From Hippopus hippopus (Eukaryota > Mollusca > Bivalvia > Cardiida > Cardiidae), in the NCBI GenBank assembly GCA_946811185.2, contig OX328096.1, positions 63,572,845 to 63,636,844 on the forward strand: DNA of 64,000 nucleotides. Reading direction: 5' to 3'. The position numbers were made by a program, and so were the translations under genes. The notes under the pieces are model-generated. The model saw only the letters and a program-made list of their open reading frames with translations. It searched no databases and was not told where the DNA came from. Of this stretch, positions 1 through 64,000 are shown piece after piece. The first letter of the stretch is position 1; every line of letters starts with the position of its first letter.

Positions 1-23
1 GAATAGTCACGTGGTCTAAGTAA

Positions 24-115
24 GATAGAAAATCTCGTGCCGTGATATATGGGAAATATACACTCGTTAACGCTCGTGTATATTTCCCATATACCACGGC
101 ACTCGTTTTCTATCC
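24..115. repeat. Short foldback (hairpin)
   Basis: The arms around CGTGCCGTGATATATGGGAA pair with the sequence 3' of a short spacer at about 64-72. The unit is non-coding. It lies immediately outside the long-TIR element that follows. Confidence 0.6.
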
Positions 116-284
116 CTTACATGGCTAATAGGTCATTTTCAATAATTCTAAATAAGTCAGTTTTTTTGCTACACAATAGGCAGTTGAAACTTCACTCCAT
201 ATACACCCTGGAGCGACTTTACGTTCTTGCTCCAGATCAACGTTACTGCTCCAGCCAATTGAACGTACTCGCTCATGGTAAAAA

Positions 285-736
285 TGTAACAGTTCTGACA
301 AATAACCTCACAAAGCGGGATTTGAACCCTGGACCTCCAGGTCCCAAGGCGAACACTCTACCACGTCGCTACAAAAGCTAGCTCTATAGCAAGGCAGTAT
401 AAGTGTCCCCTTATACAAGCACAAGCTATACCTTTACATCTATCTGAGGGATAGACCAGTATACTACATACTCCCCCGCCATATGAAGATTCGTCCACGA
501 ATCCTTCAATTACTGTTACTGCATTTCTCAAATAAGTGGGTTATTTACGTTGGGCGCCAATGTAACAGACAAATAACCTCCCAAGGCGGGATTTGAACCC
601 TGGACCAGGTCCCAAGGCGAACACTCTACCACGTCGCTACAAAAGCTAGCTCTATAGCAATGCGGTATAAGTGTCCCCTTATACCAACACAAGCTATACC
701 ATTACATCTATCTGAGGGATAGACCAGTATACTACA
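285..736 (-). mobile_element. Miniature LTR-like (TRIM-like) insertion with tRNA-like promoter in the repeats
   Basis: Two direct copies (285-468 and 561-736) flank about 92 bp. On the minus strand each copy runs from TGTAGTATAC to a TTACA end, so it has TG...CA termini. The 5' copy is followed at once by TTGGCGCCCAAC, which looks like a primer-binding site. The 3' copy is preceded by GGCGGGGGAGTA, which looks like a polypurine tract. Each repeat contains a tRNA-like A box (TGGTAGAGTGTTCGCC) and B box (GGTTCAAATCC). The insertion interrupts the left arm of the long-TIR element and is flanked by CGCTCATGGTAAAAA (270-284 and 739-753). That 15-bp duplication is long for an LTR element, so a dimeric SINE moved by LINE machinery is the main alternative. 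Confidence 0.5.
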
Positions 737-1235
737 TACGCTCATGGTAAAAACATGGCCGCGCCCATAAGATTTTGCAACGTAAGCACAAAAACATAAT
801 TTTTTTGACATGTTAATGAATAAATATGCAGCTGAAGGTTGTCGCACGGAATGTCTGGGATGTCAGTGGACGTTAATCTATAGTTCTTTTGGAGGTTAAT
901 TGTTTGTTGAAGACATTTAATCCGACAAAATTCCGCCGGCGACTACGATTTCTGGAAAACCAATACTTGGAGTCTCCAAAAACCTTTGTAAAACATATAC
1001 ACTCGATATTCTGATGTGTGTACCGTGTCAGATGACCTATGTAATGATTATTCCTCACAACTATAAACAAAAAAAAAATACATTCCAATTATAAAGCGAT
1101 ATTTTGCAATTTTTGCATTCCTACAACGTAACATGCTCCTAAATTCAATACGACGATCCAGCTCCTGAGTTGAAACACGGTAAGCGTAAGTCTTCGTGTA
1201 CAGTAAACAATTTTGTCATTTTGGTCAAGATTCTA

Positions 1236-1567
1236 CAGGGTGACAAAAAAAAAAATCCCATAAACTTCTTAATTACTTCTACAAAAATAAAGCAAAATTA
1301 TTCTAATTTTGTACACTTGAATTTCTGTCTGTGTATTTACTATTTTGTATTGACTATTGGATGCAAGTCTGTCTCCAGTGCCGAGAAGGTCATTTGGGAC
1401 ATATTTTGGAGAGATCATAATTTTTGTGCAAAGCATCCTAGATTACTGAAACTTTTGGGTATAATCATACACAGACAGAAGTTCAAGTGTACAAAATTAG
1501 AATAATTTTACTTTATTTTTGTGGGAGTAATTTAGAAGTTTATGGGCTCTGTTTTTTGGTCACCCTG
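1236..1567. mobile_element. Tc1/mariner-type MITE
   Basis: It starts CAGGGTGACAAAAA and ends TTTTTTGGTCACCCTG, with TA on both sides (1234-1235 and 1568-1569). The terminal inverted repeats are about 100 bp. The centre is a unique spacer without a transposase. TA target duplication and these ends fit a non-autonomous mariner-like element nested in the older long-TIR element. Confidence 0.65.
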
Positions 1568-3008
1568 TATATTAATTATCGTGGTCACAGTTATAGGTTC
1601 GTCATCGTTGATAACAGCAATAATTATCAGATGAACGACCAACTACATATTCCAAATTAGCTGAACATCTATAGACTTCGATTTATGTATTAGTTTGAGG
1701 CTAAATAGTAAATTCTACATAATACACCTCAAAAGAACAAGTGCAGTGTTCAACACTGTGGCCTAGCCACATCTCTAAGATTACATGGTCATCCTTATTT
1801 GATGTTGTGGTTAGTGAACATATTTTACACAGTCTACTGTAAAACCTATATGTTTTAACCCTTTACCATATATTTCCTGATGTAGAATACTCAGCAAAAC
1901 ATTGGCCATTTCTTCCTTTTCTCACATTGTATTCTATCCAATGAGATAAGTATTTTTCAGTTTAGTCACATTTTAAACTGTTTTCTGCAACTTGATCCCT
2001 GTTGATATAGATCGGTTCAATTGTGTAGTTTGATAAATACTTGAATGGCAGTACAATACTACAACACGTTAAACCTTTTTTTTTTCTATTAATAGGCATA
2101 ATCTTATTGAGCATGGATTTAGGCGATCTCGGGTTCTCTGTTTCTCTCCCCAATTTTATTAAGCTGGCAGAATCAGACACTCATCGTCAAAAAAAAAAAA
2201 AAAAATGTAGAGAGAGAGAATAAAATACATGATTTGTAAGTGAGCGTTTTAAATGTACAAAGTATTAACCCTTTGGGTGTCAAATAAAAAAAGTCGTCTG
2301 CAACATGATTTCTTTCAGTATGAAAATATGAAAATACTCTTAAAAAACCTGCCGTAGATAATCACATTCATTCGTCTGTTTACCCGTTATCTATAGTAAC
2401 ACTACACGCAAATAGTGAAATCTCATGATCAGCCACCGCAAGCTTCGGTAGCGGCTGATCTTGGACTGCATTATTTGCCTATGTCGTTTTCTGGTGACAA
2501 AAGATTTAAGAATTTACCGGATCTGTTTTCGCGCAAAAAATCACAAACTATACATCTATATAGTGTATTTCACAAAAGAAATTGCTTATTGATTTGAAAT
2601 AAATTCGTCATTCGACATTCGTAAGCTACTTTAAGGTCTAATTAGGGTCTACTGTTTTGCAAAGGTGTGAGAAGATCTATACATATTTAAACCATAGAAT
2701 TAGACATAACTAGATGCTTTTAGGTGTGCAGCTGACAAGGCATATGGTTGTTCGTTGATGATCATTATTATTAATTAACTCTAACGAAGAGGAATCTTGT
2801 GATGACGATATCGAAGATGATAGTTATAATAGTTATGGATCTTGTGCATGATACTGTCTGTCATCAAGCTTTTCATATATATAATGACATTTCATTTCAA
2901 AAGCATCAAATATCAGGACAAAAAACCTGACTGGCAGAAAGACCGAAAGACGGACAGACAGACAGTTATACATAGTGATCAAAAATGACAAATTATTTGA
3001 TTAAACTC
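1568..3008. other. Interior of the long-TIR element, no gene seen
   Basis: AT-rich sequence with an A-run near 2190-2204 and a small AGAGAG tract. A short foldback lies at 2427-2460 (GATCAGCCACCGCAAGC/TCGGTAGCGGCTGATC). No coding exon, RNA gene or known protein motif could be supported on either strand. Confidence 0.4.
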
Positions 3009-3492
3009 TGTTTCAACTCAGGAGCTGGATCGTTTTATTGAGTTTTGGAGCGTGGAGCGTTCCCTACAAAAAATGACAGAAAGTTGCTCGATAATGAACA
3101 TCGTATATTTTTTGTTTTAAACTGTGGTGAATAAAGCATAAATGAATTCACTTGGCAGAGCACAAACTTCAGAATATCGTGTCTGTATGTTTAACAAAGC
3201 TTTTTGCTGACACCCGCGTGTTGATTTTCCAGAAATCATAGTCGCTGACGGAAGTTTGTCGGATTAAACGTCTTCAACAAGAAACCAACCACCAAAAGAA
3301 CAATACAGAAATATGCACTGACATCCGTCTACTGCATATCTATTCATCTGATTGTCAAAGAAGTATGTCTTTGTGCTTAACTAGCAAAATTCTAGGGCGC
3401 GGCCATGTTTTTACCTTGAGCGGGTACGTTCAATTGACTGGAGCAGTAACGTTGATCTGGAGCAAGAACGTAAGGTCTCTCCAGGGTGATAT

Positions 3493-4081
3493 ACACATCC
3501 CATCTACATGTATGTACATATCTTCCTTTAATTAAAAAAATCTTTATCAAGTTTTAGGCACAACACAGTATCATGATGGTTCCGAATAACTGTTACCCTT
3601 TTTCAGCGCTGTCTTTATATAAAGTATAGATGCTTTCATTACTTTTCTTTGCTTTCCCGTTTTGAAATTTTCTGTAAAAGTTGTATCTTTTATAACCTGA
3701 CAGCTCACTATTTTTACTTGTCCATGACACTCAAATATAACATCATTACATGTTATAAAGTTTACAAGCTCTTCTGACTGTATTTTTAACGGGGTGACTG
3801 TTTACATAAAGGGTGCCATAAGATACCCTGGCTTTATTTCCCTTTCCCTTCTTTTATCTTTCTATACAAGGGATTTCTCTTTTCTGAGATATCCTCTGAC
3901 ACAGAATAATTTGTTCCTTTCAGCACCTTAGCCTGCTTCCTAACCAATTCTTTTTCTTTACACAATGTAAACTTTGCGACTATGTTTCTAACTGAGTGGT
4001 CTCTTTCAACCCCATTCTATGTTCTCTATGAAATTGTAGGTTATTCATCAGTTATTCACCATTTCTTCGGCAAGGTTTTTT
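3493..4081. other. Non-coding spacer
   Basis: AT-rich sequence with stops in all frames and no repeat that I can match elsewhere in the window. Confidence 0.4.
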
Positions 4082-5096
4082 AGCTCACCTGAGCACATAG
4101 TGCTCCGGGTGAGCTATTGTGATTGGTCAATGTCCGTCGTCCGTCTGTCCGTCTGTCCGTCAGTCCGTCTGTCCTTCCGTCCGTAAACAATTACTAAAAA
4201 ATCTTCTCCTCTGAAACCGCCAATCATATTTCAATGAAACTTCACAGAAATGATCCTTAGGTGATGCACTTTCAGAATACTTCAAAGATTTGAATTCCAT
4301 GAAGAACTCTGGTTGCCATGGCAACCGAAAGAAAAAACTTTAAAAATCTTCTTGTCCCAAACTGTAAGGGCTAGAGCTTTCATATATGGCATGTAGCATC
4401 ATCTAGAGGCTCTCTACCAAAATACTTCAAATTATGGTCCTAGTGTGGAAATTGGCCCTATGTTGTGGGTTCTCGGATTTCACATAGAGATAAAGAAGGA
4501 AATCTTTAAACATCTGCTTGTCCCAAACCGTAAGGGCTAGAGCTTTCATATATGGCATGTAGCATCATCTAGTGACCCTCTACCAAAATACTTCAAATTA
4601 TGGCCCTGGTGTTAAAAATTGGCCCTATGTTGTGGGTTCTCGGATTTCACATAGAGATAAAGAAGGAAATCTTTAAAAATCTTCTTGTCCCAAACCGTAA
4701 GGGCTAGAGCTTTCGTATTTGGCATGTAGCATCATCTAGTGACCCTCTACCAAAATACTTCAAATTATGGCCCTAGTGTTGAAAATGGCCCTATGTTGTG
4801 GGTTCTCGGATTTCACATAGAGATAAAGAAGGAAATCTTTAAAAATCTTCTTGTCCCAAACCGTAAGGGCTAGAGCTTTCATATTTGGCATGTAGCATTA
4901 TGGTGTTGAGTCTTCTTGCAAGTGGTTGTGGGAAAGAGGTTGATCGCCATTATATCTTGAAAAGAGTCAACTCAATACTGGTCTGCTAAAATATTAATTA
5001 ATTTCTTGAGCATCTCTGCAACAATTACAGTAAACTTTGCAATGACAGCTGAGTTGCATTTCAGGTGAGCGATTTAGGACCATCATGGTCCTCTTG
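4082..5096. mobile_element. Dispersed element with AGCTCACCTGAGC start and internal tandem array
   Basis: It opens with AGCTCACCTGAGCACATAG and a self-complementary GTGCTCCGGGTGAGC, runs through a (GTCCGTCT)n tract, then a 166-bp tandem array. It closes with CAGGTGAGCGA and a small terminal hairpin GGACCATCATGGTCC followed by CTCTTG. Opposed GCTCACCTGA words at the two ends and the terminal hairpin suggest a transposon, possibly Helitron-like. No replicase is encoded. Confidence 0.5.
4351..4899. repeat. 166-bp tandem repeat, 3.3 copies
   Basis: The word CTTGTCCCAAAC(C/T)GTAAGGG recurs at 4351, 4517, 4684 and 4850, so the period is 166-167 bp. Units differ by a few substitutions. The last unit is cut off after the TGGCATGTAGCAT segment. 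Confidence 0.85.
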
Positions 5097-5720
5097 TTTT
5101 TTTTTTTTTTTTTTTTTCTGGACCAAGAAATTTCTAAGACTTGTTTCCGTATCTTGGGCTTTACCTGCTATGTAATCCTCTTGTGTATTGTTCCCCATAG
5201 ACTGCGATAGTAAATACAACACTTCTTCTTTCAGAATTTTTTCTTTTGACTCTAGTTCTGATACTTTGCTGTTAGCCATTGTGCAGTTTATGTCTACCAA
5301 TTCTGTACATTCTTCGATCATTTTTAAACTTCTCCCCTTGCTCTTTCTCATTGTCTTGCAATCTTACCCAAATTTTGCCAATTTCACTTTCATACTTACT
5401 CTCTTATCTAACTTTTCCAATGTTTTCCTTTGCCTCTCCATTCTATCATCTATTGTACTTAGTCTGTCATTTATACCATTTAAGCATTTCATATCTAAAA
5501 TGGTCGGTTGGTTGGCCTTCACTTCATCCGCCATTTTGTCACTTTGTTTACAATCAGGACTCGCAGTGTAATCAGCTGCATCAGATATACCTTCAGCAAA
5601 TAAGTTGTTTAGCAGCCCTTCAATGTCAAGGGATCGTCTTCAAACAAAATGATGTTGGCCTGACTGATTACAGTACTCACAATAGGCCCAAATGGTGATT
5701 TGCTAAGCTTTTCCCGCTTG
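5061..5720 (-). pseudogene. Retrotransposon ORF1-like coiled-coil relic
   Basis: Read on the minus strand, this stretch encodes a charged, heptad-like sequence, for example MADEVKANQPTILDMKCLN followed by NDRLSTIDDRMERQRKTLEK. At least one in-frame stop falls near 5354. Such Leu/Lys/Glu-rich coiled coils are typical of the first ORF of non-LTR retrotransposons, but no reverse transcriptase is present nearby. The 3' side is bounded by a poly-T run (5094-5116) and the end of the AGCTCACC element. The assignment is inferred from composition and decay, not from a diagnostic motif. Confidence 0.4.
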
Positions 5721-5759
5721 TCCTCGAGCCTATTGTCCACACTGTCATCACTTCTGTTC

Positions 5760-6890
5760 CGTTTTTTTTTTTTGGTCGCATAAAAACCATTTAATTGCTT
5801 TGTTTTTATGACAAATTATCAATGCGTAGCTCATGAAGAAGTGTAGAATTCTGCCCGATGATCGATGACAAATGCACCGGAAAGAACAAAAGAAGTCATG
5901 ATAGCCCTGTATCGCTTTACTACCTTATAGATACATTTAAAATAGTTTAGATTAAACCCTTTTTTATATAAAATCGATTTTGAAACAAGTTCTCACAACT
6001 TATATTCATCAACCTCGATTAAAGCTTAGCATACACGTATTAAGCATACATATATTTAGCAAGCACGTATTTAGGACACACATATTTAGCATGTACGTAT
6101 TTATTAGGACATACATATTAAGCATACATATCTTAATTATGCACGTAATTTACTCGTAGAATACACTTATTTAAGATAAAGAGAAACATGAATTCTCTAC
6201 TAAGCCATAAATAATTTGGACTTTCCTAATCGGGTAAATCCTAAGCATTTTCAGACGAAAAATTAAATGTGGTTCAAACTGGAGGATTTGAAAGGGTACA
6301 AAACATTACGGGAAAAGGAGAAATATTGGTTACCAGCATTTCCTCCTTTTTCCCACTTCTTTTTTTCAAAAGTCTTCAACACCAAGATCGTCAAAACTCG
6401 AGATTTTTTGTTTGACCATAACAAGCGTGTAACTTCCAAATAAATTTCATAAGAAAAAATAAGCCTAGCCCAATACAATTATGTTGTTTTTACATGTTGA
6501 GAAAATGTCGATGGCCGGGTTTTGGGTAATCCCTTTCAAGTATCATTGAACTCTGACAAAAAGTTTGCCATGAGTACATGGAGGTCTAATCAAAGATCAC
6601 TCATGTAAGATATCAATAAACCACAACAAACAATTTTAATAACATTTTCAAAACTCTGAGCAAATTTTTGCTCGTCATGACTTAATATACATGTAGTTAC
6701 AAAGTTATGGATCCGTCGTTGTAGTTGTTAGTAGGGTCTACACACAAAATTCATTGAAAATGAGTTATCTCTGGATGAAAATTTCACCGGTAAATGGATG
6801 TTCCGGTGAAACGATTGTTGATATAAGGAAGTATACGTAATATTAGCCTGTTCGTGGATGGCAAAATTAGTTCTGCTCCAGCAGATAGTA
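5760..6890. other. AT-rich spacer with short ACGTATTTAGCA repeats and one eroded MITE
   Basis: Between about 6000 and 6170 the words ACGTATTTAG(C/G)A and CATACATATTTAGCA recur several times in a degenerate array. Around 6290-6375 lies an eroded copy of the GGAAAAGGAGAAA...TTTCTCC hairpin MITE. No gene is seen. Confidence 0.4.
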
Positions 6891-7568
6891 TGGAGTAAGG
6901 TCAGACTGCTCATGACAGGTAGTCTGATCTGATGGCGCTATAGGTATTGATACCATACATTTTTAACTTCTTAAATCATACATATTTTTTTCTAAACTTC
7001 TCAGATTATAGATAAAGACTATCTATTATTTGTTTTTGTATATTAGTACTGTATCTGTCAGTATTTGTTCACGTTGTAAGCTTTGCGAGTGCCGCTTTAT
7101 ACTGAATAGAAGTGTTATGTTATGTGATGCTATGCTATGCTGTGCTGAATAGAAATGTTATGTTATGTCAGTGGTATGTTGTGCTATGCTATATTTGCGG
7201 ACGGCATAGACCAAAGATCAGACTGCACAGAACATGTCGTCTGATCTTGGATCTATAACTTCCGCTTGTTTAGTCAAGCCGATAAAAGTCTTTCTGAGTT
7301 TGGATAGGTTGTTTTTTCGACCGTCGAAAGAGGTCGAGTTTTTAGATTTTGCGCTTAAAGGATCAGTCAGAATGTAAAATCTGAGGGTAAAGACCAAACG
7401 TTGATTGCCAGAATTGGGAAAGGTAAGATAGTTTAGAAACAATCGAGATAAACAAAAAATAACACCCACATAAAATGCCTGTTGTATAAAACCATATAAT
7501 TTTGCGAATATTGTAGGCGTGTAGGCGTGCCAGACTGCATAGGACGTACTTCTGATCTTTGATCTATG
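6890..7568. repeat. Eroded GATCAGACTGCA hairpin MITEs
   Basis: Three diverged copies of the AGATCAGACTGCAC...GTGCAGTCTGATCT palindrome sit near 6890-6945, 7203-7260 and 7526-7568. The same palindrome family recurs many times in the second half of the window. The intervening ORFs are not coding. Confidence 0.55.
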
Positions 7569-7963
7569 TGCGATAGTTTGTGACCGATCTTCCTTTCTTT
7601 TGTAACTCTGTCATTGACATGCCTTGGTACTGCTTATGTAAATGAACGCATCCATTCTCCTATGGTTAAGGTTAGTCGGACTTAAAAAGATACGAATCAT
7701 AATGATTAAGTTAAAGAAATATCTAACGGTTATATTTATGCTTGATTGATTGATTATCGTTTGTTTATCGTCGCCTATAGACGGTTGTTAAGTATGTTAC
7801 GAAAGATAATGCAAGATGCATGACGAAACCCTCGCTAGCAGAAAAAATACTAGTAATTGTAAAAATAAGGTAAAAAGTAAATGGTTTGATTATTGTTTAA
7901 TGGCATGTTTGAAGCTTAGATGTATTTTAACACCCGTTTTGTTCACTTTTGGCCCCCACAGAG

Positions 7964-8277
7964 CCTTTAAAGAGACATCTCTACAGCCAGAGAGTAAACA
8001 AACGCTGCTAAAACTTGACGGAATTGTAATCTAGTCATCCGTGTAAACGTACATAAAAAATCAATATAAGGTGTATGGGGTAAAGAAACTGTAGGGATTT
8101 GTCTTCGACTTAAACCGGAAACTGTGGTTGTTATGTCGATGGGCATTGGCTAGCCGCAATAGAATAAAATGCATTTTCTATCTGCCGTAATCTATGCAAC
8201 CTTGCAACCATCAGGGTCAATATTTGGCATGAAGATACAACAGTGATTATAGTTTCATAAAATAAAAAAAAAAACAT
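7964..8277. repeat. Dispersed 340-bp repeat (TTAAAGAYACAT family)
   Basis: This unit shares the order CCTTTAAAGAGACATC, ACAGCCAGAGAG, GCATTTTCTATCTGCCGTAATC and TTGGCATGAAGATACAA with copies at 47449-47805, 55195-55545 and 62674-63035. Complete copies start TTAAAGATACATCCTTAC and end GTATCTTTAA, so they have short terminal inverted repeats. It looks like a MITE. Confidence 0.65.
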
Positions 8278-9949
8278 TAATAAATACAACTATATTTGTC
8301 CTTGAGAACGTATAAAGTGTACGGTTAAATTTAGCGAAAAGGTGCAGTTTTGAATGAATGAATGTTGCTTCACGGCTCATGATGGTTAAAGCAGAATTTT
8401 TAGCTTACAAAGATTTGGAAAAAACAATATGGCAGTAAAAAGATTTGAATTAAGGTCTACAGACCCTAACTCTCATATTAAAAGACAGAAGCTGTCGAGA
8501 TTGGCCGCCGAATAGCCTTTACGAAAACGTCGATGTTACACGATATTTATCGATGAGTTAGGGGTCGTAATCCTAAAGAAGGATCATGTGATCTTGATAT
8601 GCATAAAAGACATAATTGAGTGACAGGGCAATACCTGTCTACTCAAGTTTTAAATGATGAAGTTAAGATTGTTATAGAAAATTTGCACAAAATTTGAATT
8701 TATAGCAAAAAGTAAAAAAAATGAAGGAGGATTATGTGCAATTTTTAATGTGCATAAAATATAATATTGCGTGGCTGGGCGTCCTGCCTACTTAAAAGTG
8801 TTAAATGAAAAAGTTAAGACTGTGAATAGTCGTTACAAGGAAATCAGAGCTTTAAGTTGAGAAAGTATGGGGCCTACATTAGAATCAAAACACTCCCAGT
8901 AAAGAGGTCCTGTCTCCAATGCAGTTTTGGGCAAATTGATAACGTGATAGTTGGTATGCAATAGATAACTTCGTCTATTTTTATTACATTAGATGTGACA
9001 CCATGATTTGAATACGAATCCTCGAAATCGACATGTAGCCCATTACGGAAATACCACTGATAAATATTCTCTTGTGTTTTACTTTTCACTTGATATGTGA
9101 AAATTACATGTGGATTAAAAAAAAAAACTGCAAGCAAATTACACAGATAATAAACTTCAGAATTAAATGTCAAAGAATTAACTCAATTTTTTAAATTGGC
9201 TTCGTTTCGCAGCTTTGACATGGCCTACTTTATGAAGTCGACATTGCTGATGAATAAATATGAAAAACACCCCTCCCCCCCCCCAAAAAAAAAAACAACA
9301 CCCAAAACCATGGTCATTATACCCAAAACTACTTTATTAACACCTGTAACCGCATGCAAAACACTTAGATACACGATTCTATGGAAAAGGCATGAAATAC
9401 AATGTATTGCTATTAACCCTGTCCGATAAGGAGATCCCCCCTCCATGGCTTTGAAGAAGCAATATTTGGGTTTTTACTATCGGCTTTCAAAGTTTCATTT
9501 AATTCATTTAGGGGAATAGGGGTTAATCTTAGAAAAAAATGTTGTCAACCATCAGATGAACGAACTTTTACTGAAACGGTCCACTGTTGAAACCAATTTA
9601 CTCCCAAGTTTCTACCATCACTTTCTATTAGTACTTTCAGTACTTTGATTTAAGTTTAGTGAGAATTTAATATCTGAATAGCTCCAAGGAAATACCATTG
9701 AAAAATATTGTTCTTCCATTTGTCCTTCTTCTTTACTGATGATTTGTCAAACATCGACTCAATTCAGTGATAAAGCTTTCCTTAACTTTTGTAAGATTAT
9801 AGAAATCAGAATACCTTCCTTTAAAACTCCATTCCCAGAGCTGTCGCTAGCACGAGTCCTATGTGATTGCTTGCTTGATTTCTTCAGTGTTAGGCCTATC
9901 ATGCGACGCTATCAGCAGTTTTTCAGTCATAATTAAAGCGAGGACAGCT
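8278..9949. other. Non-coding spacer
   Basis: AT-rich sequence with a C10-A10 homopolymer junction at about 9271-9295 and a TTCATTTAG...GGGGTTAATCTT fragment (9420-9540) that matches the outer part of the GATCAGACTGCAC MITE family. No supported gene. Confidence 0.4.
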
Positions 9950-11175
9950 CTGTAGGAGCACATTTGTCTTGGAGCACATTTGTCTCACGAGGTGTGACCG
10001 ATGTGCTCGTAAACATTCATATTTGCGACAAATTGGAAATGAGACAGATGTGTTTGACACACAATAAGAAGGACACCCGAAGCACATTTGTCTTACATTC
10101 TATCTATACTAAAATTCTACTTAAAAGGAAAACTGTTTCTGCTTAGTACCTTGTAATTGTCCGAAAAGGCGGGTATAGAAATTAGCTGCCTGTCTGTCTC
10201 TCTGTCCGTCTGTCTGTCCACATTTACAACCTGAAAATTATCTCCGATAACAGACCTACTTAGAGATGTATTAGAAATCACTTAATCGAATAGTGTCTTC
10301 ACTTGAAGTCTACACGATTAAGAAACCGCTGTCAGTCCCTGTCTGTCCTTCATATTCAGTAGATTATCATGCTAGTTCTATAGAATAGTTAATTTTTCTT
10401 ATCAATTCTTCATTTATATATTCTTTTATTTTAGTAATCAATATGAAAAAAGTACGTCGCCGAGGGGGCACTTGAAAGTTCTTGTTCTTTCAGTCCTTCA
10501 GAAGGAAACACTGTATTTTTACTTGTGTAGGCTAAATAAATAATTATCATCTTTTCAGTTACTACACATAAAAATATCCATATTTCTGAGGCTTAGATAA
10601 TTATCTTTAATAGGATTACCAATGACAAAAACAATAACTGCGCGTCATAACCTCCCTGTTGGTGTTACAATATCATGTCTAGCGTAGTGTCTCGTCGGAA
10701 TATCGGGTCTCGCCCTAAGGATGAGAGGCATGATATTCCATATGACACTAACGGGATTCCGTATGTTTCAGTGTACACCCTAACGTTCAGCCACTCAAAT
10801 TTCTTGAATTAGGGATATTGGATTTAATAGTTCCATTGCAGTTTTTAGGTTTAAGATTTTATATAAAAAAAAAAAAGCATTAGCAAACCTATTGGTGATT
10901 ACACTTGACATGAGGTAAAACGGCGAACCTCGATTCAAAGATTTTTTCTGTCGTGGAAAAATATGTGACAAATGTGCTTGTGTTTCATAAAAAATGACAT
11001 GAGACAAATGTGCTTTCCTGTCCCTTAAAAAACATGATCGGAGCACATTTGTCACACAAATGTGGTTTTTTTAGTTAGACATTTGAGGTCGCATTTGTCT
11101 CATGTGAGACAAATGCGACCGCATCGGTCTTACGTAAGACAAATGTGCTCCGAGACAAATGTGCTATACACAGCC
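9950..11175. mobile_element. Non-autonomous TIR element with GAGCACATTTGTC end repeats
   Basis: The left end carries AGCACATTTGTCTTGGAGC and ACATTTGTCTCACGAG. The right end carries the inverted set, with AGACAAATGTGCTCCGAGAC and ACAAATGTGCTATACACAGC. Outermost bases resemble CAG-CTGT on both sides. The same 12-mer is repeated further inside both ends in both orientations (about 10084 and 10940-11060). The interior has a short pyrimidine tract (CTGTCTGTC) but no transposase. The superfamily is not determined. Confidence 0.5.
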
Positions 11176-12250
11176 CTCTTATTCTGTCATGACTCGCTCA
11201 AGGACAGTTCAACATGCTAAACTCAGTATTTCCTGATTCTTGCTCTTTACCATAAGACATGATTTTAGACCATCAAGAAGGACAGTCCGACATGCTAAAC
11301 TGAATATTTCCTTATTCTTTGCTGTTTACCATAAGGCGTATTTGCTGTTTACCATAAGATATAATTTTAGAACTTCAACAAGGAAATTTAAAGTTCAACA
11401 TGCCAAACTCAATTTAGTTCCTGATTATTTGCTGTTTACTTAGGATATGATGATAAACCTTCCAAAAGGATAGTCGAACATGCTAAACTCAATACTTCCT
11501 GATCGTTTACCGTGATACAGCTTTGCTTTTTACCATAAGCTATTAGCCGCACCCTGGCAAAAGCGGGCTTAATGCACCTCCGTAATATATCATACCAAGC
11601 AAGGCATGATATAATTATTGATGCATAAGATTGAGTTTGTACAACAACTGACTAAATCATGGTGTAGAATCGTCCTTGGACATACAGAAAATTGACTCAT
11701 TGCAAAAAGTTTCGGCCCAGGTCAGCCTGCGCGGATTGCGCAGGCTGACCTGGGTCGATACTTTTCGCAGATACATTAAGTCCCCTTTTCATAGAGCATG
11801 GCTCATAATTTTTGATCCTCCACAAGGACAGTCCAACATGCCAAACTCAATATTTCCCGATCATTTGCTGTTTACCGTAACACATGATTTTTAGACCCTC
11901 CTAGATATAAAGCATTAAGGGTAGAAAACATTGTTGGAAAATGAGAAAATGCTGGTGACTATCTGCAACATTTTTTCCTGTTTTCCATAATGTTTTCTAC
12001 CCGTTCAAGCGTTTGGAACAGGCCGTTTCGCTATCAAGTTACAAAGGTCACTATCCTGCTTTGTGTGTTCAACGTTCATAAATTGGAAAATGTGCTAACT
12101 GTAAGGATTTACCGTAGAATTTAACCCTGCACCAATCAATCCATAGTTTCAACGACCCTGATAAAAGAAGGCTTTTGAAAATATCGTGGAAAAAGGAGAA
12201 AATGCTGGTAACCAGCATTTTCTCCTTTTCCAACAATGTTTTCAAGACAT
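11176..12250. repeat. Degenerate tandem blocks and two hairpin MITEs
   Basis: From 11200 to 11530 a phrase containing GCTGTTTACCATAAGAYAT and CAACATGCTAAACTC recurs irregularly four to five times. At 11700-11800 lies a CAGCCTGCGC hairpin (TTTCGGCCCAGGTCAGCC... and its inverse), with the H3 MITE tail after it. At about 11930-12003 and 12177-12246 lie copies of the GGAGAAAATGCTGG hairpin. Confidence 0.6.
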
Positions 12251-12759
12251 TCAAAGAGAAAAGCCTCCATTAGAACGACATTGATCTGTGGTCTGCAAAA
12301 GCTTTCAATTTGAAAGAGCCCAAAATTTTGTCGTCTGGTAAAGCGTTGAGGCCTTATTTAACCAGGCGATCAACGTCTTTTAGTCCTGTTTGAGAGCCAC
12401 TGTCTCTTCAACAACATCGAAAAACTTCAATATAGAAGTAAATATAAAATCTGCAGAGGTGAGTATTTACGTTTTTATAGCATATCAGCATACAACAAAA
12501 TTTTAGACTCGTCTTTATTTATCATTTGCAGAAGTTAAATAAAGCGTGACTTAATGGTGGAAGAGCCTATGACATGACAGAAAAAATTGTGGGGGTAAAA
12601 CGGGGATACTGCTGATCAACAGCATTTTACCTTTTCTCGAGATTTTTCCCTTACAGGGACAAAAAAAAAAAAAAAACCTAAGCTAACTTAAGTGTATATT
12701 TTTTCTTTTCTTTTGTAACACCACAGATTCATTGACTTATCACAAGCTTTATAAATTTT

Positions 12760-12880
12760 GAAAAATGATGATATCATCATGATGATGATTATAATTATTA
12801 TAGCAATGATAGTGGTGATGATGACGACGATTATGATGGCTTTTATTATTATTATTATTCACCATCATCATCAATCTATC
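12760..12880. repeat. ATG/ATC trinucleotide tract
   Basis: Imperfect ATGATG, ATTATT and CATCAT runs. The apparent ORF here is a by-product of the tract. Confidence 0.7.
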
Positions 12881-12885
12881 AATTT

Positions 12886-13718
12886 TGTCAACGAAATAAA
12901 GTCTATGCAACACCTTTATGATATGTCACGAAAATACATTGTTTACCAAAGCAAGAGAATGAAAAACGATTTCGATGAACTATGAATTGATGAATTGGGG
13001 AACTTTCGCACTCGAGGATCTGACATGAGTTGGCATCTGAGAAAATAATTATTTAACGAGTCTAAAATATGGTCTTAGGTGTGGCTTTGGCGAGCTGAAT
13101 AAAATTCTGTAGACGAGTTTAATGAAATTTTACCCCAAACGCCGACAAATGTCATGCTCATTTTATTACATAACTATTTACCAAGAACTATGGTGTAAAA
13201 TGTGTTAACACATTGGCCTACATGTACACGTGTATTGAAATTTACATAAAGCCTGTTCGCTTCTTTGACGGGTACATTACGGACGAAAATAATCCTGAAG
13301 AAACTTGCATATAAAATTTTCGTTTTGAAATCAAAGACGAAGAAATTCGCAGCTTTGTCACGATCACCAATTTTGACAACTGATGTTGCAAAGAAATCTG
13401 GATAAGCAGTGAGTTACAAATGAGGCGTATGATTATAGAATGTTGACGAAATACGGCACTTTTTGCTTGTCTCAAACGTGTGTAAGATAAGAAAAATCGT
13501 AATGGCTGTATTACTATGAAAACAAGTTTAATTATGTGATAAAACCGCATCTTGCCCATACTGTCATTTTATATTAAAATGCTATGGTATAAGCGAATCA
13601 CAACTGTACGAGCTCGTATGTTAGACACTTTTAGCGCCGACTTGTTCGGACGGCTTAAAATACCATCCACCGAAACTCAAAGAGACCTGTATCTGATTGT
13701 GCTTGACTAAACAAGCAG
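12886..13718. other. Non-coding spacer
   Basis: No repeat or coding signal that I can support. The minus-strand open frame at about 13242-13559 has no recognisable domain. Confidence 0.3.
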
Positions 13719-13990
13719 ATGTAATAGATCCAAAATCAGACTGCACTTTCTATGCCGTCTAATCTTGATCTTAGCCGTGCACAAAAGCCCCTGTTTTCGC
13801 CCAATGGTGCATGAAACGTTTAAGTCTTTTAGCGCCAAATAAATAAACTCGACCTCTATCGACGGCTATAAATATAATTCATTGAACCTTACAAAGATTT
13901 TGATTGTATAGGCTTGACTACATAAGCGAACGGAATAGATCAAAGATCAGACTGCACGTTCTGTGCAGTCTGATCTTGATCTATGCCGCG
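13719..13990. repeat. Two GATCAGACTGCAC hairpin MITE copies
   Basis: A diverged copy lies at 13719-13777 and a nearly perfect one at 13932-13986 (AGATCAGACTGCACGTTC / GTGCAGTCTGATCTTGATC). The second ends about 50 bp before the splice acceptor-like sequence of the GTPase gene. Confidence 0.75.
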
Positions 13991-14096
13991 AATGGGTTAA
14001 TAAAAAATTAATGACGGTCAGTTTTGTTCTATGTTACAGAAGGCTACAGTCTTGCGAATACTTGCCACCGTCGACCAGCAGTAACACAATACCAGC

Positions 14097-15149
14097 ATGA
14101 AAACAACGAGCGTGTACATTTTAGGTCAACATGGAGCCGGAAAGACAACAATTCTCAATCAGCTCCACACATACTTCCGGTCAGAATTCCCATATGCTAC
14201 GGAAATGACCAGAAACAAATTAGAGATCACGATTAATGAAGCCCGGTTTGTTATTTCTGATGTCAGTCTTCCAATGACCTTAAGTTCCGATTATCTCTAC
14301 ACGGTCTCAAACGGAGACAAATTCATTCTCGTCTATGCCGTCGATGACAACGATTCTTTTGAATACATCGAATCTATCAAAGATTTCCTGGTAAGTCGAA
14401 AGGGAGATGGGGTTCCAATCACTGTTCTTGGAAACAAGAATGAGCTCTCGGAAAGGGCACTTCGATATGAGCTTGTAGATTGCTTGGTTAGTATCGACTG
14501 GGAGATGAAGTACATTGAAATGTCGGCGTTAACGGATGATTGTGTCCCTTCGATTTTGAAATGCCTTCTTCCCGAGAAGGAAAACGTTCTACTGCCTCCG
14601 ACTAAAGATGACAGCAATCCTTTGGGATGCCCGCCAGCAGCCTTCAGGCAACTTTCAAACACGGATTCAGATATAAGAGAGATGAAGCAAAAACAGACCC
14701 AAAAGCGAAGAAGCTCGCTCGAAAATCAGGGTCTCTTACCGAGAAAAGACGATAAGAATCAACTGCTGCTTTTCCGACGATTTTGCCTGCCAAGCTTCAG
14801 CCTTGCTGTACCTTTGTCTATCAGTCGCTTACTGGGAGACAAGAAGCCTAACACCACACTTGTCGACGGCAATATCGGACCTGATTCAACTTCCTACAAG
14901 AACAAAGAAGAGGTTGAGACTATCTCAACACAGGGGAGCTGTGACAAAGACCGTGCTTCTGGTAATGTTAGCCGAAAACCCAAAAGGTCATCTTTCATTT
15001 CAAAATTATTCTGCTTGTCTGGGGTTGAGACTATCTCAACACAGGGAAGCTGTAACAAAGACCGTGCTTCTGGTAATGTTAGCCGAAAACCCAAAAGGTC
15101 ATCTTTCATTTCAAAATTATTCTGCTTGTCTTGTAACAAAGAAACGTAA
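14097..15149 (+). CDS. Atypical Ras-like small GTPase with extended repeat tail
   Basis: This 350-residue single coding exon starts with a small-GTPase domain. The P-loop GQHGAGKTT is at residues 10-18, a Ras-like DSFEYIESIKDFL segment lies near residue 85, the guanine-specificity loop appears as GNKNEL, and the G5 loop as EMSAL. The switch II DxxG motif is replaced by DVSL, so GTP hydrolysis or switching may be altered. The second half is Ser/Lys-rich, low complexity, and holds two 37-residue repeats containing RKPKRSSFISKLFCLS. The end, CNKET, is not a CaaX box. A TTCTATGTTACAG acceptor-like sequence at 14027-14039 suggests a spliced 5' UTR. I cannot name the orthologue. The P-loop and G4/G5 motifs make the family call firm; the cellular role is unknown. 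Confidence 0.75.
   Translation: MKTTSVYILGQHGAGKTTILNQLHTYFRSEFPYATEMTRNKLEITINEARFVISDVSLPMTLSSDYLYTVSNGDKFILVYAVDDNDSFEYIESIKDFLVSRKGDGVPITVLGNKNELSERALRYELVDCLVSIDWEMKYIEMSALTDDCVPSILKCLLPEKENVLLPPTKDDSNPLGCPPAAFRQLSNTDSDIREMKQKQTQKRRSSLENQGLLPRKDDKNQLLLFRRFCLPSFSLAVPLSISRLLGDKKPNTTLVDGNIGPDSTSYKNKEEVETISTQGSCDKDRASGNVSRKPKRSSFISKLFCLSGVETISTQGSCNKDRASGNVSRKPKRSSFISKLFCLSCNKET
14912..15133 (+). repeat. In-frame 111-bp tandem duplication in the GTPase tail
   Basis: The segment starting GGTTGAGACTATCTCAACAC at 14912 is repeated at 15023. The two units are nearly identical, so the duplication is recent. The period is a multiple of three and adds 37 residues without breaking the frame. Confidence 0.9.
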
Positions 15150-15248
15150 AAAAAAAGCAAAGAACGGTTTTGTTAATACATTCTTCGACATTCGTAAAAA
15201 ACAAAATGAAGAACAGTATGATCAAGATAAGTGAGCCATGCTCTTTTT

Positions 15249-15600
15249 TAGAAGATGGTTGAATGCATCGGCAAAATGTATCGACTCAGGTCAGCCTGCG
15301 CAGTCCGCGCAGGCTGATCTGGGCCGAAACTTTTTGCTTTAGGTAAATTTTCTGCATGTCCAAGGGCTATTTTACCTGACGATTCCGTCGGTTGTAAGAA
15401 CAAAACGGAATCCATCAAATCCATTTTGTCTAAAAACATACTGAATCCTGTATAAGAATGGTCCTTTGACATTCAGATAATTGGCAAACTGCAAAAAGTT
15501 TAGACCCATGTCAGCATGCGCAGGCTGTGCAGTATGAAATGGGTCGATACTTTTTGTGGGTGCATAAAAACCCCCTTTTCACAGAGTATGGGTCAAATAT
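15249..15600. repeat. Tail-to-head pair of CAGCCTGCGC hairpin MITEs
   Basis: Palindromic cores at about 15282-15330 (CAGCCTGCGCAGTCCGCGC) and 15505-15555 (CAGCATGCGCAGGCTGTGCA) are linked by the MITE body with ATTCCGTCGGTTG. The second copy ends with CCCCCTTTTCACAGAG, the usual end of this family. Confidence 0.7.
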
Positions 15601-15940
15601 TTTTTCAAGCGAAAAAAAGGATACTGCCAACAGGTACTCGAGCCCGGCAACTCAATCGGTAGCGTAAAGAGCTTGAAACACAAGAGTTGCTGGTTCGATT
15701 CCCACGCTTGGCCAACTTGATCACTTCTTTCTGTGGATTGATGGTAAAAGATGATTGCGACAGGTTTCATTCCTCTTTTACCACTGAACGACAAAGTGTA
15801 TGTGGAAAGCAGCCAGTGGATTTAAAAGAATTTTGTGTTAAGTAGGCCTACTGGTTAAAGAAACTCCAGGAAAGCTTGGATAGATGCACTAGCCGCGACG
15901 ATATAACTAAAATTATGTAGAGAACGGCGCTAAACACACA
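15600..15940 (+). mobile_element. tRNA-headed SINE
   Basis: The head has an A-box-like CAACTCAATCGGTAGCGT and B box GGTTCGATTCCC (15656-15705). The body contains GCGACAGGTTTCATTCCTC, AAGCAGCCAGTGG and GAAACTCCAGGAAAGC, and the 3' part has GAACGGCGCTAAACAC. The same body occurs inverted at 16737-16960, 39065-39360 and 41625-41915, and again at 56560-56790, where (CAAT)n follows it. It looks like a full-length copy in the plus orientation. Confidence 0.75.
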
Positions 15941-16387
15941 CACTACTATGTACATGTATTTTGTAAATGTCACGTAGAAAATTTTGTGTTGTTCTCTGTT
16001 ATTTAATAAGTTATATTTTATCATTTATTAAAGATGTTATTTTTCTCATTTATTTCTACATTGCCTTAGGAGTCCCGCTGAAGAGTCTTTTGAGGTTATA
16101 AGATATACTGGTAACACTAAATTCCGACATGAACCCTTTACCAAACAAATCCCATCTTTCAGCAACCCCGAGGAAGTGGCCTTTCTTTGAAAACATTCTG
16201 GGGACAAAATGCGTGTAACCGCCATTTTCTAATTTTCCCAACAATATTTATATGATTGGTTTCAAAATCCGAGATTTTTAGTCTGAAGTCTCGCATCTAT
16301 GGTGAATCGCTTAGAACGACCGACAAAAACATCACGTGCTGTAGAATTAAGCTTGATTCCTGAATTGGTAATTTAGCAAATACACGG

Positions 16388-16530
16388 GTCCGTATTCACC
16401 AACCATTCTCAAGAACATTCTTAGTCTTATTTTCAAGAGTTTTTTTTTTTTTTTTTTTTTTTAAGTTAAGCAACACAATTTCTGATTGGCTGAACCAAAT
16501 GGTTTAGCCAATCAAAACTTGTATTGCTTT
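16388..16530. repeat. Hairpin repeat with TTGGCT/AGCCAA palindrome
   Basis: A T22 run is followed by ATTGGCTGAACCAAATGG and its inverse TTTAGCCAATCA. The same palindrome is present at 39955-40010, so it is a dispersed MITE core. Confidence 0.6.
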
Positions 16531-16736
16531 ATTGGTACATTATACATAATCAATACCGAGTGTGCCAATGGGTTGTCGCACACTAGGCAACGCGAAGTCA
16601 AAACATTTATCTCTCTCTGTGACGCTGATTCTATGTCATGTCACACGTCACAAAGCCAACATGCTGGTCAGCCTTCGGTTTTATGAGCATCCGTCGCAAT
16701 GAGGATGCTGTGTTTATTTTTTTTTTTTTTTTTTGG

Positions 16737-16960
16737 TGTTTAACGCCGTTCTCAACATTATTTTAGTTGTATCATGGCGGTCAGTGCACCTATACATTCC
16801 TTCCAGTTTAGTTCACCACTTCGCAAAACATTCTTTCCACTGGCTGCTTTCCCACACAAACGTCGTCGAAACAATGTTCACTGCTAAAGACAAAATGAAT
16901 CCCTTGGTTTCAAGCCCCATGCGTAACTGAGCTACCGGGATCAGCGTAATGAAGATGCAC
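16737..16960 (-). mobile_element. Diverged SINE copy, inverted
   Basis: It begins with GTGTTTAACGCCGTTCTCAA, the reverse of the 3' end of the SINE at 15600-15940, and ends in a tRNA-like head relic (AACTGAGCTACCGGG near 16925). Confidence 0.65.
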
Positions 16961-17289
16961 GACCGAGGCCGAGGCGACATCACCTTGCTGAAGCTTTAAA
17001 TGCAAACGACAGATGGTGACACCAGTATATCAGCTGCTGGTAGGCATGTGGTTTACGCATAGATACCATTTTTACAGACGCATTTAAAAATGGAAGGTCA
17101 ACTACGGGTCTCTCATACACTATTCAGAAGTGGCAGAAAGTTATTTACTGATAAATCTCCAGTTATAAAAAAATGCTGTCCTCTGATAACCTAATACTTT
17201 CTGTAGTAGAAATAAACTTACTAGTAATTCTTAAGTAACACAATTATTAGCTGTACACATATAAGAGTGTTGTTCTCTGTGTGTATGTG
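16961..17289. other. Host sequence left of the large element
   Basis: No gene or repeat identified. A GTGTGTATGTGTGTGTT run ends directly at the insertion site, so the target was a TG-rich tract. Confidence 0.4.
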
Positions 17290-17295
17290 TGTGTT
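17290..17295. repeat. Target-site duplication, left copy
   Basis: TGTGTT directly precedes the AGTAGTAAAG terminus and is repeated exactly at 33083-33088 after the opposite terminus. A 6-bp duplication is the known size for Polinton/Maverick integrases. The TG-rich context makes a chance match somewhat easier. Confidence 0.8.
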
Positions 17296-17307
17296 AGTAG
17301 TAAAGGG

Positions 17308-17351
17308 AAGTCGGATAGGGCAAGATAGAGCGACTGTGCCCTATCCGACTT
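17308..17351. repeat. Terminal hairpin 1, left
   Basis: The perfect 15-bp arms AAGTCGGATAGGGCA (17308-17322) and TGCCCTATCCGACTT (17337-17351) enclose a 14-nt loop. The mirror hairpin is at 33027-33070. Hairpins at linear ends recall replication origins of protein-primed or hairpin-primed DNAs; that function is inferred. Confidence 0.85.
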
Positions 17352-17359
17352 ACCCTGAG

Positions 17360-17416
17360 TGCCCCATTCTGCTTACCCTGACAGTAAATGGGGACACGGG
17401 TAAGCAGAATGGGGCA
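17360..17416. repeat. Terminal hairpin 2, left
   Basis: The perfect 19-bp arms TGCCCCATTCTGCTTACCC (17360-17378) and GGGTAAGCAGAATGGGGCA (17398-17416) enclose a 19-nt loop. The mirror copy is at 32962-33018. Confidence 0.85.
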
Positions 17417-17815
17417 AACCGGAAGTCGATTTTTGTAAAACCGGAAGTGAATTTTAGTAAATGGAGTTATCTCCCCTGATTTTATCCTGAGAGGGGGGAA
17501 AATGGGCGTTGCTTAGGAAAGTCACGTGACGTTACCATGACGACACGTGACGTCACTTCCGGTTGACGTGGACTTCCGGTACCTACTCTCCTTACCCTGA
17601 GAGGGGAAAGAGATTATCACGTGACCTTCCGGTACCTACTCTGCTTACCCTGGGAGGGGAAAGATGGGCATGGCTTAGGAAAGTCACGTGACGTCATGGT
17701 TACAGGGCAAAGACCATTCCCGGTTGATCTTAGACTGCACATGTTGCAGAGATTGGGCAGTCCCTATCTGACTTACCCTGAGTCCCTATTCTGCTTACCC
17801 TGAGTGGGGGTTGTA
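17417..17815 (+). promoter_or_regulatory. TIR regulatory block: ETS, E-box and CRE-like sites with TTACCCTGAG words
   Basis: CCGGAAGT or its reverse ACTTCCGG occurs at about 17419, 17441, 17557 and 17571, with a related CCTTCCGGT near 17624. CACGTGAC occurs near 17523, 17545, 17618 and 17684, in part overlapping TGACGTCA. TTACCCTGAG or a one-base variant recurs near 17350, 17373, 17592, 17645, 17773 and 17793. These match known ETS, E-box and CREB/ATF consensus words and are arranged as in a viral enhancer. Whether they act in transcription, replication or transposase binding is inferred. The right TIR has the same block inverted (about 32560-32961). Confidence 0.6.
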
Positions 17816-17858
17816 CTGACTGAAAGTCTTTTGACTGAAAATTGACAATTTGAAAAGA

Positions 17859-18347
17859 TCACTCTTTCGTGTGGAATGGTAGCCTTGAAAAGGGCTGTTT
17901 TTCGGGAGGCTGTGTTTTTAGGCACAACCTCCAACTTTTCTGCAGGCTGGACAGCTGCTTGCCTGTCCGCCTCTTTAGTCTCCTCAACTCTGTCTCATCG
18001 AGATCAAAGTGCAGAGAGAATGGTGGCTCATTATCGTCATCCCAACATTCAGTCACTGGAATGACGACCTTCTTCTCGTTGACTGGTGGCAGTGGTGTCG
18101 GCTTCAGGCCTACCCCACCATCAAGAAAGAGCAATCTTTCTTCAAAGAGTGGGCATCTATTTTCGTCTTTTTTCCACTCTGTCGGTGTGATGACGAGCCC
18201 CACCTTGTAGTTTACTAGTGAGCGTAGTGGTGGTCTTTCTTCCTCAGCCATCATCTTCTCCACTTGGCTGTTTACTCTCTCTAATTTTGATGAGAGGGTG
18301 GTTACCGCTCTCATTAAGTTTTGAACCGATTTTCTGAGTTCTTCCAT
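17859..18347 (-). CDS. TIR gene, left copy: small protein with N-terminal helix and proline-rich middle
   Basis: The ATG at 18345-18347 follows a TATAAAAG box (about 18379-18386) by roughly 35 bp, which fixes the start. The first 40 residues are heptad-like (MEELRKSVQNLMRAV). The middle contains PPLRSLVNYKVGLVITP, and later come VVIPVTECWDDDNEPPF and DLDETELRRLKRR. The open frame in this copy runs 162 codons and reads through its own 3' stem-loop. The right-hand copy ends earlier, in a CPAC...GGC motif, because of a 1-nt difference near 17966, so the left C-terminus is probably frameshifted. No database family is recognised. Confidence 0.65.
   Translation of the reverse strand: MEELRKSVQNLMRAVTTLSSKLERVNSQVEKMMAEEERPPLRSLVNYKVGLVITPTEWKKDENRCPLFEERLLFLDGGVGLKPTPLPPVNEKKVVIPVTECWDDDNEPPFSLHFDLDETELRRLKRRTGKQLSSLQKSWRLCLKTQPPEKQPFSRLPFHTKE
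17881..17896 (-). terminator. Histone-type 3' stem-loop (TIR gene, left)
   Basis: On the minus strand it reads AGCCCT-TTTC-AAGGCT followed by ACC. One C-A mismatch interrupts the stem, and the same mismatch is in the right copy. A purine-rich CACGAAAGAG follows about 10 nt downstream. Confidence 0.75.
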
Positions 18348-18395
18348 CGTTCAACTGTATAGGAAAAAATCGTCGGCTTTTATAAGCTGGTGGGA

Positions 18396-18504
18396 GGATT
18401 GACCTACTTTGGCTCAGAATTAACGGTGACCAATCAAAATGTGTAATGATATAACGAACGAATCGATTGGACAACGTTAATTCTATGTCAAAGTAGGTCA
18501 ATCC
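18396..18504. promoter_or_regulatory. Palindromic promoter module, left TIR
   Basis: The outer arms GGATTGACCTACTTTG and CAAAGTAGGTCAATCC bracket AGAATTAACG / CGTTAATTCT. Two oppositely facing CCAAT boxes (ACCAATCAAAA and ATTGGACAACG) lie in the centre. The TATA box of the TIR gene is just outside the left arm. The same module recurs at 27269-27399, 28079-28188, 30435-30543 and 31877-31985, with half modules at about 19452-19475 and 20051-20134. Confidence 0.75.
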
Positions 18505-18985
18505 TCTCGTCAGAACTAGGACTGACCTAATTTGACTCAGAATTAAGAGCGCGTTCCCGGGCGAAAGCACCCTCGATGAAGAGGGTTAAACGCTATGTGT
18601 TATTAAGTGTAACTCTTTAGAGGTAGAAATCTAAAAATTTGAAAAGAATAATCTTTCAGAATTAACGTTTTTGACCAATCAGAAGCTTCGTTGGTTTAAT
18701 GTTGACCAATCAGAAGCTTCGTTATATTTCTTTCTTTGTGTGAGTAAAAAACTAGAAGGAGAAGATTCGTGTTATGCACAGGAATTGGACTTGGTCTTTT
18801 TTTGATATGGAATACAGTGTGATTTTAATGCCCACACTGTCTCAGGACAAGAGGGTTGGGAATAGACATTTTCTGTCTGCTTAGAGCAAAAAATTGCAGT
18901 GGGACTGTGGACTTAGGCTTTTTTGAGTGTATCTCTTTGAATGTAACTCTTAGAGTGTAACTCTTTAGAGGAAATTGACAATTTG
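18505..18985. promoter_or_regulatory. Inter-cassette spacer with repeated ATTGGTC and ACACTCTAAG words
   Basis: No ORF is supported. The stretch contains paired GACCAATCAGAAGCTTCG repeats and several AGAGTGTAACTCTTAG units behind the 3' stem-loop of the next gene. Near-identical spacers stand between right-arm cassettes (about 27730-28060, 28630-28990, 30010-30400, 31390-31850), so the spacer belongs to the cassette unit. Confidence 0.6.
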
Positions 18986-19014
18986 AAAAGAAAGATCTTT
19001 TCGTGGTGTTGGGT

Positions 19015-19030
19015 AGCCCTGAAAAGGGCT
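19015..19030 (-). terminator. Histone-type 3' stem-loop (gene 19060-19359)
   Basis: On the minus strand it reads AGCCCT-TTTC-AGGGCT then ACCC, a perfect 6-bp stem with a UUUC loop. The run CACGAAAAGATCTTTC follows. It lies about 30 nt past the stop codon. Confidence 0.85.
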
Positions 19031-19059
19031 GTTTTTCTGTGTTGGAATGTTTTCCAGCT

Positions 19060-19359
19060 TTAATGACAACATCCAAAATTTGCATGGCAGATTGGACATG
19101 CTCCGACTCTTTTCGTGATTGTCATTGCTCCATTATTAAAAGTAATCCGTCTCCCGATTTCCACATAAACCAAGATAATGTCAGGTGTTGTCTCTAGAAC
19201 TAGTTCGACTATTTTCTCACCAAGATCTACGTATGTGCGTGATATTTGTTCTAGTTGTATTCTATTCTCTTCAATCCTGTTCTTTAGTATCAGTACTTGA
19301 TCACCACCAATCAGAAAGACTCGGAGAGCCTCAATAAGTCGATGATTCATTTGCTCCAT
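19060..19359 (-). CDS. Left-arm cassette gene: helical protein ending in a CPIC...GCC motif
   Basis: This 99-residue protein starts at the ATG at 19359, about 75 bp downstream of a GTATAAAAG box. The N-terminal 60 residues are predicted helical and charged (RIEENRIQLEQISRTY). A hydrophobic strand-like TTPDIILVYVEI follows, then the C-terminal cysteine/histidine cluster GACPICHANFGCCH, which could bind zinc. Its 5' leader is closely similar to that of the unrelated-looking gene at 30639 in the other arm, and its 3' region is the inner edge of the TIR. The function is unknown; the shared CPxC terminus links it to the TIR gene. Confidence 0.65.
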   Translation of the reverse strand: MEQMNHRLIEALRVFLIGGDQVLILKNRIEENRIQLEQISRTYVDLGEKIVELVLETTPDIILVYVEIGRRITFNNGAMTITKRVGACPICHANFGCCH

Positions 19360-19714
19360 TTTTTCGTTAACACTTATCCGTGCTAATCGAGAACTGAGTG
19401 TCGAATGATTTATTATTTGGAAAAATTCGACGACTTTTATACGTTTGCAGTGGGATTGACCTACTTTGACTTAGAATTAAGAGCGCGATCCCGAGCGAAA
19501 GCACCCTGAGTAAAGTTCTGAGAAAAAGAAGCTTAATGCATACATATGTGGAAATTCTCTTTAGAACAGATCTATTTGAATGAAGTAGAAAAGCATTCAA
19601 TCGACCTAGACAAAAGTGAAATTTAGAAGGTTTTTTGAGTGTAACTCTTAGAGTGTAATTCTTAGAGAAAATTGACAAATTTGAGGAAAGATAGATCTTT
19701 TCTTGGTGTTGGCT

Positions 19715-19730
19715 AGCCCTGAAAAGGGCT
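19715..19730 (-). terminator. Histone-type 3' stem-loop (gene 19751-19891)
   Basis: On the minus strand it reads AGCCCT-TTTC-AGGGCT followed by AGCC and CAAGAAAAGATC about 10 nt on. The stem is perfect. It starts about 20 nt after the stop codon. Confidence 0.85.
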
Positions 19731-19750
19731 GTTTGTACAGGCTCACTTTT

Positions 19751-19891
19751 TTATCCTCTTCTCTTTATTCTCCTATTTTCCATTGCATTTATTACTTGGA
19801 TTAGATGTTCAACTTCACGCCTTATACGTCTAAGGCGTTCTCTTTCTTCTATCCAGCTCAGCAATGTAAGTAAAATTGTTAGTCCAAACAT
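19751..19891 (-). CDS. Left-arm cassette gene: 46-residue membrane-anchor-like basic peptide
   Basis: A longer frame is open up to 20131, but its first part is the promoter module read through. A TATA box (GACTATAAAAGAC, about 19950-19962) lies inside it, so I choose the ATG at 19889-19891. The peptide opens with a hydrophobic segment (MFGLTILLTLLSWI) and continues as a strongly charged helix ending NRRIKRRG. A type of small single-pass protein is plausible. No homologue is recognised. The cassette context and the stem-loop directly after the stop support a real gene. Confidence 0.5.
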   Translation of the reverse strand: MFGLTILLTLLSWIEERERLRRIRREVEHLIQVINAMENRRIKRRG

Positions 19892-20050
19892 TGTGCTGAT
19901 TTGGTTTAACTCTACAGCAGTTGAGTTCCGAATGAATGTGTTTTGCGATTGTCTTTTATAGTCTACAGAGCTATAAAAATAGTGACTACAAAGTATTTTA
20001 ACTATGATCACTGAGAATAGTGTTTTGCATAGAGGAAAATGCAGTTGGGC

Positions 20051-20134
20051 TAACGTTGACCAATCAAAATGTGTAATGATATAACGAACGATTCGATTGG
20101 ACAACGTTAATTCTATGTCAAAGTAGGTCAATCC
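20051..20134. promoter_or_regulatory. Half of the palindromic promoter module
   Basis: It contains TAACGTTGACCAATCAAAA, ATTGGACAACGTTAATTC and the arm CAAAGTAGGTCAATCC. The opposite arm is missing. A CGTATAAAAACG box follows at about 20143-20154 and serves the rightward gene. Confidence 0.7.
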
Positions 20135-20183
20135 CCCTGCAAACGTATAAAAACGAACTTTTTTATTATCGGGTTATTTCACA

Positions 20184-20486
20184 ATGAAAGGCAGCAGCTT
20201 TTTCTGTGGGGTGTTTGGAAAGCCAAAGGCTGAGGAAAAGAAAAAGAAAGAGATGGAGGAGCAGATAGAGATGGAGAAGAGAAGAGAAGAAGAAGAAAGA
20301 AAGAGGTTGAAGTTTAAGGCACTGTGTGCTTTTTTTGAGAGGCGGGGGTACGAGTTTTACACTCGTACGCCAAAGGTGAAGATGGGGAATATTTACCCCG
20401 ATCTAAAGGACTTCATGCCACCCACTGAGCATCGTGGGTGGCAAAAGAAGCTACAGAAACTGTATCCTTCACTGGTATGGAATTAA
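20184..20486 (+). CDS. Left-arm cassette gene: charged coiled-coil protein ending SLVWN
   Basis: This 100-residue protein starts at the first ATG, 37 bp after a TATAAAAA box. After MKGSSFFCGVFGKPK comes a run of about 35 Glu/Lys/Arg residues (coiled coil or single helix), then LCAFFERRGYEFY and a C-terminal domain with DLKDFMPP and GWQKKLQKLYPSLVWN. A shortened paralogue lies in inverted orientation at 27012-27218 and keeps the leader, the charged helix and the final SLVWN. The pair marks the inner inverted repeats that enclose the polymerase core. The function is unknown. Confidence 0.7.
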   Translation: MKGSSFFCGVFGKPKAEEKKKKEMEEQIEMEKRREEEERKRLKFKALCAFFERRGYEFYTRTPKVKMGNIYPDLKDFMPPTEHRGWQKKLQKLYPSLVWN

Positions 20487-20515
20487 TTTATCCAGCCAGT
20501 GAATGGAGAAAAAAC

Positions 20516-20531
20516 AGCCCTTTTCAGGGCT
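20516..20531 (+). terminator. Histone-type 3' stem-loop with canonical CAAGAAAGA element
   Basis: AAAAAC precedes AGCCCT-TTTC-AGGGCT, then ACCA, and CAAGAAAGA follows at 20541-20549. The layout equals metazoan histone mRNA 3' signals. The stem differs from the usual GGCCCT/AGGGCC only in its first pair, changed G-C to A-U on both sides. This is the clearest of the 11 copies. Confidence 0.9.
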
Positions 20532-20648
20532 ACCATTCCCCAAGAAAGAGCTTTTCTTTCGAATTGTCAATTTTCTCTCAAAAGGCTTACAGTCAAAGAC
20601 TTACAGCCAGAAGAAAAAAAGTCAAGCCCAGAATTATTTCATATGTTT

Positions 20649-20654
20649 TTTATT
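20649..20654 (-). terminator. Polyadenylation signal of the zinc-knuckle gene
   Basis: On the minus strand it reads GTTTGAATAAAAAAC, about 195 nt past the stop codon at 20849. The mirror-image copy at 26846-26851 serves the plus-strand core genes. Confidence 0.65.
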
Positions 20655-20848
20655 CAAACATTTTGTACAATGAAACAAGACATGAACTGTGAAAAAAACA
20701 ATGGAATGAAAAAACAATATCTGTTAAAAACATTGAAATGAAAACATTTAAACAAGACAGCCTTTTTTGTTAAAACATTTTTTTAAAAAACTTAAAACAA
20801 TATTTTGCAACAGTTTTTTCAACAACCACTTTTTGTTGAAACTTTTTT

Positions 20849-21700
20849 TCACTGTGTTTTTCTTTTTTTCTTTGGAATGTCAGATTCACATTCACTCTTC
20901 CGTTTTCTTCCCCTTTCATTGTTTTTTAATACCATATCTGGACAGATTTTATCCCCATGTTTTTTTGATTTGTAAAAGAAATACTTCTTTTTTTTCTCGC
21001 TTTCTCTTTTTTCGTTGTTTTGCTTTTTCTCCTGTTTTGGTGAAAGAGTCTCCTCTGAAGACAGTTCGTTGTTTTTTAGTTCCAAAGTTGGTTGTTTTCT
21101 TAGATTATCGTTTGTAGATATTTTTTTCTCTACCTGTTCTGTTATTTTACAGATCTCTGTATCACTGATAGTCGTGTTGTCGATCTGCATATTTTCGATC
21201 TGATTTTCAGCCGATGATGTTGTAGCCTGTAGTGAGCTTGTTTTCCATTTACTTTCGTTGCAGAATGATTTCAGAACACCAACGAATTTCATGTTCTGAA
21301 ATTCACCACAATATCCCATTGTTGGTGAAATTTTGATATCGTGACTGCGTGGGTTCACATAGACAAAAACGTATGTTTCTGCCTGCTTTTCTTTTTCTGG
21401 ACAATTTCTAGCCCAGTGTCCTGGTTTGTTGCATGTAAAACAAATATCTTTTCTCTTTCCATCCGATCTATATCGTTTTTTGATCGTTGCTTGATTCAAA
21501 ACTCTGTATCTGGTAATACGGTAAACATCTTTTTCTGTTACATGTTGATGGGATAAAAATGATCCCACGTAGTGCCCGATATGTTGAACTTGATACTTTA
21601 ACGGAACATTGCTGATCTCGTAATCGTGGGTGTATGGGTTAACATACAGATACATCATCTTTCCTTTCAGTGATGTATTTTGTAGATTAAACTCGCTCAT
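20849..21700 (-). CDS. Zinc-knuckle (CCHC) protein of the element core
   Basis: The 283-residue frame starts at ATG 21700, divergent from the core operon. An intact CCHC knuckle, CFTCNKPGHWARNC, lies at about residues 87-100. It is flanked by two related segments, YLYVNPYTHDYEIS and FVYVNPRSHDIKIS, so the N-terminal half is an internal duplication. A second knuckle-like sequence near the C-terminus, YFFYKSKKHGDKIC, has both cysteines replaced by tyrosine. The last 100 residues are Lys/Glu-rich and end with the nuclear-localisation-like PKKKRKTQ. The family suggests single-stranded nucleic-acid binding. It ends at AATAAA, unlike the arm genes. Confidence 0.75.
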   Translation of the reverse strand: MSEFNLQNTSLKGKMMYLYVNPYTHDYEISNVPLKYQVQHIGHYVGSFLSHQHVTEKDVYRITRYRVLNQATIKKRYRSDGKRKDICFTCNKPGHWARNCPEKEKQAETYVFVYVNPRSHDIKISPTMGYCGEFQNMKFVGVLKSFCNESKWKTSSLQATTSSAENQIENMQIDNTTISDTEICKITEQVEKKISTNDNLRKQPTLELKNNELSSEETLSPKQEKKQNNEKRESEKKKKYFFYKSKKHGDKICPDMVLKNNERGRKRKSECESDIPKKKRKTQ

Positions 21701-21853
21701 TTTTTGTCAACTGTACTGTCTGAAGTCGATCAGAAGAATGATATAGATTTCGTAGCTATCGTCTCTATTTATATACTATCGAGCTGAAAGGCTCTATAAA
21801 AATGCCGAGTTTTCTGACTTACCGTGTCATTGTCTTACAATCAGACATAAACG
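21701..21853. promoter_or_regulatory. Divergent promoter of the core genes
   Basis: The 153-bp gap between oppositely oriented ATGs has CTCTATAAAAATG (about 21800-21812) facing right and a GTATATAAAT-type box (about 21764-21774) facing left. It lacks the palindromic CCAAT module of the arm genes. Confidence 0.65.
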
Positions 21854-22219
21854 ATGGGTAAAAGAAAAAGAATAGTACCCTATTCAGACAGCGAAAGTGA
21901 CGATGAGTCATTTTCACCACCAAAAAAAAAAAAAAAAATAAAAATGAAAAAAGAAGAAAGTGACAGTGAAGACGATTTCTCTTCACCCAAGAAAAAACCT
22001 GTAAAAATGATCGTAGAAAGTGACAGTGAAGATAATATCTCCTCGAAAAAAATGAACGTGAAAAGTGACAGTAAAGATGAAACACCCAAGAAAAAAACGA
22101 TCATGAAAAGTGAAAGTGAAGATGATACACCAAAGAAAAAAATGATTGAGGATCGAAAAGAAGAAAGTAACAACACTACTTTAGACGTGAAAAGTCTGTA
22201 TGACTTAACGGAGAAGTGA
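21854..22219 (+). CDS. Acidic-serine / lysine-cluster repeat protein, first gene of the core operon
   Basis: This 121-residue protein starts at ATG 21854, about 45 bp after a TATA box. It alternates acidic serine stretches (SDSESDD, ESDSED repeated, SESEDD) with lysine clusters (SPPKKKKK, PKKKP, PKKKT, PKKKM). The SDSE/SEDD words fit casein kinase 2 sites and the PKKK clusters fit nuclear localisation signals. The composition resembles nucleolar or chaperone-like disordered proteins. It ends 42 nt before the polymerase ATG, so the two probably share a transcript. The role is unknown; it could be a partner or priming protein for the polymerase, which is inference from position only. Confidence 0.65.
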   Translation: MGKRKRIVPYSDSESDDESFSPPKKKKKIKMKKEESDSEDDFSSPKKKPVKMIVESDSEDNISSKKMNVKSDSKDETPKKKTIMKSESEDDTPKKKMIEDRKEESNNTTLDVKSLYDLTEK

Positions 22220-22261
22220 AAAAAGAAATCGAGGAAATTTAGAACAGAATCACATCTGTTG

Positions 22262-25200
22262 ATGGCGTCTTTTAAGAAATTTGAAGAATTACCACCCCAT
22301 CAACTGATCGGATTATTTGACGAAGTTACCCATCAAATCATTCAAAAGTTAAATGCTGAACCGACGGATATGATTAGAATTAGTATCAACCACCCTTCAT
22401 TGGATATGGGGATTCATATTCCCTTTCTACCTACAGAACAGCTGAAAGGTGAAACTATGTTAAATGAAATTGAAAAAGTTTTACAATCGAATACAGATTT
22501 CGTCTTGAACGATGGATTCATGACATTTGACATTACACATACAATACCTCCAAGTGGTAGCGGGAGAAAAAGATCATCAGAATGGGATTCAAAGGTTTTT
22601 GCCCAGAAGAAAGAATCAATTATTCAAATTAACAATCATGATCACCTGTGTTTTGCAAGAGCAGTTGTGGTGGGCAATTGCTACACTGAACGTGAAAACA
22701 CCAAAGCATGGAATAGAAGATGGGTATGCATCAGAAAATCAGACAGAATACTTCAAAAGACTGAAGCTGAGAAACTGTTGATTGAAGCTGGAGTTCCGCC
22801 AACCCGGTCTGTAGGAATTGACGAATACAAAAAAATCCAATCTTTTTTGTATGAAAAGGACTATGTCATTAAAGTTCATCAACTGCATTCAAAAGTGGAA
22901 AAAGTATTTGAACACCCAAAAGTAAAAGACGATAGTAAAATCATACATTTGTACTTTCATCAAAACCACTATGATTACATCAAATCCATTGCAGGTTTTC
23001 TTAGTTGTGCATGTTATTGTGAGTTCTGTGACGTGGGATACTCGGCACGAGAAAGTCTTGCATGTTCAAATATCTGTAAAGGTTGTTATCGCAAAGGAAA
23101 ATGTCCATCAGAATCAAAAGAATATGTTTGCAGTGGGTGTCATAGACGATTTTTCAGTGCTGCATGTTTGGCAAATCATAGAAATGTTCAAGGTAAAGAA
23201 AAAAAATCCATTTGTGAATTAGTAAAACTCTGTTTAAAATGTGGTCAACAATATCATCTCAGAAAGAAAAATCATATCTGCCATGGAAAGAAAAAGTGTC
23301 ATATCTGCAAGAAAATTGTTGACTTTTCTCATCGATGTTATATTCAACCTTACCAAAGTAAGACAAACACCGATGACAAGAGAGTTCTTCTGTAGTCAAA
23401 AAACCATTGCTAATTTTCTTTGATTTTGAATGCAAACAAGACACAGGAGTACATATCCCGAATTACTGTATTGCACACAGAGCATGTGATGAATGTATCG
23501 ATAAACCACTTGATTTTCATTGTTCCACATGCAGTGAATTTGAAGAAGGAAGAGAAGTTATTTTTCAAGGTGAGGAAACTTTGAGTCAGTTTTGCAACTG
23601 GCTCTTTTCAGAACATCATAAAGGAGTCATGGCTATTGGGCATAATTTCAAAGGTTATGATGGACAGTTTATTCTTGACTATGTTACCAAAGTTGGGCTA
23701 AAACTTCCAAATTTGATCATGAATGGCAATAACATTATGAAGTTAGAACTGAATGGAGTGCGTTTGATCGATTCTTTTAATTTCATGAACTTCGGTTTGG
23801 CAAAATTTCCAGCTACATTTGGTCTTCAAGAAATGAAAAAAGGTTACTTTCCTCACTGGGCAAATACAGATGAATTCTGGGGTTACATTGGTCCCTATTG
23901 GACATGTCTTATTACAAACCCGATTCAATGTCTGAAGAGGCCAGGTCAAATTTCATAGTCTGGTATAATGATAAAGTTCAAAGGGATGAGGAATTCAATT
24001 CTCAAAAAGAGATGGAAATGTACTGTAGGTTAGATGTTGATATCCTAAGACGAGGATGTGGTGAATTCAGAAAAGTGTTTATTGAACAGGGTGGCATTTG
24101 CCCATTTCTAGAGGCGATTACCATTGTCGATGCATGTAACAAGGTTTGGCGAAGCAAATATTTGCCTGAAAATCAAATAGCTATCATTTCAAGTAAAGAT
24201 GCATCCAGACGTCGCTTTTCCATGAAAGCAATACGCTGGATCCAGAGCGTAGCTATGGAAAAAGGAATCAATATTCGCCACGCAAACAATGGTGGTGAAG
24301 TTCAAATCGGGAGATACAGTGTAGACGGATTTCACCGTCAATCAAACACTGTCTATGAATTCCTTGGGGATTTGTTTCATGGCTGTCCCGTATGTTATAC
24401 AGATCGAAAACAGATCAATCCCATCAATGGAAGATCGATGTCTGAATTGTCCGAACGTACTTTTGAACGTTTAGGAGCTGTCAAAAAAATGGGATATAAC
24501 GTAGAGTTCATATGGGAACATGAATTCGATGCTAAGATGAGGAAGGATAAAGAGTACAAAAAACTCATTGAAAACCTGTATCCAAATCGGGATCCCATCG
24601 ATCCAAGAGAGGGGTTGTCTGGAGAAAGATGTAATGCAATAAAAATTGCCTATGATGTCAAGGAAAAAAGTAAAAAGGAAATCAAATACATTGATATTTG
24701 TTCTCTGTACCCTTATGTTTGCAAACACAAATCTTATCCTGTAGGTCAACCAAAAATCTTGACTACTGAGAATATTGACGTGAAGAATATTCGTCAGTAT
24801 GAAGGAATAATTAAATGCAAAGTTTTAACCCCAGATGATTTGTTTCACCCCGTTCTCCCAGTTCACTGTAACAAAAAAATGATGTTTCCACTCTGTATGA
24901 AATGTGCAGAAGAAAATTCGAACATTTGTAGACATAACAAAGAAGAGAGGGCATTGGTAGGAACTTGGGTTACTTTTGAACTGTTCAAAGCTCTTGACTG
25001 TGGTTATCGGTTATTGCAAGTGTATGAAATTTGGCATTTCGATTCTGTGTCGGATCAGTTCTTTAAAAGCTATGTGGATAATTTCTTGAAAATTAAGCAA
25101 GAAGCTAGCGGATATCCCAGTTGGTGTCAATCAGATTCGGAAAAAGAACAGTTTATTCGTGAATATGAGGAGGCAGAAGGTATTCGTCTTGATCCAAGTT

Positions 25201-25964
25201 GTATTTAAAAAAATCCTGGGAGAAGGGCCTTTGGTAAGATTATGTTGAATTGTCTTTGGGGAAAATTAGCCCAGCGTGAAAAAATGACCCAGACGGAATA
25301 CATCAACGATCCGTCTAAATATTTTGAATTGGTCACCAGTCCAAATTTCATTGTGAAGCACGTAGAAATCTTTGAAGATGACTGTCCATTCATCTTGGTC
25401 AACTACGAAACAAAGTTGGAACATATTGATACTCACGCTACAGCCAATGTTATTGTAGGAGCCTACGTAACAGCTTATGCAAGGCTGGAATTGTACAGTG
25501 TTCTTGAAAAGTTAAAGGATAGAGTTCTGTATTTCGATACAGATAGTTGTATGTATATTCATGATCCTGAATTATGGAACCCACCCATTATTAACAGCAG
25601 ACTAGGAAAATGGACTGATGAAGAGCCTGATTGTAAAATCACTCATTTCAGAGGACTAGGACCAAAGAATTATGCTTACAAAATGAAAACAAAAGATGGA
25701 AAAGTGAAAAGCAAATGTAAAGTGAAGGGAATTACTTTGGATTACAATACAAATCAAGTGGTGAATTTCGATACATATTCAAAATGTGCATTGAATCGCA
25801 CTACAGAAATCAAAATTGAATATGATTGTAGAATCATAAGACATAGAGATAGAACGGTCACCAGTGAACCGCAAACAAAAACGTTTCGTTCTGTATACAC
25901 CAAGAGAGTTATTGTTAATGATACTGACACTGTACCCTATGGCTATAAAACGTTGAGAAGATAA
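22262..25964 (+). pseudogene. polB: Family-B DNA polymerase, protein-primed type (broken)
   Basis: The protein of about 1,230 residues is spread over three frames. Its N-terminal half has a Cys-rich zinc-binding region (CYCEFCDVGYSAR, CKGCYRKGKC, CSGCHRRFF, near 23010-23180). The 3'-5' exonuclease follows: Exo I FFDFECKQD (23416), Exo II GHNFKGYDGQF (23638) and Exo III YCRLDVDIL (24021). Polymerase motifs are A DICSLYP (24692), B KIMLNCLWGK (25236) and C YFDTDS (25531-25547). Frameshifts lie near 23390 and 23897, and an in-frame TAA at 25206-25208 falls just before motif B. The ATG at 22262 is preferred over an upstream TTG. Motif order and length fit the Polinton/bidnavirus type. The breaks may be genuine decay or, near A-runs, base-call errors. 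Confidence 0.9.
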
Positions 25965-25968
25965 TTCC

Positions 25969-26684
25969 ATGTTACATTGTTTTGATCTGAACGGTCCGAG
26001 TAAGACGCAAAAATATCGCTTTAAAAAAATTATGCTGCCTTTACCAATAGAACTACGTGAAAAGATTTATGGAGAATTCGTTCAACAGCATACGCTCGAT
26101 GAACAAACGCAACTTAACATTAAATTCTACTGTGTGAAACTTTGGATAGATAAATTGCACAAAGGTTTTGCAAAAGGAGAATCGTCCAGTAAGTTGTATG
26201 CTATACACAGCTTTATTGCTATGATGGTAGACGATTCGGATTTAGATCTCATTCTCATGCTTATTTAGCATCTTGTTGGTGGAAAGACAGTGCTATCGGT
26301 AAACTAATGCAATCCACAAGTCGATGGTGCTTTATTATCATTGGAAGAACAGAAGAAAGCTTTCTGAACGTTCTGAAAATGAAATCAGTTTTATTTAACT
26401 TTTACTTACGCTACAAAAGAGGATTTATTCAAAACGACGAGGAAATAGTGGATACCTTGGAAGGCTATATTTTATTTGATAGAGATGTTACAGAAGAAAG
26501 TGTATATTCATCTCTTTCAACGACAGACGTTACAAAACATGTTTTTCCATTTAGAGGAACACGTGAATTCAGAGAGATTGACAGTGAATATCAATTGTAT
26601 TTGGGTAATGACCAATTGCATACAGTTATTACGGAACATGAAGACAAATGGAAAACTCGGGGCATTTGTGAATTTGCATTGTGA
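25969..26684 (+). pseudogene. Unknown core ORF directly after the polymerase (one frameshift)
   Basis: The ATG at 25969 is 4 nt after the polymerase stop, so translation is probably coupled or reinitiating. Frame 1 is open to 26268 and frame 3 continues from about 26240 to 26684, with sensible sequence (ASCWWKDSAIGKL before the internal Met), so a 1-2 nt indel near 26240 splits a protein of about 237 residues. Visible features are LPLPIELREKIYGEF near the start, a tryptophan-rich centre and a GRTEESFLNVLKMKS helix. No catalytic motif is recognised. It ends at AATAAA 26846. Confidence 0.6.
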
Positions 26685-26845
26685 ATTCACATTGTAAAAT
26701 GTTATATTGTATGAAATGTTATATTGTACGAAATGTTTTTATGCTAAATTGTTTTTTGCACAGATATTGTTTTTTCATTTTCAATGTTTTTTCATTCCAT
26801 TGTTTTTTTCACAGTTCATGTCTTGTTTCATTGTACAATTGTTTG

Positions 26846-26851
26846 AATAAA
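26846..26851 (+). terminator. Polyadenylation signal of the core operon
   Basis: AATAAA lies 162 nt after the last core stop codon, in the inner inverted repeat, as the mirror of the signal at 20649-20654. Confidence 0.65.
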
Positions 26852-26968
26852 AAACATATGAAATAATTCTGGGCTTGACTTTTTTTCTTCTGACTGTAAG
26901 TCTTTGACTGTAAGTCTTTTGAGAGAAAATTGACAATTCGAAAGAAAAGCTCTTTCTTGGGGAATTGT

Positions 26969-26984
26969 TGCCCTGAAAAGGGCT
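26969..26984 (-). terminator. Histone-type 3' stem-loop (gene 27012-27218)
   Basis: On the minus strand it reads AGCCCT-TTTC-AGGGCA; the first pair is lost. CAAGAAAGA follows at 26951-26959. Confidence 0.85.
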
Positions 26985-27011
26985 GTTTTTTCATTCACTG
27001 GATGGATAAAA

Positions 27012-27218
27012 TTAATTCCATACCAGTGACATAAAGTCGGGCGAAAACTCGCGCCCTTGTCTCTTTAAAAACTCGCAGAGAGTTTTCATCCTCTTTACCT
27101 CTTCTCTTCTTTCTTCTTTTTCTCTTTTCTTCTGATCTAGCTTCTCCTCCATCTCTCTCTTCTTTACTTCTCCCTTTCTCCTTCCAAAACACTTACTAAA
27201 ATTTTTATTGTCTTTCAT
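27012..27218 (-). CDS. Right-arm cassette gene: shortened paralogue of the charged-helix protein
   Basis: This 68-residue protein starts at ATG 27218, 35-40 bp past a CGTATAAAAACG box. The Glu/Lys/Arg helix and LCEFLKRQGREF correspond to residues 1-60 of the protein at 20184. The C-terminal domain is almost absent, but the last residues SLVWN are kept in frame, so an in-frame internal deletion separates the two. Whether the short form still works is unknown. Confidence 0.65.
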   Translation of the reverse strand: MKDNKNFSKCFGRRKGEVKKREMEEKLDQKKREKEERREEVKRMKTLCEFLKRQGREFSPDFMSLVWN

Positions 27219-27268
27219 TGTGAAATAATCCGATAATAAAAAAAGTTCGTTTTTATACGTTGACGGGA

Positions 27269-27399
27269 GGATTGACCTACTTTGACTCAGAATTAACGTT
27301 GACCAATCTCAGAATTAACGTTATCCAATCAAAATGTGTAATGGTATAACGAACGATTCGATTGGACGACGTTAATTCTATGTCGAAGTAGGTCAATCC
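27269..27399. promoter_or_regulatory. Palindromic promoter module between divergent cassette genes
   Basis: The full palindrome GGATTGACCTACTTTG ... GTAGGTCAATCC holds three CCAAT-type boxes. TATA boxes lie on both sides (CGTATAAAAACG to the left on the minus strand, GCTATAAAA to the right), so here it acts as a two-way promoter. Confidence 0.75.
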
Positions 27400-27455
27400 A
27401 CCCTGCAAGCTATAAAATTCCAATGTTTTATACATCAAATCATAATCGTTCCATC

Positions 27456-27662
27456 ATGGTACAGATTCTTCTCTGTCCGATGTGCGTTAGCAGATGCTAT
27501 ATAGAATGCGGAAAATGCCTTGCTATTCTGGACTACCTTGGCCAGAAGCATAATTGTCCTGATCCTGATGAGGGATTTTATGACGATAATGAAAGCTCGA
27601 CAGTATGATGTGAATACTGTGGATGTGAAATCATCCCAGTAAATCGTTTAGATGAGCAGTAG
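27456..27662 (+). pseudogene. Right-arm cassette gene: zinc-ribbon protein with premature stop
   Basis: The ATG at 27456 (MVQILLCPMC) is chosen because the TATA box at about 27410 is too close to the upstream ATG at 27423. CPMC, CYIECGKC and a downstream CEYC-GC set could form a zinc site. The frame stops at TGA 27606-27608 exactly where the paralogue at 29732 has TGG (tryptophan). The frame then continues in register to TAG at 27660. So this is either a recent nonsense mutation or a readthrough stop. The stem-loop begins 27 nt after the second stop, in line with the other cassettes. Confidence 0.65.
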
Positions 27663-27688
27663 TCTTGATAGATGAATACTCGAAAAAC

Positions 27689-27704
27689 AGCCCTTTTCAG
27701 GGCT
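27689..27704 (+). terminator. Histone-type 3' stem-loop (gene 27456)
   Basis: AGCCCT-TTTC-AGGGCT with A-rich leader (CGAAAAAC) and downstream CACGAGAAGATC. Confidence 0.85.
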
Positions 27705-28078
27705 AACCAACACCACGAGAAGATCTTTCTTTTCAAATTTTGTCAATTTCTCATAAAGAGATACACTCTAAGATTTACACTCTAAGAGTTACACTCCAAA
27801 AAGCCTAAGTTCACAACACTGTATTTTTTTGCTCTAACCAGACAAAAAAAATCTATTCCCAGACCTCTTGACCAGAGACAGTGTGGGCTTTAAAATCACA
27901 CTGTATTCCATACCAAAAAAAGTCAAAAGCGTAAATCCTATCTTCTATCATTTCAGATTTATCAATTGTTTTTGGATAAAAAATGTAATGAACGTTCTGA
28001 TTGGTCAACGTTAAACCAACGAACCTTCTGATTGGTCAAAAAAACGTTAATTCTGAATCAAAACTAGTTCTGACGGGA

Positions 28079-28188
28079 GGATTGAGCTACTTTGGTATAG
28101 AATTAACGTTACCCAGTTGAATCGTACGTTAAATCATTACATATTTTGATTGGTTAACGTTAATTCTAAGTCAAAGTAGGTTAATCCC
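28079..28188. promoter_or_regulatory. Palindromic promoter module (gene 28260)
   Basis: GGATTGAGCTACTTTGG faces CAAAGTAGGTTAATCC, with ATTGGTTAACG in the centre. The TATA box AATATATAAAG lies at about 28197-28207. Confidence 0.7.
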
Positions 28189-28259
28189 TATGCAAGAATA
28201 TATAAAGTCCGGACTCAATTGTAAAAAATTATTATCAAGTAGATAACCAAATCATCAAC

Positions 28260-28553
28260 ATGCCTTCAAGAATAAGAACTCTTGACAAACGTTTCACTTT
28301 AAATGATGCTAAACGACGATTTAGAAAAGCCTTTAATCAGATCGTCTTGCTGGAGCAACGTTTAGACCAGGTGAAGAAACGGTACAAGATGGCAGAACGT
28401 ACAAACAACAGAGCGTTCCGCTATAACCTTCGAATGAAGCTTACAGTCATTGAAGGGACATTTGAAATGTTTTATGAATATGCCTTTTCCAAAGCTGACC
28501 AGATTATCGAACTTCACCGAGAGCTGTTCAACGATTCGTCTGATTCTGAATAA
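28260..28553 (+). CDS. Right-arm cassette gene: helical protein, paralogue A
   Basis: This 97-residue protein starts at the ATG about 55 bp after AATATATAAAG. It is almost wholly helical and basic in its first third. It shares with the protein at 29088 the core KRRFRKAFNQIVLLEQRLD..., YKMAERTNN, KLTVIEGTFEM and ELHRELF. The pair arose by tandem duplication of a whole cassette. It ends in an acidic tail (DSSDSE). No known fold is assigned; small four-helix or coiled-coil DNA-binding proteins are possible. Confidence 0.7.
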   Translation: MPSRIRTLDKRFTLNDAKRRFRKAFNQIVLLEQRLDQVKKRYKMAERTNNRAFRYNLRMKLTVIEGTFEMFYEYAFSKADQIIELHRELFNDSSDSE

Positions 28554-28579
28554 TTATTCAACTTGATTTTCTTCAAAAC

Positions 28580-28595
28580 AGCCCTTTTCAGGGCT
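28580..28595 (+). terminator. Histone-type 3' stem-loop (gene 28260)
   Basis: AGCCCT-TTTC-AGGGCT followed by ACCC and CACGAAAAGATCTTTC, with CAAAAC leader. It lies 26 nt past the stop. Confidence 0.88.
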
Positions 28596-29087
28596 ACCCA
28601 ACACCACGAAAAGATCTTTCTTTTCGAATTGTCAATTTTCTCTAAGAATTACACTCTAAGAATTACACTCTAAGAGTTACACTCAAAAAAGCCTAAGTCC
28701 ACAGCCCCTACATTTTTTTGCTCTAATCAGACAAAAAAGTCCAACTCCTGTGCATTACACGAATCTTCTCCTTCTAGTTTTTTACTCACACTAAGAAAGA
28801 AATATAACGAAGCTTCTGATTGGTCAACATTAAACCAACGAAGCTTCTGATTGGTCAAAAACGTTAATTCTGAAAGATTATTCTTTTCAAATTTTTAGCA
28901 TTTCTACCTCTAAAGAGTTACACTTAATAACACATAGCGTTTAACCCTCTTCATCGAGGGTGCTTTCGCCCGGAAACGCGCTCTTAATTCTGAGTCAAAG
29001 TAGGTCAATCCCTATGCAAGAATATATAAAGTCAGGGTCCCCAATTGTAAAAATTTATTATCAACTAGATAACCAAATCGATTCATC

Positions 29088-29375
29088 ATGTTTACGAGAA
29101 AACTGACTTCGAGTGAACGCAAGATACAACGCAAAATGAATGTTGCCAAACGAGAATTTATGGAAGCCTACAAACAGATCGACTTGCTAGAACATCGTCA
29201 AGATGTGGTAGAGAAAGCATACAAGATGTCAGAACGTACAAATAACAAATTGTACTGCTGTTACTTTGGGATAAAATTATGGGTTATTGAAGGAACACTC
29301 GATATGTACAGAGACTATACTCGCTGTAAGCGTGAGCAGATGGATGAACTTCACCGGGAGTTTTTCGACGAATAG
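29088..29375 (+). CDS. Right-arm cassette gene: helical protein, paralogue B
   Basis: This 95-residue relative of the protein at 28260 aligns over its whole length: FMEAYKQIDLLEHRQD, YKMSERTNN, KLWVIEGTLDM and ELHREFFDE. Divergence is large at the ends but the spacing of the core is conserved, which argues for selection on both proteins. The TATA box AATATATAAAGTCAG lies at about 29020. The spacer upstream holds only half of the palindromic promoter (CAAAGTAGGTCAATCC) plus ATTGGTC repeats. Confidence 0.7.
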   Translation: MFTRKLTSSERKIQRKMNVAKREFMEAYKQIDLLEHRQDVVEKAYKMSERTNNKLYCCYFGIKLWVIEGTLDMYRDYTRCKREQMDELHREFFDE

Positions 29376-29416
29376 GTCCAACTCTGTATATTTTTTGAGT
29401 TGATTTCTTTAAAAAC

Positions 29417-29432
29417 AGCCCTTTTCAGGGCT
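29417..29432 (+). terminator. Histone-type 3' stem-loop (gene 29088)
   Basis: AGCCCT-TTTC-AGGGCT then ACCA and CAAGAAAGG at 29442-29450. Perfect stem. Confidence 0.9.
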
Positions 29433-29731
29433 ACCAATCACCAAGAAAGGGTGATCTTTCTTCAAATTTGTCAATTTCTCAATCAGTTACAGTCAAAAAA
29501 GAGGTCCTTTGCAACAACTCTCTAGCTAAATCTTTCCCCAAAGAACAAAATCATTCCTCAGACTAAGTCCAACAGTAATTTTGAGTAAGAAAAACCCATC
29601 TCTCCAATAAAACTAAAGATATAAGGAGCTTTTTGATTGGATAACGTTAATTCTGAGTCAAAGTAGGTCAATCCATCCAGCAAAACTATAAAAACTCAAT
29701 GTTTTATACATCAAATCATATTCGTTCCACC

Positions 29732-29938
29732 ATGGTTCAGATACTTATTTGCCCTTTGTGTGCTCAAGCATGCGACATAGAGTGTGGGAAATGTACATTT
29801 CCCCTACAGTATCTTGGACAAAAGCACAACTGGCCAAATCCTGATGAGGGGTTTTATGATGAAGACGATGACCCAGGGGTTTGGTGCGAATATTGCTGGC
29901 GAGAGATCAGACCTGTAGTTTATACAGTCGATGAATAG
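29732..29938 (+). CDS. Right-arm cassette gene: intact zinc-ribbon-like protein
   Basis: The ATG at 29732 follows ACTATAAAAACTC by about 45 bp; the in-frame ATG at 29699 is too near that box. The 68-residue protein has CPLC, CDIECGKC and WCEYC clusters and the acidic linker DEGFYDEDDDPG. It is the intact counterpart of the interrupted gene at 27456. The cysteine pairs suggest zinc binding and protein or nucleic-acid contact. Confidence 0.7.
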   Translation: MVQILICPLCAQACDIECGKCTFPLQYLGQKHNWPNPDEGFYDEDDDPGVWCEYCWREIRPVVYTVDE

Positions 29939-29964
29939 CCTTGCCAGACAACAAAACTCAAAAC

Positions 29965-29980
29965 AGCCCTTTTCAGGGCT
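29965..29980 (+). terminator. Histone-type 3' stem-loop (gene 29732)
   Basis: AAAAC-AGCCCT-TTTC-AGGGCT-ACCA, then CAAGAAAGA at 29990-29998: all canonical parts are present. Confidence 0.9.
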
Positions 29981-30434
29981 ACCATTCAGCAAGAAAGAGT
30001 GATCTTTCTTCAAATTTGTCAATTTTCTCTAAGAATTACACTCTAAGAATTACACTCAAAGAGATACACTCAAAAAAAGCCTAAGACCAATACAGGTCTA
30101 GTTATCTCTTTCAAAATCACAGTGTATTCCATATCAAAAAAAGACTAAGTCCAATTCCTGTGCATAACACGAATCTTTTCCTTCTAGTTTTTTACTCACA
30201 CAAAGAAAGAAATATAACGAAGCTTCTGATTGGTCAACATTAAAGCAACGAAGCTTCTGATTGGTCAAAAACGTTAATTCTGAAAGATTATTCTTTTCAA
30301 ATTTTTAGCATTTCTACCTCTATGAGTTACACTTAATAACATACAGCGTTTAACCCTCTTCATCGAGGGTGCTTTCGTCCGGGAACGCGCTCTTAATTCT
30401 GAGTCAAATTAGGTCAATCCTAGTTCTGACGAGA

Positions 30435-30543
30435 GGATTGACCTACTTTGACATAGAATTAACGTTGTCCAATCGATTCGTTCGTTATATCATTACACAT
30501 TTTGATTGGTCAACGTTAATTCTGAGCCAAAGTAGGTCAATCC
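30435..30543. promoter_or_regulatory. Palindromic promoter module (gene 30639)
   Basis: The full palindrome is nearly identical to those at 31877-31985 and 18396-18504. CTTATAAAAGCC follows at about 30554. Confidence 0.75.
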
Positions 30544-30638
30544 TCCCACCAGCTTATAAAAGCCGACGATATTTTTCTAAATAATAAATTATTCGACTCT
30601 CAGCTCTCGAATAGTACGGATAAACGCTAACGGAAAAA

Positions 30639-31318
30639 ATGGATTTCAACTTAAATGGATTCAACTTGGACGGCTTTGACATAGACGAATTCCTACCAAA
30701 AGAAAACACTGGAGATATTCTATCGACAGCAATGAATTCAACACTCGTCAACCCATCGACAGCGATGAATTCAACACTCGTCAACCCAACGACTGCGATA
30801 AATACAACACTCATCAACCCAAAGACCATATTGGACGACAGTTTTGAAGAAGTAAGACAGCTGAATTCAAAACAAGATTCTGTATTGACTCAGATTTTAG
30901 AAGAACTGAAGACTTTCAACAAACATTTGGAGGAGATAAAGACTTTAAACACAAACACTGAACAACTGAGCAGAAACATTGAGACATTATGTCAACAGAG
31001 TAAGCGTGTTTCACCTGTTCCTGTGCAGATTCCGGTGAAAATCCCGATGGAGTTTGACTTTGATAAAAACCAGTCTTCATAAACTAGTAGAGTCAATCGT
31101 AACGGTTGTAAAGAAAGAAAAACAACAGCCAAAGGAAAAACAGCGAAGAGCAACAAAAAGAAAATCAGAGGAAGGCGATGGGGAACTTCACAAAAAACAA
31201 GGAGTTCTCAACAACTGGGCAATCTCGACAATGACGGGTCAGGGCAAATACGGAAAAAAAGATTGATGACTTCGATGATTTCAAGATCCCGAAAAAACGA
31301 AAGAAAAGCTATCAGTAA
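30639..31318 (+). pseudogene. Right-arm cassette gene: repeat plus coiled-coil protein with basic tail (two frameshifts)
   Basis: The ATG at 30639 follows a leader closely similar to that of the left-arm gene at 19359. The protein opens with asparagine/aspartate repeats (NLNGFNLDGFDIDEF), then three 11-residue repeats of the type TAMNSTLVNPS, then a coiled coil (VLTQILEELKTFNKHLEEIK). The first frame stops at 31082. The following frame codes for a lysine-rich tail (KEKQQPKEKQRRATKRK) up to about 31260. After an A7 run the frame with IPKKRKKSYQ reaches a stop at 31316-31318. Two 1-nt shifts would make one protein of about 225 residues. The basic tail fits nuclear or DNA-binding use. The function is unknown. 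Confidence 0.6.
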
Positions 31319-31349
31319 AGGCGAAAAAAACATTCCAGCACAGAAAAAC

Positions 31350-31365
31350 AGCCCTTTTCAGGGCT
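31350..31365 (+). terminator. Histone-type 3' stem-loop (gene 30639)
   Basis: AGCCCT-TTTC-AGGGCT, ACCC and CACGAAAAGATC. It sits inside the right TIR although its ORF lies outside it. Confidence 0.88.
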
Positions 31366-31876
31366 ACCCAACACCACGAAAAGATCTTTCTTTTCAAATT
31401 GTCAATTTCCTCTAAAGAGTTACACTCTAAGAGTTACACTCTAAGAGATACACTCAAAAAAGCCTAAGTCCACAGTCCCACTGCAATTTTTTGCTCTAAG
31501 CAAAAAAAAAAAGTCTATTCCCAACCCCCTTGTCCTGAGACAGTGTGGGCATTAAAATCACACTGTATTCCATATCAAAAAAAGACTAAGTCCAATTCCT
31601 GTGCATAACACGAATCTTCTCCTTCTAGTTTTTTACTCACACAAAGAAAGAAATATAGCGAAGCTTCTGATTGGTCAACATTAAACCAACGAAGCTTCTG
31701 ATTGGTCAAAAACGTTAATTCTGAAAGATTATTCTTTTCAAATTTTTAGCATTTCTACCTCTAAAGAGTTACACTTAATAACACATAGCGTATAACCCTC
31801 TTCATCGAGGGTGCTTTCGCCCGGGAACGCGCTCTTAATTCTGAGTCAAATTAGGTCAATCCTAGTTCTGACGAGA

Positions 31877-31985
31877 GGATTGACCTACTTTGACATAGAA
31901 TTAACGTTGTCCAATCGATTCGTTCGTTATATCATTACACATTTTGATTGGTCACCGTTAATTCTGAGCCAAAGTAGGTCAATCC
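31877..31985. promoter_or_regulatory. Palindromic promoter module, right TIR
   Basis: Mirror of 18396-18504. GCTTATAAAAGCC follows at about 31995-32007. Confidence 0.75.
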
Positions 31986-32033
31986 TCCCACCAGCTTATA
32001 AAAGCCGACGATTTTTTCCTATACAGTTGAACG

Positions 32034-32463
32034 ATGGAAGAACTCAGAAAATCGGTTCAAAACTTAATGAGAGCGGTAACCACCCTCTCATTAAAATTAG
32101 AGAGAGTAAACAGCCAAGTGGAGAAGATGATGGCTGAGGAAGAAAGACCACCACTACGCCCACTAGTAAACTACAAGGTGGGGCTCGTCATCACACCGAA
32201 CAGAGTGGAAAAAAGACGAAAATAGATGCCCACTCTTTGAAGAAAGATTGCTCTTTCTTGATGGTGGGGTAGGCCTGAAGCCGACACCACTACCGCCAGT
32301 CAACGAGAAGAAGGTCGTCATTCCAGTGACTGAATGTTGGGATGACGATAATGAGCCACCATTCTCTCTGCACTTTGATCTCAACGAGACAGAGTTGAGA
32401 AGGCTGAAGAGGCGGACAACAAGTAGCTGTCCAGCCTGCAGAAAAGTTGGAGGTTGTGCCTAA
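32034..32463 (+). pseudogene. TIR gene, right copy (frameshifted in the middle)
   Basis: The start and first 55 codons match the left copy. An extra A in CACCGAACAGAG (about 32199) shifts the frame and stops it at 32225. The matching frame resumes from about 32200 to 32463 and ends with SSCPACRKVGGCA just before the stem-loop. This end probably shows the original C-terminus, because it resembles the CPIC...GCC end of the gene at 19060. Each TIR copy thus carries a different break. Confidence 0.7.
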
Positions 32464-32484
32464 AAACACAGCCTCCCGAAAAAC

Positions 32485-32500
32485 AGCCCTTTTCAAGGCT
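32485..32500 (+). terminator. Histone-type 3' stem-loop (TIR gene, right)
   Basis: AGCCCT-TTTC-AAGGCT then ACCA and CACGAAAGAG. It has the same C-A mismatch as the left copy, so the mismatch predates TIR divergence or is spread by conversion. Confidence 0.75.
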
Positions 32501-32961
32501 ACCATTCCACACGAAAGAGTGATCTTTTCAAATTGTCAATTTTCAGTCAAAAGACTTCCAGTCAGTACAACCCCCACTCAGGGTAAGCAGAATAGGGACT
32601 CAGGGTAAGTCAGATAGGGACTGCCCAATCTCTGCAACACGTGCAGTCTAAGATCAACCGGGAATGGTCTTTGCCCTGTAACCATGACGTCACGTGACTT
32701 TCCTAAGCCATGCCCATCTTTCCCCTCTCAGGGTAAGCAGAGTAGGTACCGGAAGGTCACGTGATAATCTTTCCCCTCTCAGGGTAAGGAGAGTAGGTAC
32801 CGGAAGTCCACGTCAACCGGAAGTGACGTCACGTGTCGTCATGGTAACGTCACGTGACTTTCCTAAGCCACGCCTATTTTCCCCCTCTCAGGATAAAATC
32901 AGGGGAGATAACTCCATTTACTAAAATTCACTTCCGGTTTTACAAAAATCGACTTCCGGTT

Positions 32962-33018
32962 TGCCCCATTCTGCTTACCCGTGTCCCCATTTACTGTCAG
33001 GGTAAGCAGAATGGGGCA
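32962..33018. repeat. Terminal hairpin 2, right
   Basis: Arms TGCCCCATTCTGCTTACCC (32962-32980) and GGGTAAGCAGAATGGGGCA (33000-33018) are identical to the left copy. Confidence 0.85.
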
Positions 33019-33026
33019 CTCAGGGT

Positions 33027-33070
33027 AAGTCGGATAGGGCACAGTCGCTCTATCTTGCCCTATCCGACTT
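33027..33070. repeat. Terminal hairpin 1, right
   Basis: Arms AAGTCGGATAGGGCA (33027-33041) and TGCCCTATCCGACTT (33056-33070) are identical to those of the left hairpin. Confidence 0.85.
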
Positions 33071-33082
33071 CTCTTTACTACT

Positions 33083-33088
33083 TGTGTT
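33083..33088. repeat. Target-site duplication, right copy
   Basis: TGTGTT, identical to 17290-17295. Confidence 0.8.
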
Positions 33089-33634
33089 TTTGTTCGGGTT
33101 TTTTTTTTTTTTGGGGGGGGGGGAGACTTGAATAAATATCTTGTGTGAAACTAGTTTTTTATGTGAAAATAATTGCCTGTATTTTTTTCAAATTTCGATC
33201 GCTAAGTAGGGAATTATCAATCATTGTTAGAATATAACAAGACTTAGCCTTAAACATCTGCAAGCCCCGACACCTAGTAGCAAGGACAGACGTCACCAAC
33301 CCCGACCGGTCAGACAGTCAGGCAAGAAACTGTCCGGGCTATTTGTTCCTAAATTCTTAGTGAGAGTACCTAAGTTATACAAAAAATATTTTAAGTAGAT
33401 ACAAAATGGGGCTTGTACTCTCAACAAGTATGAAATATCACTCCACGTATTTGTATCCTTTGAATAATCAGTTGTAGGAAGAGACAGTTGATCAAATGTT
33501 CGTGCTAAGACTTGGTTGCATAGTAGTAGCATGCAGGGATTGTAATTTCAGGGGATTTGAGATTAAACCATGGCTTGGAAGTGGCTTGAAGTTTTTGTAT
33601 GGAATTCATTGCATCAGGATTCATTCTAACCCTA
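33089..33634. other. Host flank right of the element
   Basis: It holds a T12-G10 homopolymer run (33100-33123) and otherwise unremarkable sequence. No gene supported. Confidence 0.4.
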
Positions 33635-34260
33635 CGTTTACACCATGCTCCCGGCAGCCACGGCAGCCCCGTTTCTGACAACCGCGGACGAAACGGGATT
33701 GACGTAATACAACGCAGAGGAACGAGATAAACAAACTTGATCGCGTCAGAACTTACCAGCACATAACAAGCCGTAACAAGACTCAGAGACGAATCGTGTT
33801 TGGACGTGGAAGCCCTTCTTCACCGGTATCAGGCCGTAGTAGAACGCAACGGTCAACCCGTTCCGCTACGGTCTGTTAGGTTTCTCATCAGCACCGGGAC
33901 TGTCGTGGCAAATTTTGTGACAGTCAAAAAATCTGGCACGGCAACCCCGGCGATCACGGTCTGACAAGCTTGCTTATCTCGTTCCTCTGCGTTGTATTAC
34001 GTCAATCCCGTTTTGTCCACGGTTGTCAGAAACGTGGCTGCCGTGGCTGCCGGGAACATGGTGTAAACGTAGGGTTCCCTCCACGGCTTGTCACGGAGGT
34101 ACCGTAAGGAGGTACCGTGAGGTACCGTAAGGAGACTTCACTAAACTTGGTAAAAGGAGGGGAAAAAAAAAAACGAACAAAATCTCACGGCACACCACGT
34201 TTCGGACAAATGGGGCTACCGTGGCTGCCGGAAACATGGTGTAAACGTAGGGTTCTGCCC
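33635..34260. repeat. Foldback element plus a third arm copy
   Basis: GTTTACACCATGCTCCCGGC ... GTAATACAACGCAGAGGAAC (33640-33725) is inverted at about 33980-34070 (CTCTGCGTTGTATTACG ... AACATGGTGTAAACGTAGGG). The loop is about 250 bp. A third partial arm follows at 34190-34255. No transposase is present. Confidence 0.7.
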
Positions 34261-34634
34261 CAGAACAACGTCTCTTGCTTAGTAAGACATCTGCCATATT
34301 GTATAGAAATCACAAATTTTAGTGCCATAGAAGAGAACAGATGGTTTGCCATTAGATGATAGGCATCTCAGTAGACACTGTGTGGACACTCCTTTTAATT
34401 GTTTTTCCATAAATATTTCTCAATGATTTATTGATCCAGCACAAAGCAAGCACTTACTGACAGTAGAAATGGTCAGTTTGTCTAATTAAATTACAAGGTC
34501 GGATTATGACAAATTGCAGCATAATCTGGCACATTTAACAGAAGATCAACCTACACTTTCTATATTTCCACTCTTATATACATGTAGATATCTATCTGTT
34601 ACACATAGGATCTGACATGAGTTGGTGTTTGAGA

Positions 34635-35060
34635 TAAAATTTTATTTCATGCTTTCCGGTAGGTTATCGAGAAATATCGGTGAAATATTTTTCGATATTT
34701 CATGATTACGACCAGTGAAAATACCGATTTTTATATTCTAACTCTTCAAATGAAGGCGGAAACAGTTGTTCCCGCGCACTAGTTACCTAGGTAAAATGCG
34801 CGTGCCTCACAACCAGATGGAAATATGACGTAATTTACCTTACATTTCTCGCGCTTGACGTAATATTGTAATGCGTTGCTATGCGAAGGGTGTACGCCAC
34901 GGGGAATAACCGAAAAGAACTGTACCGGATTTTAATTAAGTTCCCCCCAGAAAGGGTTAAAAGCATGAAATAAATAGAATATTTGGTTTTTTTTTTCGGT
35001 GAAAGATCGAAATTTATTTCATCTCGTGAACGTCATCGGTAATATTTTCACTTGTGGATG
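34635..35060. repeat. TTTTTCGGTGAAA dispersed element, copy 1
   Basis: The start CATGCTTTCCGGTAGGTTAT and the end CGGTGAAAGATCGAAATTTA are shared with the copy at 55975-56490. The interior includes TTCTCGCGC and GTACGCCACGGGGAAT. It is non-coding. Confidence 0.6.
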
Positions 35061-35266
35061 TAGATTAAAGCAGACATTTTTATCTGTTTTTACTCATTTG
35101 TGTATATATAAGGCACATCCCAATGGTCCCTGAGAGTCACACCGAATCGTTATGGCAGAAAGACCGTCACCATTGAGTGCTTAAACTGTTAAGTGAAACG
35201 ACTGAAATGGATACTTAATGTTTAAAAGAAACTAATTCCTGTGCTCGAAACTCAGATTTGACAATA

Positions 35267-35475
35267 ATGACACAATATCCGTGCTCCGTGTGCTATGATG
35301 AATGCCAAGATGGCTCAATTTTTTTGTTCCAAGTGTAATAATTGGGTGCATGCCAATTGCTGCCACTTGTCTGAAAGTGAACTTCTTCTTGGTCCAATAA
35401 GAATCTGACATTTATATGTAAAAAATGTGCTTTCACGAGACACATGGATTATGATGCTGCAGCGGCCTTAGATCG
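35267..35475 (+). pseudogene. PHD-finger exon, frameshifted
   Basis: From ATG 35267 the exon encodes CSVCYDEC, then in a shifted frame FCSKCNNWVHANCCHLSE, and in another FICKKC. The cysteine/histidine order is that of a PHD finger (C4HC3). Two 1-nt shifts are needed (near 35323 and 35403). The exon ends GATCG before a GTGAGT donor at 35476. Joined to the acceptor at 36750 the reading phase continues into the OTU-domain exon, which supports the splice. Confidence 0.6.
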
Positions 35476-36750
35476 GTGAGTTGCATATTTTTTTACTGTT
35501 ATCAACTATAAATCCCAATAGTTCATCACGGCAAAGGTAAATATCCTTACTTGGATAGAAATCATTGTGGGAAAAGGGGAAAATACTGATTACCAGTCGG
35601 GATCGTGGTGAAGGTTTAACAAGAAGGCTTTTGAAAATAATCGTATAGTATCCTTTCAGGGGCAAATCTCAGCATCTTCATGTTTCAAAATTTTTCTCAT
35701 GTTTTCATTTGTTGAAAATTGCAGTGAGTTCTCCAAAAAAGTGTAGAAAACACAGTGGGAAAAGAAGAAATTGCTCGTTACTAGCAACTTCTCCTTTTCC
35801 CACATTGTTTTCAAAAGACTTGTACAGCAGAAACGGTATAACAAAGGCCTTTGGGAAAGGGTTAAGCAGAAGACGGTATCAGTTGATAAATCAGTCGGAT
35901 CTATATTCAGTAGCAGACGACAAATTATTAGGGTCATGAAAAGTCGGGATTGTTTGGTAACGAATTAAATGGTGATAATTGTCTTTTATAAGATATAAAA
36001 CATTGTGGGAAAAGGAGACTTGTACAGCAGAAACGTATATACAAAGGCCTTTGGGAAAAGCTTAAGCAGAAGACAAGTTAGATTAATAGTCGGTATCAGG
36101 TGATAATTGTCTTTTATAAGAATACAAGCATTTTCTCCTTTTCCGATAATGTTTCAAAAGGCTTAAGCAGAAGACAGTTGATCTATAGTCGATTCTATAT
36201 TCAGTAGCAGACGACAAATCGTTAGTGTCATTAAAGGTCGGGATTGTTTAGTAACGAGATAAATGGTGATGATTGTCTTTTATAGGCTAGAAAACATCGT
36301 GGGAAATGGAGAAAATGCTGAATACATGCATTTTCTCCTTTACCCACAATGTTTTCAAAAGGGTTAAGCAGAAGAAAAGTTAGATCAACAGACTGTATCA
36401 GTTTGACAAATCAGTCGGATCTATATTCAGTGGGAAAAGGAGAAAATGCCGAATGCAAGCAGACGACAAATCGTTAGGGTCATTGAAATTAGGGATTGTG
36501 TTGTAACAAGTTAAATGGTGATAATTGCTTTTATAGGATAGAAAACATTGTGGGAATAGGTAAAATAATGGAGTGCAAATCATGCTGTGTGTAACACTGT
36601 GAACAATCCGATTTTAGAACAGTCCAAATTGAAAGACTTAGCAGACGACCGAATAAATTTGAATCAGAAACTGAATTTTACTTTGGGAAGAGTAGAAAAC
36701 ATATCATGTAACCACGGAATACGACTACTGTTTTTCCTTTCAGTCTTCCA
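35476..36750 (+). other. Intron built largely of hairpin MITEs
   Basis: It runs from donor GTGAGT to acceptor TTTCAGTCTTCCAG. Several copies of the GGGAAAAGGAGAAA...TTTCTCCTTTTCCC hairpin (35565-35600, 35750-35815, 36295-36358) and duplicated pieces with AGCAGAAGACAGTTGAT fill the intron. Confidence 0.55.
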
Positions 36751-38222
36751 GATTGAAAGCCCACCTGTCCAATGAAAAACTCCTCACATACCAAGCAAAA
36801 TCAGAAGAAAAGCTTCTAAAGCTGTACAATGTCAGCATTTCTGAGAGACTGGCTACTTCCTCTCCAATCCCCAGTGATCAGTCATCAGTCAGAATACTGA
36901 AAATGTTCCATCCATCAATGTTAACTTCATACGTGCCAGCATCGATAGACGGGGACGGTAACTGCTTGTTCAGATCTGTATCGTATGCTAGTTCAGGCTC
37001 ACAGGGTCACCATTCCCTCCTTAGACTCTTCTGTTCTTTAGAACTTATACAGAACAGAAATTACTATGACACAAAGAGGCCAAATAATGATTTTTTAAAC
37101 GACACTAGAATTATAATCAGTGATTATTCTAAATTGCTTTGAGATGCTGTACACCTAGGTTCATATTCAGAACTTGCGCATTTGTATGCATTGAGTGCTT
37201 CCCTTACAGTTCCAATCAATTCGTATTATCCCCCTCAAATATACTCTGAATATACATCAGAGGCATTGACAAGGCGGGTTATCGGACGCAATGTAAGAGA
37301 AACAAATAGTGATTTCCCTTTGAAAATAATGTGGACTTCTACTTCTGTGCCAACCTCCTCAAAGATGTTCAGTCCAAACCATTTTGTCCCCTTGTTAGAG
37401 ATTAATACACATGACAGCAGTCTGATTGATCTGGATACAAGCACTGATTCATATATAGAATCTAATTCTGAATACACTGCAGCAAACGATAGAAGTCAGT
37501 GTCATACTCCGTCTCCAAATGAGGACGGTGAATGCACCGATTCTTCTTTCGTTTCTGCTCCATCTGCAGAAAATGAAAATAACAAAGACAATGATCTAAC
37601 AAGAGGAACACTGAAATCTTCGTTTCTAACAGCTCGAGAAGCAGTAAATCTCCTTTTGAACAGCGAAAAAGCGCTTCAGCATATTCCCCAAGGCAGAAAA
37701 GACAACGTCTACTTCATAATTGAGAATTCAAATAATTTTGAAAAAAGACAAAAAAGCAAACGGTCAGCGTTTTCAGATGACTGTGGGATTTGGGACACAT
37801 CAAAAGGTGCAACGCCCAAATTCTACTTTCATCTGAAAGATGGCGGAGATTTATCCAACATTTGCCTTCGAAATGGGGTTTACTGTATTTCAAAACAGGT
37901 AAACAAAAAAAGAGAGTATATACCTATGAATCCACAGCCTTTACCAGAGAAAGTAGTTATGATTCATAGGTACTATACTACTCTAAAAATATGTGCCAGT
38001 TACAAAAGAAGAGTCACATGGCTCGGTGAAGGTGGTTTGAGGAGTTCTTATGCTCTTGTGGAGTATCTAGGAACCTTCCCCGGACTGTCTTCACATGTAA
38101 ATTCGCATACCGCATCAGAATACGTCCGAGTCCCAGATTATGTCATGGACGAGGCACGTGACCTTTCAAATCGGATGAAGCCACTACGAGTATATGAGAC
38201 ACTTCAAAAAAAAATACGATGA
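36751..38222 (+). pseudogene. OTU-type cysteine-protease protein, exon 2 (one in-frame stop)
   Basis: The frame carries IDGDGNCLFRSVSYA (OTU catalytic Asp-Gly-x-Cys loop) near 36945 and NHFVPLLEI (the His motif) near 37378, at the usual spacing for an OTU domain. A TGA at 37140-37142 interrupts the frame between them; it stands where a CGA arginine codon would fit. After a Ser/Asp/Glu-rich linker, a C-terminal module contains WDTSKGATPKFYF, YIPMNPQPLP and VMIHRYYTTLK. The final frame is also shifted in an A9 run at 38208-38216. PHD + OTU + this module is seen in repeated, transposon-associated invertebrate genes; that link is from general knowledge, not from a search. Confidence 0.65.
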
Positions 38223-38272
38223 AACAGACCAAATCCTCGAATATATAAATAAACAACAATGATATTAAACTT

Positions 38273-38400
38273 GCAAAATCAAAGCAGAATTATATGCTTT
38301 ACTCAACTTACAAAGGTGTAATTCCGTTTAATTCGACGTAATTCGGTATTAATTCTGTGTAATTCGGTTTTCAGGCGTAATTCGGTTTTTCTATGGACCG
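38273..38400. repeat. Degenerate GTAATTCGGTT tandem
   Basis: AATTCGGT-type words recur five to six times between 38315 and 38395. Confidence 0.5.
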
Positions 38401-38521
38401 GTAAGAAGCTGTGTTACTTTCTAAATATAGATTAGACTTACATTGAAAATAAGAATGATTGGTGACCCTTATCTCCATATCACGCTCTCTTAATCGCAGT
38501 CTGCAATAGATCTTTGGAAAC

Positions 38522-38884
38522 TTACGTTATTATTACCTTCTGGGGACATTTTAGGGTCTCCCCATGACTACGAATTGTGCAGATAATCCAGTTATAGACT
38601 TGTCCATCGCGTGACATCACAATGTTGAAAATGATGGTTCGCGCATCATAGACCAATTCAAATACAGCGGGGGTGATTTCATATACGAGTGACTTTCCCG
38701 CACCGGTCGGTGCTATCAAAAATACATTGCGACCTTCAACAACCCTTGTTATAGTTAAACTATCCTCCAAAGTCATTGAGAATAACCCTTTTGAAATTTT
38801 GTTGTCACTGTTTTCAAAGATGGCTAACAAACAGGAAGTGATCAAACTGAGATTATCGGAATTTCGGTATCTATTTTTAGTCAT
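38522..38884 (-). pseudogene. RecQ/DEAD-type helicase N-terminal fragment
   Basis: The minus-strand frame of 120 codons includes RNVFLIAPTGAGKSLVYEIT, a Walker A motif (APTGAGKS) in the context typical of RecQ-family helicases. TARTIIFNIVMSRD follows where motif Ia would be expected. No motif II or later helicase motif is present in the window, so this is one exon or a truncated copy. It faces the OTU gene tail to tail. Confidence 0.55.
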
Positions 38885-39064
38885 TTACGATCGAAAACCG
38901 ATTGCAGCGACATCTATTTTACCGCACGGCGAGATGGAAAAAAAATGTCGCCGCTATCGGTTTCGAATGTCCCCAGGGCGTCAGAATGATAAAAAAAATG
39001 AACATACTGGAACCCAGGCTAATCTTAAGTCGTTCTCAGTGGTCAAATGGTTAATGATTTATTG

Positions 39065-39360
39065 TGTGGTGTTTAACGCCGTTTTCAACATTATTTCAGT
39101 TATATCGCGGCGTCCAGTGCATTTATCCATGCTTTCCTGGAGTTTCTTTTACCAGTACTCCGCACAATATTCTTTCCTAGCCACTGGCTGCTTTCCCACA
39201 AAACCATCTTCGAAACAATGGTCAGCGATGAGAGAGGAATGAATCCTGTCGCAATGACTACCATCAATCCTCGGAAAGAAATTGGCCGAGCCGGAAAATC
39301 GAACCACAGACCCCCTGTTCTTAAGTCCTGTACGCTACCGACTGAGCTACGGGGGCTCAA
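39065..39360 (-). mobile_element. tRNA-headed SINE, minus orientation
   Basis: It runs from GTGTTTAACGCCGTTTTCAA (3' end) to a tRNA-like head whose minus strand reads CCCGTAGCTCAGTCGGTAGC (A box) and GGTTCGATTTTCC (B box). The body shares CCACTGGCTGCTTTCCCACA with the other SINE copies. Confidence 0.75.
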
Positions 39361-39534
39361 AGGATTGAATCATTGAAACAAACGCGACAGAAATCATGAC
39401 TTTTAGGCACGAAACCAGTTCAATGTACACGTCGCGCCTTTGAATAAACACTCCCACAATTTTCACTTATTTCTGAGAATTCGATAATTTGATAATTTTA
39501 CAGACCCCTGGAGTTGTCTATAACTGAGGAGTCC

Positions 39535-39820
39535 AAGCAGTTAACCCCCTGTAAGAATAATGTGGCTAAAGAAGAAATTTGCTCTTTCTATTTCGCCATT
39601 CTGAGCCTTAACCTGCTAAAAAAATGAAATGAAACTTTTAAGCCAATAGCTAAAAGCCAAATTTTGCTATTTCAAAGTTATCTTTTGGGGGAAAATATGC
39701 CCTTATCGGACAGTGTAGATCCAAGATCAGACTGCACGATTTGTGCAGTCTGATCTTGATATACACTGTCCGCTAAAGGTCAGTGAGTCGCGCTTAGCAG
39801 CCTAAGGGTTAAGTACAATG
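39535..39820. repeat. GATCAGACTGCAC MITE, long form
   Basis: It runs from GTTAACCCCC to CAGCCTAAGGGTTAAG. The asymmetrically placed palindrome at 39708-39777 contains ATCAGACTGCACGATTTG / TGCAGTCTGATCTTGAT and flanking GGACAGTGTAGATC / TACACTGTCC. The end CTAAGCGCGACTCACTGACC (inverted here) is shared with copies at about 53030 and 59775. Confidence 0.65.
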
Positions 39821-39954
39821 TTTCAGTAGATTTTAAACCCTGATATACGGTGACTTTTCATTTTTCAGAGTCATTTAAATCCATATTTACTAATCCTACT
39901 TTTATTATAACAATTATTATTCTACTTTCAAGAATTTTCTAAATTTCGATTTTT

Positions 39955-40010
39955 ACGCAATTTCTGATTGGCTAAACCAAATGGTTTAGCCAATCGAAAA
40001 TTGCATTTCT
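39955..40010. repeat. ATTGGCTAAACC palindrome
   Basis: ATTGGCTAAACCAAATGGTT is followed by TAGCCAATCG; second copy of the repeat at 16475-16515. Confidence 0.65.
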
Positions 40011-41222
40011 GTCTTAAATTAGAACTACAATGAGAATGCAATTTAGAATAGTATTTCAGTTTTATCGCGGTGGGCAGTGCACCAGTGCTTCAGCCTTGAT
40101 TAATATACCTACTCAAGAAGCCTAACACACTGTCTAGCCTGGTTCACTTACGCTCATTAAAGGGCGGTAGGTATGCTAGTCTTGACATAGAAATTATTAA
40201 TGAGAACCTTCTTGACTCTGTTTAATTCTATGGTATAATAACAAATGATCGCGTGCTCCCTTACCACATATCACCATCTTTTAACGACCCTGAGAGAGAA
40301 GGCATTTGATAACAATGTTGGAAATTGACAAAACCATTTCCCACAATGTTTTCTACTCGTTCAAGGATATGTCCCACAATTTGACATACATATAATTTGT
40401 CATCTGAAAATGGTGTCAATTCAGACAAGTCTAAAATGGTGTCTGCAAGTTTTCTTTAGAAGTTAAGAGTAATGCAATCGTTCACGTCAATACTAGGCTT
40501 TAACAACAACAGAATTTTAGACTTGTCTATACTGAGCGCATTTGCAGACAACAAACTTAAATGCGGTTCAAATGACGGGATTTGTGGTTGAAAATATTTG
40601 AAACCAATGTTGGCAAAAGGAAAAAAGGCATTGCCAGCGGTGTGATACCATTTCTCCGAAGGAAAGACACTGGCGGGGGAAAAAAAAAAACTTTTTCCGA
40701 GGGAGATAAATATGAAAGTTCTTTATTAGTTAACTGGCTTGCTTCCCCTGGATTTGGTTGCACCTTCATTATTCCTACTAGAGTCAAAAAACGCCAGACA
40801 ATGTTTTTGAAAACAATCGTTTTCCTCGGCGAAAAGTGCTATGTATGTGCCTCAAGTGTATATATAGCTTCGTAGTGTTCAAGTGAGGTCGGCTAATACA
40901 ACTTTTCTAGAACACATACAATTGGACATAGATGTTACGCTTCCTGTTGAGGGCATTTCTGTTTAACGCTTAACTCCCTACCGAACAACAAAATTTCAGA
41001 CTTTGCAGACGACAAAATTAAATGTCACTCAAAAAATAGAAATTCGTTTTTGGAAAGGTAGAAAACATTGTTGGAATAAGAGAAAATGACGAATACAAGC
41101 ATTAAAAATTTGTAATTTTTCCACAATGCTTCCGAAGTCTTCTTCAATAGGGCTGTTGAAACTCGGGATTGTTTGGTAAAGTATTAAAGGGCTTAAAACG
41201 CCTTATGTTGTTTTTGAAGACA
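40011..41222. other. Repeat-derived spacer, no gene seen
   Basis: It holds eroded hairpin MITEs (about 40290-40400, 40985-41180) and a purine-rich stretch at 40618-40700 whose open frame lacks any recognisable domain. Confidence 0.4.
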
Positions 41223-41276
41223 ATGTAGATCAAGGTCATACAGCACAAAACGTGCCGTCTAATCTTGAATCTACAC
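41223..41276. repeat. GATCAGACTGCAC hairpin, diverged
   Basis: TAGATCAAGGTCATACAGC pairs with CGTCTAATCTTGAATCTA. Confidence 0.6.
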
Positions 41277-41409
41277 TACTTGCTACTTTATTACGTATAT
41301 TGGCTAAAACAATCTTGTGTGCAACTGAAAGTCGCAAAAAGCACAAAACTGTGTCTCTAACATTCACTGACAGCTTCACTACTGACGTCATCATGATTAT
41401 CATACTTTA

Positions 41410-41587
41410 CTCTCAATCAATCAATCAATCAGACAATAAGTGAGTCAGACATACAGTCAGACATTCAGTCCCTTCTTCCTTCCTTCCTTCCTTCCGTCCG
41501 ACCATCAGTCAGTCAGTCAGTCAGTTCGACCTTCAGCCAGCCAGCCAGCCAGCCAGCAAGTCAACCAACCAACCAACCGACCGACCG

Positions 41588-41619
<32 letters not shown>

Positions 41620-41620
41620 T
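41410..41620. repeat. Tetranucleotide tracts
   Basis: Successive (CAAT)n, (TTCC)n, (CAGT)n, (CAGC)n, (CAAC)n, (CGAC)n and (CAAT)n runs. They adjoin the 3' end of the SINE that follows, whose tail is probably the source. ORFs here are artefacts. Confidence 0.85.
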
Positions 41621-41624
41621 TTTG

Positions 41625-41915
41625 TATTTAATGCCATTTTAACATTATTTAAGTTATCTGTCTGCGGCAAAGTAACCTATCCATACTTTCCTGAATTTTC
41701 TTTTGCCAGAACTTCGAACAATATTCTTCCCAAGCCACTGCTGCTTTCTTACATAGCTCTCGTCGAAACAATGTTCTCTGGTGAAGGAGAAACTAATCCT
41801 GTCGGAAATACTATCACCAATCTTATGAGTGAAATTGGCCGAGCTGGGGCTTTGAACCGGAGAACCCATGGGTCCAAGTCCCGTGCGAAAGCAACTGAGC
41901 TATCGGGCTGGGGAA
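41625..41915 (-). mobile_element. tRNA-headed SINE, minus orientation
   Basis: It starts TTTTGTATTTAATGCCATTT, contains CAAGCCACTGCTGCTTTC, and ends in a tRNA-like head with the minus-strand B-box-like GGTTCAAAGCCCC and A-box-like TAGCTCAGTTGC. The (CAAT)n tract lies at its 3' end. Confidence 0.7.
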
Positions 41916-41919
41916 AAGG

Positions 41920-42250
41920 AACTTTAATGCATCTGCAAAAAGTATTGACCCATGTCAGCCTGCGCAGTCCGCCCAGACTGACATGAGTCGAAACTTTTTG
42001 TGATGGACAAGTTTTCTACTTGTCCAGGGACCATTCTACCTCGCTATTCAGTCGGCTATGGTGGATTTTTAGACATGGTGGATTTTTATGGATCTATAAT
42101 TATACGACGATTTGCTTGTTATAATGCATCACGGAGGGCAAATTTTCTACTTGTCCAGGGACCATTCTACGTCGTAATTCAGTCGGTTGTTAGACAGGGT
42201 GGATTTCATGGATCTATAATTATACGAGGACTTGCTTGGTATAATGCACT
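41920..42250. repeat. CAGCCTGCGC hairpin MITE with a duplicated body
   Basis: The palindrome CCATGTCAGCCTGCGCAGTC / CAGACTGACATGAG is followed by two body copies, each with TTTTCTACTTGTCCAGGGAC and GGATCTATAATTATACGA. One body segment is therefore tandemly repeated (about 100 bp). Confidence 0.65.
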
Positions 42251-42269
42251 ATGAAGATGCATTAAAGTA

Positions 42270-42950
42270 CCAAAAGCGGCCAAAAGTAAACAAGGCGGGT
42301 GTTAAAATGCATTTAAATTTAAATCATGCCGTCTAAATGTATGGAAATTATCGTGAAGGTGACAATATGCTATTGTATTATTGGTCCATGTTTTTGTCAG
42401 TGGCAGAAAAAATAATTTTGAATGTATGTCAAAAGTTGCCAGGTCGCTCCATCCTTTGTTTACTTTTTACCTTTTAATATTCATTTTCCTGCCAGCAACT
42501 GATACTTAGACCGACCATGTAATAAAAGATTGTCATTTTCATAATAATTTTCATACATTTAAAGGCCCAACAGCGGCCAAAAAATACAATGCAGGTGTTT
42601 AAATGCACTTATATTTAAAGCATACCATTTAAAAGTATGGAAAATATTGTAAATATGACAATCTGTTGTTGTGTGTTAGGTCCAAGTGTTAGTTGCTAGC
42701 AGAAAAATGAACTTAAAATTTAGGCTAAAAGTAAACAAAAGATAGAGTGACCTGGCAGTTTTTAACCTAGTTTTAGATTAATTACTCTGCCACCGCCTAA
42801 CACTTGGACTGACCGTACAATAACAGATTGTCATCTTCACAATAACTTCCATTTACTCTTGGGAGCTATTATTACTTTATTTAAATGGTATGATCTAACT
42901 TCAAATGTGCTTCAACATTCGCATTGTTTACGTTATGACTGCTGTTGTGG
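42270..42950. repeat. Two GGCCAAAAGTAAACAA foldback MITEs
   Basis: Each copy has an outer arm with AATGCATTTAAATTTAAA-type sequence and central inverted arms around AGTGACCTGGCA / GTCGCTCCATC and GGTCCAAGTGTTAG / CTAACACTTGGACT. Related copies lie at 52140-52440 and 57510-57880. Confidence 0.65.
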
Positions 42951-43199
42951 CTTTAAACCCCCTTTTTTCCCGGAGCGCTGCTAAAATACAAATACCAATA
43001 ACAAGACGGTGAGTGAACCTGCCTTTTATTTTCTCACGCTATGCGGTGCAGACCTTTCATTATAAAACTGAATCGCGTTACAAAATGAGAAACGCATCGA
43101 ATGTTGCTGACTGCTGTACTCATTTCACAAGGACAACATTTTAGAGAGCTCCAAATTAAAAGTATTTGCAGACGACAATTTCAATATAGCTAAAGTCAT

Positions 43200-43400
43200 A
43201 GACATGTCTCTAGAAGAACAGAAAATATTGTGGTAAAAGGAGAAACAAGCATTTTCTCATTTTCCTGCCATGTTTTCAAAAAGCTTCTGTCTCAGGATCG
43301 TTAAAAGTTTGAAATTTTGGTAAATGGTTTTGCAGGCAGTAAAGATCAAGATAAGATTGCACAGAACGTGCAGTCTGATCTTGGATCTTCATTGTGCGCT
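43200..43400. repeat. Two adjacent hairpin MITE cores
   Basis: A GGTAAAAGGAGAAACAAGC / GCATTTTCTCATTTTCC core (43230-43275) is followed by a GATCAGACTGCAC-type core (43340-43395). Confidence 0.6.
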
Positions 43401-43671
43401 ATATAGTGAACTGACACGGTAAAAAAACAGTTTTGAAATCGCAAGCACTGCTTCTTTCCTGTTATTTGAAATTGTCCGTTCCGTTTATTTAGCGGTTCAA
43501 TCCAACCAAGGATGAAGGTCTCTTGTCCTTTTTGTCTCACGTTGTGGAGATGTTTTAGATAAATGACAGTGACAACTGTTAACCTGTTACCTCATATACA
43601 GTTTGTTGGTTCTTCAGTGGTAACTACAAGAAGAAAGTGGAGGAGGAGGAGCCATTGATTGATCGGATGAC

Positions 43672-43745
43672 TGACTGACTGCCTTACTGACTGACTGACT
43701 GACTGACTGGCTGGCTGACTGACTAACAGACTGACTGACTCATTG
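43672..43745. repeat. (GACT)n tract
   Basis: Imperfect GACTGACT repeats. Confidence 0.8.
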
Positions 43746-43904
43746 ATTCGTTGATTCCAAGCTTCATCAATATTTCAGTCGTACCACGTGCACAGCTTCT
43801 ATATTCACATATGTCCTGGGTTTCACTTGTACAAGGCTGGGGCTCTGAAGTGTATTGTCATAGGACAATAATCTTACACCTTACCACTGATCCACTTAGG
43901 ACCC

Positions 43905-44005
43905 ACAGGAGAAGAACAACAACAACGACTACTTCTACAACATCAACCACTACTACTACTTCTACCTCAACAACCACAATAATAATAATAACAACTACAA
44001 CAACA
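43905..44005. repeat. Trinucleotide (ACA/ACT/AAT)n tract
   Basis: AGAACAACAACAACG and AATAATAATAATAAC runs. The Thr/Ser ORF across them is not a gene. Confidence 0.8.
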
Positions 44006-44369
44006 GTCTGATCTTCGATCTATACTTTCCAGTATTTTGCGAGATACTGATAAAATCAAAAATCTTTGATATTGGCGTATGGGCACTCTGTAGCAGGCTA
44101 CAAATCTTCGACCGGTCAAAAATTGCAACATTTGCAGACTATGAATTAAATCTTGCTCAAATGACGATCTTTATCTTTGAAAAAACATTCGGTAACCCTC
44201 GGGTAATTCGTTGATCAAGCCTCTCCGCTATATCACGTAGCTTGACATGCACATACACGGTACATTTCTTCTGGACAACACTTTTTTTAAAGATATATAG
44301 GCACAAAGTTATTTTTAATTTTCACAAAGATCGGGAAAAAAGGCGTTTTGTTGCCTTGTTTGCTTTGGA

Positions 44370-45140
44370 AAGCAAGATCAGACTTAACAAAACGTACAAT
44401 CTGATCTTAATACTACTCCAACCGATATTATTGGAGCTATACTTTTCGAATTCCGTGATATGATGCAGTTTCAACAGAAAATGTCTATTAACATTCCCTT
44501 TCGTAATCTCGCGATCACCATCATTATTACCAGTGTTGTTGTTGTTGTTGTTGCTTTTGTTGCTGGTGTCGTTCCTGACTTTCAAATCAGCGGTTTTTTT
44601 TCCATGCAGACACTATATATAAACGTGGCAGCGAAGATCTGGGTAGGCCTTTACACAGTCTTGGCGGGGTCTCTTCGATACTCTGGGCATTTCTAAACTC
44701 TTTTACCACCAAATATAATTGAGCCATGCTCTGGCAAAAAGGGGGCTTAATGCAGCTTCGTGATACATTGTACATGTACCAAGCAAGACATTACATAATT
44801 GTGGATACATAAAATTCATCTAGTCTTACAATCCATTGGAACTGGAAGTAGAATGGTCCGTGGACATACAGAAAATCTGAAAAATAGCAAAAGTTTCGAT
44901 CCATGTCAGCCTGCGCGAAGTGCGCAGGCTGACATGGATCGATACTTTTTCAAGACGCATTAAACCCCCTTTACACAGAAGATGGCTCAAATAAACTCGA
45001 TCTCTTTAGACGGCTGAAAATAGAATCTACCGAAACTTAATTTTTTTTTTATAAAATAGGGTTGACTAAAGAAGAGGGCACTTAAGATTCAAGATGAGAC
45101 TGCACCTTCTGTGCAGTCTGATCTTGATCTATGCCCTCCG
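44370..45140. repeat. Cluster of hairpin MITEs
   Basis: A diverged GATCAGACT core lies at 44370-44420. A full CAGCCTGCGC MITE runs from about 44722 (GAGCCATGCTCTGGCAAAAA) to 44990 (CCCCCTTTACACAGAAG), with core CATGTCAGCCTGCGCGAAG / TGCGCAGGCTGACATGG. Another GATCAGACT core is at 45078-45140. Confidence 0.65.
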
Positions 45141-45529
45141 CAAAAAGGCCCCGTTGGCGCCAAAATGGTTAAAGACACAGCCGTGCCCTTAAAGCGGTAC
45201 CCCTACGTGACGGGGCTAGGGAGTTCAAATACATGCTTGGCCTTATCTCTTTTGAGGGATTTCTAGATCGTTGTGATAGGGCCATCCTCTTTGCTATACA
45301 AAGCTTCGATCTTTTTAAGTGAGCAAGCAGCCAGTGACTAGGAGAGAGTGATGCACATAATACCTCATGATCCTATTTTGCGCCACTGGAGAAAACATGG
45401 GCTTTTCACGGACGGTGCAGTCTAATCGTTTATTAAGTCAAGCCTATACGATTAGAGAACCTCAGTTTAAATGAATTGCACATACTGTACTTTCAGTCAT
45501 CGAAATCGGTCCCATCTGTATACTTGGCG

Positions 45530-45760
45530 CTTAACTCTTTACCAAACGACAAAATTTTAGACTGGTCCAAATTGAAAGCACTTGCAGATGACAAAATAAA
45601 CGTAACTCAAAAATTGAAATTTGTTTCCAGCAGGGTAGAAAACATTGTGGGAAAAGGAGAAAATGCTGGTTACCAGCATTTTCTCCTTTTCCCACAATGT
45701 TTTCAAAAGGCTTTTATCTCAGGGTCGTATAAACCAGGGATTGTTCGGGAAAGGGTTAAA
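45530..45760. repeat. GGAGAAAATGCTGG hairpin MITE, well preserved copy
   Basis: The ends TTAACTCTTTACCAAACGAC and GGGAAAGGGTTAA are inverted. The central palindrome GGGAAAAGGAGAAAATGCTG / CAGCATTTTCTCCTTTTCCC is perfect. The part GACAAAATTTTAGACTGGTC recurs next to most cores. Other copies are near 12180, 36300, 48205, 49310, 54745, 62300, 63270 and 63785. Confidence 0.75.
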
Positions 45761-45861
45761 GAGTTAAAAGTTACAAGAAACAGAGAAAAGCATGATAGGT
45801 TAACTGGTATGTGTTTATAACTGAAATACAGTAAGAGTACGCAGTTAAAAACACAACAAAC

Positions 45862-46110
45862 GTTTAACCATGCTCTAGCAAAGGGGAGTTTAATGCAAGT
45901 CATGACATAATAAGATATCCATAAAATCCATTTTGTCTAACAAGCGACGGAATCCTGAGGTAGAATAGTCCATGGACATGCATGAAATTTACAAATAGAA
46001 CAAAAGTTCGAGCCACGTCGGGCTGCGCAGACTGGGCAGGCTGACATTGTTCGATACTTTTTGCAGATGCATCAAGCTCCCTTTTCACAGAGCCAATGAT
46101 GACTCATTTC
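45862..46110. repeat. CAGCCTGCGC MITE, diverged
   Basis: It runs from ACCATGCTCTAGCAAAGG to CTCCCTTTTCACAGAGCC with core GTCGGGCTGCGCAGACTGGG. Confidence 0.6.
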
Positions 46111-46439
46111 TTGAAACAAAGGAAGGCGGGGGAGGACAAAAAAACAGATTGTCAAAATAAAAATGGCGTCGAGTTGGTCTACTCTTTTGAATAAATTTTA
46201 CATAATTATAATTATGTCCGAGTATTTGACGTTCATGAACTTCATCTATATTCGATATCTGCCACGATGTTTTCAAAAGCAGAGTGCTGCAAAACAACTT
46301 CGTGGGGGGGGGATAACTTGTCAACCCTAAACATTTTAGCAGACGGCAAATTTTTAGAGTGCTCCAAAAACATTATTGAAAATATTTGCAGACGACAATT
46401 CAAGTATTGCTCACATGGTGAGATATATCTTTGAAGATT

Positions 46440-46960
46440 GAAAAAAAAATGGGAATATGAAAGAATGCTGGTTATAATGAACATTTTTCTCCTTTTCGCA
46501 CAATATTTCAAGAACCCCAGATTCGTTAAAACGTGGGTTTGTGCTATAGAGGACTAGGTATATTTTAAATAAACAAAAATTTCAAGGCGACAGTTGAAAA
46601 ATAAAACATAAAATAAATTTCTTTTCTGAAAAAAAAGCACTTATCGGACAGTGTAGATCCAAGATCAGACTGCACGTTCTGTGCAGTCTGATCTTGGATT
46701 TACACTGTCCGCAAAGCGGGTTTAGGTTCGCTCAATTCAGGCCTAGGGGTAATGTTTCATCTCGGCGCAACTCACCTCAATTTTTTCCAGCATATAATTA
46801 CAATAATTTGTACCTGATAACATTTAATCTAGACAACATGTACAGGTAATTAAAGAATTTCAAATAATTCTAACCCCTAGGCTACATGACGCGACGACAT
46901 ACACAACTGCGGACAATGTCGATTAAAATCAGACTGCACAGAACATAGAATGTGGATCAA
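46440..46960. repeat. Hairpin MITE cluster
   Basis: An eroded GGAGAAA core at 46450-46510, a well preserved GGATCAGACTGCAC-type core at 46646-46712, and a half copy at 46915-46960. Confidence 0.55.
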
Positions 46961-47448
46961 CGCTTATACAAAACTTTTTCGGCGTAGCTGAAAGTGCTGG
47001 CTTTTGACATACTTCTTGGTAGTGATAAAAATGAATAAATAGATATTTGTGATTGGTAAAATATGTAGACATGTTTATTATAGACATATTTAGGGCCCCT
47101 GCCTATTTGCTAGCAAATTTACACCGTCTGTCTTTTTTAAAGACATTTCTTGTTTCGTGTTCAACTCACCTGAGCATAGCATTTCAAAATTGTACAGACT
47201 GGATTTGATACACCTCACAGAGCAATTTCTTTTTAAACTTTTCGAATTTCTCTTTCTTTCTTATTAAATGAAAGTTCTAATTGTCATACTTACAGAAGTA
47301 CTAATGAATCCGAGAACAAACTCAATTGATCATGAACTCAAGTTTTATACACACAGGCGATGATCTTAATCTACACTAACCAATCAAGTGAAATTTCCCC
47401 CTACACGATAGCAACTTTGAGAAAAAGTAAAACAGCGTTATGGGTTTT

Positions 47449-47805
47449 TAAAGATACATCCTTACAGCCAGAGAGAGAAAACCGCTGCAAAAACTCGATA
47501 GCGAGTAGAATGGCTCGGAATTTAGTCATTTGTGTAAACAGAAATCAATTACCAGCATATATGGTGTAAAGGATAAAGAAACTCAAGGAACTGCTCTTCG
47601 ATTTAAAACCGGAAACGACAATAGTGATTTCTTCGAAGGCCTCCAGAATATGAAAGGCATTTTCTATCTGTCGTAATCTGTGCAACCTTGCAACCGTCAG
47701 GGGCATCATTTGGCATGAAGATACAAGATGATTATGCTTTCATAAAATAAAGATGAAATGGGTTAAAAAACTGGCTGAAAACGAGTATAGGTGTATCTTT
47801 AACTG
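47449..47805. repeat. TTAAAGAYACAT 340-bp MITE, complete copy
   Basis: Starts TTTAAAGATACATCCTTACA, ends GTATAGGTGTATCTTTAAC. Shares its body with copies at 7964, 55195 and 62674. Confidence 0.7.
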
Positions 47806-47839
47806 TTGGTTGGAAAGTTTAAATCCATTTAATTTAGCA

Positions 47840-48310
47840 GTTTAACCCTGTACCAAACAACCCTTGTTTTCACAACCACACGAAAGAAAGCTTTTGAAAA
47901 CATTGGCTGGAAAAGGAGAAAAAAGGGGTGACGAGCATTTTCGACTTTCCACTACAATGTTTTCTACTCTCTTACAAGTTGATATGTGATCATTCTAGCC
48001 ACAGTTAACTTGTACGTCTGCAAATCATTTGAGTTTTGCAGTAGTCTACAGTTTCATCGTCTGTTACAGAGTTTAGGATGTTAATTAACTCTTCACTAAA
48101 CGACAAAATTTTAGACTGGTCAAAATTCAAAGCATTTGCAGACGACAAACTTAATGTTACTCAAAACATAAAATTCATCTTTTATAGGGTAGAAATCATT
48201 GTAGGAAAAGGAGAAAATGCTGGTTACCAGCATTTTCTCCTTTTCCCGCAATGTTTTCAAAGGTCTTCTTTAGGGTCGTTAAAACTCTGGATAGTGTGGT
48301 AAAAGCTTAA
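47840..48310. repeat. Two GGAGAAAATGCTGG hairpin MITEs
   Basis: A diverged copy lies at 47840-47975 and a near-perfect one at about 48085-48305, with its TTAACTCTTCACTAAACGAC start. Confidence 0.65.
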
Positions 48311-48892
48311 AATTGTAAAGGGTCGGTACGCGGTTTCTGTACACTATCCGGGAAAGAATGTTGTATCGGCGATCGATGTTCATTGTCCAATCGAGTCTTT
48401 CCGCTTCGTCTAACTACACCTTTTACCTGTCACTAAACTATTTTTGGCCGGTTTGAAATAAGACGTATGCCAACCGAAGCATGGAGATTTTAATGGTCTT
48501 TACTTGAATCGCTTGAAGTGAATTGTAATTTTCGGTGGCAAAAAAAAATTACTTGACATATATTTGGATCTTGTGTCATAGGGCGGAGAACGTATCGGTA
48601 CGAGGGTTGAAAGTGCTACCGTGGGACGTTTAGTGCGCGGAGGGTGTGTTTGTTTTGGAACTATTTTCGACTATTTTCAATTCGTGATTTTGGAGACAAT
48701 AATTTCTACAGGTGCAAGGTATCTTCGATAGGATCGTATTACTTGACCTGCCACGCCCCTGGTGTTTTGTAACTTTGCGAGGGAAAAAGTGTTTGGGAAG
48801 TTTGTGGACTCCTACTCTGACTAGAGGCTTAATGGAACAGTAGTGAAGCAGGCATAGTAAACCAGGAACTGCTGATCGTGATATTCATCATC
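48311..48892 (+). promoter_or_regulatory. Repeat-free, GC-richer stretch: probable promoter and 5' UTR
   Basis: This is one of the few segments in the right half without a recognisable repeat. It has more CG dinucleotides than its surroundings (GAACGTATCGGTACGAGGG, GGGACGTTTAGTGCGCGG). It runs directly into the putative signal-peptide exon. No TATA box is evident. Confidence 0.35.
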
Positions 48893-48955
48893 ATGCACGG
48901 AAGACACGTGCACATCGGGTTTTTGGTGCTTTTCGTAGCGGTCTGCGTCCTATCG
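48893..48955 (+). CDS. Putative first coding exon: signal peptide
   Basis: The ATG at 48893 begins MHGRHVHIG and continues with the hydrophobic FLVLFVAVCVLS, then stops exactly at a GGTGAGT splice donor (GT at 48956). Twenty-one codons with basic start and hydrophobic core form a classical secretory signal. The next exons would lie outside the repeat-filled sequence to the right; none was identified before 64000. The protein cannot be named. Chance is possible, but the donor in phase 0 right after a signal peptide and the repeat-free upstream region support it. Confidence 0.45.
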
Positions 48956-49019
48956 GTGAGTCAACATTTTGCTAACATCTATCTTCTTATTTGATATTTG
49001 ACACACCTCTTGCGCACGG

Positions 49020-49420
49020 TGAAAACCAAGATCAGACGGCACATAATTTGTAGTCTGATCTTGATCTGGATCTTCCGCAAAAGGTGCTAATCTTCGACCC
49101 TCGACATCCTCGATTGCAGTGGAAAAATGCCGTTTCAAAAACACATGTTTTAAGCAAGCATTATACACAATTCTCAAAGAAGGCAAATACATTCAACTCT
49201 TACCCACACAGTAAAATTTTAGTCTGATCAAAATTGAAAAAAAAGATAGTAGACGACAAATTAAATGTTGCTTAAACGGTAGGATTTGCTTTTAAAAATA
49301 GAGAAAACATTTTGGAAAAAGGAGAAAATGCTACCAGCATTTTCTCCTTTTCCCAAAATGTTTTTCAAAAGGCTTCCATCGCAGGATCGTTAAAACTCGT
49401 GATTGTGTGGTAAAGGGTTA
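49020..49420. repeat. GATCAGACT core and GGAGAAAATGCT MITE
   Basis: The core at 49020-49080 is followed by a MITE (49195-49420) whose palindrome GGAAAAAGGAGAAAATGCTA / CAGCATTTTCTCC is at 49310-49365 and which ends GGTAAAGGGTTAAA. Confidence 0.65.
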
Positions 49421-49827
49421 AATGCACATGTACAAGACAAGCATTTTGAAAACATTGTGGTTGGAGGAGAAATGTTGGTGAACGGCGTTTCCTCCTATTC
49501 CAACAACGTATCAAAATCAAGTCCTTTCAAGGAATCTTTACTTTGCGGTCTAGAAATACTTTCGATGTGGATCAATTCAAAGTTTTGTCGTCTGCTAAAG
49601 AGTTAAGAAATAATGATTGACAATATTTCACACGGATGACTTAAAAGTCGTCTGCAGCAAATTTGTGTCTGGAGGCGGAAAGTTACTGTCTGTGAAGCTG
49701 TAGGTCCGATTTTTGTTCTCCGCCGAGAAATATTTCAGTCAGCTATGTATTTCAAGGGCCTTTTTGGGTTGCCAGACACTGCAGAACCAAAGCCTAGTAT
49801 AGGTGAAACTAAAAAGATACTAATAGG

Positions 49828-49905
49828 CGATTGATTGATTAATTGATTGATTGATTGATCGATCGATGGATTGATGAATGGATGGATGGATGGATCGATT
49901 GATCG
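49828..49905. repeat. (GATT)n/(GATG)n tract
   Basis: TTGATTGATTGATTGATCGA and GGATGGATGGATGG runs beside the satellite element. Confidence 0.8.
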
Positions 49906-49908
49906 ATG

Positions 49909-50784
49909 GATATAGGGCTAAATGTGGTTGTGTTACCTTTCTACGTGGTATCAGTGATACCACAGAGAAACATTACTTACATATTATATAGGGGATCTTT
50001 CTCTAGTATCACAGGATGTCAGTGATACCACAGCGAAAGATCACCAATACATTATATAGGGGATCTTTCGTTGTGGTATCGCTGGGTATCACAGGATGTC
50101 AGTGATACCACAGCGAAAGATCACCTATATATTATATGGGGGTGGGGTCTTTCGTTGTGGTATCGCTGGGTATTACAGGATGTCAGTGATACCACAGACA
50201 GCGAAAGATCACCTATATATTATATGGGGGTGGGGTCTTTCGTTGTGGTATCACTGGGTTATCACAGGATGTCAGCGATATCACAGCGAAAGATCACCTA
50301 TATATTATATGGGGGTACCTTTCGCTGTGGTATCACTGGGTTATCACAGGATGTCAGCGATATCACAGCGAAAGATCACCTATATATTATATGGGGGTAC
50401 CTTTCGCTGTGGTATCACTGGGTATCACAGAATGTCAGCGATATCACAGCGAAAGATCACCTATATATTATATGGGGGTATCTTTCGCTGTGGTATCACT
50501 GGGTATCACAGGATGTCAGCGATACCACAGCGAAAGATTACGTATATAGTATATGGGGATCTTTCGTTGTGGTATCACTGGGTATCACAGGATGTCAGAG
50601 ATACCACAGCAAAAGATCACCTATATATTATACGGGGAATCTTTCGTTGTGGTATCACTGGGTATCACAGGATGTCAGAGATACCACAAGAAAAGATCAC
50701 CTATATATCATACGGGGAATCTTTCGTTGTGGTATCGCTGACGTTTTGTTGAAGCGTCACACAACCATATTTAGCCCTATATCA
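49909..50784. mobile_element. TIR transposon filled with a palindromic 80-bp satellite
   Basis: The ends are GATATAGGGCTAAATGTGGT (left) and ACCATATTTAGCCCTATAT (right), inverted copies of each other. Between them are nine units, marked by GATGTCAG or AATGTCAG at 50015, 50095, 50179, 50268, 50350, 50430, 50512, 50591 and 50671 (period 80-89). Each unit is itself a palindrome: CTTTCGCTGTGGTATC and GATACCACAGCGAAAG around GGGTATCACAGGATGTC. Both long frames across it are artefacts of the repeats. No transposase is present. Confidence 0.75.
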
Positions 50785-51420
50785 AATAATCCAGTGTTTA
50801 AATGACATTTAGAAACAAAGTTTTTGAAAACATCCTGGGAAAATGAAGAAAAGCTGTAATGAGCATTTTCTCCTTTTCCCATAATGTTTTGAAAGGGCTT
50901 CTTTAGGATTAGAAAACACGTGATTGTTTGGCAAAGTTTTTAATATTTTTCGATGCAAAAGGCTGAAAATATAAGGAACGGTGTGTATATTCGTAAGTAG
51001 GCCAATAACACAAAATTATCCCACATAATACAGATTAAGTCTTTGAGTCCATTTACCACAATGATTTCTACCCCTTCTGAGACAAATTCTACCATTGGAG
51101 GCACAGCTAATTTGTCGTTTGCTTGGACAAGGGGAGCAATGAGGGTCTTCTGCTGTACTATACAATACAAACATTGATATATCATATCGGTTTTTACTCA
51201 GTTCTAATCCACTCCTATAGGATTTTGTACGCTGACCTTGTCGAATGGAAGACGAGAACAAACTCTTTAATAATTTAAACTTCTTATACTGACCCGTTAC
51301 CTTACAGCCGTCTTAGTAAGCGTCTTGAAGCAGAACATTGTTTTGAAAACATTGTGACAAAAGGGGAAATTGCTCTTACAGAGCAATTTCCCATTTTGCC
51401 GCAATATTTTATGTGTACTT
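50785..51420. repeat. Two eroded GGAGAAA hairpin MITEs and spacer
   Basis: Cores near 50832-50890 and 51345-51410 (AAAGGGGAAATTGCTC / GAGCAATTTCCCATTTT). No gene between them. Confidence 0.5.
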
Positions 51421-51954
51421 AGTAACTATCTGAATTCATGGTGATTGTTTATCTTTGACAAGGATGGTGTCAGAGTTGACTGCTGCAATTTTGATTCAGG
51501 AGACGAGGGTTTGTTTCTATTTAGATTCTCCTTCTCAGCAAGCCATTTACCTCGTATGAAAAATTCGAACAAACTTTGAAAACAAACAGACAAAGAAACC
51601 AACCAACCCATCAACAAACATACAAACAAAAAAATGCCTACATGTTGCAAAAAGTAGTTGCACAGACTATTTGAAATGTAAGTGTTGATGGCAACAGAAA
51701 ATACTGCAGCAAAAAAAAAAAGAACATTAATTGCCTATCTTGACCGAAACTGATCTATACTTGATTTATATGTATGTATAGGTTTTGCAGTATATCGTAT
51801 ATCTCTTGCTTATCCGTTTCCTGACTTTGACCAGGACTCGAACGTCGCTTTGCAATAGCTTGCCCAAGGCCAGTCTCATGGAATTAGCATACCTAGAGAA
51901 AAAGGAAACCAAGATCAGTTAGATAACAAATCTTTTAGCTTATTATATAGGTGA

Positions 51955-52450
51955 AAGGAGGGGCTTTTGCGAACGGCATAGATCGAGATCAGACTGCACA
52001 GAGCGTGCAGTCTGATCTTGGATCTATAACGTCCGCTTATGCAGTGAAGCCACCATGATAAAAATCTTATCTGATTTTCGATGTGTTGTATCACCCGTGG
52101 AAAGAGATTGATGTTACATATTTGACGCTGAAGCGGTAAAGGCCCTACAGCTGCCAAACGTAAACAATAGGGTGGTAAAATGCATTTAACTTTAAATTAT
52201 ACCATTCGTATGGAAATCATTGTGAAGATGAGAAACTGTTATTGTATGGCCGGTCCAAGTGTTAATTGCTGGCAGAAAAATGAATTTTCAAATCAGGTAA
52301 GGACTAAACAAAAGATATTTAATAGCGACCTTGCACTTTTAATCTAGTTTTACATTTCATTTTTCTTCCTTCGACTAACACATGGACCGACCGTACAATA
52401 ACAGATTGTCATGTTCACAATGATGAAGTTGGTACTTCTTGGTCATTACC
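51955..52450. repeat. GATCAGACTGCAC core followed by foldback MITE
   Basis: GAGATCAGACTGCACAGAGC / GTGCAGTCTGATCTTGG at 51970-52034, then a copy of the GGTCCAAGTGTTA foldback at 52140-52440. Confidence 0.6.
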
Positions 52451-53029
52451 TTCTATTATCATATACTCATAACATTCGGCATACCTCGGGTGATGTGTTA
52501 GATGTAGGTACGGAATCGGCCGAGTTGTGACGAGTGATACTCATAAATGATCTGACTTGAGTACGGACGTTCTCTAAAACACTCAACGGACCAGAATACG
52601 TTTTCCGTAACACGTTCGGCTCTTTGCGTAAAATCACTACAGTGTGCGCTCTGATTTTATTTTGTTAGATAGCGTATTTTGTGATGATTTTATATAAAGA
52701 GAATTTGTATAATAAAAGAAACATTACACACAGTCTGCATTTCTGTGTGGTCGGATCAGGCCTTGTTGCATGTGGAAAGAGGTAAGCATAGGATTCGACA
52801 GTCGGTCTCAGCCTATACGAACCACTTTACACACGCAACTCGACCTTTTCCGACCACACCGAAAAACAGACCGCTGTTGCATTCCGCTTTCAGCAATTAA
52901 GGACATCAATATCACGCGCAGTCTGACTTAAAAATTTGTCTACTCGTTTACTTTGTAATGAACATTAGCAGAACACTTACACTTCTAAACTAATGATACG
53001 TAAATTTCCAGCGAGTAGCTTTTAACTCT
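52451..53029. other. Non-coding spacer
   Basis: No repeat match within the window and no supported coding exon. Confidence 0.35.
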
Positions 53030-53250
53030 TAAGCTGCTAAGCGCGACTCACTGACCTTTTGCGGACAGTGTAGATCAAGATCAGACTGCACAGAACGTGC
53101 AGTCTGATCTTGGATCTACGCTGTCCGAGAAGGAGATATTATTCCCCCCCCCCCCAAAAAAAAAAACTTTGTTCCCTTCGTTTTATTTAGCGCCCGAAGA
53201 TAAATTCAGCTAACAGACATGACCGTTTACTCTTACAATAAAAGACTACA
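53030..53250. repeat. GATCAGACTGCAC MITE, long form
   Basis: It opens TTAACTCTTAAGCTGCTAAG, has the core CAAGATCAGACTGCACAGAA / CGTGCAGTCTGATCTTGG, and contains a C11-A10 run at 53142-53165. Similar C-A runs occur in other copies. Confidence 0.65.
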
Positions 53251-53492
53251 AATGGAAAAAGTCACCTTGCACGACCATAAATCATACATGGTCTGCATCC
53301 TACTTAATAATAATTACATGCTGAAAATTACTCACGCCACGTGTGAACTTGAGAATGTAACTGTCATGTAAATTTAAATGAAAAATAAATGTAAATTTAC
53401 ACTTACGATGAACTTCATGCGTCCTTAAGTGCTTTCGTGGTGTGTTCATTGTAAATCGAGGTCGGTCTAATAAGAAAAATAATAAAAAGTAT

Positions 53493-53755
53493 ATGAGTCA
53501 TGCTCTGTGAAAAGGGGGTTTATTGCATTTGCGAGAAGTATCGACTCATGTCAGCCTGCGCAGTCCGAGCAGGCTGACATGGACCGAAACTTTTCACTTT
53601 CTTCAAATCTTTTGCATGTCCAAGGATCATTCTACCTCATTCCGTCGGCTGTTCGACAAAATCGATTTTATGGATCCATAATTATGTATCGACTTGCTTG
53701 GTATAATGCATCACGGAGATGCATTTAGCCCCCTTTTGCCAGAGCATGACTCATA
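53493..53755. mobile_element. CAGCCTGCGC MITE, best full-length copy
   Basis: The terminal inverted repeats are TGAGTCATGCTCTGTGAAAA and (inverted) CCAGAGCATGACTCA. The inner palindrome ACTCATGTCAGCCTGCGC / GCAGGCTGACATGGACC lies near the left end. The right half contains ATGGATCCATAATTATG and ATAATGCATCACGGAGATGC. About 263 bp, no ORF. Confidence 0.75.
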
Positions 53756-53989
53756 TCGTTTTGTAAATAATTTTCTAGTGAGATATAAACGAAAAGAAAA
53801 ATAAAAAATCATTTTTACAATGTTGCCCTCAGGACAAATGGAACTCGTAAAAACGATGTTACTGATAATTGTGATGATGAAAATAAAACGGATGAATGAA
53901 TGGACTACTAGTAATTCTGAAATTACCGTCTGATCTTGCATTTCCATTGCCAAATCTGTCGAAATTTTCTGGAGCCGAGAAAAAGTTTT

Positions 53990-54220
53990 GATATAACTCT
54001 GTGACGCATTTCACGCAGCAAGTCATCACATAATTATGGATGCATAAAGTCCTTTTTGTCTAACAACCAATTTCAATCATGAGGTAGACTGGTCCTTTGA
54101 TATGCAGAAATTTGACGAAGAGCAAAAGTTTCGACACAAGTCAGCCTGCGCGGACTTTGCAGGCTGACCTGCTCGATACTTTTCGTAGATGCATTAAACC
54201 CCCTTTTCATGTTTCATACC
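53990..54220. repeat. CAGCCTGCGC MITE, partial copy, inverted body
   Basis: CGCAGCAAGTCATCAC...CATAATTATGGATGCATAAA leads into the core CACAAGTCAGCCTGCGC / GCAGGCTGACCTG and AAACCCCCTTTTCATG. Confidence 0.6.
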
Positions 54221-54629
54221 GTTTATTCTGAGATATATAGGATTTGATTAAAGCTTGCTTTTGCAACAAACTTTCATTTAAAGTTTTTTTTTTTTTATAT
54301 TTTTCGCTGCGAATAAAAATGATTTTTTGACGCTAACAAATACTGAAAAGTATACTTTTCCCTGCAAACGTAAAGAAAATGGACGGTTGTGTACAGTAAC
54401 AAGATCGCCGCCAGCGGGTGCCAACTGTCAGCTGCTGATGCTTGATTTTCAGTGAAAATGCTAAGTCGAAAAAGGGGCATAACTTTGTCAAAAATACTTT
54501 GATGGTTACTTGCCCTTGTTGTATGGGGCTTAGATGGTTACCTGCCCTTGTTGTATGGGGCAACATAGCCCATAAAGGAAATACTACTACATGTAGTCAG
54601 AAAAAATAAGGTATCCAGCTAGCAGGGAA

Positions 54630-54860
54630 AAATCTAACTCTATACCAGATGACAAAATTTTAGGCTTGTCCAAAATGAAAGAGTTTGCAGGCTACAAATT
54701 ATGAGCGGTTCAAATGATGAAATTGGTATCAGAATGGGTAGAAAATATTGTTGGAAAAGAAGAAAATGCTGGTAACCAGCATTTTCTTCTTTTCCCACAA
54801 CGTTTTCAAAAGGCTTCTTCCTCAAGGGATTATGTGGTAAAGGGGATAACGAATCTAAAG
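54630..54860. repeat. GGAGAAAATGCTGG MITE
   Basis: Core GAAAAGAAGAAAATGCTGG / CCAGCATTTTCTTCTTTTCC at 54745-54800, with the G-to-A change present on both arms. Confidence 0.7.
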
Positions 54861-54989
54861 AAAAGGGAATTTTTTTGCGCGAGTTTGTTTGGGCAAGACA
54901 AGTTTCATCATATCTGAAATTCAATGAATGGTCATTTTTTTTTGTATGTGTGTATTAAATGTCTCCTAAAAATGTTAGTTCATTACATG

Positions 54990-55150
54990 CAAAAATATGA
55001 ATGTACCGGGCGGGGTCTTAAATGAACCACAATTTGTACTTCTTGAGAATAACCACAATAGCATAATCCCCACCCTTTTCTTAATTGACACATCTATTTC
55101 GAAATACATAACTCGTGTGAAACGTTTTTTTTTTTTTGTGGACTTGTACC
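54990..55150. repeat. Short dispersed repeat also found inverted at 57355-57510
   Basis: GGCGGGGTCTTAAATGAACC, AGCATAATCCCCACCCTTTT and TTGTGGACTTGTACCTGCG match the reverse complement of 57350-57500. Confidence 0.6.
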
Positions 55151-55194
55151 TGCGTATTTGTGACATCACATGATGACAACTTAGTTAACTATCC

Positions 55195-55545
55195 AATTGC
55201 CATCCTTACAGCCAGAGAGAAAAAACGCTGTGTCGAATGGCTCAGAATTTAGCTGTGTAAACATAGGTAAATTACACTATACACGTTTATATGGTGAAAG
55301 GGAGAGATAAAGTCAAAGGATTTGTCCTCATTTAGAAACGACAACAGCGATTGCTCAGAAGGCCTCCGAAACATGAAATGCATTTTCTATCCGTCGTAAT
55401 CCGTGCAATCTTGCAGCCGTCAGGGGCAACATTTGGCATTAAGATACAAGAATGGTTATAGTTTCATAATATAAGGATGAAATGGGTTGAAACTGGCCGA
55501 AAACTGCCTGAAAAAAGGCTGAAAACGATTGTAGATGTATCTTTA
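55195..55545. repeat. TTAAAGAYACAT 340-bp MITE
   Basis: CATCCTTACAGCCAGAGAG at the start and GTAGATGTATCTTTAGG at the end. The body matches 47449-47805. Confidence 0.65.
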
Positions 55546-55639
55546 GGACCATACGCACTGTTGTTCTTTCTATCGAAACAATGACAGAGCAGTAAGTCAA
55601 AGATCTTTGCGATATCCTTTTTAATCAATCCTGTATCGA

Positions 55640-55805
55640 AACTGTTTGTACAGATAAATTTGCTATTGTTAAATGTCCATGGACATTCTAATTCGTACTT
55701 TATCTGGTTGTTAGACAAAAATGGATTTTGTGGACCCGTAATTATGATTACTTGCGTTGCTTAATACATCACGGAGATACATTAAACACCCCTTTTCCAG
55801 CTCAT
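55640..55805. repeat. Right half of a CAGCCTGCGC MITE
   Basis: GTCCATGGACATTCTAATTC ... GGACCCGTAATTATGATTAC ... CACCCCTTTTCCAGCTCATG follows the family's right half without the hairpin. Confidence 0.5.
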
Positions 55806-55974
55806 GGCTATATTCGTCCGTCCATAAGTCACGTTTCATTAAAAAGGGACAATCACAGATCATGGAAAGGCTCATACAACCGCTGATTGATCAATCGATC
55901 AAGTTGTCCTTTTGATAGTAGACAACTTCCCCGAGTTTGAAGTAAATATCCCCGAAAATGATCAAGATACCAGA

Positions 55975-56490
55975 AAAGTATCAAAATTTTATATCATGCT
56001 TTTCGGTAGTTTATCGAGAAATAATGGTGGATTATGCTTTCATGGTTACGACCAGTGAAAAATACCGATTTCGTAATTTCTACCTCTACAACTGAAGGCA
56101 GTAACAGTAGTTCCTGCATACTAGTTACCTAGGTAAACAGCGCTTGCCATTCAACCAAAGGGAAATATGACGTAATTTACGTGCATATACCCTACAATCT
56201 CTCGCGCTGTACGTAATATTGTAATGCGTTATTATGTGAGGCGGTACGCTACGGGGAATTACCAAAAACATCTGTACTGAATTTTGATGATGAAAGACCC
56301 CCCCCCCCCCCCAAAAAAAAGGGGTTAGTTTAGAAGCATGAAATAGATTTTTTTCGGTGAAAAACCGAAACTTATTTCATCGAGTGAAAATCATCTGTAA
56401 TATTTTCACGAGTGGCTGCGCCACCCGTGAAAATATTACCGATGATGTTCACTCGATGAAATAAATTTCGATCTTTCACCGAAAAAAAAA
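55975..56490. repeat. TTTTTCGGTGAAA dispersed element, copy 2, with foldback end
   Basis: It matches 34635-35060. At its right end CGAGTGAAAATCATC...GTAATATTTTCACGAG is inverted as CCGTGAAAATATTACCGATG...TTTCACCGAAAAAA (56346-56490). A C14-A8 run interrupts it at 56290-56320. Confidence 0.65.
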
Positions 56491-56559
56491 AAATATCCTC
56501 TGAGTCAACTGTTGCATACGCAGATGGCAACTGGACTATGACAACATCTCAACGTTTTC

Positions 56560-56790
56560 TTACCAAGCAAAATGATGATAGTCATTGCGACAGGATTCAT
56601 TCCTCTCCCACCGCTGACCATTGTCTCGACGATGGTTACGTGGGAAAGCAACCAGTGGCATGGAAAGAAAATCGTGCGGAGTACTGGTAAAAGAGACTCC
56701 AGGAAAGCATGGATAGGTGCACTGGCCGCCGCGATAAAACTGAAATAATGTTGAAAACGGCGTTAAACACCATACAATCAATCAATCATT
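56560..56790 (+). mobile_element. SINE copy, head missing
   Basis: GCGACAGGATTCATTCCTCT, AAGCAACCAGTGGCATGG, GAGACTCCAGGAAAGCATGG and AACGGCGTTAAACACC, then CAATCAATCAATCA. It shows the 3' tail of the family most clearly. Confidence 0.75.
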
Positions 56791-57320
56791 AATGAGCAAA
56801 AACTATTTCGAGGGTTCGGTAGACGTAACCCTTGTCGAAAATAATGTAAATTCAATCTATCCAACTGAGATTTAAATGAAATCTCAGCCAAAGTGCCTTA
56901 AAATTTGAACGATTAGTTGGATTATTTGTTTACCTTTAACCAAAAATATTATTTCGTCAAGGAGAAAAATTCACGAGAGAAGTACAATAGATAGGTTAAC
57001 AAAAAACCTTGAGCTGTCATGACGATTCCCATATTTAAAATGAAAGTATTACATGATGTTTTTTTTTTGTCTGGATTTGCCCCATATATATACGGTCAGG
57101 CACGGTAAGTGGCCGATTTCATTGTAAAGAAACTAATCCGGGTCAACCGGTGTGCCTTTTTTCTTCAAATATCACTCTGAATTTAGGATAAACCATTGTC
57201 CAGGATCATCCCCTTGGCTGTGGGCGACAAAAGTGTAAGGATGGAGTTCTGTCACTTTTTCCATAGAAAGAACAACTGTGCGTATGGTCTTAATTAAAGG
57301 GCAATCGTCACGATAACCAT
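56791..57320. other. Non-coding spacer
   Basis: No feature supported. Confidence 0.35.
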
Positions 57321-57349
57321 GTTGTCATCATGGGATGTTACAAATACGC

Positions 57350-57985
57350 AGATACAAGTCCACAAAAAAAAAAATGTTTCACACAAGATATACATTTCGA
57401 AATAAATATTACAATTCAGAAAAGGGTGGGGATTATGCTATTGTGTTTATTTTTAAGGAGTACAAATTTCGGTTCGTTTAGGACCCCGCCCGGTGCTTTC
57501 ATATTTTTGCTTTTAAAGGCCCTAAAGTTGTCAAAAGTAAAAAATGGTGTAAAATGCATTTAAACTTAATGCATATCATTTAAAAGGATAAAAATTATTG
57601 TGAGGATGACATTCTGTTATTGTACGGTCGGTCCAAATGTTAGTCGCTGACAGAAAAATGAAATCTGAGCCTAGATTAAAAGTTGTCAGGTCGCTCTATC
57701 TTTTGTTTACTTTTTACCTGATTTGAGAACTTATTTTTCTGCTAGTGACTATTACTTGGACCGACCATACAGCAACAGATTGTCATCATCTTAATAATTT
57801 CCATAGTTTTAATTGGTATAGTTTAGATTTAAATGTATTTTGCCGCCCCATTGTTTACTTTTTGCAGCTAAGGACCTTTTAATATGTTTGGGAGACATTT
57901 TTATTGCATTAAAGAGATTTAATAGACCTGGATCGATACTTTTACAGATGCATTAAACCGCCTTTTGCCAAAGCATGGTTCATAT
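57350..57985. repeat. Inverted short repeat, foldback MITE and MITE end
   Basis: 57350-57510 is the inverted partner of 54990-55150. 57520-57880 is a GGTCCAA foldback copy. 57925-57985 is the right end of a CAGCCTGCGC MITE (ATCGATACTTTTACAGATGC ... CCAAAGCATGG). Confidence 0.55.
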
Positions 57986-58199
57986 ATACATATATGTATG
58001 TAGCATTCCGGTCTGGAGCCATTTATGATAGTAGACAACGTGTGACCCAAGAATGCTTGTCCCCATCCTCGCAAGTCAAAGATGAAAGGTCCATTACATA
58101 GACTGCAAACGGGGAAAGGTGGACTTTACTTGCAGCGAAATATTGATAAGTAAGAAAGTGTGCAGAGATGACGGGTATCAAGTAATAAAAAGAAAGAAA

Positions 58200-58725
58200 T
58201 GTTCCATGCCCTGTGAAAAGGTGGTTTAACGGTAGTGCAAACAGTATCGACCCATGTTAGCCGGGCTGACATGGGTGTTGACCTTTTGTTATTTGTCTAT
58301 TTTCTGCATGTCCAAGGACCATACTTACCTCAAAGTTCAGTTGGTTGCTAGACAAAATGGAATTTATGGATCCATAATTATAATATGGCCTGCAAAATAC
58401 GAAAAGGGGCATTCGGACATTTGCGTAAAGTGTCGTTTAGGATCAGCCTGCGCACTCCGCGCAGGCTGATCCGAAACGACACTTTCCGTTTTTATGTAAT
58501 TTTCTGTTCTGCGCAAGTTTACTGTAGCACAAAATCTAATGTAGTCGTAAAGTGCCGTCTTGGATTAGCCTGCGCGGAGTGCGCAGGCTGATCCGAGACG
58601 ACACTTTACGCAAATGTCCGAATGCACCTTTTCGCGTGTTGCAAGCCATATTATGACCTGCTTGATATCATGCACCACGAGGATACAATTAATACCCCCT
58701 TTGCCAAAGCGCTGCTCATTTACTT
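58200..58725. mobile_element. CAGCCTGCGC MITE interrupted by a second MITE
   Basis: The outer copy runs from CATGCCCTGTGAAAAGGTGG to CCCCCTTTGCCAAAGCG. Between GATCCATAATTAT and ATGACCTGCTTGATAT of its body, a different element (58382-58658) is inserted. Confidence 0.65.
58382..58658. mobile_element. Nested MITE with GCATTCGGACATTTGCG ends and two internal palindromes
   Basis: The terminal inverted repeats are about 50 bp (ATATGGCCTGCAAAATACG..., GCATTCGGACATTTGCGTAA). Each end continues into a palindrome: GTGTCGTTTAGGATCAGCC / GGCTGATCCGAAACGACAC and GTGCCGTCTTGGATTAGCC / GGCTGATCCGAGACGACAC. The element is therefore a hairpin within a hairpin. Confidence 0.7.
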
Positions 58726-59202
58726 TTTCAACAGCGGGAAAACAGTACTCTTTCCGTATCCGCCCAAAGTCATGTGATAGGGTACCCACGTGACCCTCGT
58801 TTACATAAACTTCATGATTGGTTTATGAAACGTGATATTTCGTGACCTATTTGAATAGTTAGCATATTTCAGGCTGTCTTATTGTTAAATAAACGGGTAT
58901 GATTTTAAGATACGGTCCATTACACGCCCTTTAACCACATACATGTAGATTACCATTTATTTTTTTTATGAGAGTGAGTTATGAAAGATGAAGTTACAAA
59001 ACAGCGGTTCTGGTTATGAAACATAGGAGAATTTTTGTAAAAAAATGATTAGCTCTGGAGAATGAGAATCCCAGACGCTGAGGCAAATGCTTTAAAAATC
59101 ATTGTGGGAAAAGGAGAAAATGCTGATATCCCGCAAACTACTTCACATGGTAGATCTACTTAGGTAACCGGGGTAACAAGAAAAAGTATACTGTCAAAGG
59201 CA

Positions 59203-59724
59203 TAGGGGTCCGTAGTTTGACTCCTGTCAACCGTAGACTATATATTGTAAACAAGGGATTTAACTTTGTACAGACTGTTACTCGCTCCCGATTACGAAAA
59301 ACAGTGTATCTTTTCTACGCTAACAGTTATTCTCCTTATTCTTTCGACAACTGAGAGCTAAAACATTTTTCTACCAGAAAAACACTACTGTTTGTCAGTG
59401 GCTAAGGCAGTCTGGCCTACGGTCGCTCGAACTTGTAAACTCGCTCAAAAATCTCCGCCATTGACAAGGGTTTTTGAGCGAGTTTACAAGTTCGAAGGAC
59501 TGTAGCAGCCAAACTACGTTAGCCACTGACAAACAGTTGTGTTTTTCTGGTAGAAAAATGTTTTAGCTCTCAGTTGTCGAAGGAATAAGGAGAATAACTG
59601 TTAGCGTAGAAAAGATACACTGTTTTTCGTAATCGGGGGCGAGTAACGGTCTGTACAAAGTTAAATCCCTTGTTTACAATATATAGTCTACGGGTGACAG
59701 GAGTCAAACTACGGACCCCTATGG
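59203..59724. repeat. Large foldback, two arms of about 240 bp
   Basis: AGGGGTCCGTAGTTTGACTC at 59205 is inverted at the right end (GAGTCAAACTACGGACCCCT). The arms pair almost base for base through TTGTAAACAAGGGATTTAAC, AAAACAGTGTATCTTTTC, CTACCAGAAAAACAC and TTGTAAACTCGCTCAAAAA. The spacer is under 30 bp. No ORF. Confidence 0.85.
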
Positions 59725-59768
59725 TCAAAGGTAGAATCACACATTCTTGCTACAGTGTTCTGATTTGT

Positions 59769-59990
59769 TAACCCTTAGGCTGCTAAGCGCGACTCAATGG
59801 CCTTTTGCGGACATTTTGGATCAAGACCAGACTGCACAAACGTGCAGTTTGATCGTAGATTTATAGTGCCCGATATGGAGATATTCTTCCCTAAAAATTA
59901 ACTTTGAAATAATGATATTTGGGTTTTGACTATCGGCTTGAAAAGTTTATCTAATTCATTTAGCATGTTCAGGGTTAAATCCATCACTCT
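59769..59990. repeat. GATCAGACTGCAC MITE, long form
   Basis: Starts TTAACCCTTAGGCTGCTAAG and ends ATGTTCAGGGTTAAA, with a diverged core at 59808-59872. Confidence 0.7.
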
Positions 59991-60740
59991 AAGACGTTTC
60001 CCAAAAAGTTCTAGAAAGTTACTTTTAACTTCTTAATATATTCTCAGCTTTTGCTTCATTGCACCTACAATAATCGGTCTGAAATCATTCTGAAATTTCA
60101 CGGTTTGAAAAGGGGTTTAACTCTTGATCCCAAAAAACTGCACATAAAGAAACATTGGTAAATTTCATCCTTTGTCTCACTGGGCCAAGCTATAACATCT
60201 AAAGTTATTAATGAATAATTCAATATTAGTTTTTTTCATGAGCATTGGCGAGTTTTGATTGGCTGAAAAAATTTTTTTCTTAGCTCCATGAAAAAAAAAT
60301 TAAGCAGTGCCGGAACTACTTTTGCAGTCAAACTAATGTAAACAAACATGTATACGAGATTCCACAATGTTTTTCTGTCTGATTTTATATCCAGTCCGAA
60401 TTTCAAATTTCTAGCTAAATTTATTTTCTCTGAACATTGAAAAAATATCCAACAGTAAATTCAAAGAGAGAGCTTAAACTCATTGTCACTTTGCTGGGTC
60501 CTAACAAACTTGTTTTCAACTTACTTCTAGCGTATTGAACTTCTAATAATAAATCTACTAAATCTGCCAATGTTCAATACTATAATGACGTCATGAATTA
60601 CGTCATTTTTATGTCATGAAGGAGCAGTTTTACCGCGCTATGAAATATCAATGAAAAGGACAGTAAATAAATACGCAATGTTGGATTTACAAAAAAAGAG
60701 CAGTTAGTATTATTTATGTGCATATTTGTTGGCTGTGATA
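59991..60740. other. Non-coding spacer
   Basis: A small palindrome lies near 60265-60300. Open frames are short and unsupported. Confidence 0.35.
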
Positions 60741-60748
60741 TTGAATTA

Positions 60749-60878
60749 TAAGGAATGAAGAGAATTTTTTTTGTTTTCATGGAGGTATGAAAAAAAAAAA
60801 AACCTAATCACAAGTGTGATTAGGTTTTTTTTTTCCATACCTCCATGAAAACAAAAAAAGTTCTCTTCATTCCTTAAA
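60749..60878. repeat. Near-perfect foldback
   Basis: GGAATGAAGAGAATTTTTTT, GTTTTCATGGAGGTATG and AAACCTAATCACA are inverted immediately as TGTGATTAGGTTT, CATACCTCCATGAAAAC and GTTCTCTTCATTCC. The loop is only a few bases. Confidence 0.85.
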
Positions 60879-61034
60879 AAAAAATGATAATCGAGTTCCA
60901 TCGATGCCATTTTTTTCAGTATTAATTTTGGTCATCACCACCCAAGGGTATACAGTCACGTCCTTATTTTTTTATATGGAAAGCAGTGTGTATTGACGTA
61001 CTGCATATTGGTTTTAGGTGCTCCAGGTGGAATA

Positions 61035-61193
<159 letters not shown>

Positions 61194-61240
61194 CACTTAA
61201 TTTTATTATAAACAATTTGGAGGCGATAGCTCCAACTAAA

Positions 61241-61652
61241 ACAAGAAATTTTTTTTTTTAAACAAGTCGTAAATTTCCATGCAAAAAAGCCTGTGGGCCC
61301 GCAAATTAAACATCCGCATTTTTTACCAAATGCAAATTTCGTATTCATTCGAATATATCAATACCAAGAAAAAGTAGGTCAAAAGCCAGCGCATTCAGCT
61401 ACGCCGAAATAAAAAAAAAACTTAAGATATAACAAAGATCTTTAAAACAAGAAATTTTTTTTTTTAAACAAGTCGTAAATTTCCATGCAAAAAAGCCTGT
61501 GGGCCCGCAAATTAAACATCCGCATTTTTTACCAAATGCAAATTTCGTATTCATTCGAATATATCAATACCAAGAAAAAGTAGGTCAAAAGCCAGCGCAT
61601 TCAGCTACGCCGAAATAAAAAAAAAACTTAAGATATAACAAAGATCTTTAAA
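61241..61652. repeat. 206-bp tandem duplication, two near-identical units
   Basis: ACAAGAAATTTTTTTTTTAA at 61241 recurs at 61447, and the units match through CAAAGATCTTTAAA. The lack of visible divergence points to a very recent event or an assembly join. Confidence 0.85.
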
Positions 61653-61739
61653 AAAAAAAAAGGTTTCTGTCCTCCAGGTGCCTTGAAGCGCGAATTTAAA
61701 GGTTTCAACGAATCCTTATGCTGTCAAGTGCGACTCACT

Positions 61740-62080
61740 GCGCTCTTCGTGGACGGTGTTGATCAGGATCGTACTGCACAAAACTTAGAGTCTAATCTTG
61801 AATCTACATTATTCGAAACTTTGATATTTTTTACAAAAAGAACTAGATCTATTGAAAACGCTATAGATCTATTTCTGGAAATTTTCACTGAACTCTTTGT
61901 CAGACAACAAAATTTTAATCTTGACCATTGCTAAAGCATTGTAGGCGAAGCATCAAATAGGGGGTTGTCCTTAACAAGAATTTGAAAACATTGTTATAAA
62001 AGGATTTTCATTGTTTTCAAATGTCCTTTGTCAAAGGGTCGTTAAAACTCTGGATTGTCTAGTAAAGGGTTAATTTACGG
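61740..62080. repeat. Diverged GATCAGACT core and MITE fragment
   Basis: TTGATCAGGATCGTACTGC / AGAGTCTAATCTTGAATCTA at 61752-61808, followed by a GGATTGTCTAGTAAAGGGTTAA end. Confidence 0.5.
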
Positions 62081-62254
62081 GGTGGTTCTCGGGTTAATTT
62101 GCCCTTATGTCGTTCAAATAGATTAGATAGGCCTACGGGACAGATAGCCCTAGGTATCTTTTATTATACCGCGATATGGTGATATATATCGCTTGATGTG
62201 TTCTCAATGTACAATGGGCGAAGACACTGTATGCTCATTTCATTACTCTTTACC

Positions 62255-62575
62255 CACACAATCCCAAGTCTAAACGATCTTTAGCACAATAGGCTTTGAA
62301 AACATTGTAGGAAAAGGAGAAAACGCTGGTAACCACCATTTTCCCCTTTTCCCACAATGTTTTCTACTCTTTCCAAATCACATACAGCCACATTTAATTT
62401 ATTATCTGTAAATGCTTTGAATTTAGAAAGGTCCAAAATTTTGTCGTTTGGGAAAGAGTTTTAAAATGTGAAATCGCCAGTCACAACTGTAGTCGCCCAT
62501 ATGCAGCCAGTTTAGATCAAAGATCAGACTGCACTGAACGTGCAGTCTGATCCTTGATCTACACTGTCCGCTTTG
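62255..62575. repeat. GGAGAAAA hairpin MITE and GATCAGACTGCAC core
   Basis: GGAAAAGGAGAAAACGCTGG / CCACCATTTTCCCCTTTTCC at 62310-62355; CAAAGATCAGACTGCACTG / GTGCAGTCTGATCCTTGATC at 62511-62571. Confidence 0.7.
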
Positions 62576-62673
62576 ATGAGACACTATAGATGGAGGAAAC
62601 CGTGGCAGCGTAATTGTTCGGGTCTTATTTCTGCACTGAAAATTGCTGTTGGATTTATTTGGCACTCTAAGAG

Positions 62674-63035
62674 TTAAAGATACATACTTACAGCTGGAGA
62701 GAAAAAGCGGTGCTAAAACTTGAAAATGTGTAGAATGGCTCAGCTGTGTAAACATAGATGAATTACCAATATATGTGATGTAAGGGGTAGAAAAACACAA
62801 ACAACGGATATGTCCTCATTTAAAACCAAAAACGAAATATTTAGCGATTGCTTTGAAAGCCTCCAAAACTGGAAACGCATTTTCTGTACGTTGTAATCCG
62901 TGCAATTTTGAAGCCATCAGGGGAAACATTTGGGATTAAGATAAAAGAATGACTCTAGTTTCATAAAAAAGGGATGAAATGGGTTAAAGACTGCCTGAAA
63001 ACTGCCTGAAAACGAGTATAGATGTGTCTTTAGAT
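62674..63035. repeat. TTAAAGAYACAT 340-bp MITE
   Basis: GTTAAAGATACATACTTACA at the start and GTATAGATGTGTCTTTAGA at the end. The sequence between 62990 and 63012 repeats CTGCCTGAAAA. Confidence 0.7.
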
Positions 63036-63204
63036 CTGAAAATAGCTCGAACGAATTCAGCCGTAAATAATGATGATAATTGTATCCCTTGAGTGCAAAT
63101 CTATTGAGAAACTGGGAAGATAAAAAAAGATGCATCTCTCTCATTGTGATGTATACATATGTACAGTTAGTACAAACAAATCTAACATTCAAATGCAGAT
63201 TAAT

Positions 63205-63540
63205 TGACCCTTTACCAGATACTTTCGAGTTTAAACGACCCTGATGAAAAGGGGCTTTTGAAAACACTGTGTGAAAAGGAGAAAATGCTGGTGACCAGCA
63301 TTTTCTCCTTTTCCCACAATGTTTTCTTTGCTTTAAGAGATACTTCTTATCATTTGAACCACATTTTGTTTGTCGTCTGCAAGTGCTTTTAATTTCGACA
63401 CGTCAAAAAAATTCTGATATTGTAAAAGGTTAATCTGTATTAAGCGCCTTTCACGACTACGTTTGCCTTGAAGGCCAGTGGATCAAGACTAGACTGCACA
63501 AAACGTGCAGTCTGATCTTTGATCTACACTGTCCATTTTG
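63205..63540. repeat. GGAGAAAATGCTGG MITE and GATCAGACTGCAC core
   Basis: Perfect palindrome GGAGAAAATGCTGGTGACCA / GCATTTTCTCC at 63275-63315. CAAGACTAGACTGCACAAAA / CGTGCAGTCTGATCTTTG at 63473-63534. Confidence 0.7.
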
Positions 63541-63679
63541 CTGCGACAATCTGTAGAAAAGAAATCTTGAAAATGCATTTATTTGCTGTCTATTTCTTGA
63601 CTACATGTATATTAAAAGAAAAAAAAAAAGGGCTGTACTGATTACGATTTATTTAGATCTAGCGCTTTGAGAGCTAACT

Positions 63680-63905
63680 CTTTCCCTGACGGCAACGTTT
63701 TATGCTAATATCTAAATTAGAAGCATTGCAGACGACATATACATCGTGGCTTTAATCATGCAGCTTGTCTTTGTAAGGGTAGAAAACATTGTTGGAAAAA
63801 GAGAAAATGCTGGTTACCAGCATTTTCTCCTTTTTCCAACAACGTTTTCACATTTCTTTCTTTGATGGGTCGTTAAGAATGGAATCCAGTTGTAAAGGGT
63901 TGCGC
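63680..63905. repeat. GGAGAAAATGCTGG MITE
   Basis: GTTGGAAAAAGAGAAAATGC / GCATTTTCTCCTTTTTCCAAC at 63790-63845; ends TTGTAAAGGGTTG. Confidence 0.7.
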
Positions 63906-64000
63906 ATTGCCACTTGCAGACGACTTTTTCGCTTTTCAGCAGGCGACTTTTTTAACCGGTTTTTACTACACGACAAAGTTTTAGGTTTGCCCAAACTGAA

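Follow-up and report, generated by a model that had tools for sequence, protein, structure and literature searches.

According to the current view, 3' ends of the histone type are almost confined to histone genes. The hairpin of such an end has a 6-bp stem and a 4-nt loop whose first and third nucleotides are U. Among mobile elements, a 6-bp target-site duplication is a Maverick trait, and the combination of a type-B DNA polymerase with long terminal inverted repeats (TIRs) is characteristic of the Maverick/Polinton/adintovirus group. No description of a mobile element or virus with histone-type ends on small non-histone genes was found in the literature searched. The window, namely the whole 64,000-nt stretch of Hippopus hippopus DNA analyzed here, contains a 15.8-kb mobile element with 1.76-kb TIRs and a type-B DNA polymerase gene. 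The sequence evidence given below indicates that small arm genes of this Maverick-like element carry the 3'-end signal of the host histone genes. Cleavage of the arm-gene RNAs by host SLBP/U7-type machinery is predicted, which would yield tail-less mRNAs tied to S phase. The probability of this reading is estimated at roughly 80%.

The left TIR occupies positions 17,296–19,053 (plus strand, 1758 nt) and is matched by the right arm at 31,327–33,082 (minus strand, 1756 nt); in their alignment, 1725 of 1760 columns are identical. A putative target-site duplication, TGTGTT, flanks the element at 17,290–17,295 and 33,083–33,088. Among three element copies with the same repeat tip, the 6-bp duplications are exact in two (TGTGTT and AATAAG) and agree at 5 of 6 positions in the third (CTCAAA/CCCAAA). 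The center contains the DNA polymerase B gene (PF03175; 22,262–25,964, plus strand), which is split into several ORFs (22,262–23,395, 23,629–23,958, 23,904–25,208 and 25,242–25,964), and a gene for a CCHC zinc-knuckle protein of 283 aa (20,849–21,700, minus strand). The arms contain small genes, including one for a 97-aa protein predicted to fold as a two-helix hairpin (28,260–28,553, plus strand; mean pLDDT 90.2) and its paralogue of 95 aa with 47% identity (29,088–29,375, plus strand). In this copy, several of the arm ORFs are either interrupted or distant from their own hairpin.

Eleven hairpins of the form AGCCCT-TTTC-AGGGCT were found at the coordinates and on the strands given in a preliminary description of this DNA, whose overall range of 19,015–32,500 omitted its own leftmost site at 17,881. 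A search of the window with the 16-mer, allowing up to 3 mismatches, returned 12 matches, 11 of them with 0 or 1 mismatch, while the twelfth, with 3 mismatches at position 3595, is located outside the element; shuffled sequence gave a mean of 0.27 and a maximum of 2. All 11 hairpins are in sense orientation relative to the preceding ORF, as had been stated. The distance of 20–35 nt from the stop codon that had been given for them was found at six sites (20–29 nt), namely 19,015–19,030 (minus strand, 29 nt past the stop of ORF 19,060–19,359; 31.3 bits with the Rfam model RF00032), 19,715–19,730 (minus, 20 nt, ORF 19,751–19,891; 25.8 bits), 20,516–20,531 (plus, 29 nt, ORF 20,184–20,486; 24.9 bits), 26,969–26,984 (minus, 27 nt, ORF 27,012–27,218; 19.2 bits), 28,580–28,595 (plus, 26 nt, ORF 28,260–28,553; 31.3 bits) and 29,965–29,980 (plus, 26 nt, ORF 29,699–29,938; 26.6 bits). 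The distance is longer at 29,417–29,432 (plus, 41 nt, ORF 29,088–29,375; 27.3 bits), 27,689–27,704 (plus, 80 nt, ORF 27,423–27,608; 25.9 bits), 31,350–31,365 (plus, 267 nt, ORF 30,639–31,082; 31.3 bits) and 32,485–32,500 (plus, 259 nt, ORF 32,034–32,225; 20.0 bits), and at 17,881–17,896 (minus; 20.0 bits) the ORF 17,859–18,347 runs through the hairpin. Since the sites at 17,881 and 19,015 are TIR copies of those at 32,485 and 31,350, respectively, the 11 sites represent nine separate units.

The loop is TTTC at all 11 sites, and the 6-bp stem is perfect at eight; a C.A mismatch is located inside the stem at 17,881 and 32,485, and the first pair is lost at 26,969. The purine element starts 10 nt past the hairpin at every site, as described earlier, and ACC follows the hairpin directly at all sites except 19,715, 26,969 and 27,689. 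The statement that every small arm gene has a hairpin goes too far, since the interiors of two further element copies contain a 220-aa arm ORF with no hairpin within 300 nt.

For comparison, seven histone-type genes were read in the host genome (H1, H2A, H2B, H3, H4, H2A.X-like and PL/H1-like), and their hairpins were found 28–39 nt past the stop. The purine block (GARA) is located at +12/+13 in six of these seven genes and at +13 in all 11 element sites, and TGTCA at +31 to +35 in all seven genes and at +34 to +38 in all 11 sites; the downstream part of site 29,965 (29,990–30,022, plus strand) is an example of this layout. The two motifs occur together in 0.4% of background windows. In addition, of 98 distinct sites from 45 further element loci, 89 have the purine part and 84 have the TGTCA part. 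Thus, the host histone 3' ends are compatible with the element motifs, with the same order of parts and nearly the same spacing, and differ in the first stem pair. This pair is A-U at all of the 100 additional perfect-stem sites that were scanned and G-C in the host, in agreement with the earlier view of A-U as a change from G-C. As a speculation, the constant A-U pair may tune SLBP affinity. A search with RF00032 (gathering score 34 bits) had been proposed in the preliminary description; all 11 sites match the family at 19.2–31.3 bits, overlapping the host range of 30.0–37.9 bits, and none reaches the gathering score. As five of the seven host genes also score under 34 bits, this shortfall is no argument against membership.

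A genome-wide search for the hairpin core with up to 2 mismatches revealed 7033 sites, and the reversed control gave 0. Among single changes at stem pair 3, the pair is kept as U.G at 68 sites and broken as C.A at 15 (p = 3e-9 against 1:1 if the sites are independent; the copies were spread by transposition, so the site counts are not independent events). Double changes on both stem sides that keep the pairing were found at pairs 3 and 4. The bias toward the paired form points to selection on the RNA. It also bears on the idea that the hairpins are DNA-level sites, such as cruciforms acting in replication, recombination or packaging, and lie behind genes incidentally. Inverted repeats are indeed abundant in the element, but at the DNA level the two mirror-image changes at pair 3 are one and the same mutation in an identical palindromic context, for which 1:1 would be expected instead of the ratio counted in sense orientation. 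The consistent sense position behind ORFs, the asymmetric flanks (AAAAC before the hairpin, ACC and purines after it) and the layout common to the seven host genes also disagree with DNA-level sites, which makes this explanation extremely unlikely.

It could also be assumed that a single capture brought a histone 3' end into the element, where it then spread by duplication without any function. All sites are similar, and duplication is obvious for the TIR pairs and the internal repeats. Gapped identity among the nine units is 64% over the 120 nt downstream; part of the 3' flank is therefore alike between the units too, and some of the conservation is accounted for by shared descent. However, ungapped identity is 97% in the hairpin against 27% upstream (-120 to -7; 42% with gaps over 120 nt), and it is 31% at +81 to +120. 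The pair-3 bias, the double changes that preserve pairing and the presence of the same kind of end in a separate contig, L087, likewise speak against a functionless remnant of a single capture, which we consider unlikely.

The 3' ends of the central genes are organized differently. In both central gene units, AATAAA is found within 200 nt of the stop: the rightward genes are followed by it at 26,846–26,851 (plus strand), 162 nt past the stop at 26,684, and the zinc-knuckle gene by an AATAAA at 20,649 and no hairpin. Within 250 nt downstream of the hairpins, the canonical signal occurs at only one of the 11 window sites, and, in the two other element copies whose interiors were read, at one of the two hairpins present. 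CCAAT-like motifs are present in the 200 nt preceding 10 of the 11 arm ATGs and absent from those preceding the three central ATGs. The hairpin could serve only mRNA stability or translation through SLBP binding, with the 3' ends formed by cleavage and polyadenylation farther downstream. For this, it can be noted that six of the 11 sites have ATTAAA or AATAAA in the 400 nt downstream and that the histone genes of C. elegans retain a downstream poly(A) signal, although most of their mRNAs end past the hairpin (PMC1924863). The scarcity of the canonical signal within 250 nt, and the conserved 3' parts common to host histone genes, whose function would be unclear in the case of a hairpin acting purely as an SLBP site in a longer mRNA, make such an arrangement very unlikely.

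Formation of the ends by histone-type processing is thus the preferred reading, and as far as the signal itself is concerned, the takeover of this pathway proposed in the preliminary description is supported. The host SLBP would bind the element hairpins, and the arm-gene RNAs would be cleaved just past the hairpin by SLBP together with U7-type machinery, giving mRNAs without a poly(A) tail that would be restricted to S phase. The element proteins could then be made when DNA precursors and replication factors are on hand for its own DNA polymerase, and the two central gene units would use their AATAAA signals instead. An SLBP gene was identified in the host by two PF15247 matches about 1 kb apart (E = 1.4e-13 and 5.7e-5). 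The host U7 snRNA was not found with RF00066, a search that was silent in its controls too, and a pattern based on the U7 motif gave 10 matches against 14 in the reversed control.

It is fairly probable that a whole lineage of Maverick-like elements follows such a two-channel program, with ordinary poly(A) signals on the central replication genes and, on the accessory arm genes, 3' ends of the host histone type whose A-U first pair is specific to the lineage; the accessory proteins would come from tail-less mRNAs only in S phase. An element family with such ends on many non-histone genes would demonstrate how a DNA element can couple gene expression to host replication with no oncogene-like inducer of S phase. 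With its thousands of sites, invariant A-U first pair and conserved TGTCA block, such a family would also be a natural experiment to determine the important parts of the signal. RF00032 combined with polymerase B can be used as a search rule for further elements.

A search of 82 polymerase-relative loci with RF00032 gave a convincing match only in L087, a contig of the Maverick type (CALIZB010000033.1) that was filed in a bacterial bin and encodes integrase and polymerase domains. Its match scores 35.8 bits, with the hairpin 28 nt past the stop of a zinc-finger gene; the test for GARA and TGTCA was negative, and TGTCA is absent. Like the window element, L087 contains ORFs of a PF03175 polymerase and, close to one end of the contig, a small gene followed by an RF00032 end; unlike it, L087 has an rve integrase, a TBP-like gene and a single hairpin with a G-C first pair, whose 16 nt are identical to the H2B hairpin of the window host. 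Under the lineage-wide reading, L087 suggests that the trick is older than the window host or arose independently of it.

The element shares the PF03175-family DNA polymerase, long TIRs and 6-bp target duplications with Maverick/Polinton elements and adintoviruses, and its polymerase is 43% identical to PolB-C of the Rhodactis coral adintovirus over the piece searched. In contrast to them, neither a retroviral-type integrase nor a capsid domain was detected by Pfam in the 18 element ORFs scanned (smaller and overlapping ORFs lay outside the scan, and a diverged capsid protein could escape it), and the arms are full of small genes with histone-type ends. A viral genome with a predicted RF00032 match is also known, namely SARS-CoV-2 (PMC7786107); there, it is one match of 14.7 bits within a coding region of an RNA virus and not at a gene end, whereas the element has 19–31 bits at 11 gene ends together with the downstream parts. 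Finally, the ends resemble those of replication-dependent histone genes (RF00032; host histone array) in the stop-to-hairpin distance, 6-bp stem, U-N-U-type loop, purine block at about +13, TGTCA at about +33 and overlapping covariance scores. They differ in that the element genes are not histones, the first pair is A-U instead of G-C, and the signal is carried by a mobile element with about 7000 core sites in the genome.

A single Maverick-like element was found at 17296–33082. It is bounded by terminal inverted repeats (TIRs) of 1758 and 1756 nt, which were identical in 1725 of 1760 alignment columns, and is flanked directly by TGTGTT on the left and on the right, a putative target duplication. 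The tip sequence of the TIR (30 bases, up to three mismatches) occurs six times in the host genome of 1.07 Gb, which corresponds to three copies with the putative target duplications TGTGTT/TGTGTT, AATAAG/AATAAG and CTCAAA/CCCAAA. The centre of the element encodes a CCHC zinc-knuckle protein and a DNA polymerase B (PF03175), the latter detected in two pieces (E 4.7e-23 and 2e-9); one further piece matched a PHROGs polymerase family (E 1.2e-24). The polymerase is split into several ORFs in the window copy and uninterrupted in the two other copies examined. The closest named animal proteins to the polymerase piece searched were those of bivalves (Mercenaria, 49%; Saccostrea, 44%), and the PolB-C of the Rhodactis coral adintovirus was 43% identical to this piece. 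A Pfam scan of 18 element ORFs found neither an integrase nor a capsid domain.

The arms of the element are filled with small ORFs. TATA-like motifs were found within 200 nt upstream of 11 of 11 arm ATGs versus two of three central ATGs, and CCAAT-like motifs upstream of 10 of 11 versus none of three at the same distance. The outer repeats (17296–17830 and 32550–33082) each contain 5 ETS-, 7 E-box- and 4 CRE-like motifs and are richer in them than the interior and the flanks. The arm protein family (28260–28553 and 29088–29375) has 12 relatives at E <= 1e-3, every one on a contig shorter than 1.9 kb. The product of 28260–28553 was considered as a histone and this was rejected, a two-helix hairpin being predicted instead; this protein gave no match in the PDB at E <= 0.001 and no relative in the viral contigs searched. 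Outside the element, a Ras-like GTPase ORF was found at 14097–15149 on the plus strand (PF00071, E 1.8e-12); close to the C-terminus it contains a tandem duplication.

The sequence AGCCCTTTTCAGGGCT, with no or one mismatch, was found at eleven sites; the chance expectation, even with up to three mismatches, is 0.27. As the preliminary description had claimed, all eleven hairpins lie behind ORFs in sense orientation, and a purine block begins 10 nt after the hairpin in every case. The proposed distance of 20–35 nt from the stop codon stood only in part: it is 20–41 nt at seven of the 11 sites, whereas in this copy the ORF listed for each of the remaining four either ends farther upstream or continues through the hairpin. 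The stem is perfect in 8 of the 11. Because of the TIR duplication, the sites merge into nine separate units, in which ungapped identity was 97% for the hairpin, 90% for the preceding six bases and 73% for the purine block, falling to 27% farther upstream and 31% at +81 to +120. With gaps, it was 42% over 120 nt upstream and 64% over 120 nt downstream. All 11 sites contain GARA (+13) and TGTCA (+34 to +38), a combination present in 0.4% of random windows from the flank of the element. At all 11 sites (17881–32500) the predicted fold also pairs the purine block with the pyrimidine block that follows it, giving a second hairpin. This is given as an observation and no claim is made from it, since just five sites, two of them mutual TIR copies, stand out from shuffled sequences (at most 12 of 200 equally stable).

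To compare these ends with those of the host, histone hairpins were located via GGYYCTTTTMAGRRCCAC, which gave 184 matches genome-wide and none in the reversed control. An array at C15:40.57–41.10 Mb holds 97 of the first 100 matches listed. Thirty loci were scanned for hairpins, and upstream genes were read in seven of them, namely H2A, H1, H3, H2B, H4, an H2A.X-like gene (ending in SQEF) and a PL/H1-like gene; one of the thirty, L144, was left without a gene assignment. For H1 and H2B, the hairpins were detected beside matches of the search pattern and not as matches themselves. In all seven genes the hairpin is followed by AC or AT and then by TGTCA at +31 to +35, and six have the GARA purine block at +12/+13, with GAAT at this position in H2A. 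The expected compatibility of the host histone hairpins with the element motifs was supported by a common layout of hairpin, GARA and TGTCA. The TGTCA block (often AATTGTCAA), at about +31 to +38, is conserved at the 11 element sites and at the host histone loci L143–L157. The first of these loci (L143, C5:51913857) is the PL/H1-like (protamine-like) gene, which lies outside the array and has its own histone-type hairpin; taken with the relatives of the polymerase, this gene suggests that the host is a bivalve.

The window sites matched the Rfam model RF00032 at 19.2–31.3 bits, without reaching the cut-off of 34, and sites in ten more element loci, a selection of those retrieved, scored 20.7–32.4 bits. 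The host genes scored 37.9 (H2A.X-like), 35.2 (H4), 33.5 (H2A), 32.4 (H2B), 31.5 (H3), 31.0 (PL/H1-like) and 30.0 bits (H1), so this cut-off would exclude five of the seven host histone-type genes.

According to passages in PMC9756948 and PMC1924863, the histone hairpin is bound by SLBP, the downstream element pairs with the U7 snRNP and the RNA is cut 3' of the hairpin. A gene with the SLBP RNA-binding domain is present in the host genome. The host U7 was not found: the RF00066 search was silent in controls too, and a U7 motif pattern gave 10 matches versus 14 in the reversed control. Pairing of the TGTCA block with the U7 5' end received no support from the U7 pattern search. Since the layout of the host genes recurs in the element as far as the TGTCA block, the sequence argues strongly that the element's hairpin RNAs share the histone processing of the host. 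Such shared processing would in turn be predicted to couple the arm genes to S phase.

The central genes end differently from the arm genes. AATAAA was found 162 nt after the stop on the polymerase side and 195 nt after that of the zinc-knuckle gene, both within near-identical sequence, and within 250 nt downstream of only one of the 11 hairpins. In the two other copies read, the zinc-knuckle gene is likewise followed by AATAAA; on the polymerase side, AATAAA lies at +387 in one copy, the only one whose last ORF passed the size limit. Two hairpins were present in the stretches read of these copies, one with AATAAA within 250 nt. An inverted repeat (20508–20663 and 26837–26992) occupies both arm–centre borders and carries a hairpin end on one strand and the AATAAA end of a central gene on the other.

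A 22-base core of the hairpin (up to two mismatches) has 7,033 genome sites and none in the reversed control; the first 30 places and their neighbours were inspected. The first 30 loci and the window contain 67 distinct sites at up to three mismatches, namely 52 AGCCCT/AGGGCT, 7 AGTCCT/AGGACT and 8 altered on one side of the stem. A further set (L098–L142, L187 and L188) was limited to distinct sites that combine a perfect stem with TGTCA or GARAG downstream. Its 100 sites comprised 57 AGCCCT/AGGGCT, 28 AGTCCT/AGGACT and 15 AGCTCT/AGAGCT, the last two forms differing from the first in both bases of pair 3 and of pair 4, respectively; many of the 100 share a common context, and the AGTCCT share is inflated because L128–L142 were fetched by that form. 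The A-U first pair was kept in all 100, although G-C was also allowed by the scan. Several of the other element copies (among L107–L142) contain tandem hairpins, AGCTCT..AGAGCT closely followed by AGTCCT..AGGACT. With exact flanks, genome counts at pair 3 were 68 for U.G, 15 for C.A and 15 for U-A. As the stem is palindromic, U.G and C.A arise by the same mutation in the same context on opposite strands, and equal counts would be expected without strand-specific constraint. The single changes, counted at pair 3 only, were biased 68:15 toward U.G, with which the sense RNA stays paired at this position (p 3e-9 assuming independent sites; since the copies share descent, the actual significance is lower).

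Another Maverick-type contig, L087 (CALIZB010000033.1), comes from a bacterial bin and contains PF03175 polymerase ORFs, an rve integrase and a TBP-like protein, whose TATA-binding-protein-like domain lies at 7189–7695 on the minus strand (PF00352, E 1.2e-27). Near its end, GGCCCTTATCAGGGCC ACC was found 28 nt past the stop of an 89-aa C2H2 zinc-finger gene, and this hairpin scored 35.8 bits with RF00032 (E 1.5e-7). Downstream of this hairpin, the test for the GARA and TGTCA parts was negative; an AAAAAAGAGA block is present. The last 434 bases have a GC content of 0.49 versus 0.33 in the rest and contain one ETS-, two E-box- and four X-box-like motifs and no CRE-like motif. Since the ETS-, E-box- and X-box-like kinds are also dense in the outer repeats of the window, we think that these bases probably belong to the element, although they may be host flank. 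Three other bacterial-bin polymerase contigs of 3.6–8.5 kb (L084, L085 and L086) gave no RF00032 match at E <= 1. Polymerase sequences of this animal-type element were filed in bacterial bins (P0008 and L084–L087; e.g., Candidatus Thiodiazotropha taylori), perhaps through host contamination.

A single polymerase piece revealed no relative in viral contigs, and neither did the L087 protein 4113–5399 or the integrases. The polymerase alignment gave 389 relatives, and none of the 78 loci that represent the best 80 of these contained a convincing hairpin. The strict pattern scan is blind to the L087 hairpin, whose loop it does not allow; this hairpin was detected by RF00032. Pattern matches in viral contigs were rejected: five loci of the first set had no Rfam match at E <= 0.01, and 10 of 10 in the second lacked a self-complementary stem.

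Among the matches listed in the open-licence literature, there was no mobile element or virus whose own non-histone genes use histone 3' ends. The closest precedent among these matches is a 14.7-bit RF00032 prediction within a coding region of SARS-CoV-2 (PMC7786107). Histone-like proteins are mentioned for adomaviruses (PMC11071296), which is distinct from histone-type 3' ends. In the bivalve Lucina pectinata, histone mRNAs are described as carrying the hairpin, with purine-rich elements present in some of the genes (PMC6210712).
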